Assembly (NCBI GenBank): GCA_903813345.2 | Contig: CAIIXF020000007.1 | Span: 22,555,564-22,619,563 of the forward strand | Direction of reading: 5' to 3' | Source of the DNA: Owenia fusiformis | Lineage: Eukaryota > Annelida > Polychaeta > Sabellida > Oweniidae | DNA: 64,000 nucleotides | Part shown: one piece after another, positions 1-64,000 of the stretch | How the letters are laid out: the number at the start of each line of letters is the position of its first letter | Position numbering within the stretch: position 1 is the first letter of the stretch | Made by a program: the position numbers and the translations under genes | Notes under the pieces: generated by a model | What the model was told of the DNA's origin: nothing | What the model saw: only the letters and a program-made list of their open reading frames with translations | Databases searched by the model: none

Positions 1-2540
1 TGGCCTTTTGGATGTGAAAACCATCAAATTAAATCATCATTCAATTTAGATCAATACCATGTCCTTCTATAAAGGCTATCATTATTTGACACTCCTTTCA
101 TTGGTCAGTGTCGCACCCAAACAGGCTCAAGCTACCAAGACACACTGCTTGCATCAGTGAGGGTGCCACCGATCACCTATACCTGCAAACCACTGCCCAA
201 ACAGCTAGGGCGTGGCAGGGTATCAGAGAAGCATCTTTGCTTGCTCATAAGCTGTGAAAATGTTTAACCACTCTGTTTTAATAGCATCAGCGTTCACATT
301 TTGATAAACTGTTTGCACCACTGATTTTGATTTTCTTGATAACCTAGCTTATTTTTTCTCGGGACATTTAAGACATGTTTCTTTATCAAAGTAACTTTTC
401 CAAAAAGCCAGCAGCCCCCTTCTCTTTTCAATCCCTCGGTAAAGAGTGGTATTTGGCATTGATCGAAGTTCAAGATCATCTCTTATTATTAAGGAAGAAA
501 ATGTAAATGAGGGAGTCTATTACAGCACATAATAACACCAAACTTCCTGTTCATTGAGAAAAGTTGCTTTTCATGTTTACAGTATTGATTTTAGGAAAAT
601 TGAACATCAACAAACCGTCAACGTTTCAATAGGGGATTGAATAGGTTTGGAAGCCGTTGGTCAATATGTCAACTGATTAATGCCCAAATATGGCAGTCTC
701 TTTGTAATAAAATGTTTGACCATTTCATTTGTCACATTTTCATGGATTTAAGAACAATTAACAAGAACTTAGGCAATTAATTATTACATGTATTCCTGTG
801 AATTTGTAATAATCAAAATATATATGTTTTAAAGGAGTTTGTGTTTCAGAAAATTAATGTTCCGTTGATGAATCGTCAAAATTCTGCAAGAGCTCAATAC
901 TTCTTCCGGCATTCATATTTTCCCAAACTCACATTGCATATATTCACAAAAGGCTAGGTTCATTTTTCATGTTGAACATATATTTTGGATTAAAATGCAA
1001 CACAAAACATTAACAGGATACTCAGTACATTTAAAATGCAAGTAATAGACAATATGATGGGATTCAAACTAATTTCCAAAGTAGGATGAACCCAGCATTC
1101 ATGAAAATAAAGTTTCACTTCAGAACAAAAAAGGATTATAAAGTCAAGGATAACATTTATTGACTGAGTATAACTGTGTTTACATGATAAGGCAAAACAC
1201 TTAATGGAGGTGATCATCAACTTATAAAATCAACAGAAAAGACAGCCTTGGATTTGTTGTTTCCATCCAATATTCTGATTTGCAATTCAAATTACAGTTT
1301 TTGTCTCAACTCAAGTGAGGTTTGAGATTTTATTGATAGATATGAATACAGAAGTGGCCAGTCTCTATATAACATACAAGGATAATATGCAAAACTAGTG
1401 GTTGCATTAAATATCGGTAAGTTTGAAATTATTTTAGATTTTTATGTTATCACATAGTGTGACATAAGCCATTCACATTTACTAGACCCCTCTTATCTGA
1501 GATAGAGAAATCAAGACAAAGGATGCATCGTGATGAGATATAGGTAATGCAGCGGTTTCATTAGAATTTCTCACAACAGGCTAAATAAATGAAAACAACA
1601 GGCGAAATTTATTGAAATCATAAATTTAAAAGGGGAAAGTTGAAAAGTCCCTAAAAACAACAGGCAATTTTGTGAAAACCAGTGAAAATTGCCTGTTGCC
1701 TGCTGCTAATGAAACTCCTGTCATGGTTACTATTTTTCTGTGATCAGTATGCAGAATTGGTGTTTATAAGCACATTTTGTCAGTCAGTATTTGTAACAGT
1801 TACATTTTTTAACTATTTGCAAGAACTTAATAGGTGAGATTTTATGTTTAAAATGCCTTGTTTATAAATGCTTGTGATGTTAAATATCTGTGATTATGAA
1901 CAATATTCCCAATGAGATAGAAGGACACACAAGGAGTATGCATTCAGCATCTGTAACAAATAGCAGGTTGTGACATTTTGCATGTTTATGCCTTAATGTT
2001 ATTCTAATGTAACATAGTGTTCTAACATTGGATTTGAAATGTTCCTATTAAATAAATATATATCATTCATGTAGAATCATATCATGTAATCAATGCCCTA
2101 GTTAGTTGTTTATCTCTTCATATCATAGTTCTCTGATTTATATTCATTTTCTTTTTCGACACTTAGCTTTTAGGAAGAGAGGCATTCGTTCTAGGTGCAT
2201 CTATCAGTTTATACATGTACATGTAGTTTTGAATACAGTTTAACTGTATAAAATGCAATCAGGAAATGAAGGTTTTTATTTCTTTTCTATATATGATATA
2301 GAGTATGCAGGCTGTAGCCAGGATTTGCCAAGGGGGTTCACTTAATGAAAAATTCCAGGGGGTTCACTTGTGACAATTTTGGTCCAAAAATGGTCAAAAT
2401 CACTTAAAAAGTGCTCAGAATGGTGAAAAACTGCATGATTTTGAAAGATTTTTTGGCCAGTTTTTTGTTCGAACCCCCCCCTGGCTATGGGCCTGATATG
2501 TATAGCTATTGTTAAAATACTTTGTATACTGTACTTGCAG
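1..2540. other. Upstream stretch, no recognised exon
   Basis: No coding region could be supported here. The missing 5' exons of KRIT1 (the N-terminal Nudix-like part) would have to lie here or beyond the left edge; I found no matching reading frame. The only structured element I see is a dispersed repeat at about 2312-2500 that reappears inverted near 15400-15545. A fragment around 1940-1990 resembles the repeat family described at 47285-47545. Confidence 0.5.
2312..2500. repeat. Dispersed repeat with GGGGGTTC and CTGGCTATGGGCC ends
   Basis: The segment starts near a GTAGCCAGGATTTGCC motif and ends with CCCCCCCTGGCTATGGGCC, so its ends are roughly inverted. A diverged copy lies in the opposite orientation at about 15400-15545, and short end fragments occur near 20990 and 47815. 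This looks like a non-autonomous DNA transposon family (MITE-like). The family name is unknown to me. Confidence 0.6.
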
Positions 2541-5500
2541 CTGGTTAAAAGACAAGTTGTCATCACCACATTGTTTCAATGTAATGTTCGCCACATCAGC
2601 TCAAGACAGATTGAAACGCACAGTAAACAACCCAGCATTTGAACCTGTCGAGATGCCTTATGGTGCCCACCACCCCAAATATGGGAAAGATGCATTTATT
2701 AAAATGCGAGCAGTAGAAAAGTGTGATATTGTTATACAGAACCAAGCTTTCAGAGATAGAATGCGCTCGAGGGTAGGTTACTTAATGGATTCTATCAAAA
2801 CGAAAAAAAAGCTATTCATAATTTACTTTAAACTCTGTTGAAAGAAAATTTTTAAAATACATTGAAAGAGCAAGGTGCTCTTTCAAATTATCATAATGAA
2901 AGTTTAATTCTAAAAACATTTATTATTTTATTTTCAAAGAAATAGCATCTAGGTGAATTGAAGTATTATTGAGCATTAGGTAGTTTTATCCCTTCCTCTG
3001 GAACTATGTTTATTTATACATTGCTTTCTATTTGGAATTTTGACTTGGCAAAAAATATCTATGAATATTTTTCCAAATTATACGTATATAGCTTATGTTG
3101 ACTGTAAATGTGTATTGTAGCCACAGAATGAGCGAAGGGTTCCCCCTGCGATACCTTCTACAAGTCATGACGTCACACAAATGCCAAAATCCCACAACAG
3201 CTTCAGAAGGTATTAAGTTATTTAATTGGTCAAAATCTACTAATTTTTTAATATTCTCAGTCAGTCTAAGTATGTATGAGACAAACAAATCCAGGAATTT
3301 TTCAGATTTATCAATATCTGCTAATCTAACTCTTACTACTCAGAGATTTTGAATCAGGTCCATTGCTATTTTCAAATGATCAACGGTGTACAGTTAAATT
3401 CAAAAACAACAAGTCAAGTATGTTCAGATGCCAAAAATGTTGAGGCTCTCAAATCTTTTGGGACAAGTACATTCAAGAAGTTATTCAGTTCCCGGACCAC
3501 TGTATGTTTTATTCATCTAATAGCCACTAAGTCCAAGTCAAAGTTTGTAGAATGGCTTTATTTCCATGTCATTTAAACTCTAATGGTTCAAATTACAGCC
3601 TTCGACAGAAGTTATGTAAACTATTTATTACAATTCATTCCCAGCAATTGTTGCACACGAGTCTGCATTTATAGTCCTGGTATGACTGAAAAGCCTGAAT
3701 AAAATGGACAACATGTACAAATCGACTCAAGTTTTGTGCATGTTTTCTGGTTTAACATGGGGCTTTTGGAAATTGCATGGAACAAGCCTCGGTTGAAGCT
3801 ATGTTTATAGAAATTAGTAAATATTATCTTGTGAACAACACTTGTCCATTTATTTAGGACTCGTCATAGCTTTCTTTACTAATATTGTATAACTCAGGAA
3901 ATAGCGTCAAATGTTGAAGACATTGGAGTGCCAATACAGTACATTGTAAATACCACTCAGGAAATGGAAAATTTATGTTTCAAATATTCTATTTCCATTA
4001 TACTGGTACATTCTATATCCGTATCATGTATTTGAGTACAATAGTTTTGCAGTTACGATAGTCTTCTTCAAAAATATAACATCAGTAGGCAACCCATATT
4101 AAATCACCCAAATTTGAGATTTTGAGTTCAGTTTCTTGAAGTCCAGTATGAGTATAGTATATGAAGATTCATTACGTAACATCCTATGACCAATTACATT
4201 AGAAAAATGGATTTACAGTACACTTTGAGTTAAGGATAATCCAATGTGAAAAGCTGATCAAAGTGTTCCTTGAATAGAGAATCGAATTCAACATTTTTCA
4301 ATTATAACAGTAACTCATTGAAGTATTTTATTTTTATAGATTAGTTTGCATGACTTGAAATGTTGTTTATTTGCATAAAATTCTCATGATGTTTTTAGAA
4401 AATCTTGAAATATTGCATAATTCAAGTAGGAAATTCAAGTAGAAAATTATTGATATAACAGCTCAAAATCCCCACATTATGAAAGTTTATTAAATATTAT
4501 TATTTCACTGGCATTAACAAAGAAGAAATACAACTTGAGATTGAACTGCATGTTTCAGTACAGAAAATCTGTCAAGTATAATACCTCTATTAAGTGGAAC
4601 ACTTTTCACAGTCAGTGGAATACCTCCTGAGTAGAACACCTTTTATGGCTTCAAAAGGCATTCCATTTTCATAAGTTTTGCTGTTTGTGTAAACTGCAGG
4701 AATAATAGAGGGCAGCGTAGTATTTCGTCAGTCCATAATTTGTATGTACTCCCCCTTCCATTTTCCTATCTCACTATTAGTAGCAAATTAAGGTGGGTCT
4801 GACGTTGGACATGTTCTTACATACAAGCTTACATGTAGAAAGTTCATTCAAAGCGGCCTACCTTAATTCAACATTAGAAGATACCATTCTTCAAATACAA
4901 GTAATATATCCTTATATTTTAAATTAGTCAGATATTGTTCCATAAATTTTTTTTCTTTATAATTTTTTTTTTGAAAAATGTCCTGTCCAACTAATGTGTA
5001 TCTCAACAGTGAAATATTTGATGAAAATGTAATTTGTGTGGTTTTTAGCAATTCAAGCTGGAAAGAAGAATTCCCCCTCCACTACTGTTCTTACATGGGA
5101 GATACCAAGGGAGTGAGGGATATCCTTGCTAGTGGAATATCAGCCTCACAGAAAGATAGGGATACCTGGGCCCCTATACATTACGCTGCTTGGTAAGTAG
5201 TGATATGTCAAATCAGGCATATTTAGATTAATTGTTGAAATGTAAAAATAGAGGGATTTCATGTTTTTCTCTCTCTCTCTATGCTTTCTCTGTGACTTAT
5301 TGTAATATACAAGGGGTGATCATAAAATTCTCATAAGAGATATTATGAGAACTTTATGATCACCCCTCTTACATGTATTTATGTTATATAATTCTTAATT
5401 CTTAATTTTTCAGGCAGGGCCACTTAGATGTGATAAAAGTTCTCTTAGTAGAGGGACATTGCTCTCCAAACATCACCAACTCTAATTTATCAACCCCTCT

Positions 5501-8500
5501 ACACTTTGCCAGCATCAATGGTCGACCGTATGTAGTAGAACTACTTCTCAACCATCAAGATATAGATATAGTAAGTATATTACACGTATATGTTATGAGG
5601 GGATCTGGATAATTGAGCTTTATTCAGATACACATTTGAATATTTCTTGGGTCCTCTGATTGGCCATCAACTGATCCTTAGTCAGGGTTCTTTCTTGTTT
5701 AACCTGAATATGTGAAAAGTGAAAATGATGAATAAGTTGATGGATATGAAATAGAAATATATATCGAAACATATAAGCTAATGAATCACCATGTATATTT
5801 TTTTTAGGTATTGTACTGGGTTACAGTATAATCTATTGTGTCTAAATGTTGTGACTTATACAATTGTTTTATTTATAATGATACATTGTAACAGTATGCA
5901 AAAGACAAGAATAAGAAGATGGCCTTTGATCTTTGTAACTATGGCGACACTGCAGAACAACGAGCATGTGCCCTCTTACTGGAGGTACCTACACACAGAC
6001 CTGTAAGCGGCGGCCATTAATCAGCTGACGAATCCATTTTGTTTCTGTAATGTTTTATTTGTCTGAGTGAAAGCTTTGAAAATACAAGTGAAATGGGCTG
6101 TCTATTTGTGATAAATTTGCATTTTAAGGTTAAATCTTATACCCTACCTGTACACTGGGATAAGAATGTAATTTTTTTACACTTCAAAGTTTCTCATAAA
6201 TAAAAAAACATTGAGAGACATCTGGTGACAAATATGCAATAATGTTATAGGTAGATCCTGACTGACTGCATGAAGCAAATCCTCTGCCATTCTACTAACC
6301 AAACTTCAGTTTTTTAGCTGACATTTTAGCACTGACACACCAGTTTTTGTTGTAGCCTATACTTGGATAAAATGACTCAGATATAATCAATAATATGCCT
6401 AAATCATAAGCATGAGCATCCAACTGTGTTTGAAAGATAGCGTAAATCCAATTTCATGATTTCTCTTGGATTTTCTTCTTTATCTTATTCATCAAAGTAT
6501 GTGACAAAAACTTCTTTGAGGTTCTTTGGAGAGTTCATACTAGTTGCATGTACAGTATACAGTCCTTTAATATCAGGGTGTAGCATAAGCACTAGTCCTG
6601 GACAATGTTCAATGAGTGCCACTTTAAACGAGCTTGCAATTTTTGCATATTCAAGAGAGTACCATGGCAACTGAAACTTATACTCGTATCAATTTCGATT
6701 GGCCAATCTGTAATCCACATGACACCCCCTCCCCTGATAGGAATGTAGATACATGTATATTTGAAATTCATTGTTCTGAGTGCTGTGTTGCATCTTGAGT
6801 GTGGTCATTATTATTAAATTGTTGAACTGTAAAACATGCTGATTTTACTGTATATGCATACATGTACTGGAAACCTACATTTGAGATGTATGTAGCTGTT
6901 CTGAACTTCCTCAAGATCACCTTAACAACACAGTTTCTCCCCAGTTTGCAGTATTATGTGACATTGTATTCTTTATGTTACACCTAAAAATGATTCATTT
7001 TGTTCATGGGGAAATCATAATGGAAAGTGCACTAGACCTTTTCACAACTACATTGCAGCCAAATTATATAGATTCACTTCTATAGATCGTAAAATAATCT
7101 AATTCCGAGAATGTAAAGAAATATGGCCAATGTAAAGCTTTTTAAAAATGCATGCTGTAAAATTTCACTTCTATAGATCGTAAAATAATATAAGTCCAAG
7201 AATGTAAAGGAATATGGCCAATGTAAAGCTTTTTGAAAATCCATGCCATAAATGTTCACAACTTTCAATTGCAAAATAATCTAAGTCCAAGAATGTAATG
7301 GAATTTCGCCAATGTAAAGCTTTTTGAAAATAAATGCCTTAAAAGTTTAAAAGTTCAGTAAGTGGGATGTTTTTAAATTTCTCGACTCGTCATTGTAAAG
7401 AAAAAAAGCTTTACTTCAAAATGACATAAATTTTTGTCCCTAAATCTTGACACTGATGCGCCAAATTGAGAATGTACTAAATCCAAGTTGAAAAATAAGG
7501 ATTAGTTGTAAACCAGAATATCTAAACATACATCTTGTACATCTTTTTACCTGCCCAGTTAAGAAATATTCAGGGGACACCACTGGTACAACCTTACCAT
7601 ATGTGTATGACATGCATGAAGTAAAACCCTCAATTAACCTAACCTGACCTGAGATAGCCATATTAGATAGTACACTAACTGCCTGTTTTCCACCGTAGAA
7701 TGCACGTGATGTAGAGAATAAAACAGCCCTGATGGCATGTGAGAATGTTGAGCGAAGTGAGCACAAAGCATGTTCCAAGCTGCTCCGACAATCAGAGCGT
7801 GAGCATAGGAGTCGACCTGTAAGTTTACAGCAGAACATACTTGTGAACTTTTTGATGAATTTTGGAGCTTCATATCATTTTGTATGCTTTTAATTCCAAA
7901 GAATATTGATTTCCCCCTCTTGTATTTCCAAGATTAACAATTCCCTTTTGAATTTGTTTTTAGTACGTATTTAAAACATGTCTTTCTAAGCGTAATTTCC
8001 CCATTTTATGTTTCCATAACTGATTTCTTCATACTCTTTCCAGATATGTTTTATCCAAAAATTGAATGCTCTTGTATTTTTGATGATTTCAAGTATCCAT
8101 TTCATTATTTAAGATTTAAGATTTCAAGATCTTCCTTAAAAATGATCTATAATTAATAACTAATACAAAACCATTTTAAGTGACTTGCAATATTATTTTA
8201 GTTTAGACTTTAATACAATCTTTCAATTACAACTTGAAGTTTCATCCATACAGTATTGCGTTGTGTAGTTGTGTTGTTTTCACATAGATTAAATGAGGAT
8301 ACCATCAAATTATTTTAGGCTCCAAAAATAGAAATCCGTCTGCTTGACAATACAGTACGACAGCTCCACCTAGTGTCAGGTCACAACACTACAGTGTTAC
8401 AACTACATGAGCAAATGCTTCAAGTTCTTGAAATACCAGACAGCTGCAAACATATGTTTGCGTTATGGCTTTGTTCAAAAAATTTACGTAAGTCATCTTC

Positions 8501-11500
8501 ATTATTTTTAAATAAAGTTTGTTAAAAATTTACTTCATTGTGAAAGTGACTCTGTGTATACATTTCAGTGTTCTTTTCGAAAAATTGTGCCTATCCTTGT
8601 TCCTTTTTTCATCTTAGATATGCATTGTGCCTCTTTAAATATTACAAAAATGCTGACAAGTGGCTCGAGCCTTTTTTTCATAGAGAAAATGTTATTCCTT
8701 CATTAAACCTTTATACCATTGATTAGACATCAATATGTGACTTTTTTTATACAAAATAATTATTTTCATGATTTTTATCCTTTCAGATTTACAACTAAAA
8801 ATGGAGCATAAACCAATGGAGCATATTAAAGACTGGCGGGAAAAAGTTGTACGAGTTTTCTCAGATTTCAATCCTGCGGAGGAGGAACCTGTACTCTATT
8901 GGAGACGTGATGCAACTCTGAGCATCGTGGAGGAACGTAAGGTAAGAGAGGTAGGGCTCCATCTATTTCATTTTATAGGTAGGGCTTTGCTTTCATCGTG
9001 TTTTTCTTTCATCAGACTTATTATTTACAATTGTGTGTGCTTTATGCAACAAATCTCACCTTATGAATAATATCGCCATAAATGTACAGAAAAGGATGCA
9101 CAGCATTATGAATAAGCACATAAATTAGCAATAGAACTGGGGTTGAGGTTATAGTCCTTTAAGTGAAAGATTGTGTAACTCATGGAATGTTTGAAAATGT
9201 GAAATTAACTTAATGAATTGAAAGAACCGAAAGATATATTTGTTTCTGGTGTCTTAAAGATACAACCACAAATATAGTATCATAACTACATGTGGATTAA
9301 AGTTAATGAATTTATAAATACTAATAAATGTAACTTGATACAATAATTTGTGTAGTTTGCAAAATGATTTCCATCATATTACAATTGTATGTTCCTGTAC
9401 ATGTCTATATGGAATGTCAGAGATGGTATGATTATTAATTAGTTAAGTATACTAATGTATATACCTATTTAATGTTAAGATCACATTACTATTATAAAGC
9501 TTTGAAACCTGAACCTGTACATGTATTTAGTTGGCTGTTTCACTTTTTCCATACATAATTGTACTGTATTGTTTGCACATATATAACATTCACCGAAGTG
9601 ATCTAAGTTTCATGTCAAATTAATTTGATCATGTTGAGTGAAACATGATGACATCATGATGTCACCACCAAGAAGAGGTGGCATGTTGTTCAAGCAACCA
9701 TTTTTATATGACTTGACTTTGTGTATTATGAAGTATGAAGTACATGTTATATGGCATGATTTTTATTTACTTTTAGGTGAAAAATAAGACTGCCCTACAT
9801 CTGCTTTACTATGAGGCCTACCACAATTATATTGAATCCCTCTATCCCTGTGCCGACCAGGATGCCATCATATTAGGTGCCATATTAATGCAGATACGAT
9901 TTGGTGATTTCGATAGTAAGAAGGCCAAAGAAATGTAAGTTATTTAAGTAATAAAGATTGAGATTCTATGACATGACCACATATTTATTCTGTTTGTTGC
10001 ATAAATACCAGAAAATGCAATGCAATTGAGGTATTTTATACACATTATTAAGAGCTAATATGTACATTTGTATTTCTTTACAAAATGTGACCATTAACAT
10101 GTGTTTTCAGTGATAAGATTCTCCCTGATCTGATACCTGTGGGAAAACGAAAAAGTCGAAGCGTGAACTATTCTGCTAGAATCACATCACAATACAAAGA
10201 CTTCAGTGCCTATATGATGAGGAAGAAGCGAACTACAGAGGTAAATAGGATTGTTTGCTTGTGTATAATAGAAGCTGAAATATAATTACAATTCATAGAA
10301 CAGTAAAAATGTATTCTAAGTTAATCATGTGCTCCGTGCCAGTTTCCTTGGTTTGGAAAAATATTTATACCATTATCTTTTCCCTAATATTTCAATAAAT
10401 ACCTTTGTCTTTCAGGTTTGTCTGTAATAGATGCCTCATGGTTTAATTATCATAAACATCATATGAAAAATGTACCCTAACTTGATACAGATATTTTTTT
10501 TAATGTTATTTCTTTTTCTCTAATTCAAGGTCCTTCAGCATAAGTTTCTGACCCTATGCTGGAACCTTACTGTGTATGGATCAGCATATTTCCATGGTCA
10601 TGTCAAGATGAAGGAACGTAAGAGCCTCGTCCCTGTACATATTGCTGTCAATGATCTGGGTATTCATGTTATACACACTGAGAAAAAGGTGAGTTATGTA
10701 CATGTTGTCCCTATATAGACTCCTTCACTGAAGGTTTAGACAAAATAATTCAAGCCCTATAATAAATGGGAAAACCTTTTTTTAGAGGTTATTCTTTATC
10801 ACATAATACATCAGATTATTTTTTTATTATCATTTTAAGGATGGGCCAGGCCCCAAGAGTAGTTTTGCCTCCCTGAAAACATTTACATGTAATAGGAATA
10901 TCTGAGAAAATAACAGGCCAATTTGTTTCATACACCCCCAAAATGCAATCTGATTTTCGACGCCGTTTCGGTGCCAAATTTCGGTGCCGTTTCGGCACCG
11001 AATCAACTGACTAGTCCGGTAGCAAATGTTGGTGTCGAAAGGTTTCGGTGCCGGAACGGTGTCGAAACGGTGTCGAGACAGGGCTGGAACGGTGCCGAAT
11101 TTTTTCGATGCCGAAACGGCGTCGAATTATATTGGCTGTGTAGATGTTCTATATATCCATCATCTTGAAATAAGGACACATTTTTCTCAACTTCATTTTC
11201 AGAAACCAAGGATATGTATCAGAAGGTTGCAAGAAGTAAGTTTTGGCAATATAGTATGTTAGATTAAAACCCGCTGAAGGTAGTACACAATAGACCAAAC
11301 AGTTGATTATTTTTCACGAATCTACAGCTACAGGGGGTCTGCGATGATTGCAATCAGGAAACAAAAGCAAATCTTTTGTTTAGTGAGTGCAATCACAGTG
11401 GACCCCCTGCAACTGTAGATTCGTGAAAAATAATCAACTGTTTGGTCTATTGTGTACTACCTTCAGCGGGTTTTAACTACTCCTGTTTTGTCATTTCCGC

Positions 11501-13044
11501 AATATTGTTTACAGGCATCTCTTTATATCCAATAGCGCTTTTTGTACGGTAATCCTTCTTTCTCTCTGCCACTCTTGTCGATATCCATATCAGATACAGG
11601 TTTTCCAAATCTAGTGTTAGAATCGGAGGAATATTCAGGCTCTGATATCATTTATGTCAGATGTTTCGACACTGTACCATAAATCAAATGTGCCAATTTC
11701 ACTACTATCTATTTCATATTTACTCCTCCTATAAGTTCCCCAAGTAAGTTCTCAAGATCTTCATCCGTGTCGATATCTGTCAATTCCTTGAAGGTATCCT
11801 GAGTCAAGGTATCCATCCTTTCGTATTCCATGCTTCTTCTCGAATGTTCAACTAACTGTACTGAACATAGCGTTGACACCCTGGCGTTGACACCACGTAC
11901 ATACATGCAATACATACAAATCCAATACTAATCACCATTGCCCATTCAAATGATCACGGGTCAGTGCACTCACTACGCTTACTATAGTTCATTGAAAATT
12001 GGCTTTTACTAGAGCGTATAGGTTACTAAAGATTACCGTTTAGTTTGCATAGGTGACAGTGTATGGGTTTTAAGTTAGAGAAAACATTCGTGAGAGTTAA
12101 TTCTTTGAAATTAACGGTTCGGCTAACGCCTCACCGTTATTTTCAAAGAATCAACTCTCACTCATGCTTTCTCTATAACCTAACCTAGTAGGTGTAAGAA
12201 AATATAAGGTGATGGGCTTTAAAGAAATAGTCTTATAGTACCCCCTGAAATTGCAGGAATTGAAGTCCAATTCGGCCGTGAAAATTGTTTTTACCACTTT
12301 AAAGCCCATCACCTTATATTTTCTAACACCTACTAGGTTACTCTAACATACTACATTCCCAAAAGTTACTTCTTGCAACCTTCTGGCAAAAGTGTGCCAG
12401 CATCTGATACAATATAAATAAAACATAAAGTTTGAAATCGGTTGACTCTCCTTTAAGGCAAACGTTTATGAACCATAAAGCTGAATATGCCACAACCAAG
12501 GGAAGCATTGCATTCTTCTCTAAATTGAAATAAGAGAAAAGCTATTTCATGAAAATATTTGATTGTGATGCCCTCAAGAAATATCCCCATGGCAAACGTT
12601 GGTTACAGGCTTAAATAACATTGAATGTTTTTCCAGTATATGCTGAATAGTTTTTCCTACAAGGACATGGAGTGGTCTGGTAAGACAGAAGACCACACAT
12701 TGGTCTTACAGTTGAAGCAACAGCCCAAGGGAGGTATGCTCCTCAGGACAAAACAGGTAAGAGATTGTTCAGATAACATCTCACTTTACTAGTAATGACT
12801 CTAAGACATACTTTGACATGAATTATGAATGTGCTTCTTATGTTCTTAGAAACCCGGGCAATTCTGTGTATGAATTACATGTACAGTATATCTTAATTTC
12901 ATGTATACAATTTTTCAAATAACTGATATATACACTGTACACATATGAAAAAAAATAAGTAAATAGTTTTGATTTTTTCAGAGTGGTCTAATTTCACACC
13001 TGATGTCAAAGCTGTCACAGTTAAATCCCTCGTCCAACCCATAG
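2541..13044 (+). CDS. KRIT1: KRIT1 (CCM1) ankyrin/FERM scaffold, 5' partial
   Basis: KRIT1 is a Rap1-binding scaffold that joins ICAP1, CCM2 and HEG-type receptors at cell junctions. Exons by frame and GT/AG: 2541-2772, 3121-3209, 5049-5192, 5414-5570, then 5895-6002 or 7699-7818, 8319-8487, 8787-8941, 9777-9934, 10111-10240, 10530-10688, 12637-12756 and 12982-13044 (stop). All phases agree, giving about 560 residues. Counterparts of the human protein are visible in order: an NPAF motif at the ICAP1-binding NPAY position, ankyrin repeats (WAPIHYAAW, STPLHFA), then FERM lobes F1 to F3, ending near SGLISHLMSKL. The NPLF position reads NQAF and no NPYF is seen. About 170 N-terminal residues are missing on the left. 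The first visible exon starts in phase 2, so at least one upstream exon exists. Large introns hold several repeats. Confidence 0.93.
5311..5372. repeat. Short palindrome in KRIT1 intron
   Basis: A near-perfect inverted repeat of about 25 bp arms (AGGGGTGATCATAAA and its complement TTTATGATCACCCCT) folds to a hairpin in the intron between the exons 5049-5192 and 5414-5570. It is probably a tiny MITE remnant. Confidence 0.7.
5895..6002 (+). other. KRIT1: KRIT1 ankyrin exon, version A
   Basis: Acceptor TAACAG and donor GTAAGC bound a 36-codon exon, phase 0 at both ends. It starts YAKDKNKKMAFDLC, carries RACALLLE in the second helix and ends in RP. It aligns with the single human segment ending KLLKEAINKP. 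See version B at 7699-7818: either can join the exon ending at 5570 to the one starting at 8319 without a frame change. Confidence 0.85.
7066..7345. repeat. Three ~92 bp tandem repeats in KRIT1 intron
   Basis: Units start near 7071, 7164 and 7254 and share TTCACTTCTATAGATCG, AAAATAATCTAA and GGCCAATGTAAAGCTTTTT. They lie between the two alternative ankyrin exons. No coding content was seen. Confidence 0.75.
7699..7818 (+). other. KRIT1: KRIT1 ankyrin exon, version B
   Basis: Acceptor CACCGTAG and donor GTAAGT bound a 40-codon exon, phase 0 at both ends. It starts NARDVENKTALMAC, has HKACSKLLRQ in the second helix and also ends in RP. Version A at 5895-6002 has the same pattern: A-K/R-D, then NK.A...C, then AC..LL, then RP. 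The pair looks like a tandem exon duplication and is a candidate for mutually exclusive splicing. Inclusion of both would also keep the frame. Confidence 0.85.
10954..11130. repeat. GC-rich MITE-like element
   Basis: Ends TTCGACGCCGTTTCGG and CCGAAACGGCGTCGAA are exact reverse complements. The inside is built of variants of CGGTGCCGAAA/CGGTGTCGAAA. The high GC and CpG content stands out sharply from the AT-rich intron around it. Confidence 0.75.
11220..12385. mobile_element. Foldback-type element with nested inverted repeats
   Basis: Outer arms 11220-11263 and 12342-12385 are inverted copies (CAGAAGGTTGCAAGAAGTAA at the left). Inside lie three further hairpins: arms 11266-11340 with 11400-11476, 12077-12120 with 12135-12176, and 12184-12225 with 12297-12338. 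No transposase frame is visible, so this is a non-autonomous element or several nested MITEs, sitting between KRIT1 exons 10530-10688 and 12637-12756. A minus-strand 68-codon frame at 11709-11915 is not recognisable. Confidence 0.75.
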
Positions 13045-15390
13045 TCAGCCTGATATGGCTACCATCGGGTTAAGAACTGAATGCTTAGCTTATAGCCAAG
13101 TACTGCATGTAATATGCACCACCAAGCCAATGTCTTTCAACTATGACACAATGAACACATGATATTTTTTACACTCAGTCAGGATCAGCATATTCAACAT
13201 CTTGTAACATAGCAGACTTGGAAGTGACAATTAGTTACTTCTCCCAATGAATATGCATTGGATTTAACAATTATATCAAGCACTGGACATGACAGATGTT
13301 GCTTGTGTTGAATTGGATACAGTTGCTCTCAAGTGTTGGGTATGATAATTGCTCCAAGCACTAGATATGAGAATTACTCCAAGCATCACATTGGATAGGA
13401 TTGCTCCAAACAATCATTGGATATGACAATTACTCCAAGCATTGGATATGACAATTGCCCCAAGCAATTAGTCACAAGACAAATAGTGACATACATTGGA
13501 TAGAACAGTTGTTCCAAGCAATTGATATGACAATTACTACAAGCATTTTTATATGACATTTGCCTAAAGCATTGGATATAGCAAGCAACTGCACCATGTA
13601 TTGGATATGACAATTACTCCAAGTATTGGATGTGACACCAGTGCCAGTTTTCTAGGCCTATATGACTGTAAGTCAAAAGTTTTAGATTTTAAATGTTGGA
13701 GTTCAAGATGACTAAATCCATTGGAATCCATGTAATTCTTGTTTATTTTCGATTTCGCTTTCAGTCAAATAAGAATGACACCATGGAATTTCCTTCAAAT
13801 AGGATTTTGTCAAGTTCAAGCCAACAATTTTGTTTCGATATGCACGGCAAGTAATCCAGAATATTTTTCTGCAATGTGTTGTGCCCCCATGATCGGCCAA
13901 CACAAGTATGCTGCATCACCCTGGGCTGTCTGCCTGTTATATGTAATACCATAAGTTCAGCATGATGTGTAGTCTAGCTACAAGCCCCTTTGACCTCCCC
14001 TCCTACTAGTTGACTACACGGGTATGGAATTATGGAAACTTCTTACATTTGTGGGAGGTGTAGAGTGGGGGAGAAAGCCTGTAGCTAGACTACATAATAT
14101 GAGTCTTGTGCGAGATTCGAGTGTATTGACATCCTGTATTCTTGCATCAAGTCTCGGTACACACCCCCTCCCCCCACCAGGACTACTTCACATCCTGCTT
14201 GTGGGGAGTTTTCTAGAAAGGGGGTCACAAGGCTAATAGAGACATATGTTATTTTGTGTTATGGGTGACCAGCAACTCGATGTATGGTTTTATTTATACA
14301 ATGTATGGTGTTCATGAAAATTTGTAAATTGTGTAGCTGATGTGCCATATATCGTACAGTTTGTTAAATATTGTATTTTCAAATAATTGTAAATATATTT
14401 TATAAAATTGTTGTTGAATACTCAGAAAGAAATGGCAAGAGAGAGGATTTGTGTACCATACTATATTAATATATATTTGGTAAAAGATACAAATGTAATG
14501 TGGTGCAAAATATGATTGCCTGGGAATAAGACTTTGACTGATATGGGTGACAAGCAGAGATTGAAGCAAAATGGGACACGATAAAACTATTGTATGTATA
14601 ATAGACAGTTACAGCAGATCTCTAGAGCCTCATAAATGTTTGTATGTTTTAGTGAGATAATGAGCTTATAGGAAGAATTAACCGCTGGAACGGTTTGTTA
14701 AGACAATTAGATATATATTAGTTGACTGCAACGATTGCTTTGAGAGATTTTACAAGTGAGATTTCAACAATTCTATAAGTTGAACACTTCAAAGTTCTAT
14801 AATCTAAAATGAGCCTGTATAAGTGAAACACTTCCTAAGTTGGTGGAACACTACAATCTGTTAGGTGTTCAACTTGTACAAGTATTACTATATATTTGAC
14901 AGTTTCATATCTTATGACATGAACAAATCTACTCAATGAGTCAAAAGTAAAACAACAAAGACTTAAAAAGTTCCCAATGTGGATCTAGAATTCAGTGATA
15001 GAACTGGACAAAATGGTTTGTTATTTGATAATAAAAGCTTTTAATAAAAACCAAAATGTTTTTGTTACTTGAATATAGCAAGAACAAAATGGAAATGGAA
15101 AAAATGGTATTTGAAATACCTTGTTTGGAGACACAGTTCACTGGTTCCCACCTGTGTGACCTGGATGAACTTCCATTTGGGAAATTTTTATTTTCATCAT
15201 TTTCACCAAGAAAGAAGTCGATTTGTATCCAAATATGTTCCCCATATTTTAATAACATCTGTTTACTGAAAATCTAGGCAGTCACGAACGAATATATCCA
15301 GCTGCTCCAATAATCAAGTGGGAATTCCTCACTTCAGCAACCAGGACATTATCTAATGAATTTCATAATGTCTTGGATGTTTCATGTTGC
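13045..15390 (+). other. KRIT1 3' UTR and intergenic space
   Basis: Apart from the minisatellite at 13325-13640, I see no gene. The 13700-14240 interval has short open frames on both strands without recognisable content. No single poly(A) site can be assigned with confidence. Confidence 0.45.
13325..13640. repeat. ~25-30 bp minisatellite in KRIT1 3' region
   Basis: About ten imperfect copies of a unit like ATTGGATATGACAATTACTC followed by CAAGC lie 300 bp past the KRIT1 stop, probably in the 3' UTR. Confidence 0.8.
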
Positions 15391-15394
15391 TGGA

Positions 15395-15545
15395 TGGACC
15401 TGGCTAAAACTTTCTTCAAAATCATGCAGTTTCTCACCATTTTGCACACTTTCAAGTGTTTTTGGGCCAAAATTGCCAATTTGAACCCCCCTGAAATTTT
15501 TCAAAAATTGAACCCCCTTGGCAAAAGCTGGCTATCGGCCTGCCA
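15395..15545. repeat. Second copy of dispersed repeat, inverted
   Basis: It carries AAAATCATGCAGTTTCTCAC, TTTTGGGCCAAAATTG and GAACCCCCTTGGCAAAAGCTGGCTATCGGCC, which are reverse-complement matches to the element at 2312-2500. Confidence 0.65.
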
Positions 15546-15829
15546 TCTTTACATATGTCAAAAGCAGTGTGGAGACTCTAAGCCATGAGTAAAAAATCGG
15601 AACGGAAACCTGAACGTATAAATCGCCCTACACAAATGCATGTAGTTTTATAAAACTACATGTATTTGTGCAGTTCAAATAAAATAATCATTCGGTTACA
15701 GTGTTTACTTAATTCGTTACTTAGACCACACACCATCACGTGCGTACTATGCCGTTGATAGTTATATAGCTGGTTTTCTACGATACATATTTTAAACTAG
15801 ACAACAGCAATGCCAAAGCGTAGCAAATC

Positions 15830-16370
15830 CCATCGAACGGCCATGGCTGGCATTTTTACAAACAAAGTATATCCATTTTTCAAAATGGCCACCTTCTACC
15901 AAAAGTGTCATTAGACAGTGTGCCATGCTTATTGTATTCACATACCAAATATGAACAAAATCACTCCACTACTTTTCGAGTTACAGCAAAAATCATAAAA
16001 ATAACAAGTAAAGACCGCCATTTTTGAAGATGGCTGCCATGTGCTTCTTTAATATCTACATCTCTAGCTTTATTAATGTCCTATATAATTTTTTTACATT
16101 TAAAACATATTGCTATTACAGTTTTACATATTGCACCTAAACTACTATAAAATCAGCACTAAAATGGCCGCCATTTTTAAATGAGTGGCCATTTTGAAAA
16201 TCAGCTTTTGAGCAGAATATATCTACCCCCATATGTGTACAAAATATGAACAAAATCGGCCCAACAGTATTTGAGTTATTGCCCGGAGGGACGGCCGGAC
16301 GTCCGTACAGACAGATGGAGGCGTTCCCTATATCGCTCCGAACTTCTTTCGATGGGATAACAAGCTTGTT
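15830..16370. repeat. Dispersed repeat with GGCCGCCATTTT boxes
   Basis: Three to four degenerate internal units contain AAAATGGC(C)GCCATTTTT, a tract ACAAAATATGAACAAAATC and a GC-rich tail (GACGGCCGGACGTCCG) ending before ATCGCTCCGAACTTCTTTCG. It has the composition of a repeat, not a gene, although short open frames cross it on both strands. Confidence 0.6.
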
Positions 16371-16646
16371 TCCTAAGATATTTGGAGCTAAAACATATAT
16401 GACATACATCATTTTCTTCAGAAACCATTATACTGTGCATCGAAATTAAAATTGCCAGCATAGAACAAAAGAAATTGTATTCAAAAGAAATTGCCTCCAT
16501 TCTAAACACAGCTCTGACAATGATCGGGCATCTGAAGTGGACTAATAAGCACTTGTTTTGTATGCGCGCTATACACATTACTTTATTGATTCATGGACTT
16601 TGCGTTCGCAGTTATGTTGTGAAAAACATTGCTAGCTTAATGTCTC

Positions 16647-18144
16647 CTGTATCAAACAAAACCTTTGAACTGAACAATAGAACATAACATAAGTATTTTA
16701 TACAAATATATACAGTTTATTTGAGATTACAAATGTTTGTATAAAAACAGTCAGCTGTAAAGATGTTATATATGATTCTGGACAACTAAAAGCAAAGCTA
16801 TACATGTTCTGTATCATTTATTCAGATGATGTGTTATTATGAATTCAGCATGATATACAAATGCACTAAAACATACAAAATGGCCTTATTTACAAATAAC
16901 CAGCTGTTAATCCTTTAAAATGTGGAATGTTCATGTAATTTAATACTTTTGAAATGAACTAAAACAACTGTGAATGGGGAATATTCTGGTAAATTCTCAG
17001 AATGAGTTTTTACCCCCATTTACATATTGGTGAAAACACTGAAGTAATATTTCCCAAAGCCAATGATAAAATCTGAGAATTCACCATTTAAAAAATATGG
17101 AATGTTTTGAAAATAAAGATCCTTTCTCAAATCACTCAATTATAAACATGTTTGTAAATAAAAATGTACAGATATATAAAGAATGTAAAGAATATAATAT
17201 CACATTTTAATAATATCAGGAATTATTAACAGTGTTAAGGAAAACTTGGAATATCGTAAACAGAATGTAAAGACAGAAACATTATTAACAGATCTAAGAA
17301 TACATATACATTGAATGATCAGAAACACAGATTCTGAGACACGAGAACTATTATTTACAAATTGTTTTATGTTCAAAGTTTCAGACGGTGCATAATAACT
17401 GATCTCTGCAAAAACATAAGGCTCAATTTCTGTTTCAAAACATATAGAGAAAATGCAATGACCTTATTTTATTTACTTATTTTTAATTTTTAAAAGTAGG
17501 TCACTGAATTATCTCATTTTTCAAACATTTTACAAAAGAAATATTCTCTTCATGCACAGATGTCAATGTAGATTATAGACCCATACAAAAAGTAGAGAAA
17601 TGGCAGAAGTTCTATGTTTAGCTAAAATTATTAACGAAAGAAAGGCATGTAGTCCCATCAAGAACTTGTGACATATTGTTACAACAACTGCTTTTGTAAC
17701 TGCTGTTCGGTAACACTTTTGACATTTCAGGAGGTGAGGACTGGGAGGTGACATTTTGTTACGTTAATGTCTTGGGTCGTTTCTGTTTTTTATTTTTCAA
17801 ATGATCCAGTTATATAGACATATACTAGACAGTCAATTAATTTGTCAGATCTACAGAGCCTTGCATTAGACAGATCAGATCAATTTGAACAATATACACT
17901 CATCATCAAAATCAGCGAGTCACTTTAACTTGGGAATGTATGAAAATTGTATTGAGGCATATCCTTCATTTCCTTGGACAATAAATGTCTGTCATACTGT
18001 GATGATGTGTTGAACTGTGATGACATGTTAGTGGAGGAAAAGCCAGACTGCTGTGGCTGAAAGGACTGTAAATACACTGGCCTTGAAACTGCCAGCTCCC
18101 AGCTGAAAGAAATTTAAAGGACATATTATAATAAGGTCTAACAA
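16647..18144. repeat. 1,498 bp tandem duplication, copy 1
   Basis: This segment is repeated at 18155-19652 (offset 1508) with a 10 bp spacer. Every part I compared was identical. It includes a copy of the last coding exon of the neighbouring Ly6 gene (18028-18102, minus). Its near-zero divergence suggests a very recent duplication or an assembly error. Confidence 0.95.
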
Positions 18145-21100
18145 TAATAAGGTTCTGTATCAAACAAAACCTTTGAACTGAACAATAGAACATAACATAA
18201 GTATTTTATACAAATATATACAGTTTATTTGAGATTACAAATGTTTGTATAAAAACAGTCAGCTGTAAAGATGTTATATATGATTCTGGACAACTAAAAG
18301 CAAAGCTATACATGTTCTGTATCATTTATTCAGATGATGTGTTATTATGAATTCAGCATGATATACAAATGCACTAAAACATACAAAATGGCCTTATTTA
18401 CAAATAACCAGCTGTTAATCCTTTAAAATGTGGAATGTTCATGTAATTTAATACTTTTGAAATGAACTAAAACAACTGTGAATGGGGAATATTCTGGTAA
18501 ATTCTCAGAATGAGTTTTTACCCCCATTTACATATTGGTGAAAACACTGAAGTAATATTTCCCAAAGCCAATGATAAAATCTGAGAATTCACCATTTAAA
18601 AAATATGGAATGTTTTGAAAATAAAGATCCTTTCTCAAATCACTCAATTATAAACATGTTTGTAAATAAAAATGTACAGATATATAAAGAATGTAAAGAA
18701 TATAATATCACATTTTAATAATATCAGGAATTATTAACAGTGTTAAGGAAAACTTGGAATATCGTAAACAGAATGTAAAGACAGAAACATTATTAACAGA
18801 TCTAAGAATACATATACATTGAATGATCAGAAACACAGATTCTGAGACACGAGAACTATTATTTACAAATTGTTTTATGTTCAAAGTTTCAGACGGTGCA
18901 TAATAACTGATCTCTGCAAAAACATAAGGCTCAATTTCTGTTTCAAAACATATAGAGAAAATGCAATGACCTTATTTTATTTACTTATTTTTAATTTTTA
19001 AAAGTAGGTCACTGAATTATCTCATTTTTCAAACATTTTACAAAAGAAATATTCTCTTCATGCACAGATGTCAATGTAGATTATAGACCCATACAAAAAG
19101 TAGAGAAATGGCAGAAGTTCTATGTTTAGCTAAAATTATTAACGAAAGAAAGGCATGTAGTCCCATCAAGAACTTGTGACATATTGTTACAACAACTGCT
19201 TTTGTAACTGCTGTTCGGTAACACTTTTGACATTTCAGGAGGTGAGGACTGGGAGGTGACATTTTGTTACGTTAATGTCTTGGGTCGTTTCTGTTTTTTA
19301 TTTTTCAAATGATCCAGTTATATAGACATATACTAGACAGTCAATTAATTTGTCAGATCTACAGAGCCTTGCATTAGACAGATCAGATCAATTTGAACAA
19401 TATACACTCATCATCAAAATCAGCGAGTCACTTTAACTTGGGAATGTATGAAAATTGTATTGAGGCATATCCTTCATTTCCTTGGACAATAAATGTCTGT
19501 CATACTGTGATGATGTGTTGAACTGTGATGACATGTTAGTGGAGGAAAAGCCAGACTGCTGTGGCTGAAAGGACTGTAAATACACTGGCCTTGAAACTGC
19601 CAGCTCCCAGCTGAAAGAAATTTAAAGGACATATTATAATAAGGTCTAACAAGTCGAAAACAAGTTTAATCACATTTGAAGAGATTACGATGATTGGGAT
19701 ACATCACTCAATTACTATTTTTGGGTAACCCTGTACAACTCTAAAACCAGTATAATAACTGCAGTGCAATTAGGCAGTTGTATAAATGGTAATATGAAAA
19801 CTACTGTAACAAAATTTTCATTCATCAATTCATGAATGTTTTTTTAGGAATGGACAGTTATAAAGTACATTGTCTCTATCTAAGTTTGAATTATATGTTG
19901 TACACTTACAGTGACATCATAGTTGCATAGATCTCCTTTACAACATTCCACACAGGCCCAATCATGGTACCAGTCTCGTGTACAGGACATTGAATAGAGG
20001 GCTTGTCGACGTGAACAGCCATCTGATGTGTCACAACCCTTAGATATATAATAGGCACGTTCATCTCTGTATGTCTGATAATTTGGTGCTGAAAGAATAT
20101 AATTGCATCTTACATTATCCGACTGCAATGTTTTTCATTCTGCAACTGGTTGAATGAGTATTATATCACAAATTATCCTGGGATGTTTATTTGAAATAAG
20201 CCTAATTTTGAAGAGCATATATATCCTTCACACAATTCTTTAATATAATATTATATATAAAATAAATATTTTGATCCATTTTCAGTGTAAGTTTATTTTT
20301 TGGTTCTGATCCTTGCTTTTTTCTAGTTGATGAGGGGACTTTTTTTTATTTTTCCTTAATTTTAACCAAAAGATGATGTCCTCTCAAGGCCTCTCAAATT
20401 CAAATAGAAGTCATAAACATTATTAAGCCTGTCCTTATAACCTGCACTAATGATAACAAAATCTGGCATCGTATTTTAAAGCTTATCCTCATTTATATGC
20501 TTCCTAGTCATCTCAACCCCAAGTCAACTCAACCCAGTAAAACTCAACCCCAAGTCAACTCAACCCCAAGTCAAGTCGACCCCAGTAAAACTCAACCCCA
20601 AGTTAACTCAACCCCGTAAAACTCGACCCCAGTAAAACTCAACCCCTATATTTCTATATATTGATAAACTTACAAGAAAGTTTTTTTCATAAAAATAATT
20701 CTGATTATTCAGTGTGTGATTTTCATTCTTAGACCACTGCCTTTTTAGATTATAGTTAATAATGAGTTTATCTCCAAAATGTCAACATGGTACTAATAGG
20801 ATTAAAATATGGGTCATTTTATTAATCTTGCTAATACATTTGTTTTGTTGTAATCCCTATGAGGTTGACACTAGTGATTATTTGGAAAAGTGGAACATGA
20901 CCATTGCTTTCCAGAGGCATAGTCAGCTTTCAGTCAGGAGGGATGCAATCGCCCAAAAAATCAGGTTTTCAGTCAGGGTGTGCGCACCCCTCCTGGCTAC
21001 GCCTATATGCTTTCAGTCTATTAATTAGTAAATCTTAATGATTTTGTTAATGCATGTTCATATAAATAAAAAGTTATATTACATTGTTAATTATTTCTAA

Positions 21101-23534
21101 ATTATCTAAAATTTGATTTCAAAAGATGTCTTAAATTAAATAATAGTGACAACTTGATGAATTATCCTTGAGCTTAACCGTTTTTTTTTTGAATACTTTT
21201 ACAACTTTCAAAACTTTACAAAAGTATCATGCAAAATTTATAAGATGTCTTAAATTATTCATCATGAAAAAATTGAATTAGACATTGCACAAATGAATAG
21301 GGTTGAGTTTTACTGGGGTTGAGTTTTACAGGGTTGAGTTGACTTGGGGTTGAGTTTTACTGGGGTTGAGTTGACTTGGGGTTGAGTTGACTTGGGGTTT
21401 GATTTGGACTGGGTTGAGATGACTTGGGGTTGAGATGACCTGTCACCATTTATATCCTACTGAATAAAGACAGCCCCTTATCAAAAGAGCCTTCCCCTGT
21501 AACACAGAGGGGGGAGTATCAAGAAGCTCTGAGGCTATAGCAGGGGATCTTCCTTTATAAAGTATTAGAGCGAATTATACTTACTTGACCATCTTATATA
21601 CGAGGTACAAGTGTCCTGGAATATTTCACATCTCCTCACGTGATCTTTATTTGTGCAGTCCCATCTGTTTGTGTCTTGTCCATTGCAGTAGTAGCATTCT
21701 AGAGCACTGCCTGCATGTATGATAAAAATATATATAAATGTTCTGCTTAAAAACAATGCTGACTTTTTTTGGATGACAACCCTTTTGGAAACAAAGGGTC
21801 AAATCCTAAGCTAATAAGTGCTGATGTAAAAGTCACTCCACTTTGGTGGGAACCTATACCCAAAACCTCCTGATTACATGTTCATGCTTTATCAATTGGA
21901 AGGTTTTTACTACAGAGTTCAACATCGATATCCTGTCCCATATATGGGCATTTCGTGATACAAAATTCAACAGCCGCCATTTCGTTCACTTCAACATATC
22001 AATTGTGAGTTCTGGTCTCTGGTCTTATTTCCTAACGAAAAATTCCAGAACTCACAGGAAATGATCGAGATATTGGTTCGAATCTTTTGAACTGTTTATT
22101 TTGAATTTATGGTCGGTTTGTATTTCAGAAACTAATGACATTTTGATGTTTTCATTTTTTGAAAATATTGAGTTTCAATCCTTGGAGCCAATCCTCCTTG
22201 AGATCGGTAAAAAGAAATGTAAGATTGTCCTGATGGAGCAAGGGGGTGTATCCTTTCCACATTTTGCTATCCACTAAATAACTGTTGAATAATTCAAGTA
22301 AATAAAACTCTGAAAAAGCTCAGATTGCTGTATTAAGCGACTTCATTTTCCTAGCTAACCAACATTTTTCAAAATGGCCTTAGTAAGCTTTATGTCCTGT
22401 TTAGAACCCCTATTTTTACTATTGAAAGTGGATTTTACCAATACTCTCCCACATGAATCTACATGCTGAGATGCAATTAAGTGGAGTTCTTGTGAGATAA
22501 TGAGGATTTTGAATCTACATGTATCCCCATGATGACAAACATTCAAAGTACATGATGATATGCAGTTGTATCCCCATGTTAATTTATTGCGCTCTTGCTG
22601 AAATCCTCATTTTCTCAGAAGAACTCAAGTTGATCGAGTCTCGACAAGTATATTCATGTGGGATAGTATTGCTAGAATCCATTATCGATGGTAAGAATTG
22701 GGGGACATTGAGCTTGAATTTTTTGTTGGCTCTCAGACACCCTTACAGATAATTGGCCCATATACAATGGTAAATGTCTAATGGATCTGGAATGGAGTAT
22801 AAGTCATAAGATGTATATAGCATAAAATCATATTCCAATAGCAACACAGCGTTTCAATGAGGGTTTCAAATTTGAGTCATCATAACAATTATCTAATTTA
22901 GGATGAAGAAAAAATATTTTTACGGATTCTTAAAAATAATTATCTAGATGAAGCATAATACAGAAAGCCAGGTAATGTCCTTTTTACGTAACGAAATAGC
23001 GATCGATCTTTAAATAACAGGATGATTGCAAGGAGGATTGGCTCCCAGAGTGCACCACCGATATTCTGTCCCATATATGGGTATGTCGTAATACAAAATT
23101 CGAATTCAAACAGCCGCCATTTTGTTCACTTCAACATTTAAATCGTGAATTTTGGTCTTATTTCCAAACGAAAAATTCCAAAACTCACAAGAAATGATCG
23201 AGATATTGGTTCGAATCTTTTGAACTGTTTATTTTGAATTTATAGTCGGTTTTAATTTCAGAAAATAACGACATTTCGACGTTTTCATTGTTGGAAAATA
23301 TCGAGTTTCGATCCTGGGAGCCAATCCTCCTTGGGATGATTGAGAAGTTTGAAAACAAATCCGCCATTTTTGGTTTTTACCTTGTTTGACCTACTTTCCA
23401 ATTTCAATTATAAATTAACATTTTCTCCCATTTCTTGTATTTTCTAGAGTAACTGTAAGAGTATTTGAAAGAAAGCAATACTTACCCAAAGAAAATAGAG
23501 CTAGAAAGCATATATATCCTATTATATCCTTCAT
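18028..23534 (-). CDS. GPI-anchored Ly6/uPAR protein, first paralogue
   Basis: Coding exons on the minus strand: 23486-23534, 21585-21710, 19910-20088 and a last exon present twice (19536-19610, duplicate 18028-18102). Phases 1, 1, 0 agree and give 142 residues. The start is a hydrophobic signal peptide (MKDIIGYICFLALFSLG). Then comes a three-finger domain opening with ALECYYC and closing with ECCKGDLCN, 12 cysteines in all against the usual 8-10. The C-terminus (GAGSF then a hydrophobic run to WLFLH) fits a GPI-attachment signal. It should be an extracellular, membrane-tethered protein; the ligand is unknown. The second paralogue at 27218-29840 has the same exon phases. Introns contain MITEs and inverted minisatellites. 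Confidence 0.88.
18155..19652. repeat. 1,498 bp tandem duplication, copy 2
   Basis: Partner of 16647-18144. This copy is nearer to the upstream exons of the minus-strand Ly6 gene, so its terminal exon at 19536-19610 is the likelier one to be spliced. Confidence 0.95.
20505..20650. repeat. CTCAACCCCAAGT-type minisatellite, arm 1
   Basis: About ten imperfect copies of AACTCAACCCCAAGTC / CCCAGTAAAACTCAACC. The reverse-complement version lies at 21298-21445, so the two arrays form a large inverted repeat in one intron of the Ly6 gene. Confidence 0.85.
21298..21445. repeat. GGGGTTGAGTT minisatellite, arm 2
   Basis: Imperfect copies of GGTTGAGTTTTACTGGGG and GTTGAGTTGACTTGGGG, the reverse complement of the array at 20505-20650. 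The two arms are about 650 bp apart. Confidence 0.85.
21905..22205. repeat. MITE copy (partial) in Ly6 intron
   Basis: Direct repeat of 23060-23337. Shared blocks are CCTGTCCCATATATGGG, CAGCCGCCATTT, GATCGAGATATTGGTTCG and GGAGCCAATCCTCCTTG. The left terminus of this copy appears lost. Confidence 0.75.
22415..22692. repeat. Palindromic element, related to 50110-50225
   Basis: Arms 22415-22505 and 22598-22692 are inverted: ACTCTCCCACATGAATCTAC against ATATTCATGTGGGATAGTAT, and AGATAATGAGGATTTT against GAAATCCTCATTTTCT. One half of the same element appears in intron 1 of the first BRICHOS gene. Confidence 0.7.
23024..23340. repeat. MITE copy with ~20 bp terminal inverted repeats
   Basis: Ends read GCAAGGAGGATTGGCTCCCA and TGGGAGCCAATCCTCCTTG, which are inverted. 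The body matches 21905-22205. No coding capacity. Confidence 0.8.
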
Positions 23535-23802
23535 TTTACGATTTCAAATGTCACATTTCAAAATATTTTAACACAGATAGGAAACCACACGGAAGTTACC
23601 TGGACGAGTCTAATAATTTACCTGGGAAATTAAAGGGGTGATGGGTTGAATGTTTCACTTGCATTGTGAAATGAAGTAGTTCTTCTCTATTCATAATTCA
23701 CCTTAGTCATCAACCTGAATAGTCGAAATGAGACAATAAGATGCGAATAAGATGTCATTGTGGGTGATGTAAACATGAGACAATATGAATGATGGGTTTG
23801 GC

Positions 23803-25950
23803 CTAGTTTTAAATCTTTATGAACTCGAATGACCTGGATACATAAAAAATGTTATAGTCTGTTTCTCTTGCTAATCACAAAAAAATACCAATATAAATAT
23901 AGCACCTAAAACACTGAACATGATTTATATAATATAAAAATTATTTATTGTGCAATCAGACATACAGAAATATATACATATATGCAAACCACATTTATGT
24001 CCTACATATATGATACTCTACAAGGGAATGCAATATTTTTCTGGTATGAAAATTGAGCTAAATGTATCCATTCTAACTCTGCTTAAAAGTCAGTCTTATT
24101 TCTGCACCAGTCCTGCCATGAAGCCATTCACAATAAACCTGTCAATATGCGTTGTGATTTAGACATGTAGATATTAGCTCCTATATAGATACATGTACTG
24201 ATCATTTACAATAGTTGTATAAAGTGACTGATCAATGGTTTGGTTCACTGTTGAATTACATAGGCTATACATGTTATTGGTGCCTGAGTTATGTTTAGAG
24301 GAAAGGCTTCATAGCCAAGATCAGCATGGCCTTAAACTGTTTTGAAATATTAGAATAACTCACATAATTTGGATTATTGTGTCATCAATGAATGATGATA
24401 GTTTTAAATCTTCATGAACCCGAATGACCTGGATTCATAAAAAATGTTATAGTCTGTTTCTCTTGCTAATCACAAAAAAACTACCAATATAAATATAGCG
24501 CCTAAAACACTGAACATGCTTTATACAGGGTGACCCCAAAAAAATGCAACCCTCCATTTCTTCAATATTTTTCTTAAGTGGAGGTTAATTGCTCTGAAAT
24601 TTGGCACACAAGGACTTCATTCCATTTGGGATCCTCTGGCAAAGTTTCAATAATCATAGTCTTATATTGATAGAGTTATGGTCGTTCCAAAATATGCTCC
24701 AAATGTCGTCCATTTCCAATGTTAGGTTTTCGGATGAATCACATTCCCTTCTTTCTGAACATGTAATCTCAAGAAATAATGTGTTCTAGGATCACAAATT
24801 CCAGATGAAGTGCTTCAAAGGCCCCTTCATTCTGTTAAATGCACAGCTTGGGCTGCCAATTTCCAAACATGAAATCATTAGCTCCTTTTGGTTTGAGGTT
24901 GATAATGGCAACACTGTTACTGTTAACACACAGCGCGATATTGGCGTTCCAAGGAAGTTCTAGGCAGTTCTAGAGTGACATAGAGGCTTCAATAGACAAG
25001 AACAGTGGTTCTAGAAGGATGGAGCTACTCCTCACACTTCTAATGATAGCATAGCCTGGCTCACTAGTCATTTCTATGAGAAGATTATCTCTCCTAGGAC
25101 GGAAAACCCATGGTCATCCCACAGTCTTGATCTCAATGCCCCTGACTTCTATATATGGGGTTATTTAAAGGATACTTGTGGATGAAAATAACTCTAACGC
25201 AATTGCAGGACTTCAATAAGCAATGGCTGCAAAAATTTGAGCCACACCCATGGGGAAGAATGCATCCGTGTTATGAACAGTTTTCCTTGAACATTGCAAG
25301 TTTGTTTTCAGCGAAATTGACGACATCTGGAGCATATTTTGAAACAACCATAACTCTATCAATATAAGACTTTGCTTATTAAAACTTTGTCAGAGGATCC
25401 CACATTGAATGAAGTCTTTGTGTGCCAAATCTCAGAGCAATTTACCTCCATTTAAGAAAAATATTGAAGAAATGGAGGGTTGCATTTTTTTGGGGTCACC
25501 CTGTATAATATAAAATTATTTATTGTGCAATCAGACATACAGAAATATATACATATATGCACACCACATTTATGTCCTACATATATGATACTCTACAAGG
25601 GAATGCAATATTTTTCTGGTATGAAAATTGAGCTAAATGTATCCATTCTAACTCTGCTTAAAAGTCTTATTCCTGCATCAGTCCTGCCATGAAGCCATTC
25701 ACAATAAACCTGTTAATATGCTTTGTGATTTAGACATGTAGATATGAGCTCCTATATAGATACATGTACTGATCATTTACAATAGTTGTATAAAGTGACT
25801 GATCAATGGTTTGGTTCACTGTTGAATAATATAGGCTATACATGTTATTGGTGCCTGAGTAATGTTAAGAGGAAAGACTTCATAGCCAAGATCAGCATGG
25901 CCTTAAACTGTTTTGAAATATAAGAATACTCACATAATTTGGATTATTAA
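23803..25950. repeat. ~590 bp tandem duplication split by a mariner insertion
   Basis: Copy 1 is about 23803-24390. Copy 2 is about 24393-24526 plus 25505-25950, interrupted by the transposon at 24527-25504. Shared landmarks include GTTATAGTCTGTTTCTCTTG, ATTGTGCAATCAGACATAC and GGTTTGGTTCACTGTTGAAT. The copies differ by a few per cent. Confidence 0.85.
24527..25504 (+). mobile_element. Degenerate mariner/Tc1-type transposon
   Basis: Terminal inverted repeats of about 95 bp begin CAGGGTGACCCCAAAAAAAT and end with its complement; TA lies on both sides as expected for the target-site duplication. Inside, the plus strand near 25016-25185 still reads as the C-terminal half of a DDE transposase: KDGATPHTSN, then SLDLNAPDFYIWGYLK. 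A stop codon precedes it and another ends it early, so the copy is dead. Confidence 0.88.
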
Positions 25951-27217
25951 GAATTAAACTATGTACAGTATAATTGTCTAAAATGCAAAATTATTCGAAA
26001 CATTGAAAAATAACATTTCAGGTCTTTTATTGCTCATATTATTCAAATCAATTTCTTTTTACTCACATTCAACAATTTTGATCTTGTCTCTCAAAACGTA
26101 CTGACATGTGAGTTTGAAATCATGAAATTAAAAAATGGAACCCCATGTTTTAATGTACAGCCAAACTAGCCATAGTAACACTGGGTTGTACCAGGTGGAT
26201 GAAGCACAATCAAAATACATGACAATACCTGTATAAAATATAAAGCTCTTAGTTTCCATAATGCATAATGTTAAAAAGTATAACCTAATAATATCTAATG
26301 TACATTTTAGAGGTCATTAAAACATTTAAAAAGTGAGGAATAAAATATACATGACTAAATCAGATCTAATACATACATGTAAGTACAATTATGGCTCCTT
26401 TTAACAAAATTTCTAAAAATGCTTAATAATACATTTTAGTTTGAAAAACAAGTTCAAATGTAACATATGCAAATTAGTTCAATAGCCCAGAAGAACTGAA
26501 TACAACAAAGGATGATAAGGTAAATCAAGAGATTCAGAAATAAATCCAGATTCAAGAAATTGATATAAGCAATGATCAGATTCTGTTCAACTATAAAACA
26601 ACACCAACACTTATCAGATCCTGGTAAGCAAATTGTAAAAAATCTAAACTACAGTTGTATAATACAAAATGTACATTTCAAAATCTTGTTATCATGGTTA
26701 AAATATTCAGATCTTTGCTCTATTTTTTATCCATATTGCCACTTGGTTTCAGTTATAGAAGCTTCATTTTTTATTCTAAAGATTAACCTTGTAAAGTTCA
26801 GATTCAGATCTTTTTCTTCATTTTGTCCACTTGTAATTTATGCAAGTTTGTCCAAGTTCAGATCTTTAGTTAATTCCAATTATACTTGTAAAAGTTAAGA
26901 ATAAAGATTGGAATGTATCTTATTAAAAAATATAATTTGAATAGAACAGACCTGGTGCCTAAAAGTGGCACTATTATAATGTTTAAAAATAGTCAGTGGA
27001 ATGTGCTTTCAGATCTATGTTCAAGTGAAGAGCCACTTATCAAAGCAGCCTGCTCAAATTTTGCAATTAAGACATGATATCCAATAGGTGGCATGATTTG
27101 CTGGAATGGTCCATTCGTCTAAGTCTAATGTTATCATGGAATGAACTTTTTGATTCAATTGTTCAAATGTTTTCTCAGATCTAGATTCTACAGCAGTGTG
27201 GATTCAATCATTAGCTT
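25951..27217. other. Intergenic space between Ly6 genes
   Basis: AT-rich sequence without recognisable genes. A 108-codon plus-strand frame at 26572-26898 has no domain or codon-bias sign and is probably chance. Confidence 0.45.
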
Positions 27218-29840
27218 CTAGGTTTGTCGCCATAGGAACACTGCAGATAGTATTGTTGACATCGCCAAAGTGACAAGGTTGGAGGTCATAGAATTTGCAC
27301 CCATCTGAAAACACAAACCATCAATACATAAACATTTTACTGAACTGATTTTCACTTTCATAAGAATGATCAAACTTAAATGCAATCTGAAAAATTTAAG
27401 AAAATTACAAGCTGCCAATCATTGTAAATTTAAACTATAATCAGATCCCAGGATTTATTTTTTTGTATATAAATATTTTTTACAACAAATATTAAAATAT
27501 AATAGAGTTCAAGATGAACTTTCAAAGACATTGATATACATGTAGTCATTTTAACTTGAAGTTACACAAATGCAGTCAAACTAAACTTACGGTGACATAA
27601 AAGTTGCATAAATCTCCAGCACAGCACTCAGTGCATTCCCAATCATTGTACCAATCTCTCTTACACTTGTATGAACCAGCTATCTCCTTGGCATTACACT
27701 CAGATCTCCTGTCGCAAAATTTAGAGATTTTGTAGATTCGTTCATTATGTGGTGCCCAGTATGGTGGAACTGAAATCAGCAATAATGTTTTTCAAAGAGG
27801 ATATAAAATGAAAGTTACCTTAAAACCTACTCACAGCTGCCATACAATCTTTAAAGTTTCTCAAATAATTTTTAAAACAGTGTTATCACTGATATTACCC
27901 AATGGTGACTTAAAAGTAGCTTTTGTAGCCATTATTAAAGTTCTAATGTCAGCTACTAACAGGCAAATTACAGTACAGAGCAGTGACTCAAATAATGATT
28001 TGGTAGATGTTTTCGTAATTTGGCATAGATCACAGAATAAGACATCGTTCAAATAGAAAGCAGGGCTCTCGCTGGTCTTTTACAGTTTATTTTGCTTCCA
28101 CCACAAACTAATGGCAAATATTGATTGTTTCCACAGTCTAAACTTGATTGAATATACAACAAGGCATTGACATGACAAAATGTCACCACCTAGTTGTTCA
28201 CAATATTTTTAGTTCAATCATAAGTCACATTTGAATTTCGGAGAACTTGAAGATGATTTTGAAAAAAATTGGTCAATTTGAAGCAAATTGAAAAAATCCC
28301 TTTTTTGACCCTGAGAAGGACATTAAAGGTGAAATCTCAAATCTAAAGTCAGATTTGAACTTCTGATAACTTGTAGATGATTTTAAAAAAAAATTGGTCA
28401 ATTTGAAGCAAGATGAAAATATACATTTTTGACCTTGAGAATGTCATTGAAGGTCAAATCTTTTTTGACCTTGAGAAAGTCATTGAAGGTCAAATCTATA
28501 ATCAGATTTGAACTGTTGAGAACTTGTGCAGATGATTTTGAAAAAAATTGGTCAATTTGAAGCAAGTTGAAAAAAATTGTTACAGAAGCTGATCGCCATC
28601 CACCGCTACAAAAAATGGAGACCAACAATATGTCACCATTTGGTGGTGACATTATAATAGTATGTAAAAAGGATAAAAACATAAATATGATTTATCATAA
28701 CTTGTTGCACTAAAGATGTTTCTACCACACCCTGTTTGAATATTTCCTGGTGAGAGACCTGGAAACTTACATTGAACTCAGTCTAATTGGACATTTGGGT
28801 AGATGAGCTTAATTATTTAATTTCTAAGTAGATCACTGAAATATAGTTTGAACCCAGAGCAGACATGGCAGATAAATAGTAAATTAACTAACCTCCCCAC
28901 TTGACAACACTGCGACATGTGTCCTCTCCTTCTCTGCATTGAACTACTGTCTTGACGCATTTGTCATGATTGTTGTCTTGGTTCTCACACACATAACACT
29001 CTAGGGCAATACCTGCAGTATATAAATAATAAAAATAATGTACTACAGAGGTGGTTTGAACACTCCTTTACCAATATTTGTAGTAATAATAGTTCAACAA
29101 GTTAAACCCAATACCACAGCTTTCATTTATTAATCTGAATGTTCTTGTTGCCGTGATTGGGTTTAACTTTCTTGCTATGCTTTCATTGGTTGCAAATTCT
29201 CACTATCAGTTATTAATAAAACGTGCATGGAATTTCATGCGCTGCCATAGGCCACCATTAAATTTTTTGCATCAAGGGCAGAATAGGCACGGACATTAAA
29301 TCTAGGGCGGGCCACAAGATATGTCAGATAACAAATATTATAAGGCCCAGACTAGGTTTAACTTGTTGAACTAAACAAATAATTGGTCTTTAGATCTCTT
29401 ATTTTTAAGGTTCAACTGGTGATTATGAAGTAAATTTAACAGACTGTATACTACAAAAATATGACTAAAAAAAATTGGTGCTATTCTTATTTGAGTATCA
29501 TTTTAGATTATCAAAACTAAAAGCAATCGAAGTACAACTTAGAAAATGCATTGGTAATTCAAGGATGATAACCTTACTAGTCAATGACATATTAGGGTAA
29601 GTGACTGATTCATTTCAGCATGGGTTTGACTATTTCTTCAATCAGAAGAAAATCCAACAAATACTTGAAATGGCTGCCATTTATTTACAAACAGTAAATT
29701 TTTTATTACTATACACCTGAACTTTAGTGCAGAACAGTTAGAACAGATTACTATCAATTTTGATTCAGTGTTATAAGTACTTTATACTTACACATAGATA
29801 GTGTGCCTAAAATGCACAGAATTTGGATTATTCTCTCCAT
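27218..29840 (-). CDS. GPI-anchored Ly6/uPAR protein, second paralogue
   Basis: Minus-strand coding exons: 29792-29840, 28893-29012, 27591-27769 and 27218-27304. Phases 1, 1, 0 match the first paralogue exactly and yield 144 residues. There is a signal peptide (MERIIQILCILGTLSM), a domain from ALECYVC to ECCAGDLCN with the same 12 cysteine positions, and a C-terminal GPI signal (GANSM followed by a hydrophobic stretch to FLWRQT). DWY.DW.C.ECC is shared with the neighbour. It is probably a cell-surface modulator of a receptor or channel, as in other Ly6 proteins; the target cannot be told from sequence. It is divergently arranged with MINDY4. Confidence 0.9.
28190..28645. repeat. Element with three internal repeats and GTCACCACC ends
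   Basis: Three copies of a ~110-130 bp unit (GAACTTG.AGATGATTTT, AAATTGGTCAATTTGAAGCA, TTTTGACCTTGAGAA) are bracketed by ATGTCACCACCTAG and TTTGGTGGTGACAT, an inverted pair. It lies in intron 2 of the second Ly6 gene. Confidence 0.7.
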
Positions 29841-30233
29841 TTCCTACTTCATTTGAAACTTTGTTGACCTACTTTTGCGCACCTGAAACACGGAAGTTAA
29901 TTGGACCAGTCCAAAAACTTTTGAAAGGAGGGGTGTTGGCAATAAGTTTGCGACACCTAAAGTGACTATCTGTTCATATTTATGCGATTATATGAAATGC
30001 ATGCAGAGCATTATCATAAACATTGACATGACTTGGGCATTTTGAACAAATTGAAATATGAAATAAAGATTTATTTAGACTTAATATCATATTACATTCG
30101 ATACCTATATACGACCCCAAACATTATGTATTAACGTTTTGAGACACCAAGTTAGTTTACAAATGGCGGACAAATATTTTTCAATGATTTTGAAAAAGTT
30201 TATTGAATTAGTATTTCACTCTAATATTTAGCC
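29841..30233. promoter_or_regulatory. Shared divergent 5' region, Ly6 / MINDY4
   Basis: Only 393 bp separate the start codons of the minus-strand Ly6 gene and plus-strand MINDY4, so both promoters should lie here. No obvious TATA box was seen near MINDY4. Confidence 0.55.
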
Positions 30234-33200
30234 ATGGATCAAGGTTTTGTTGAAGCAATAGGTGCATCCCTGATAAGGGAATACTTGAGTAGAAAGGTTT
30301 GTAATTTAGTATTCACATATTCTTACTTTCGTTGATTCAATAAAATGTTACCCCCATAGCTCACTAGGCTAGAGTCTAATAGTGGGGTTGATTTTTATAA
30401 TCACTATTCAACCCCACAATATGAGGGTAATGAAATGTTAGACCTTATCCCGTGCCAGGACTATAATACTGTCCTGGCACCAGATAAGTTAGACCCACAT
30501 CTATGTCAGTATGGGGAAGGTCCTCTATTATGACCCTCGGTAGCAAGTTGTGAGATAGACTTTATCTTGTTCCAACACCATCCTCTTCGTTTCTGGTCTT
30601 TGAGGGGATCCATTGAAACACACATTATTTTTCAAAAGTCGAAATTGAAGGGCGTTAGGTACGCATATATTTCTTACCTCTATCGACTCTTAACACCAAA
30701 AGAAATGTTCTTCCCAAGCCAGAAAAGACGCGGCTGTCTCTAATTGCAGTTGCAGTAATATACACTCCAATATTCGAGTTGACCAGCTGTATTCCGCTTA
30801 TTTCAAAATATCTGCCATGAACATTTCATCCAGTGTCACATTTCAATCTCTTTTTTTCCCGGGAACATTATCCTTCAAACTTGAGAAATTGGTTCGCTCA
30901 ATTAATACGGAATCAAGTCAAGCAACATTGATAAATCGTGAGTAACGATATATTTGAATGATTTCACTGGAAATTGCTGTTGTATTTGACATGTTGTTAG
31001 GTAAAATGCAAGGAAATTCCCTCGGCTGATCAGTGTCAGCCAACGCTGAATGTTTTCTTCATTTATATATTACTACGCGTTGTGTAAGTTAGAATAGTCC
31101 GAAAGTGACGTCATCAAATTCATGGATGACATTTTGGAAAACCGGTCGATTTGAAGTTTGAAGTGTATATTACTGCGATTTGAGACAGGCTCAGCTTTAC
31201 TGCCTTTAGAAGAATGTTTCTTGTGACATTAAGAATCGATAGAGGTAAGAAATATGTGCGTAGCTATCGCCGATAAATTTCAACTTTTGAAAAAGAATGT
31301 GTGCTTGAATGGATCCCCCCAAGACTAGAACGTAGAGATAGTTTTGGAACGAGATAAAGATAGACTATCTTCATTGTACAATAGCCCAGCTGTAGTAGCT
31401 ATACCCCATTGGCTCGAGTGATTGGGCATCAGACTTTGGACTGGAAGGTCCTGGGTTCGATTCCTGCATGGGACAATGAAATTAGCACACTCCCTTTGGG
31501 GCCCTTTCATGTCTCGTATCTGGCTTGTCACACTCCAGCTATATGTACTTAGGCTTTTAATGGTCAGCTGTTTCAGGATACCACAGTCCTTGGGAAGAAA
31601 CTTGCACTTAAGTGGGAGGTGGGGTGGGGGTTGATTTTCCTTTTTGAATAAAATATCCTTAGTAAACAGAATGGGAAATTTTCTTTTCAGACAATTGTAG
31701 TACCTGTATCTCTTCCAGTTCAAAAATATTTTCGGAAAGAAGAGTAAGGGGAGGTCCTCTTTTTGGACCATTTCACTATCTGTTCCAGTGCCTGTGAACT
31801 GTTGCGTCAGCTGAAATTTCGATAGATCTTTGCTTCTTGGTATGAGAATTGATAAGGAGAATGTTCTTTTATTTTCAGGGATTTAAACAAACTCTAGCAA
31901 TGCTTGATAATGAATCTCCAAGATCTGAACAAAGCATCAGTAATAGGCCAACTCTGATGAAAGAACTTCATTTGGAAAAACTTATGAAACGTAATAAGGT
32001 ATGGACAGTCCAAAACTGGAAAAAATATCACTTCCAGTCTTTCATTTGATTATTAGCTATAAAAAGCAATGTTGTGTTGAAGAAAAGCTTAGATGACAGT
32101 TTTGTCAAATGCTATACTATTGGATTTTATTCACGTGTACAACATTATAACTATACTATGCAACTATAACTATGCAAAGCCATAAAAGCTCATGTCAAAC
32201 ATTCATAATTTGAAAGTGCAAATAAATGGATTAAATTACAAAATTATTCTCTATTTCTAGACTATAAAGATAAGAAATCTTGAAAGTAAATGATAGAATA
32301 TAGATTGAATTTCTAATGTACATTTTACATTAATTTCTTTGATGCTTAAACGTTATCCCTTGGCTTATCAACCAACCTAAGTACTTTTTGTAAAAGGTTG
32401 TATTTAGTTTTACTATCCTCACCATAATGAACCTTGACAAATAAATCAGTTTTATGCTCTTTTGAAGTAAGAAGTCAGAAACTTCATTACAGCAATGACT
32501 CACCCAATTATAGGGTGGCGAAGTATTTTTAAAAATGACAATTTTAGTGACCCATCCTGATGCTTTTACACATTTACAGGAAGAGGGCCAACCATTTAGA
32601 ACAATGATTGAAGTGATGACCAAACATTTTCTTGAACAAGTGAATGAAAGACATTCTAGAACAAGCAGTGCAGCACTTGAAAACAATAAAACAAAACCAG
32701 TCTCTCCCAAAAAAGGTGAGTTTCTAAATTTTATTTTCAGAATACCATTGACACATAATAGCTCATGATATTTTCAGAATACCATTAATACATCATAGCT
32801 CATGACATTTTCAGAATACCATTTACACATCATAGTTGATTATATTTTTAGAATACCATGGTGACATCATAGTTGATGATGATGTAGAGGGAGAAACTCT
32901 GCTTGGAGATGGTAAATCTGGCCTCATGGACCAACAAATTCCTGATAGGCCAATGTCATCACGCTCTAACAGGTCTCGGGGGATGTCTGGACCAATCACA
33001 AGCAGCCTAGATGTGAGTCACTGTACCATCTTAATATTATAATGGTCTATCAGAGGGTCTTAAATTTCTTATTTACATTTTTTAAGAATCCTTATATTTT
33101 TACATTCATTAAACCCCTACATTCAAACCCATCCCTCAACTTATCACCTGTTTATGTGAACACTAGATCCCACGAAGAACCATTTTCAAGTGAATTAAGC

Positions 33201-36200
33201 TTTTCTCAAACAGACTTGATATTTACTTTATTTTAAATAGCCCAGAGATAAGAGATTAAGGTCAGCTAAAAAGAAGCATGTTGGACCAGGAACTTTACAT
33301 GGACCAATGAAAGATGTTCTCAGGTAAGGTGTACTCATTGTTTGATATTAAATAGGCCCTGCATTCATCCTTCCCTTAATGTTATCAAAGGTTGAAAAAT
33401 ATCTCACCTAATAAGCCTTTTAAAAATGTCCACTTCGAAAACCTCCCAGTTAGAAAATAATCTTTTGAAATAGACAATTCCCATACAGAGAGAATTCATT
33501 TAAATTGAATGGTTTATTTAATTTAATCTCCCCTCCATAGTAATACAAATACACTGATAGAAAAAATAAATACTGTACCTAGTAATCATAAGGACAGGAT
33601 TTATTTAAGTTTTGAATTGTTTGCGTATTTGTCAAGTATTTCATAGATAAATGTCTATGAAACTTCAAATGATAATGCATGATGTGCAGTTTGGATCTGT
33701 CAAACAAAAGGCAGAATTTAAGTTATTTGAGTCTCATAAATGCCAGCTTGGAAAGAATAGGTTTAAGGATGTCACACATACTTCCAGGTCAGAAGATAGT
33801 GCTTCACCTTCCCCTGTGAACACCCCTGAGAGACAACACAGTGCAGGAGCCACTAGGAAGGAACCCAACCACCTCTCTATTGATCTCAAACCACTTACTG
33901 CTGCACTAGAGGAAGAACCTCAAAGAAAACCCAGTGCTTCACGTCGACGCACCTCAAACTCTGAAATTCCAGTTGACCCTCCAGAAACGTCAGTCGTGTC
34001 AAAACCTCAAGAAAAACCTAAAAACATTACTCCAAGTGAATTCAGAGGGGATAAGAAAACTTCATTTGAGGATTCTTTGAAAAAATTAAAAGAAAATCGT
34101 ACAAAAAGGCGAGATAAGGAGAAGGTAGAAATTGTGACTCCACAAAGTGAGGCTACGCAAGGGGTAATGCCCCGTCCAAGTACAGGTAGAAGAAAGGTGG
34201 AGACAGATGAATCAGAAGGCTACAGTGTCCTTAACTCCAGTCTGACTAGTGACAGGCCACCTTCAAGAGGAAGACTTGTTGAACAACCCAGGTGAGAATT
34301 AAAATTGCATTTTTATGTGACGTTATGGTCTCCAACTTTTTTGTGAACAGTGTTTGGTGTTCGGTGGTTTGTGGTCATTGTTTGATTGCATGTTAATGCC
34401 TTGTGAGTTGGTATTGGAGTGTAAAATCTATTAGTTTATGAGATATACCGGTATGAAGAAAACTTACAAGGTGCAACAATTAGTGCAGGGGGGCTATTCA
34501 ACGATCATCAGCCAGTGTCAAAATATATTTAAGTTTGGATCAAGACTAACATGTATTTTTATATCTACAAAGAAACCCCCTGGATGAACATTATTTCAGC
34601 TGATATTCCTCTTGAAACATGGTGGCTCTTAAAAATCTATAAGTGGGACCCCCTTTATAGAAGCTTCAAACTGAATTTACACTTGTTAATGCTGAAATTG
34701 ATAGTTTATACATACATTTTTAGAAAATAGGTATGTCAAAGAAGGTGTTAAGCCAAATATTGACCTGATAGCTCAGAAAAAATAAAAAAAGTCCAATTTT
34801 CTCTCTACAGTCCTTGTTGCCCCTTTAAACAAAACTGAAGTTTCTTCAAATCTCACGGAACTCCTGTCTGTTAATATGTGTAGTATTTCTCTAGGTGCAG
34901 AATTGAAAGAAAACCCTTTTTTCCCAGACAGATTTAAAGTTATTTTTCATGTTTTTCAGTAAACTATCAAAAGATAATACTCCAAACACAGCTGAATCTG
35001 AGAATAACAATGCAACACAAAAGGAGGAAAGCGATGTTGATACAGAACCAAAGCTTCCACCACCCCAGCTTATCTCAAAATCAATCAACTCGAGACCCAT
35101 GGATCTGAAAACTGCTGTTCAATTAAAAACTATACTTTTTGGGACTGCCATGGAAAATTTCAATGATGAATGGCGTTATCAAAGTTTGACGTTCTGTGAT
35201 ATACCAAAACTGCAATATGGAATCGTCCAGAAGAAGGGGGGTCCTTGCGGGGCACTTGCTGCTATACAAGCATGCATGCTTCAAAAGTTACTTTTTACTG
35301 ATAAATCCTATAGAACTTCATGGCAAAATCCCACCAAAGAAATCCGTTCTAAATGCCTTGCTATGGCAATCAGCAATATCCTTTGGAGGGCTGGTGAATT
35401 TTCCAGAGCTATACTGACGTTACCCTCAGGGAGGACTTTATTTACAGGTATTGGGAGGTTCAAAGCAGATCAGCTGACAGAGACCCTAACTATCAATGAA
35501 TTTGATAATTATGACACTTTGTATGGATTTGTAACTCAGCATATAGGACATTTAGAGATGGATGGATCCGGCGGTGTTATTTTAGTGGTTTATTCTGCAA
35601 TATTATCACGTGGTATTAGTCAAATTAAGAAAGACATGGATGTACCTGACCAGGGAAAACTAATGGGTCAACATGGCTATTGCACACAGGTACAACATTT
35701 TTTTTTCAAATATTTAATACTGTTTTGAATGCCAATTATGCTGTAGTTAATTCTATAATGGCTTTTACAAACATACATTTATGTCAAAAATGTTTTCATG
35801 ACTACCAGGACTTTTTTCACCCATGGAAAATGTCTTTGAATGACTTAATTTTGAAGAAAGAAGAGACATTAAGCAGTGAAATTAAAACACAACCAGAGAA
35901 AAAGCCTGTGTTGAACTTTCTGAATTATGGGAAAATTATGATGCAAAATACTTTTAATAAATGTCTATTAACCTCAGAATTGAATTGAATATTAAATTAG
36001 ATATTTCATTTTCAGGAGATGGTTAACTTGTTGATCAAAGGACAGGCAGCATCCAACGTGTTTGACAATACTATGGAGTTAGATGGAGGTTTGGTCTTGA
36101 AGGGAATAGTAGGACGTGGTGATATTGGACTTCTTTCCCTATTTGAACATTATAACTCTTGCCAGGTAACCTTTTAAGTCAAATATTGTATATTTGTGAA

Positions 36201-39200
36201 TGAAAAATATTATGTGAAGGAAAAAAATGTATATACATACATATGAAAAGGCAAAACATTTTGTGAATTGAAAATATTATATACATATTTGTGAAGGAAA
36301 AATATTGTATTTATATTGAAAAAGATAGGCTTCAAAGTAATGAATATAAAGCCAAAGAGAGTATGAAGAGTCCCAAAATCCCAAAATCTTGTATTTTTAG
36401 GTTGGGACCAATTTAAAAGTACCAAAGAATATTGTATTCATATTGAAAAGTGATGAATATAAAGCCAAAGAGAGTATGAAGAGTCCCAAAATCTTGTATT
36501 TATAGGTTGGAACCAATTTAAAAGTACCAAAGAATATTGTATTCATATTGAAAAGTGGTGAATATAAAGCCATAGAGAGTATAAAGAGTCCAAAAATCTT
36601 GTATTTTTAGGTTGGGACCAATTTGAAAGTACCAAAGAATATTGTATTCATATTGAAAAGTGATGAATATCAAGCCATAGAGAGTATAAAGAGTCCCAAA
36701 ATCTTGTATTTTTAGGTAGGGACCAATTTGAAAGTACCAAAGAATATTGTATTCATATTGAAAAGTGATGAATATCAAGCCATAGAGAGTATAAAGAGTC
36801 CAAAAATCTTGTATTTTTAGGTTGGGACCAATTTGAAAGTACCAAAGAATATTGTATTCATATTGAAAAGTGGTGAATATAAAGCCATAGAGAGTATAAA
36901 GAGTCCAAAAATCTTGTATTTTTAGGTTGGGACCAATTTGAAAGTACCAAAGAATATTGTATTCATATTGAAAAGTGATGAATATCAAGCCATAGAGAGT
37001 ATAAAGAGTCCCAAAATCTTGTATTTATAGGTTGGAACCAATTTGAAAGTACCAAAGAATATTGTATTCATATAATATTATTGAAAAGTGATGGATATAA
37101 AGCCATAGAGAGTATAAAGAGTCCCAAAATCTTGTATTTAAAGGTTGGGACCAATTTGAAAGTACCAAAGAATATTGTATTCATATTGAAAAGTGATGGA
37201 TATAAAGCCATAGATAGTATAAAGAGTCCCAAAATCTTGTATTTATAGGTTGGGACCAATTTGAAAGTACCAAAGAATCCAATCTGGCTGATTTGCAGTG
37301 AGAGTCACTTTACTACTCTCTTTTGTACACGCAAGGAACTTATGTCTGACTGGAAAGCTGAAAGAAGGTATCATTAATATGAATTAATAATTTAATATAA
37401 TAACTTTTTATAATGATATCAGATATATTTTACGCTTGTTATTTTTTCATTATAGGGATTGAATATGGTTTTATTCTTAAATGTTTGGATTTAAAGAGGG
37501 TGGAAGGGATACAGAAAAATGTTACAATGTGACTATGTCTTACTCGTATCATTCCATGTCAATTTCATTTTTTAAAAGGTTCAATGATTCTAACTTTATT
37601 TCAGGATAATTGTTTGATTTTTAAGGTATTCTGATCATTTGGATTTCCCCTTTCTCAATTCCTCATCACAAATCTTCAACAACTTCTGAAAGACTAGTCT
37701 CGGTTTGGAGAAATAAGTTCATCAGTCTACTGCATCCGTACGCCTGCTTTGGACAATTTTGATATTTTTGCATATTGTAGATTTAAATGTCCTCTTTTCC
37801 ATAATTTAATTTGGGTGATTTTCTATATTTTTCATAAAAAAAATTATCAGCCCAGGAGACTTCTCTCCAAACCAAGACTTGTCCTTTGATCAGATATCAC
37901 AATTTTCAGAAAATAAAATTACGATGGTAAGAAAAAACAATTTTTTGAAAAGATTTCACCCAACATTTTTCACTGTATCCATTCTAATTCCACTATTAGT
38001 TTTTGAAGTTATATTTATTTTTCCAGGTTTGATCTATATTATTATGATGGCTTGGCTAAACAGGATGAAGAAATTAGGTTAACAATAGGTAAGATATGTG
38101 CATACTTTAAATCATGTCAGTTCATTATTTATTTGAAAAGATGTAAAAGCAGTACATGCAATAAAAAATTATTTTAAAAATTGTTATAAAAATTTCATAT
38201 TTCTGGCTGAACTGAAATTATCATCATATTTGACTCAATAATTATTACTATGATGATATTATAAATTATAATAGTTGAACTGTTCATCTCAGTACACTGC
38301 GTCTTGTTCTTTTGAAATCAGAACCTGGCCAAAGATATTGGAATGGTAAGAAAGCACATTGCACACCATTGGTTCTTATCATATTATATTTAGATGCTTG
38401 AACTTTAAATTTAATATGCATGTTGTCAAACAGTCCTTCAGCCAATGATTGGGTGTTAGGAAAATATATTTGATTGCACATATATTGTACGTAACGTAAT
38501 AAGATATAACTTTGAAAGGGGTGCACAATTTTTGATTGACAAATTGTCTGTCACTGGCTATGAGGCTTGCTTAAGTAAGGAGACCCCCCCCCCCCCCCGT
38601 CTGTTATATGTACAATACTGCATATTAGCACTTGCATGTCTGCACAATGACTAATTTTAGGAAAAAACAATCTTTTGCTTTTATCAAGGTATTTTTATGA
38701 GGTTAACTTATTGTACAGCATGTTAAGTGTTGTTGCTCAGGCTCAAATCTAATTTAAATGTTAAGCCTATTTGGATGATTTAACTAAGCTGTTAGGTGCA
38801 ATTTTTGTTCAAGTTCCTGTGTCATCATGACCCTGATATATTTTTTACAATATTAAAACAGGTCTAGGATCATATTCATCTGTCTGATATGGGAAACATT
38901 GACAAAATTACAAATGGAAAGTTTTCATGTTATTAAACTTGGAAAGAGGAGAGTATTCGATCTTGATTTTGGCTTGACTCAAATCATAACTGTATACTGA
39001 CTGTTAAAAGAGAGCCATTTACTGTAAATTTACTTTAACTCTTAGCAGTCTGCCAACGAGTTATCTCGTAAAATCAGACATTCCTGGGGTCTGCCGACGA
39101 GATATCTCGTACTTTAGGTACTCTTGGTTATGCTAAAGTTCATTTAGAAACCAAAAATATGCGTTGTGTTGATAATACATACCCAACACTTGATGACGGA

Positions 39201-39832
39201 ATCAAAAATAATTGTTTTGTAGCCTAAAATTAAAAGTTTAATGGTTACTATGGTCAAACTGTCCATTTTGCTCAGACCAGGGCAGCAAATACTGGGATTT
39301 AGTTTAGACTGCCAAGAGTAAATATAATTCATATTGTTTTAGACACAACCAACAGGTTTTATGAGCCACCATCAGCCGAAGATGAGATGGTTCCACCTCT
39401 GGAGCTTTGCATAAGAACCAAGTAAGATAATGTTTATAAGATATTATATGTGCTCTCTTTTGTATTTTAATACATGGGTTTGCTTGCTATCTTGGGATTC
39501 TATGCTGTTTTTTCCACTGGTGTATGTACATATTTGAATTAAATTTTTACCTATTGTGATTTACAACTAAATGAGTACCTATTTTGATTATTGACTATGA
39601 TTACCTTTCATGATTATTTACTAAATGACTACCTTTCATGATTATTGACTAAATGACTTCCTATTGTGATTATTGACTAAATGATTACCTTTCGTGATTA
39701 TTGACTAAATGACTTCCTATTGTGATTATTTACTAAATGACTACCTATTGTGATCATTGACTGACTCTTGCTTGCATTTCCAGGTGGAAAGATGCTCAGA
39801 TAGATTGGAATGGGACAGAACCCTTTCTATAA
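30234..39832 (+). CDS. MINDY4: MINDY4 (FAM188B) deubiquitinase
   Basis: MINDY proteins are cysteine peptidases that trim K48-linked ubiquitin chains. Twelve coding exons: 30234-30296, 31879-31998, 32580-32715, 32852-33012, 33241-33323, 33788-34291, 34960-35689, 36016-36165, 37249-37367, 38027-38088, 39343-39421 and 39784-39832. Phases agree throughout and give 751 residues, close to the human length. The N-terminus is a LisH-like helix ([15 protein letters not shown] then GFKQTLAML). A long Ser/Pro/charged linker follows, then the catalytic domain: Gln and Cys in [12 protein letters not shown], and the likely catalytic His in [11 protein letters not shown]. The end is [10 protein letters not shown] and a Trp-rich tail ([16 protein letters not shown]). 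The start has an in-frame ATG with the purine context GCCATGG. Introns 3 and 8 end in unusual splice-site arrays. Confidence 0.95.
30349..30495. repeat. Two adjacent short palindromes in MINDY4 intron 1
   Basis: The first (30349-30430) has ends TTACCCCCAT/ATGAGGGTAA and an inner GTGGGGTTG/CAACCCCAC stem. The second (30438-30494) pairs GTTAGACCTTATC with GATAAGTTAGAC, and GTGCCAGGAC with GTCCTGGCAC. Both look like tiny MITEs. Confidence 0.7.
30553..31369. mobile_element. 817 bp foldback element in MINDY4 intron 1
   Basis: Arms of roughly 220 bp are inverted: GATAGACTTTATCTTGTTCC at the left against GGAACGAGATAAAGATAG at the right. Inner matches are TTTCTTACCTCTATCGA with TCGATAGAGGTAAGAAA, and GCAGTAATATACACT with AGTGTATATTACTGC. 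The centre has no coding frame. Confidence 0.8.
31396..31640 (+). repeat. tRNA-derived SINE-like insertion
   Basis: Box A-like TGGCTCGAGTGATTGGG and a perfect box B-like GGTTCGATTCC lie in a ~72 bp tRNA-shaped head (31404-31475) whose ends CCCAT/ATGGG can pair. The anticodon stem is degenerate. The body to about 31640 is less certain. Located in MINDY4 intron 1. Confidence 0.6.
32741..32890 (+). repeat. 37 bp tandem array of 3' splice site plus exon start
   Basis: AATACCAT preceded by TTTTCAG or TTTTTAG occurs at 32741, 32778, 32815 and 32852, spaced exactly 37 bp. The last is the real start of MINDY4 exon 4; the other three lie in intron 3. Each unit repeats the acceptor and about 25 bp of exon. 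The unit length is not a multiple of three, and splicing to 32778 or 32815 meets a stop within a few codons. Confidence 0.9.
36305..37278 (+). repeat. ~105 bp tandem array repeating intron end and 30 bp of exon
   Basis: Nine copies of a unit ending ATCTTGTATTTTTAG, followed by GTTGGGACCAATTTGAAAGT and CCAAAGAAT, start their exon-like part at 36401, 36505, 36611, 36716, 36821, 36926, 37031, 37143 and 37249. The last is the true MINDY4 exon (ten codons, [10 protein letters not shown], are repeated). Copies are over 90% alike. The minus strand is open through the array by chance of the 105 bp period. Confidence 0.92.
39027..39325. repeat. MITE with ~20 bp terminal inverted repeats
   Basis: Ends TTTACTTTAACTCTTAGCAG and GACTGCCAAGAGTAAAT are inverted. 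The left half holds two direct copies of GTCTGCC(A/G)ACGAG(T/A)TATCTCGT; the second contains the 14 bp palindrome ACGAGATATCTCGT. Located in MINDY4 intron 10. Confidence 0.75.
39540..39768. repeat. ~35 bp minisatellite in last MINDY4 intron
   Basis: About six copies of TGATTATTGACTAAATGACT with CCTATTG or CCTTTCA between them. Confidence 0.8.
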
Positions 39833-41659
39833 TGAATGTTAACAGTAGCTGCCACTAATTGCCACTGCTGCTTCAGCTAACAAAACCAGTATCCTTGAGC
39901 AGATATAACATACGGACTGTGCTATAAAACTGAATTCTGAATAGCTATTGGCAAAGTTGCATACAGTTATGTGTGAAATTCTATATTATTTATTAGTATT
40001 TGTATAGACAAACAAGGCTCTCTTTAAGCACTTGGTAAATATCAGTCTTAAATGTCATGAATGGTGAATGAAATACCCATTGGATTATTCGGCTTACATT
40101 TATTGAAATTATTTCAGAAAAGAACATCTGCTATTCTCCTCTATGAGAAGAAGTATATTGTCAAAAGCTATGGCACAGCCTCTAGTGGAAACAGGGGTTT
40201 CCTTGTTTAGGGATAAAAAGTGTAAAATGTTGAAAGCAATATTTTGAAAAAGCATGCAAATGTTTCACTTCCAGTTCAACTTTTGTTTTCTGAAATGGGA
40301 ATTGAGATAGAGGCTTATCTGATCAAACAATATTTTGATGATTTTAAGATATGGAAATATCAATTGAAATTCATTAAAAGGATGACTTCTCCTTTCAGTT
40401 GCATTGACAGATAACCTTAAAAATCAAAGGATTATCATCAAGTAAAGTCTAAACTTACTTTCAACTTTATACCGTCTACTAGCCCCTTATAAAGAGTTAT
40501 ATGAATAAAGACACTCTACTATACCTTGCATTGGGTGTTCATTAGCAGCCCTTTTGGCATATTAGTAATGATTGTTATTTGTTTTTATTTGTCTGATCCT
40601 TATCAATGGTTTATCGGATGACGTTAGATGTTAATAAGGTACTTTCAAAAATATACTAAACAATACAATTGGACAAACAGAGTATCTTATGCATATAGGA
40701 GTTAGGTATAGTGAGTAGAGTGAAAGAGTTCATAAAATGAGTATGGCCAAGTATAACACCATGTGAATTGACTCATCAAAGTATATTATATAAGTCTAAC
40801 AATTTTCTAATTAATTTATATGTGCAGTATTGTAAAAAAAATTATCTCTTAAAAAATAAAGTAGAAATTCAAACGCTAGAATTTTTGGAGTAATTTTTAT
40901 TTGAATTTTTTGGCTTGTACATTTTAGATCGGACATTTAATCTGATGAATGGATGATCATTAAAATGATCACTGGTCCATAGCATGACGTTTAGTATCAT
41001 CCAAGATGGTAGACAAATATTCAATATGTTCAAATGTTTTTCTATGAATAAAAAAATGAATTAAAAAAAATAAACCTGTAAAATCTGCATTCCAAATAGT
41101 TGTGATATAAACTAACGAAGAACCATTGAAATAACTAGAGTACAAAGAAATGCTCATACGTCTCCAAAATTGGAGAAAATAAAGAAAGTAGTACTTTTGA
41201 AATTGTATATTATTTCATATTGAAAATATTTCTGCAACGATGTTGTAATTGACTTCTCTCTAGCATGTCTTAAGTGATAGGAAACAATCAATATGGTTAA
41301 TATAATATTGTAGATATGTCTGCAAAGATTGAACCTTATGAATATAATATCTGATTGTGGAAACGCCGTCAACACCTCCCACTCACTATTCAAACTGAGT
41401 AAAACCGACTGTATTATGGTAAAACGAGTCGTCACTTTGAAACAACACGCAAATCATTGTGTGAGAATATATTTCATGAAAAATAATTAATATCTAAAAC
41501 TACATATTATATTATAAATGACTTTTTCAAATTAATTTATTGCCTTGGGAAATGTTTACGTCAATTAATAACATTGCTTCCCATTATTAATAATAACATT
41601 GCTTCCCATTATTAAAAACAGTAATTAGAGCAGTTAGAATAGTTATGGAATAAGTTTGA
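39833..41659. other. MINDY4 3' UTR and convergent intergenic region
   Basis: MINDY4 (+) and the GalNAc-transferase (-) converge here. AATAAA-type signals occur near 40503 and 40855, either of which could end the MINDY4 transcript. No coding region recognised. A 24 bp direct repeat (AATAACATTGCTTCCCATTA) lies at about 41568-41615. Confidence 0.5.
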
Positions 41660-43453
41660 CTATTCAAAACCCGATTGGTGATTTTTGTTTCTTTCATTCC
41701 AAATTGCATAATTCATTTTGTGAGAAAACACCCAATATTGATATTTATACGAAGTTTGAAATTTTTTGCATGGTTCAAAATCCACCACTTGGGCTTTGTC
41801 ATGGTCTGTGATATGGCACATACACCCGATGATGTTATTGGAGAACTGCTGCATAAAGCGTCCAATGAGACCTTTGGATCGATTGTCAATTGGCATAGTG
41901 TTGGGTACAGTTGTGTTAAACACCCATGTTTGGTTCTTTGGTATACCCTGTGTTGTAGTTATACACTGGGTGACTTTCACGTAAGGTGTTGTGTCATTTG
42001 GTCGCTGGTAAACTGTTAGGCATTTCTCATTCAGTATCAAATTACCGGTTTTGGTCAAAGAAAATAACTGATTCGCATACACTTGACAATCTTGCATTTG
42101 CATTTTGTCTTTGTCAGGAACGAAGGTCATGCAAGCACCAGTTCCAAAGTTTTTTAGTTGGCCAAAATAAATCGATTGGTTTGCTGGAATTATCATTTCT
42201 GGTATAACCTTATTGAGGTACCATTTGAAGTCTTTGCATTTTAGGGTTTGCTTCAGTTGGATCCTTTGTTGCAATGTCTTATTTTCTTCCTTTGAGAGGG
42301 GAACATACTTCCCAATAGCAGCATAGAAATGAGGTCTATATTCACCCATCCAAACTTCAGCCGCCCTTTGGAGATTTTTCTGAATTATATTGCCACCATT
42401 TTCTTTTCCGTGTTTATCTGGGAAGGAATATGGTAAATATGAACGGAAAACATGTGCTATTCTTGAACATGGAATTATATACACCCCTTCTCCACACATC
42501 CAAGCCCGGAAGGATATTTCGAGATTTTCACCTCCCCAAATACGCATGCCTTCATCGAAACCCCCAAAAGAGAAGAAATAGCTCCGAGAAACTGCAAAAG
42601 CGAACCCAATCAATGTTGGACTTCTGATAGGGTCAATGCTTGAAGTTCTTCTCTTTGTTTCATGTTCTGGTAAAAATTTCCACACGTATTCTAGTTTCCA
42701 ATCGAAGCCACCGTGAACGGTAGAACTCCACGTCCTATATTTGATGGTCTTTGGATCAATATCGTCTGCTGTTGGTACAGCTATACTTGTGGGCATGCGC
42801 GTCAGTGAATCAAGCAATGGTACCAACCAATAGTCCAAACACTCAATGTGAGCATCTAGAAACACTAGTACACCACCGGTTGCTGCTCTAGCGCCAGTCA
42901 TCCGTGCAACCATAAGTCCACCACGTGACTTTTGTCGGATTATTTTGATCTTCGGGAAATCTTTGGCGAAATTATCCAATGGACGCTTTAGGTAGTCCCT
43001 TGAGCTGAAGTCATCCACGAGAATAATTTCCTTGAGAAGATGACTTGGTGTTCTTTTTAGAATACTGTAGAGTGATCGGATCAACATCGACCAGACCTCG
43101 TTGTAAAAGGGCATGATTATGCTAACGCTTTGGAAAGACACCCCCATTCTTTGAGAAAAAGTCCTACAAAGTTTATCTCTCGTGTCAGGTAGGGGTCTGT
43201 CCAATGCAGTGCTATGACTAGCTGAAGTGTTGAGATAATCCTCGGAAAAACCACGTGACTCATTGATGGGAAATCCCAAATTACTCATCTTTTCTAAGTT
43301 CCAATTAAGGCGAACTTCACGCATGTATATTGGCACTAGATCCATAGCCAGATAGACACAGCCAGCTGTGACAATGATCAACATTACTAAGCATGGCTTA
43401 ATCCAAGACGGCGAAGGTATTAGACCTATGCCCCTCTTGAAAATCAATCCCAT
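41660..43453 (-). CDS. Polypeptide GalNAc-transferase (GT27), intronless
   Basis: A single 597-residue reading frame. A type II Golgi anchor lies near residues 20-40 after a short cytoplasmic tail with KRG. The GT27 catalytic domain follows: SIIMPFYNE, then EIILVDDFSS, then the metal-binding DXH in FLDAHIEC, and the second-half motif WGGENLEISFRAWMCG. The C-terminal ricin-type lectin domain starts about residue 425 (IYFGQL); its three CLD positions read CMT, CLT and CMC, so sugar binding may be weak or altered. The enzyme would start mucin-type O-glycosylation by moving GalNAc from UDP-GalNAc to Ser/Thr in the Golgi. The intronless state and the similar neighbour at 44115-46385 suggest a retrocopy followed by tandem duplication. 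Confidence 0.93.
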   Translation of the reverse strand: MGLIFKRGIGLIPSPSWIKPCLVMLIIVTAGCVYLAMDLVPIYMREVRLNWNLEKMSNLGFPINESRGFSEDYLNTSASHSTALDRPLPDTRDKLCRTFSQRMGVSFQSVSIIMPFYNEVWSMLIRSLYSILKRTPSHLLKEIILVDDFSSRDYLKRPLDNFAKDFPKIKIIRQKSRGGLMVARMTGARAATGGVLVFLDAHIECLDYWLVPLLDSLTRMPTSIAVPTADDIDPKTIKYRTWSSTVHGGFDWKLEYVWKFLPEHETKRRTSSIDPIRSPTLIGFAFAVSRSYFFSFGGFDEGMRIWGGENLEISFRAWMCGEGVYIIPCSRIAHVFRSYLPYSFPDKHGKENGGNIIQKNLQRAAEVWMGEYRPHFYAAIGKYVPLSKEENKTLQQRIQLKQTLKCKDFKWYLNKVIPEMIIPANQSIYFGQLKNFGTGACMTFVPDKDKMQMQDCQVYANQLFSLTKTGNLILNEKCLTVYQRPNDTTPYVKVTQCITTTQGIPKNQTWVFNTTVPNTMPIDNRSKGLIGRFMQQFSNNIIGCMCHITDHDKAQVVDFEPCKKFQTSYKYQYWVFSHKMNYAIWNERNKNHQSGFE

Positions 43454-44114
43454 TCTCGTATTTGAATATTTGTTTATAGTTTTGTGATTTAATGTCTTTT
43501 AATAGTTACGTTTATTTTAATTTTATTTTATATTGTAAACAAATATGCTGAAGCACGATTTTTGTGTCACATAAAAATCATGTTCATACTTTATAAATTG
43601 GTGCATTAGATTTTAAAATATGCCCAAAGTTCATCATATTTTAAAATAATTCTATAGGAAGAATCCTCTCGTGCAATCCAGTTTGTGCATAATACCAGCA
43701 TTCATTTTAAACTCAAATAAATGCCATGTTTATCGCTATATGAATCAACAAGTCCTGTCTACACGTTTTGTAAATCTTCTTTAAATATTTAAATACTCAA
43801 TCCCATTTCTATTCACAGATATGGAATAATTATGTGCTTTCTATAGATCTCACTAAAACTCTGAGTTATTTTTTGATTACAGGCGGGTCACATGCAAATT
43901 AGAGAAATGTTGGCAGTTAAATTGAAAGGTTTAAATTATGCCTATAGGAATATATTAACTGTGTGAATTTGTAATTAAAGTACATTATAACTTTTACTTC
44001 AGGCGTATAAAATACTTTGATTGAAATGACACAAAATTGGATCAAAATGAAAATGATATTTTCAACCTTTTCTAGAATGGAAGAAAAATCGTCCCAATAT
44101 CACAATGCAAACTA
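43454..44114. other. Spacer between the two GalNAc-transferases
   Basis: AT-rich, no recognisable gene. It should hold the promoter of the 41660-43453 gene and the 3' UTR of the 44115-46385 gene, both minus strand. Confidence 0.5.
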
Positions 44115-46385
44115 TCAAGTGTCAGGCACTTTTTCAAATACCCATTTCTGTTTAAGTTCATTTTCATCACACTTCGCAAATTGGACAGTTTTTTGCTCGC
44201 CGTTGCCTAGTAACATGAGGCATCTTCCTCGTTTTTGAAGTTTAAGTTGTTGATAATGTGTGTAGTTCCACATGAGACCTTTGTTGTTGATGATGCGAGG
44301 GCATTTTAAAGTTTTCAATTCACTCTTTTTACCTGCAAGGCAATATGCCCCCACGCGGAGTGATTTATCTCTATCTAGATGTAATACTTTGAGGTAATTC
44401 GGCTGCTTACTGCATGGCACGATAGAAAGTGTTCCATCATCAAGAACTGAGACACAGTCTCTATTCTGTTTTACTTTTAGAGAATTGGCTAACATGCCGA
44501 ATTCGATAGCTTCTTTTGGTCTCTTCATATGTTCATGTGATATCTGTTGAATATTCATGTTCTGTTTAAAATTTAGTTTAAATCCAAACATGTATTTTTG
44601 GTCTTCCCTTGCTGGGTCACAAAGCTGTGTTTTAAATGTTTCATTTCTAGAGGTTAAGCATTGGTCATTGTGTCTTAATTTGATATGTCTAGAGCTCTCA
44701 ACAAATTCCCATACGTTATGTTCCTCTCTGCACAACCTCTGATACTTTACCCCGTTTAAAGTAGGAACGATGCAACCTTCTCCAAAACGGAATTTCCCGT
44801 CTGATGTTATGGCGAATATTCTGTCCGCAGCGCCTTGCAACCAACAGGTTGTTCTTGTCAAATGTCCTTCTTCAGATGGTCTGGCAATACACTCTTTACT
44901 CCCTTCGTGTGTCATTTGACCAAACTGCATGGCATCACTTGGAGGAATTTCCACCTCCGGGGCGATATTTTTCAAGAACCAGTCAAATGATTTACACTTT
45001 AAATCTCGTCGAAGTTTTTTACGTTCTTCTAACGACTCATAATCAATAGGTATGAGTTTCGATTGGGTTGCGTAGTAATATTTCTTGTAGTCGTCCATCC
45101 ATACTTCTGCAACACGGATCATATTGCGCTGTATCACACGGGCTGAATCCCCTGGAAAGCTATATGGAAGTTTAGGCTTGAACAAGTGAGCCACTCTGCA
45201 GCATGGTAGTATTTCTATAGATCCTCCACACATCCAAATTCTGAATGAATGTTCAACATTTTCGCCTCCCCAAATGTCCATCTTTTCATCGTATGCACCA
45301 ATTTCGAAGAAATAGTCCCGATTTATTCCGAATGCGCAGCCGACCATTGCTGGTGTGAGTATTGGCGCAAGTTTGTTATCTCGTCTGCTTATTTCTTCAT
45401 CTGATAAACGACGCCAGTTGTATATGAGATCCCAACCAAACGTCCCAGTATCAACCCCACTCGCACCAATATAGTCCATATCTTTATGCGCTATCCCCTC
45501 CATCAGGGGTATGATGACTGTATCCCTCTTTTCCTTTATTCTCTGAAGAAGTGGCTCGATCCACATATGATTCACCTCACAATGCGAGTCCATAAAAAAC
45601 AGCACCTGGCCCGTTGCAGCCTTGGCGCCTTCCAGACGTGCACGGATGAGGCCTTGGCGAGACTTAGGACGAATAACTCGTACCTTAGGGAGGTGCTCTA
45701 CGTAATCATTAAGCGGCTCTAGTAGCCAGTCGTATGTACTAGCATCATCAACTAGAAGTACCTCTTGGAGTAACGACCGAGGTGTTCTTACTAAAACGCT
45801 ATGAACTGTCCTCAAGAGGGTAGATCTGGCTTCATTGTGGAACGGTATGATAACGCTCACTGTTGGCAGATCAGTAACATCGTACATCAGTTTCTTACAA
45901 TCACCGGGTCTACTATCCGGAACGGGTCGTAAATTACCTGCCTCATCACTCGCTGTTGTATTAAAAGAATGAAATCCCTCCGTTGGCATCCACAAAATTC
46001 GTTTCCAATCTGGACCTCCATCGCGTTCCTGTATGTTCACGTCATTTTCGGTAATGCTTTCCCCCGCACCCCAATCTACTTGCCCGGCTAATGGTCCATC
46101 GTGTGTCCGATCCGAACCCAGGAGACGCAAATGTCCGATATTTGTCATGTGTTCGCTATCTTTGAGATCATCTTCGATGTCTTCTTTTGCCCAATTAAAG
46201 TCCTTTATAATCCGATGGGAATCGTACTTCCCTGTGAACTTTATGTAAAGTTGAATGTTGAACAAAGTTGTAGCAAAAATTAAGGCTAAGAATAATGAGA
46301 ATTCAGGTTTCATTTTGAGTTGTTTAAAATGTTTAATAAACATGAATGTGAGTAATAAAATGATCATGACAACAATTGTGATCAT
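44115..46385 (-). CDS. Polypeptide GalNAc-transferase with two lectin-like domains, intronless
   Basis: A single frame of 756 residues, about 150 longer than usual family members. Two hydrophobic runs lie at residues 2-16 and 29-47; Met25 (46313) just before the second could be the real start and would give a normal type II protein. The catalytic part has VSVIIPFHNEARSTLLRTVH, LLVDDAST, DXH as MDSHCEV, and WGGENVEHSFRIWMCGG. A ricin-type lectin follows (from about 490, MQFGQM). A second, similar block starts around 630 (IEFGML, then CVSVLDDGTLSIVPC) and ends QKWVFEKV. CLD motifs are replaced by CIA, CIV, CLT, CVS, CLA and CLM. The duplicated lectin tail is unusual for GT27. A Golgi role in O-glycosylation is inferred from the family. 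Confidence 0.92.
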   Translation of the reverse strand: MITIVVMIILLLTFMFIKHFKQLKMKPEFSLFLALIFATTLFNIQLYIKFTGKYDSHRIIKDFNWAKEDIEDDLKDSEHMTNIGHLRLLGSDRTHDGPLAGQVDWGAGESITENDVNIQERDGGPDWKRILWMPTEGFHSFNTTASDEAGNLRPVPDSRPGDCKKLMYDVTDLPTVSVIIPFHNEARSTLLRTVHSVLVRTPRSLLQEVLLVDDASTYDWLLEPLNDYVEHLPKVRVIRPKSRQGLIRARLEGAKAATGQVLFFMDSHCEVNHMWIEPLLQRIKEKRDTVIIPLMEGIAHKDMDYIGASGVDTGTFGWDLIYNWRRLSDEEISRRDNKLAPILTPAMVGCAFGINRDYFFEIGAYDEKMDIWGGENVEHSFRIWMCGGSIEILPCCRVAHLFKPKLPYSFPGDSARVIQRNMIRVAEVWMDDYKKYYYATQSKLIPIDYESLEERKKLRRDLKCKSFDWFLKNIAPEVEIPPSDAMQFGQMTHEGSKECIARPSEEGHLTRTTCWLQGAADRIFAITSDGKFRFGEGCIVPTLNGVKYQRLCREEHNVWEFVESSRHIKLRHNDQCLTSRNETFKTQLCDPAREDQKYMFGFKLNFKQNMNIQQISHEHMKRPKEAIEFGMLANSLKVKQNRDCVSVLDDGTLSIVPCSKQPNYLKVLHLDRDKSLRVGAYCLAGKKSELKTLKCPRIINNKGLMWNYTHYQQLKLQKRGRCLMLLGNGEQKTVQFAKCDENELKQKWVFEKVPDT

Positions 46386-47284
46386 TGTGTACTCGAATAT
46401 TAAAATTTAGTTTTAGTATTCCAATCATGTCGCATTTTATTGCCAGGAGCGTGATTGTACAACTGATACTTGATTATGATTAATATACTTTAATAATTTC
46501 CCTTTACAACGCACAAGTTTAATTTCGAACTTATGGAAAAGACGGTATAAGAACGGTAATAAATCAGGGATGGACTCACTTTATTTTGGCATAGTCATAC
46601 ATGTGACTATTACTAGGGTTGCTGCGTTTGTTCTTCTCGATGAAGATGTCCCTCTTCTTCGGTTATAACTGAGGTCTAAAGAAAGCTTACGTGCCCTGTG
46701 CCCACTGTAGCTGGTATGCTTCGAGCAGGTGTAAGTCCGACCACCTATAAGGTGCCAAATAAATCACATGTATTGCATTTTCTAATGTCTCTAAGGACTT
46801 CTGTAAAATAACGTGCATGGGACATAGACCACCCTCAGTATTACTATTAGTTTCGGTGCAAGCGCATGTCAAATGTTATACAGTTTATGACCTATCCCGG
46901 AGAAATTGACTTTTTATTATTCATTATTTATATTACGACACTGTCAGACTCATGTATGCTGAAAACCCAGGCCTCTTCCTTCTTATTTGCCCACTAGGGT
47001 AGAGTCCTCAATACGTAAAATTAATCACGTCTCCGTCATACCTTTTCCGGTTTTTATATAATACTATATCAAATGAATTATTTGGCCTTTACGATATTGT
47101 ATTTCCTCTTCATTTAAAGAGGGCAGCACTACTCCATACATATATCCATTCGATTTATAGCTGAAATTATTACTATCCACCTTTTACTATTTACCTTAAA
47201 ACTGTTGATGATATTCTTCGATAATATCATCATGTTTGATTTACAAATTATTGTTTAATTATTAAATATCCTTCATCGGTTTTA

Positions 47285-47545
47285 CCAAAAGTGGTGACAT
47301 ATTTATATAGTCTCTAACTTTTTGTGGACTGTGCTCGGCGTTCGGCGTCTGTAGCAAATGACAGGTGGTGACATTTTGCATTTTATGCCTAGTTGTTTAT
47401 GTCACCACCAGAAGGCTATTGTTATGGTCTCCAACATATTTGTGAATGGTGTTCGGCAGTTGGTGTTCGGCGGTTGATGTACGGCGTTCAGCGTCTGTAA
47501 GAAATGGCAAGTGGTGACATCTTGCATGTTGATGCCATGTCTTGA
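47285..47545. repeat. Dispersed GTGGTGACAT repeat, two tandem copies
   Basis: Two units share GTCTC(T/C)AAC, GTGTTCGGC-like tracts, CGTCTGTA and GTGGTGACAT.TTGCAT. Single related pieces are seen near 1940-1990, 9655-9690, 34320-34400, 28600-28645 (inverted) and 52085-52190. Confidence 0.65.
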
Positions 47546-48807
47546 AACTATTAGACATTTTATTATTTTCACATAAAAATCACCATTCTTCTATGCATGA
47601 AATTTCAGGACTATGAGCAATAAATTTAACTTCCATAGATAATTTTAAGTTAAATTAGTTTTGTGAATGTCTTGAAAGGCTGAAACTCTTCAGTCAATCT
47701 TTGTTTTCAACTGTTATTCCAATTATGTTATGACTAATTTATATTTTGTCAAATACAAAGTAAATACAAGAGAGCATATTCAAGTGCTAATCACCATATA
47801 TGTCCAATCTGAACCCCTTGGCAAACACCGGCTACGGGCCTTGGATGTCAAGCCTTCACATAACTGCAATTACTCTAGATTTTTCTCTTCTCAATAGCAA
47901 TGTATTCATCATGTGTATTCTGTCAATATTTTCTGCTACTTACACGCGGGTCCAACTCGTTAGGTGTAGGCTGTAGAAAAATTTGATTTTTTTTAGAAAT
48001 ACCAGATGTTTGAAAAGCAAGGGTTTTTGTGAGGCTCATATACTGCACCGTTTTTCTTCAAACTCGTCTCACTTGTTTTCACGTATCACATTTTTTGTTT
48101 TTGTCTGTCTCTGTCCATTTTTCTATAGCTTTATTTAAATGGATGTGAAAATTCAATATTAGAACTACGCAATGAGACCTTCATAGCGTTAGTTCCTGCT
48201 ATAAGGTGATAGGAGATCTGTCAGTCAGTTTTTTTTCTCAAAAACAGCTTGTCTGTGTGTCAGGCAGTCAGGTTTATTGATTTGTTGCATTATTCTCTGT
48301 TTCCAAAATACGTTCTGTCCAAAGTTTTGGAGGGATAAACAACGCATCAGTGATAGGCAATAAGGCTACTCGTGAAAACTGTTTCAAGGCTATGAACAAA
48401 AATGCACATCCAACAACATGCACTAAAGGACGGTATTTGGTCAATAATGTCATGGGAAGCGATATCGATGGAACAATTCAGAAAACCATTTCGGCTTTGA
48501 AAAAACAGCTTCTTTCAGACTGAAATAAGTGACTTTTCCATTGATATTGGATATTTTGACAATCCTCGCAGAATATGCAACCGATCTCTTTCATATTTAT
48601 ATATGCCTTTGCTAATGACACCTTAAAAAATATCAGAAAATTTGGCTTTTCTGTAGCTGAGAAAATGCTTTTCAAAAGGCGACTCGCTTTATTTGGGACA
48701 CCCGATATGACCTGTCTGCAATGTCCAGTCTGTGGGTTTCTAAGCAACCGTTTTGTTTTCGTTGTTTGGTTGCAGGGTTGATATGAATAATTATTAAAAT
48801 CTGTATG

Positions 48808-48950
48808 AAAATATCTAGAACAGATTTCACCATAAATGAGTAATAATCCACTTAGGATTTCATAGTATCAATAAAATGTATCTAGAACAGATTTCACCAT
48901 AAATGAGTAATAATACATTGAATCCACTTAGGATTTCAAAGTATCATTAA
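48808..48950. repeat. Two ~70 bp direct repeats
   Basis: TATCTAGAACAGATTTCACC, ATAAATGAGTAATAAT and CCACTTAGGATTTCA occur twice in tandem. Confidence 0.8.
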
Positions 48951-49492
48951 ACATCTTGGTGCAGAAGTTGTAAACTGTAAAACAAAACACTTGTAAGTGT
49001 AAACATGTATGTCCCCATTAAATCTTAAAAAGGGTATAAATATTTACTAAACTTCGTGCGACATGTTTGCTTTTGTTGTACTTGACTAATTACATCCTGT
49101 CGAAGTAGATCACCTTGACTTCAACCAGGATGTTGATCATCTCATCATCATGGTGATACACTGATTTAATCGTATACTATGTATGTTAACTTAGCACCCT
49201 CTCAACCAGGATGTTGTGTAATCAGTCCATTATCACGTTATCTTATGAACCGAACGTTTTTCCACTCTAGGGATGTGATGTCTACATATCTATCACACCC
49301 GTGATTGCTTTATTGTGATCAATTTGCCGGGCAGCGATTGGCGCCCGGCGTGTGGTCGCGTCGTAATTCAAGGACTGGTTCGAAATTTTGGGGGATGTTT
49401 CTTGGTTTGAAAATCCAGAAATACATATCTTCTAAACATGCAAAACTTTTAAGTAGCATTATTGACTCTCTGTTGAAGAAATGCTGCAAAAA

Positions 49493-49688
49493 TAAGCTTG
49501 TATTCGCGAATGCAACTAACGTCTGTCGGCTACCGGATTAACCTTCTATTTTACTGGAAACTCATATAAATATGAAATAAGAATAGAACTTTCAACTATT
49601 CCATTCACATTTAAATGAGTTGGTCATAAAATACTAGGTTAATCCGGTAGCCGACAGGCGTTAGTTGCATTCGCGAATACAAGCTTTA
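49493..49688. repeat. 196 bp palindromic MITE, copy 1
   Basis: Terminal inverted repeats of about 50 bp (AAGCTTGTATTCGCGAATGC at the left, GCATTCGCGAATACAAGCTT at the right) enclose a core with GTCGGCTACCGGATTAACC and its inverse. A second copy lies at 51650-51832. It sits just upstream of the first BRICHOS gene. Confidence 0.88.
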
Positions 49689-49903
49689 AGGTAAGCTCAA
49701 TTGTCTTTCCGATGAGATATCTGAAAGCCATAAAACATTTCTAGAATGTTTATACATAATCTGTTTTGAGTTGTCAATCTCAAGGATCATACAGTTGTTT
49801 TGCAATCTGAAGACATTTTGGAGTGGTCATAGTAATGAATAATGGCGACCATATAAAGACGATGTTGATGAAAACAATAATCTTGAAGTGGTTAGCTAGA
49901 CGG

Positions 49904-49960
49904 CATAAAAGACGCGCATCCAAAACAAATTGCCAGATGAATATCAAGAAACGCCACTGA
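49904..49960 (+). promoter_or_regulatory. Proximal promoter of first BRICHOS gene
   Basis: CATAAAAGACGCGCATC and a downstream TTGCCAGATGA are conserved at the same distance from the start codon in the second paralogue (58217 on, with a perfect TATAAAAG). This copy has CATAAAAG in place of TATAAAAG. Confidence 0.6.
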
Positions 49961-50006
49961 AACTAAAAACCAACTACAAGAAATTGAACGATAATTTTGC
50001 ACCAGA

Positions 50007-52508
50007 ATGTTTCCAGAAAAAGTTTTAAGCGAAAAGAAGGAGACTCCGGGTGTCTTTGTTACGCAGGTAAAATATCGTAGATTGTATTTATCACGTTCAG
50101 TATTAATACTAACCAAAATTTTCAATTCTAACAATTGAAAATAGATTCTAGCAATACTCTCTCGAATGAATCTAGTTATTGAGACTCGATAAACTTGAGT
50201 TCTTCTAAGATAATGAGGATTTTGTATCTATACCCATGATTTACATCGTCAGCTTTATCAGCTTTACGATGATTCTCCTTATGTTTAGATGTCCCCTGAA
50301 GCGACAGAGACGACATCTAAGGGTGGACTGACAAAGAAACATGTACTGATTGCCATAACAACTGTGCTGGTTACACTTCTGATCGTTGGTGGAATTGTAG
50401 CCGTTACTCATGAGATGAAAGAACGCGACGTAGAATTCATTAAGGTAAAGGAATCAGTTAGAAAATGACACTTTCTATTTTCGTTTGACATTGATCAGTG
50501 CACACTGTACTATATTAAATACAAAACGTATATTTTATGAATGATTAACATTTTCTTGTAATTTCAGAGCTTCAAATTTCGAGATACAAATGGCAAAGAC
50601 AACGAGGAAACAGTGAATGTTAACGTAAAGGAAAGCACCACAGAAATGAAAGTAACTACTGAAGGAGAAGATGACTTCTCGCTACTCAATGATTTTAAGA
50701 GAGTAAGTAATATTCCCAAAATCCTGCTCTTTTTATCAGAGGGGGAATTTGAGGATATTTTTTTTATATTTTGGACCCTATTCTAAATAGGCCTCATTTT
50801 TCATTGAAAGCCCATGGATGGACTACTTATATATTCAATCTGCTTTTTTAAAATCATTGCTTAGTGCACCAATTATTTTTCATTTCAAAATATATTAAAA
50901 ACTAACAGAAATATATTTGAATTCTTACATGCATTTTCATGAGAAAGGCTAACCAAACAAGTAATCAGTAATGTTCATCATTCCAGGGCATCTCAGTTTT
51001 CAAGATGACGATAGATGGCGAGCCTAGATGTGCAGTGACACCTATGAATAAGACGGCGACTCTTTCCCCTGAAACATTAGAGGCCTACTTGGAAACACAT
51101 CCAGTAAGTATTTCACTAGTGTCTACCAAACTTTTTTATCTATTTAATTATTTGTACACACTTTTACAGCAGTGGCACGTGGGTCCTGAGGTCCCAGTGC
51201 GTCATATTACATATTAAAAGTACTCATTAAAACTATCATTTTACTTATTTGAAAATTGGATATTTTTGTTAATATAGCTTTGCATTTTTGGGATTCAATA
51301 GCATTGTTAAATGCCTTTTTTATGGTAGACAATGTTATGTAAACGACTGAAAAGTTTTAAAATATTAAAAATCAATCACCATCCAAGGCAGTCATGTACC
51401 AGTAAATCTATTTCAATGTTTTCAGCACCCTGAAATGGTTGATGAGAGAAGCGTTAGTCATGTAAAATACGAGATGGCCGAGGAGAACATCGAGGACACT
51501 GATTTCCTTGGATTCCGTATCAACACAATGTGTGAGGGACATGCCATTTATTGGTTGTACCCAAAAACGGAGGACGAAGAAATGAAAAATGTCACATCAC
51601 AAGGTAAATGAAATGGTTTGATTTTTGATTGCTTGAATTGTTTTCTTACATTGCATTCGCTAATGTAACTTTCGGCTGTCGGCTACCGGATTAACCTACT
51701 TTTTATGACCATCTCATTTAAATATGAATAGTGCCTGCCACTATTCCATTCATATCTAAATGAGTTGATCATAAAATACTAGGTTAATCCGGTAGCCGAT
51801 ATCCGTTATTTCCATTTGCGAATACAAGCTAAGTTACATACACTCCCGCATAAAAGGTTGACACCATCTCCCTTGTTTAATCGCATTACATGTTATAATT
51901 ATTATCAAAATGAGGAGTCAATTTGTCAAACGTTTTATAGATGAAAGTGTAATATTACAGAATTCGATTAAAAAATAACCAGCCTAGTTCTAAACTTTTT
52001 GATAATTTGATTTGCTAATTTATTCAGATATTCATGGTGCACAACAAGAAATGGGGAATATTGTTTTGCCACAGTTTTATTGCGACCAGTCTCAGCGTCT
52101 GTAACGATTGTTACATATATTTATTGTTACATATACAGTATGTAACCATTTGCAGGCGGTGGTATTTGTCATATAATGCCTTGTTATATGAACATTGTAC
52201 ACAGGTGGAGCCTGTTAGACACCAACACAATAATGTTCAATCTTTATCTTGCAGATGGCCGAAAGAAGAGAGCTGCTGGTTGGCCCGCTGATCTCTGCGG
52301 AGCTACACTATTGCGGAAATTCGGAATTGTCGGAGGCAAGTACTTGTGTAGAAAATACACTGATCTTGCAAACACATGTCGTGTGGATTGCTGCCGTGAT
52401 ATATACTCAAAGACAGTCATAGAAGGTGGTAAAGTGGTCGTCTACTGGTTTGGAACGCAGCCATGTTATATATACACTTATTACCCTTGCATCAGTTGTC
52501 TATACTAA
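50007..52508 (+). CDS. BRICHOS proprotein with 8-Cys C-terminal peptide, paralogue 1
   Basis: Six exons: 50007-50066, 50289-50444, 50568-50702, 50987-51103, 51426-51603 and 52255-52508; phases 0,0,0,0,1; 299 residues. A cytoplasmic tail of 37 residues precedes a membrane segment at about 38-60 (type II). The BRICHOS domain spans roughly 108-205, with the conserved Asp114 (NDFKRGI), Cys132 and Cys192 and the YWLYPK end. The furin-type site RKKR (218-221) would free a 78-residue peptide with cysteines at 9, 26, 36, 40, 41, 65, 73 and 76, rich in Tyr and with net charge about +4. BRICHOS acts as a chaperone for aggregation-prone or beta-rich clients; in polychaete arenicin-type precursors the client is an antimicrobial peptide. 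An antimicrobial role here is inference. Introns 1 and 5 contain repeat insertions. Confidence 0.92.
50110..50230. repeat. Half copy of the palindromic element at 22415-22692
   Basis: ATTCTAGCAATACTCTCTCG, AATGAATCTA, GAGACTCGATAAACTTGAGT and GATAATGAGGATTTT match one arm of the Ly6-intron element. It lies in intron 1 of the first BRICHOS gene. Confidence 0.65.
51650..51832. repeat. Palindromic MITE, copy 2
   Basis: Diverged second copy of 49493-49688, with GTCGGCTACCGGATTAACC and GGTTAATCCGGTAGCCGA at mirrored positions. Inserted in intron 5 of the first BRICHOS gene only. Confidence 0.88.
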
Positions 52509-52774
52509 CGAGTATTAGTAGAGTATATAAGTTCATGGATTTGAACTTGTGGCACAATAATTAAAGATGGTTGGAGGTTATCAAAATAATTTGAATTATG
52601 TACGCATTTGACTTTGTGTTTTTATAAACAATAAGTACAGACAATTTTCATGTTAAAAAGTTTCGCACTATGTAAGATATAAGATGTTTGATCTGAAAAT
52701 TAATATCTTAAAGGATTTTATAATCTCGACATTGATATTGTGCATTTTATGTATATTTGATAGTATGTATATTG

Positions 52775-53015
52775 GAGTTTAATCCTCATATTGAGACTTG
52801 TACCCATATAATATGAATATATAATCCTTATATTGAGACGTGTACCCATGTAATATAAATATAATCCATATATTGAGACGTGTACCCATGTACTATAATC
52901 CATATATTGAGACTTGTACCCACATAATATGAATATAATCCTTATATTGAGACTTGTACCCATATAATATGAATATAATCCTTATATTGAGACTCGTACC
53001 TATATAATATGAATA
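52775..53015. repeat. ~40 bp AT-rich minisatellite after BRICHOS 1
   Basis: Six copies of ATATTGAGACTTGTACCCAT followed by ATAATATGAATATAATCCTT, probably in or just after the 3' UTR. Confidence 0.85.
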
Positions 53016-53559
53016 TGACTTTTAGTTTTAGAAACAGTCTGAATCTATGACAGAATATTTTCCTGATTTTCCTCTCTCATTAGCATAATTAATGGTGTAG
53101 AATATACGATTTTAAACTATTAACGTGTAATGTGTAAGAATATCATATATTTATATAAATGGTGTATTATCAAATATAAGTGTAGTTATATTAAAAGTTG
53201 ATCTCTTGAATAAAATGTACACATCTAAAATGTGGACCTGTATATAGCAGCCAGTCCTATATAATAATAAATGTCACTGTGGATCTCAGTATTTCTTTGA
53301 ATTACTCTTGGTATTACTCTTTTTGAGAAAGAATGCGTGAGGAGGAATGAGACAAAGGCATACAAATATGATCACATGTTATCAAAAGTAAATGTAAATA
53401 AATGTATATAAGCTGATTCTATTTGATCTTAAATGGAACCATGGAAGGAAAATGAAAGGAATCGCCTTAAATTCCAGTTATTTTTTTGCTTAGTCATGGA
53501 CTTCACGAGAGTTATTCAATAAAACTAAAACAAATACTCTCATTTTGTGTTTATCAATG

Positions 53560-54270
53560 AATCAAGATGTAAAGAGTGTCCATGAAGTCTCTTTACAATT
53601 ATAATATCACACAAAGGCTGTGTAAAGTGTGAAGAGGCTTTATGGACACTCTGTAATTTTCAGTGATTGAAGGCTATATCACGAGCGCATGCGCAGCCAC
53701 GTATGGTTGATGAAGAGGAGGCAACTGCCTCGCCAGATTTGCCTCACCAAAACTTTAAATATATTTTTCAGAGGTATTTTCAAAACTGAGGAAATGAAGT
53801 TTAAAGGTAGAAACCTACGTCCTTTTATCTCCTCAGTAAAATGTATTGGCCTAAGATCACGAAAAAAATGATTTGAAGTGCAATACAGGATATTGTCCTT
53901 TGACCTCGTCACGTGCAAAGCGGCAGAATTCGGAAATTTCGGAAAGATCTCAAAATTGACGCAAATTCCTGTTGGCAGCCATTTCGAATTTTCTGAGGCA
54001 CAAATCAAAAAACAATACCATATTTTTGACCTACCCTAAATTTCCTTCAAGTTGAGTTAAATATAGCCATACTTTGAAAAGATCAGAAAATTATTGCGAA
54101 ATGTCACATAAGGCGGCCATTTTGAATTTTATGAGACCCAAATTAGAAAAAACGATACAACTTTGCCATGTACTCTTAATTGACTTTCATTTGAGTATAA
54201 TAAAGCTATACTTTAGAAAGATCTCAAAATTGACGCAAATTCTTGTTTTCCCGACCCCCCCCCCCCCCAT
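53560..54270. repeat. Inverted repeat plus 135 bp tandem units
   Basis: 53570-53660 is an imperfect hairpin (AAGAGTGTCCATGAAG / TTTATGGACACTCT). Then 53943-54245 holds 2.3 diverged tandem units marked by GATCTCAAAATTGACGCAAA and GCGGCCATTTTGAATTTT, ended by a C14-15 tract at 54256-54270. Confidence 0.6.
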
Positions 54271-54559
54271 ACACAGCCCCTAGGGGTCTGGCTGAAAAAC
54301 TCGGAATACATATGACATACAGTCGATAGGTGTTGAGAATATATTATCAAAAGGAGTGGTAATGATATGGTGAACTTTTTGAACACGCGCTTCTCTTAAA
54401 TCAGTCATCAAAACATTGGGAAAATTTTACACATCGTCAATTTCATGGTCATCTTTCGGATGGTGCCATTATAATTTAAAATATATTTATACACTTTTCT
54501 CTATTTTGTTTTAGAAAACACATAAGACACTTCTTTTGTCCTTGGTATCATATGTTCGG

Positions 54560-56525
54560 AATGAAATGAAACATCTATCCGAACCTCATTGGAACAAAAC
54601 GACATAAACACAACGTGTTTAGGTCTCTCAATATTGTAATTGTACAAAGGAAAGTTTGGTTAATTTAAAAAAAGTAACGATTCTTGCGCGTTCTTTTTTA
54701 AAAAAAGTATTTTTTACCAAAAAATTTCCTTTGTATAACTATAATATTGAGAGGTCTAAGAAAATGTTGTATATGTTATTTTGTTCCAACAAGGTTCGGA
54801 AAGACATCTTATTTCATTTTCAAGAATTGGTAGAAACACGAGGGGAAAGAGTACCCGTGTATATACAACCTACCGCCGAGCAAGACTCGCACATACCGCC
54901 GAGCAAATGTTTGATAATGTCATCTCGTAGGAAAATGGACAATAAAGGTAATATAATGTCACTAACAATTCCTTTGGATGGTTAGAGTTGTTACTAAGAT
55001 GTTCTAGCAGGCGCAATTGGCCTAGAATTATAGTTGAAATATATGTTTATGTCCAAATTAAGAGATAAGGTAAACGTATAAAGGTTTTCGATGTGTTTTT
55101 CTAATTCATACTCGCTTTAATTGATAATGAGCCATACATAAGACATACTTGGGTCGGTAAATGGATGTACATATGCATAATATATTAAGTGTCAAAATAT
55201 TATGTCAAAATAGCACTTTTGAACAGCAAAATCTTCACTTAAACTTTGTCCTAAAAGATCCGAGGTTATCGGACATCGGACCCGATGTGATCGACGAGTA
55301 ATATTATAAAGATCCGAAAATATCTTGAGTAAAGGATCTCAGAATCCGAACATTACTTGAGTAAAATCTGTTGAGATCCGATTATATCGTGCTGATGAAA
55401 AAATAATAAACATTCAATCTGCATTATTTGTGAATCATTTTGTTGTGAACAATAAATGAAACTGAAAAAAATATGGCTATCACCAGTTACCACTGCACAT
55501 CGAAACATTGTATTTCAGGTCCTCGGTACAAATGCTTCCACTGTAGTTATAAAACACACGAGATGGATGACGTTGTGGTCCACTTCAGTCAGTACCATCC
55601 ATCACTGAGTATTAAAGTTAATGTGCCTGAATTAAATGGCAAAAAATGGATTTACAATGTTTTTGACTATGGTATTGTATCATCAAAGAAAGATCGCGGT
55701 AATTTTTGTTTCGAGGATATGAAGCTTGTGAAGCTTGGGATTCTTCAAGTTGTGTTCTTTGAGTAGAATGGCGCTTGCAATGCAGAATTAAATGTTTTTG
55801 GGTTGCACTCTTACCATAGACACATTATGGTGATTATGGTGGAAATTATGGTGATTCAAGTGTAAGCATGAATTCAATGTTTTAAAGAACTTTGCCGGAA
55901 ACAGACGTTGACGTATAGTGCTGCGGGAATTATATCATATTATATTATATCCCGGTGCCAGGAGTATATGATAAATAAAAAGGAATATTTGTGATATCGT
56001 CATGATATTATATGCTCATTCGAAAGCTTACTCACTACCTCATCGGGTTCTACTCATGGTATAGTCGGAATAGCTCGGTGGTAGCTTCGGGTCCTTTATA
56101 ATCGTACTCGTGACATAATCGGGTCTTTCATTTTCAACTTTCACCGGTGATTTCAATGATATGCAACGTATGGCAGTGAAATAAATATGATACGTTTACA
56201 CCTATTGTATCTTTGAATCGAATGAAGTAAAGACAGCCATGGTTGTTACTTATTCAAGATGTAAATCATCATTCAAATATTTAAAAGTTGAATTTAGCGA
56301 TTCGATAGTAAACATTGCACTAAGTACTCATTATTCTGCAAACATGAGTGCCTGGAACAATAACTTTATCAGTTACACACAATTCTGTGTTTTATCTGTT
56401 TCTCATATTGAGAAATTCAAGATACAAACAAAAGTTTATAACTCACCCCCTACATTTTCAGACATCTTCGGGTCTTTGCTCGGCGGTAGGTTGTATATAC
56501 ACGGGTACTCTTTCCCCTCGTGAGA
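54560..56525. mobile_element. Region bounded by inverted repeats, possible transposon remnant
   Basis: A 48 bp inverted repeat (GAGGGGAAAGAGTACCCGTG and on, at 54838-54886, against 56474-56522) spans 1.6 kb. On its left is a ~270 bp hairpin (54565-54825; CTCAATATTGTAATTGTACA against TATAACTATAATATTGAGAG). The only notable frame within is at 55473-55766. The family is unknown. Confidence 0.5.
55473..55766 (+). CDS. Unrecognised 97-residue frame with C2H2-like finger
   Basis: The frame starts MAITSYHCTSKHC and contains YKCFHCSYKTHEMDDVVVHF followed by SQYH, which fits a C-x2-C-x12-H-x4-H zinc finger of the kind found in transposon-encoded or zinc-finger proteins. It then has a short region with no known motif and stops after VVFFE. 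There are no clear splice signals. It lies inside an inverted-repeat-bounded interval, so it may be part of a mobile element. Function unknown; a real product is uncertain. Confidence 0.4.
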   Translation: MAITSYHCTSKHCISGPRYKCFHCSYKTHEMDDVVVHFSQYHPSLSIKVNVPELNGKKWIYNVFDYGIVSSKKDRGNFCFEDMKLVKLGILQVVFFE

Positions 56526-56529
56526 AAGG

Positions 56530-58190
56530 AACAAAAAACAATTGCACTCAAAAACAAAAAACGTTAACAAAGACAGTTAAAACACATATAAATAATTTTT
56601 GCATTAAACATTACATAAAGGACCGTGTTTTTTACAGAATGTTTTCAATAATTGGTTTAAGAGAAAAAACATTGTTGAATTCAGTTCACCATATCGATAC
56701 CTATCCTTTATCTAGTCACGTTCGTATCTTTGTGATAATATTTAATTATCTGAAGTTGAACAACATCTTTTATAGTTTTTTGTTTATTTATAGCAAGGAC
56801 GTTCCCCTAGACCTATTTCTAAGAATTGTTTGAATGTACCTGGTCGCATATCCACCTTCAACCAGGAAGATATGAAAAATAAATCTTCACTCTCTTCATC
56901 AGTTCAAATACACAATATTCATGATCTCATTCTCTTTTCAAGGATGGGCGAATAAAAGCACATAGTATTTTTCATAAAACCCCGAGATTTCCCCCAAGAT
57001 TGTGCATTTTAAAGTCAATAAACACCACAATGTGACCACTCTTTTACCTGTTCAAGAGTTTATGAGTCCCTAAAAAGGATTTAAAAATGCTGGAAATGCA
57101 TTGCTTGGACAAACGATTTTTCCAAACATGTACCCTTTGCATTCGTCGACTTCACTTCTTAAAAGAGAGCTTCGTTTATAACTAGACTCTGAGCGAAGAA
57201 TACCAAACATGCTAACGTGAATTATAAAAAAGGTTACTGCTGTGAAAGTGGTACAATTTCAGTTAGTCTAAGTGGTACCATTAATGTCCTGGATCCCTCT
57301 CCAAATAAAATAACAAAACAAGGCGTGTGCGGTTGGTTAGATGCCATAAGCTTGTCTGTTAGACTGATCATTGCCGGGAGGGGTGTGAGTGTAGACACCG
57401 CGATCCCCGGGGTTACGATGGTCAGTCTAAGACGCCGCGTTTTAATAAAACCCATTGACGTAACTCGACAGCCCCCGCCACCGATTTATTGCATGTACTG
57501 GTACTGTCAGTGTTTCAGGCAGGCATGCGAGCTGTGCAGACAACAAGAAGGTACCCTTTTTGGGGCAGGTCTGTTTTAACATGAACTTTGTCCCCCCCCC
57601 CTTATGGGGCAGGAACGTGGGTGACCAAATTGAGGCAAAAATGGAATGGATAAAGCTGGTGATGATAGGAAAAAATAAAAATAGAATAAAAAAATAGTTT
57701 TTAGAAAACGAGGAAACAAATGAAGAAAAAATTAAGAAAAAATTGAAGGTGGGTGGGTGAAAATCGCGAAACAGTGTGGAAAACTTGAAATGAACGGTTT
57801 TGTATGAAGTTAAGACGCTTGTATGTTGTGCGTTGACTGGCAAATCGAAATCATAAACTAGAACGTGTGGTAAGCAAGGTGAGCGGATCAGAATGGATGT
57901 GCAAATAAAGGCGTAACATTAATGGACCAATCCCATTCACCAAGATTTAATTCAAAAACATAACATTATAGAAATGTTTACATTATTTTTTCTTAGAAGG
58001 ACCCTGTCCCCAAGCCTTATATATCAAATGGGGTAAGGGCGTCATAAACTTGTTTGACTTTTGAGCATAAACTAACATACATAAAAATTGATCAGTTCTG
58101 AGTAATGATACTTATGCCCATATAAATAAAATATTTTGAAAGATATTTCGGAGAAATGATGAATGATGACATCATGCTCATTAAAAGAAA
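56530..58190. other. Intergenic region before BRICHOS 2
   Basis: No recognised gene. A 120-codon plus-strand frame at 57217-57579 (Cys/Arg rich, ends GTLFGAGLF) has no identifiable domain and overlaps similar minus-strand frames, so it is doubtful. Low-complexity A/G-rich sequence follows at 57660-57760. Confidence 0.45.
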
Positions 58191-58216
58191 ATGTTTATTG
58201 AACAAAGCGGGTTGGT

Positions 58217-58270
58217 TATAAAAGACGTGCGTCTGAAATATGTTGCCAGATGACAAGCGAAGACGAGAAC
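58217..58270 (+). promoter_or_regulatory. TATA box and proximal promoter of second BRICHOS gene
   Basis: TATAAAAG at 58217-58224 lies 105 bp upstream of the ATG. The block TAAAAGACG.GC.TC and the downstream TTGCCAGATGA match 49905-49935 upstream of paralogue 1, so this proximal region was duplicated with the gene and retained. Confidence 0.65.
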
Positions 58271-58328
58271 CAAAACCCCACCAGAGACTGAGACGGGGAA
58301 TTCTATTGAACGATAATATTCTATCAAA

Positions 58329-61300
58329 ATGTTTCCAGAAAAGATTCTGAGCGAAAAGAAAGAGGCTCCGGGTGTCATAGTGACGCAGGTAAGACTATAA
58401 CGCTATATACTTACAAAATATACATTCTGATTTCTGAAACTCATCACATCTTTCTGTCTTCAACCATAGTAGTAGTGTGAAGCTAATAGAAGGCCATGAT
58501 TTCTCATGATGCAAAAATATCGGTAATAGGAATACGAATTAATACTAGTATGCCCTTAATTTAATTTTTTACTTATATTAATGATTATTACTTTTATTAG
58601 TTGATTTGCAGGGGGGGGGGTTAACCCCAGAGATCAAAGATAGCGTACGCTTTTAATGTGAACCTGTATTGAGATGATACGCGTCCCTTCAAAATACGCT
58701 TCGAATTATAATATAATGTTCATTTCTGGCGTGTTAACCAACATCATTGCTTCTTATGTCATATCAAGATAAAAAAGGTGTATGGAATATGCCTACATCA
58801 ATTAAAACATCACGTCGAAGTGTAGCATTTGAAAACTAGCCGGTGAAAATTCGAACAAACGAAGGTGGTAATTAAGCAAAAAACGTAACAATGCCTGTTA
58901 TCTAAGCTGTGGGGCTTTCCCTCCTCTTGTTGATTTTCAATTTCAATTGCCATAAATTACAATTATATTTAGATGTCCCCCGAGGCGACAGTGTCGACAT
59001 CTAAGAGTGGACTGACAAAGAAACATGTACTGATTGCCATAACAACTGTGCTGGTTACACTTCTGATCGTTGGTGGAATTGTAGCTGTTACTCATGAGAT
59101 GAAAGAACGCGACGTAGAATTCATTAAGGTAAAGGAAACTATCCCAATCCGAATCCGAATCACATATTTGATTTTATATATCGTGATGAGAATATGCCTT
59201 TATTTCTGTTTTTGTTATTAATATTTTAGGAATATCCTTTGGTTTTGAAAAAGTATCATGTATCTTTTAGCGGATATTGATATCTCCACGAGTGAGCGCA
59301 GAGACTGAGTGAAGATATATAATATCCATGAGTGGATATTATTGATATTTTTGAAAAACCATAGGATTGTTCGTTTAAATTATTACCCGGCCAGCGAAAA
59401 AAATTGTTTCAAATTTAGAATGTTTTTAAATGAAAAAATAAAAGAAATTTTGAAAAATAATTCAAATAAATTCAGAAAAATTTCGAATGATATTTTCAAA
59501 CCCCCAAAAATTAAAAGAAATTCTGAAAAAATGTCTTATTGAAACCATTTAAAATAATTTAAAAAAGAATGGCTTCGGATTTTTGCTAAAATATGATATA
59601 TTTATAGATCTACATATCAGTTCTAGCATTAGGAATAAAGCAATTTTTGGTGATTTTGAAATTGATTTTTTCGAGTGTGACTTTGGAGTATGTCAAGGCT
59701 GTGCCCTTTCTCCAATTCTGTTCTTATTTGTCATGAATGGCCTAACTGACCGCCTGAACAATGAGAATCTAGGGATACCACTTTCGAGTATATTGGCTGC
59801 TTAGTCAAAAGGTTAATACGTTTGGTGCCCGGAGTGAGTCAATATTGCTATTCGCTGAACTTCAGTGGTGCAATAGTGAAGTCCATGTTCCAAGTTATAT
59901 GATGGTTGAAGAAAGAATGTAAATAATATCGTTTTAAAATTTAAAATATTTGATATGTCATAGTACAAGTATATGCTTGGGGATGATGTTTTTATAATGT
60001 GGGGAAATGAAATAGGAATTTGACAATTGTTTTAAAACGTTTTTAACAGAGGTGTACATACCATATTCTGGAAAACCATGATTACCATTATTTTAGTAAA
60101 TTATAGGTTTTTATATGTACATAACTTTTTAATGAATGTCGACGCTCCTTTCATACTATATATGAATGCGAGCCACTGGTTTAAAAGTGTAAATCGAAAT
60201 AAATAAATAAATAAAATAAGTATCAATTATATCTTCAGATGATATTCGATCTATATTCTTGCAACCATGAGATAAAATCATCTATACGATATCTTTATTT
60301 TAATTTACATAGTTTTAAGAGAAAGTATTTATGTTGCCAGTAGGGTTTTGGTAATTTTTGCTTAGATATGATATCTTGATCTACAAGATAACTTATCAAC
60401 ATATCAAATATATCTTAAAACGACACATCAGCTCATCCTGTAATTTCAGAGCTTCAAATTCAGAGATACAAATGGGAAAGACAACGAGGAAACGGTGAAT
60501 GTTAACATAAAGGAAAGCACCACAGAAATGAAAGTAACTACTGAAGGAGAAGATGACTTCTCGCTACTCAATGATTTTAAGAAAGTAAGTTTTAAGCTCA
60601 CTATTGAGAATCATTAATTGTGGTAGTTAAACGACTTATTTATTTTCAGAGAACATTGTTATATCACAGTGGAGTATGAATTGTGCATTATTACATCTAG
60701 AGAGGTTTAAAACGGGGTTAGCTTTGGAGAATCTCTACACCCCAAATACCAATATTGGCCATCTCATATACTTGTTTTGCATTAGTTTTGTCACTACCTA
60801 AGACATAGTATTTCCGTGTTCAATAAGTTATTACTTGTATTAGGGCATTACCGTCTTCAAGATGACGATAGATGGCGAGCCTAGATGTGCAGTGACACCT
60901 ATGAACAAGACGGCGACTCTTTCCCCTGAAACATTAGAGGCCTACTTGGAAACTCATCCAGTAAGTATATTAAGAGAACTACTTCTTTGTGAAATCACTT
61001 CTGATGTTTGCGATGATATAGTCATAGTTATTTTTTCTGACAGGAATTCGGTGTCCGTCAAGTTACATTTCTATCCCTCACAGGTTATGGACAATAAAAA
61101 TTCAAACATAAAGAGGCTTTAACACGTAGTTAAATGAAGGAGCTAAGGTTTACAAACTTATGGAGGGGAGTGTAAGTCGTATTACATAATCCTTACATTT
61201 TCAGCACCCTGAAATGGTTGATGAGAGAAGTGTTAGCCATGTGAAGTACGAGATGGCCGAGGAGAAGATCGAGGACACTGATTTCCTTGGATTCCGTATC

Positions 61301-61897
61301 AACGCAATGTGTGAGGGACATGCCATTTATTGGTTGTACCCCAAAACGGAGGACGAAGAAATGAAAAATGTCACATCACAAGGTAAATGAATGTTTTAAT
61401 GTTAAGTTCTTCAAGTATGAGAATGGCGCATATTCTGATATTACAAGGCAACTCGTTGGTAGCATGAGATTTTCTTAGACAACAACAATGTGAAAAAAGA
61501 AAATTAAGAAAAACGTTTAAAGGTTTAGATTGAAATATTTGACAGTCATGATTCATGAAGATGAAGCCAAAGATTTAAGATTTAGCCTTACCTTATTTTG
61601 CATTACTCATTCCCTCCACTTTAAATCGCATGTAATCTTGCAGTTGGACGGGAGAAACGAGCTGCAGGGTGGCCTGCTCGCCTCTGTGGACAAGCCATGG
61701 TTCATTATTTCGGTATTTCTGGAGGCCAGTACCTGTGCAGAAAATATGCAGCGCTCCAAAACACGTGCCGTGTTGATTGTTGTGCAAGGGTCTACACGAG
61801 AAGAATCTTGCAGGCTGGAAAGTGGGTTAACAACTGGTTTGGAGTTCGACCTTGTGTCACTTTCAGTCGTTACAGATGTATCAATTGCCTCATATAA
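58329..61897 (+). CDS. BRICHOS proprotein with 8-Cys C-terminal peptide, paralogue 2
   Basis: Six exons of exactly the same lengths as paralogue 1: 58329-58388, 58973-59128, 60450-60584, 60844-60960, 61205-61382 and 61644-61897; 299 residues. Membrane anchor, BRICHOS Asp/Cys/Cys and a furin-type site (REKR) are all kept. The 78-residue released peptide has the same eight cysteine positions but only about 43 of 78 residues agree with paralogue 1. It is much more basic (9 Arg, 2 Lys, 1 Asp; about +10). Residues 1-215 agree at about 95%. This contrast suits a precursor whose peptide diversifies while the chaperone stays fixed, as known for host-defence peptides; activity is inferred. Intron 2 carries a LINE fragment. 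Confidence 0.92.
59560..60220 (+). mobile_element. Truncated non-LTR retrotransposon (LINE) fragment
   Basis: The frame at 59583-59804 shows the reverse-transcriptase signature GVCQGCALSPILFLFVMNGL. After a stop, the frame continues near SILLFAEL, a decayed FADD motif. The 3' end has an AAAT-repeat tail (about 60195-60215). Inserted in intron 2 of the second BRICHOS gene; inactive. Confidence 0.75.
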
Positions 61898-63464
61898 ATG
61901 CAGTGACATGGACCCTTGAAACATATCCTTATACCTTACCGAATACTAACAAAGGATTGACTATGAATGACATGGACACCATTAACGCTCTCCAAACACT
62001 CATCAGTTCATCAGATTTGATGTTGTACTTGTTTAAAACAAACAAATTGTTTGAGTTACACATTTATACATCTTCATCGGGTAAACTTGATTTTTACATC
62101 ACAATATACAGGTACAGGTAAAATTTAAATTGCAAACTTAAATTTAACTATTGTAATACAAATGGAGAAAGCATACAATCATATATGTTGTAACCAAGTA
62201 ACTCAAACAATTTGGTCATGAATCTTTGAAAAGCTAATCTCATTTTTATAGATATAATCAGAAAAACATTTCCAATGACAAAAGCAGTGATGACTACATC
62301 AATTCCATATAGTTTACCATGAAGCCACGCACGTGTCTCCTCTTTATAATGACAATATCATGTCATTTATTCATATGTGACCAAGGACCACTGACTATTC
62401 ATTCCTTAAATGTACATCATCAGATATCATTAAAATGGGCTGTCTTCAAGTCATGCTTTAGAAACCCATGTACTGTCTTCGTTTCTGTTTCTCTGAGAAA
62501 CTGTCTTCGTTTCTAAGCGAGGGAATAGTTTTGTGATTATCCCCAAATTACTGAATGTGTTTCTTAAGTATATCCATAGTAAATTTTTGATGTAATAATC
62601 ACTGGTTTTGTGGCATTACAATTTTTGTCTGTTGCGTTTTTTGAGACACACTGGATGATGGAAATAGATATCATTATTGATCACAGAATCCTCTTACAAC
62701 TTTACAAAATCAAATTTTCTGGATATGGAGTTTTTGTCGTTACTAGAGAGAAACTAATTCAAGGCCATGATTTCTCACGGTGGCCTCTAGCTATGACATC
62801 AGTGTATTCTATAAGAAATCACTAGACTGTATTTTCCCCGAAAATCATTGGCAATAGTTCAATCCAAACATGTCGTCAAATAATGTCATGTTTTGTTTGT
62901 ATATTTTTGAAATTAGTGTATTCTGTGAAGTTGTCAACCGCTCCTTCCATCTCCCTATAATACCTGAAATTAATGACAAATATCCTGAGTCAACAAAACC
63001 TAATATCAAGGCTTCTTAAAAAATGAATCAGCTGTTTACCATAAACTAATATAACTAGCCATATAACTAGTCATAAACAAAGAGAAAGACACGATGGATT
63101 AAACAAAATATTGACACATAGGCCTCTAAGTCATTAACTCTGCACTTAAAGGTGTTCACAATTTATAATCTGGTCTTGTATCAAGACTGAAATATCTGAG
63201 CATCCTATCCTATTTAATGTTACTTCATTGAAGATCTGGCACCGTTATGATTACGTTATAATTACAGTGGGATACACAAGTGCTTGTTGCAGAGCATAAA
63301 TATCTTGGTATGTTGAAGGAGTGGCCTACAGCATCCATCGGATAAAATGAGAGCGTCGACAATTTCTTTTGAACTGAAAATGTTGTCCCCTTTATAACTA
63401 GCATCTAAACACTACATTTTGTCAGAGTTAAAAGGCCCATATATTCCATATATACAGGGTGATC
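61898..63464. other. 3' region of BRICHOS 2 and intergenic space
   Basis: No further gene recognised. A 65-codon frame at 62319-62516 starts with a hydrophobic, signal-like segment (MKPRTCLLFIMTISCHLFIC) but has no supporting domain or paralogue. Confidence 0.45.
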
Positions 63465-64000
63465 CAGAAGTAACGTCAAAGACATTGTAATTTCAAAAGT
63501 ATTCATCAGATCTTCATGAAATTTGGTATACATGTACCCACAACATTTCTGAGTTACCATCTCAAAGATTGGAATTCAATCATTTCATTGGTTGAAATTA
63601 TGGTTGCTATAGTAACCCGATATCGCGTAACCCGGGGCAAATTACTTAACGTGTAATGCGTAATCTCAAAATATCAACAAGATCTGAAATTGTTATATCC
63701 TCAACATTTTATTTCACAACAATATAAATCATACTATTGCACAGTTACTAATAATAGTTCATTCTACATAATTGCCACCATTTGCAACACATTTCTCATG
63801 TCTGGATACCCATTCCTTGAACACAGAATTAAATCCATTAGAACTCATTCCTTGTAGGGCTAGTACTACGGCATTTTTCAATTCCTCACAGGATTGAAAA
63901 TTATTTCCACTAAGGTTTCTTTTTAGTTCCCCATACAAATAAAAGTCACTGGGGGCAAGATCAGGTGAATAAGGGGCATGTTCAAGTTGTTGAAATTCAA
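63465..64000 (-). mobile_element. Mariner-type transposon end with transposase C-terminus
   Basis: TA then CAGGGTGATCCAGAAGTAAC at 63463-63484 looks like a mariner terminus with its target-site TA. On the minus strand, 63759-64000 is open for 80 codons and reads as the C-terminal part of a mariner transposase: HAPYSPDLAPSDFYLYGELK (third catalytic Asp region), then FKEWVSRHEKCVANGGNYVE and stop. The rest is beyond the right edge. No disabling change is seen in the visible part. Confidence 0.88.

What the first reader, a model, noticed from the sequence alone, without database searches (positions are those of the whole stretch)
50007..61897. Tandem pair of BRICHOS precursors for a novel 8-cysteine peptide family
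Seen: two six-exon genes with identical exon lengths encode a type II membrane segment, a BRICHOS domain (conserved Asp and two Cys), a furin-type site (RKKR / REKR) and a 78-residue C-terminal peptide with eight cysteines at identical positions. Known: polychaete arenicin-type antimicrobial peptides come from BRICHOS precursors, but those peptides are about 20 residues with one or two disulfides. Inference: a new class of larger, four-disulfide host-defence or signalling peptides.
Basis: partly seen in the sequence, partly recalled or inferred. Interest (0 to 1): 0.88.

Follow-up and report, generated by a model that had tools for sequence, protein, structure and literature searches.

The report
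BRICHOS-chaperoned eight-cysteine secreted peptide genes
Two neighbouring genes, with a third nearby, make a membrane-tethered precursor whose built-in chaperone probably helps fold a small disulfide-rich peptide that is then cut free; marine worms are already known to make defence peptides this way, but here the chaperone part has stayed uniform between the genes while the peptide part has drifted far apart.

Summary
In detail: both genes are there, with identical exon lengths, a type II-like membrane segment, BRICHOS (Pfam E 1.5e-11, 5.4e-12), RKKR/REKR and a 78-residue peptide with eight cysteines in register. A third intact gene lies 31 kb on. The novelty claim is too strong: long cysteine-rich BRICHOS peptides and a four-disulfide one (AmBRI-44a) are reported from polychaetes, and chondromodulin/tenomodulin share the architecture. 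By my count this genome holds at least 21 BRICHOS exon-5 places, 17 with a readable Cys-containing peptide exon behind a basic site, of very different kinds. Best reading: a BRICHOS-chaperoned, furin-released, probably host-defence peptide; function untested. The surprise is gene evolution: between A and B, exons 1-5 differ little even at silent sites (dS 0.18-0.20), whereas introns show no similarity beyond the splice sites and the peptide is saturated (dS 2.9). A second BRICHOS cluster shows a similar mosaic; a further pair does not. This points to exon-limited gene conversion.

The parts
50007..50066 (+). gene A exon 1 (N-terminal 20 aa, presumed cytoplasmic)
   Evidence: GT donor, frame and length as in genes B and C
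50289..50444 (+). gene A exon 2 (membrane segment)
   Evidence: hydropathy maximum 2.79; 96% identical in DNA to gene B
50568..50702 (+). gene A exon 3 (linker, start of BRICHOS with Asp114)
   Evidence: Asp by comparison with B
50987..51103 (+). gene A exon 4 (BRICHOS, Cys132)
51426..51603 (+). gene A exon 5 (BRICHOS, Cys192)
52255..52508 (+). gene A exon 6 (RKKR site and 78-aa eight-Cys peptide, net charge +4)
58329..58388 (+). gene B exon 1
58973..59128 (+). gene B exon 2 (membrane segment)
60450..60584 (+). gene B exon 3 (linker, Asp114)
60844..60960 (+). gene B exon 4 (BRICHOS, Cys132)
61205..61382 (+). gene B exon 5 (BRICHOS, Cys192)
61644..61897 (+). gene B exon 6 (REKR site and 78-aa eight-Cys peptide, net charge +10)
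58217..58224 (+). TATA-like box TATAAAAG 112 bases before the ATG of gene B; CATAAAAG lies 103 bases before the ATG of gene A (49904-49911); gene C has no match to the pattern
   Evidence: consensus match only

Best explanation
Each gene makes a type II membrane precursor that enters the secretory pathway (inferred from sequence). The acidic pro-part with its BRICHOS domain acts as a built-in chaperone for the cysteine-rich C-terminal peptide (inferred from known BRICHOS proteins). A furin-type protease cuts after RKKR/REKR and releases a cationic 78-residue peptide with four presumed disulfides (site shown, cleavage and pairing inferred). The peptide most likely serves host defence (inferred). 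The locus is a family of three. Exons 1-5 have been kept alike by exon-limited exchange between paralogues, while the peptide exon of A has diverged far from that of B and C; this is the best account of the measured divergences, not a demonstrated process.
For: BRICHOS over its cut-off in A and B, three hallmark residues. Same architecture in three intact genes. Residues 73-221 have K+R 19 against D+E 31-32, the peptides net +4, +10 and +11, the acidic-pro/cationic-mature layout also reported for nicomicin (PMC6265681 passages). Preproalvinellacin has five introns, the antimicrobial peptide in the last exon, and a tandemly duplicated family (PMC5431198 passages). Short cationic six- and four-Cys peptides of antimicrobial look follow BRICHOS and RVRR/RFKR sites elsewhere in this genome. 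B-C nonsynonymous changes are concentrated in the peptide (15 of 181 sites against 10 of 522 before it, Fisher p 2.3e-4), silent ones are not (p 0.80). Homogenisation: A-B dS is 0.18, 0.175 and 0.195 in exons 1-2, 3 and 4-5, and 2.9 in the peptide (Fisher p 3e-12, counts rounded, the first group being residues 1-221). Ten of 10 A-B and A-C introns, edges trimmed, score within their shuffles; A-B intron identity drops from 0.80 to 0.26-0.33 beyond 10 bases from the exon edge.
Against: No activity, expression or proteomic data. BRICHOS does not by itself mean defence: the four C5 genes encode strongly acidic ten-Cys peptides (net -11 to -21). Peptide A is only +4. The fold is low in confidence (mean pLDDT 60.5; other four models 35-56) and matches nothing solved (best E 1.5). 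On the mosaic: the C1:47 Mb pair is alignable over long stretches at about 75-83%, so the pattern is not general; the C10 pair is undecided (pieces of 70-87%). About 100 bases before the ATG are also alike in A and B (70%), and lenient BLAST joins some A exons across introns (about 71%). B and C are alike in exon 6 (92%) and intron 5 (90%) too, so the peptide exon is not always spared. In exons 1-4, A has the most private changes, as plain descent would give.
Confidence: 0.6

Rival explanations
1. The peptide is a chondromodulin/tenomodulin-like extracellular signalling or matrix factor, not an antimicrobial one.
For: Same architecture: type II anchor, BRICHOS, furin-type site, eight Cys in four disulfides (PMC3622668 passages; PMC3492907 passages). 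The one solved BRICHOS match is Bri2, whose peptide is said to have no antimicrobial activity (PMC6780910 passage).
Against: Cys spacing differs: chondromodulin Cys79, 83, 99, 103 and 109 (numbers; that its remaining Cys all lie before 79 is recalled) give gaps 3, 15, 3, 5, where the last five Cys here have gaps 0, 23, 7, 2. The peptide is cationic and changes fast between B and C.
Confidence: 0.15
2. The peptide is a secreted mucus, venom or structural cysteine-rich component that only uses BRICHOS as a folding aid.
For: The same genome joins BRICHOS to very different C-terminal parts, including Ser/His-rich Cys-rich chains (L033, L034, L041) and acidic ten-Cys chains (C5).
Against: The three peptides here are of one length, cationic and without low-complexity tails.
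Confidence: 0.2
3. For the evolutionary pattern: exons 1-5 are alike because silent sites there are constrained, not because of gene conversion.
For: Would explain sharp exon boundaries without recombination; A has the most private changes in exons 1-4, as without exchange.
Against: Between C7-B and C5a or C5d, silent sites of 25 aligned exon-5 codons are near saturation (12.7 of about 14.8). In the C5 cluster exon 4 is not conserved (C5a-C5d dS 1.46) while linker and exon 5 are (0.20, 0.18). Exon 5 does not single out A (private changes A 2, B 5, C 3), whereas exon 6 does (86, 6, 8); the exon-5 numbers are small.
Confidence: 0.2

Closest known systems
BRICHOS-related Cys-rich peptides of polychaetes (HfBRI-54, -75, -91 of Heteromastus; AmIMP1/2 of Arenicola)
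   Same: BRICHOS precursor, dibasic site, C-terminal Cys-rich peptide; HfBRI-54 and four shorter ones have a membrane helix in place of a signal peptide; peptides up to 91 residues (PMC10745061 section 2.1; AmIMP in passages)
   Different: HfBRI-75 and -91 have 11 Cys and are not markedly cationic; here 8 Cys and +4 to +11. The sequences are not in the text I saw, so homology could not be tested
AmBRI-44a (Arenicola marina)
   Same: BRICHOS-related antimicrobial peptide with four disulfides (review passages PMC11767717; PMC12466427)
   Different: 44 residues (read from its name) and called defensin-like; sequence not held, spacing not compared
Chondromodulin-I / tenomodulin
   Same: type II anchor, BRICHOS, furin-type site (tenomodulin), eight-Cys four-disulfide C-terminal domain
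   Different: Cys spacing (partly recalled); cartilage and tendon proteins; sequences not compared
Preproalvinellacin (Alvinella)
   Same: five introns, tandem multigene family, peptide in last exon; [quoted passage not shown]
   Different: there the 22-residue peptide (PMC6780910 passage) is nearly invariant and BRICHOS diversifies; here the chaperone part is uniform and the peptide diverges
Bri2 (ITM2B)
   Same: BRICHOS with the conserved Asp and two Cys; the one solved match
   Different: its C-terminal peptide Bri23 forms a beta-hairpin without antimicrobial activity (PMC6780910 passage)

Membership tests
BRICHOS superfamily proprotein | BRICHOS domain over the curated cut-off | tested here: met
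   44.8 and 46.2 bits against 25; gene C not scanned, 9 and 17 differences from B and A in 221 residues
BRICHOS superfamily proprotein | conserved Asp and two Cys | tested here: met
   pairwise alignment of B with 8rnu; hallmark stated in PMC9627735 passages
BRICHOS superfamily proprotein | hydrophobic anchor or signal, linker, BRICHOS, C-terminal region | tested here: met
   hydropathy and order of parts
BRICHOS superfamily proprotein | C-terminal client with high beta-sheet propensity | tested here: inconclusive
   five strands predicted for peptide A, mean pLDDT only 60.5
polychaete BRICHOS-related antimicrobial peptide | basic cleavage site followed by a cationic C-terminal peptide | tested here: met
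   RKKR/REKR; net +4, +10, +11
polychaete BRICHOS-related antimicrobial peptide | antimicrobial activity | not testable with these tools
   needs the oxidised peptide
polychaete BRICHOS-related antimicrobial peptide | polychaete host | not tested
chondromodulin-I / tenomodulin | type II anchor, BRICHOS, furin-type site, eight C-terminal Cys | tested here: met
   against the description
chondromodulin-I / tenomodulin | Cys spacing of the C-terminal domain | tested here: not met
   gaps 3, 15, 3, 5 from Cys numbers (remaining Cys placed by recall) against 0, 23, 7, 2 here
defensin / macin (CS-alpha-beta) | match to a described peptide family model | tested here: not met
   no Pfam family at E <= 10 for peptides A and B, no PDB sequence at E <= 10 for the profile; short Cys-rich relatives can escape such searches
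ten-Cys BRICHOS peptides of the C5/C8 genes (same genome) | profile similarity of the peptide | tested here: inconclusive
   shared C-x3-CC and late C-x1/2-C, but hhalign aligns only 17 columns, probability 0.8%, E 0.07, with three C5 sequences
AmBRI-44a | sequence and Cys spacing | not testable with these tools
   only mentions in reviews were found

The most novel reading that the evidence does not exclude
The BRICHOS precursor works as a standing delivery cassette. Exons 1-5 are repeatedly rewritten from one paralogue to another with exon-precise boundaries, possibly from spliced RNA/cDNA templates because introns are untouched, while exon 6, which carries the effector peptide, is left to diverge, so an old and diverse set of effectors shares one modern chaperone. 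This is the reverse of what is reported for preproalvinellacin.
Probability: 0.3. Interest if true: 0.68.

Novelty: new member of a known kind. Interest (0 to 1): 0.45.

Why it matters
It adds a cationic eight-Cys, 78-residue family to the BRICHOS-chaperoned peptides, a route by which marine worms make antibiotics, and shows one genome joining this chaperone to many unlike peptides. If exon-limited conversion is real, it gives a testable case of a chaperone being kept uniform by recombination while its clients diverge, and asks how a fixed BRICHOS domain copes with changing clients.

Tried and rejected
Genome search with the Pfam BRICHOS model: one match, on C4 (L001, 28.6 bits); it missed the window genes, which are split by introns, and L001 gave no readable exon 5 or peptide in the scan. 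Fold of peptide A: low confidence, no solved match; the ten-Cys peptide folds worse (mean pLDDT 49.6) and was not searched. Homology of eight-Cys and ten-Cys peptides: not supported beyond the Cys pattern. Orphan exon-6 cassettes: the peptide search at E <= 1 gave 4 matches, three genes plus one with stops at E 0.73 (only best candidates are scored). NF-kB-like sites within 1 kb upstream: none in the three genes with the two patterns used. Silent-site constraint as sole cause of the mosaic: disfavoured. Selection between A and B: cannot be read, silent sites saturated. Papers on AmIMP1/2 and on worm peptide diversification: not held. BRICHOS with gene conversion: 2 papers, one relevant.
Full report
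Observation. The window holds two complete six-exon genes at the stated coordinates. Reading the DNA and splicing in a script gives exon lengths of 60, 156, 135, 117, 178 and 254 bases in both, GT..AG introns, and 299-residue proteins. Pfam finds BRICHOS at residues 110-199 in both, over its cut-off. The one solved chain at E <= 10 for the BRICHOS stretch of B is human Bri2 BRICHOS (8rnu, E 0.0017), with Asp114, Cys132 and Cys192 aligned to the family's hallmark residues. A hydrophobic segment from residue 39, preceded by lysines, makes a type II anchor the natural reading; no topology program was run. RKKR or REKR precedes a 78-residue peptide with eight Cys in register. Random placement of eight Cys in 78 positions would agree once in about 2e10, but the genes are relatives, so the better evidence is protein-level constraint: A-B dN 0.37 against dS 2.9 in the peptide.

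A third gene. Genome searches with the peptide of B (4 matches at E <= 1, three of them genes) and with its pro-part (30 matches at E <= 1, 15 of them the exons of three C7 genes) show a third intact copy, gene C, at C7:22648875-22652102, about 31 kb past gene B, with the same exon lengths. Peptide identity is 43 of 78 for A-B, 41 of 78 for A-C and 66 of 78 for B-C.

Setting in the genome. Searches with a C10 exon 5 (17 matches) and a C5 exon 4-5 stretch (14 matches) give, by my count, 21 distinct BRICHOS exon-5 places; the tool scores only the best candidates, so this is a lower bound. I held DNA for all 21 and scanned it for frames with a basic site and Cys (at least 4, at least 2), so Cys-free peptides would be missed. 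I accepted a peptide exon in 17; at four (L032, L038, L039, L040) I accepted none, though L039 and L040 show a frame with a chance-looking basic site. Splicing to these exons was read by eye, not tested. The C-terminal parts differ widely: the eight-Cys cationic type here (3); ten-Cys type on C5 (4, net -11 to -21) and C8 (1, net +4 up to where I cut it, followed by an Asp/Ser-rich tail); short cationic six-Cys or four-Cys peptides on C10 (2) and C1:47 Mb (2), one of which (C10b) I cut at AKQNK in an open frame that runs on; short six-Cys ones on C1:7.5 Mb (2); Ser/His-rich Cys-rich chains on C4 and C12 (3). The ten-Cys and eight-Cys peptides share C-x3-CC and a late C-x1/2-C, but profile comparison gives no support for homology (17 columns, probability 0.8%, E 0.07).

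Mosaic divergence. A-B dS is 0.18 in exons 1-2, 0.175 in exon 3, 0.195 in exons 4-5, and 2.9 in the peptide. For the test, residues 1-221 (exons 1-5 plus the six codons before the cut) have 26.5 silent changes in 141 sites, the peptide 38.5 in 52.5; Fisher p 3e-12 on rounded counts. Exons 2-5 are 95-96% identical in DNA, exon 1 85%, exon 6 61%. With 10 bases trimmed at the 5' end and 12 at the 3' end, 10 of 10 A-B and A-C introns score within the range of their shuffles. Ungapped A-B intron identity is 0.80 in the first 10 bases from the exon edge, where splice signals lie, and 0.26-0.33 in the next five bins. Not all non-exon sequence is lost: about 100 bases before the ATG align at 70%, and lenient BLAST joins exons across intron 3 (A-B) and intron 4 (A-C) at about 71%. 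B and C have 88-98% exons and a 90% intron 5; introns 1-4 are at 51-65%, weakly but detectably above shuffles. A similar pattern is seen in the C5 cluster, exon by exon: between C5a and C5d the linker exon (dS 0.20) and exon 5 (0.18) are alike, exon 4 (1.46) and the peptide (saturated) are not, introns 3 and 5 show no similarity and intron 4 only a little (38 against 24); C5b-C5d agrees (pro-part stretches of 39-45 codons, so few sites). As yardsticks, C5a-C5b has dS 0.09-0.13 in these exons and clearly alignable introns, and the C1:47 Mb pair aligns over long stretches at about 75-83%, exons and introns not separated; the C10 pair is undecided. Deep silent-site constraint is disfavoured: between C7-B and C5a, 25 aligned exon-5 codons have 12.7 silent differences in 14.8 sites. 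Private changes (A, B, C) are 7, 2, 5; 5, 1, 4; 4, 2, 3; 5, 1, 1; 2, 5, 3; and 86, 6, 8 in exons 1 to 6: A stands apart mildly in exons 1-4, not in exon 5, hugely in exon 6. The simplest account is exchange limited to exons that kept the pro-part alike, with the peptide exon of A left out. Template and mechanism are unknown.

How it probably works. The precursor is membrane-tethered, its acidic BRICHOS part shields and helps fold a probably beta-rich peptide, and a furin-type enzyme frees it. Chaperoning and cleavage are inferred from known BRICHOS proteins. Host defence is the likeliest role because of charge, the acidic-pro/cationic-mature layout, the fast change between B and C (15 of 181 against 10 of 522 nonsynonymous sites, silent ones equal), and the company of short antimicrobial-type BRICHOS peptides in the same genome. 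Against it stand the acidic ten-Cys relatives, the weak charge of peptide A and the lack of any activity data. The structure prediction is too weak to help.

Known and new. What I saw: PMC10745061, section 2.1 and passages; PMC6780910, PMC5431198, PMC6265681, PMC3622668, PMC3492907, PMC9627735, PMC11767717 and PMC12466427, passages only. They show that long and Cys-rich BRICHOS peptides, a four-disulfide BRICHOS antimicrobial peptide, membrane-anchored BRICHOS peptide precursors, recombination between BRICHOS paralogues, and the eight-Cys architecture of tenomodulin and chondromodulin are all described. In the listings of searches I noticed no report of this peptide, its Cys spacing, or exon-limited homogenisation of BRICHOS genes; four of these lists were cut (17: 15 of 20 papers; 49: 12 of 40; 65: 10 of 31; 77: 10 of 13), the sequences of the nearest candidates were not held, and most subscription papers are outside the library. 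I therefore file it as a new member of a known kind, with an unusual pattern of gene evolution.

Noticed in passing
49528-49652 and 51681-51797: Two copies of a short element with perfect 17-base terminal inverted repeats (GGCTACCGGATTAACCT), the second inside intron 5 of gene A; looks like a MITE. 4 matches in the window at up to 2 mismatches, none in 100 shuffles.
   Followed up: partly
59553-59804: Reverse-transcriptase-like fragment in intron 2 of gene B (PF00078, E 5.9e-4, 20 bits, under the curated cut-off of 29.6).
   Followed up: partly
41660-46406, - strand: Two long open frames (612 and 763 aa) with glycosyltransferase 2 and ricin-B lectin domains, like polypeptide GalNAc-transferases (name recalled), apparently intronless.
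   Followed up: partly
34907-35725, + strand: Open frame with a MINDY-3/4 deubiquitinase domain (PF13898, E 2.7e-56), matched over profile positions 1-192 of 344.
   Followed up: no
52780-53016: 40-base tandem repeat just downstream of gene A (6 copies); a larger 105-base array lies at 36379-37278.
   Followed up: no
L024, L025, L026, L027 (C5) and L035 (C8): BRICHOS precursors with ten-Cys peptides, strongly acidic on C5; C5a-C5b peptide dN 0.225 against dS 0.22, and C5b and C5c encode the same peptide.
   Followed up: partly
L030, L031 (C10); L036, L037 (C1): Short cationic Cys-rich peptides behind BRICHOS and RVRR/RFKR sites; three of the four end in GK, GKK or GKR, suggesting C-terminal amidation.
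   Followed up: no
L033 (C4), L034 and L041 (C12): BRICHOS precursors whose C-terminal part is a Ser/His/Lys-rich chain around a Cys-rich core with IPGCG or NPGCG motifs.
   Followed up: no
L001 (C4:82079-82207, - strand): Isolated match to the first half of BRICHOS, the only one found by the Pfam model in the genome search (28.6 bits); no peptide exon seen in the scan.
   Followed up: no
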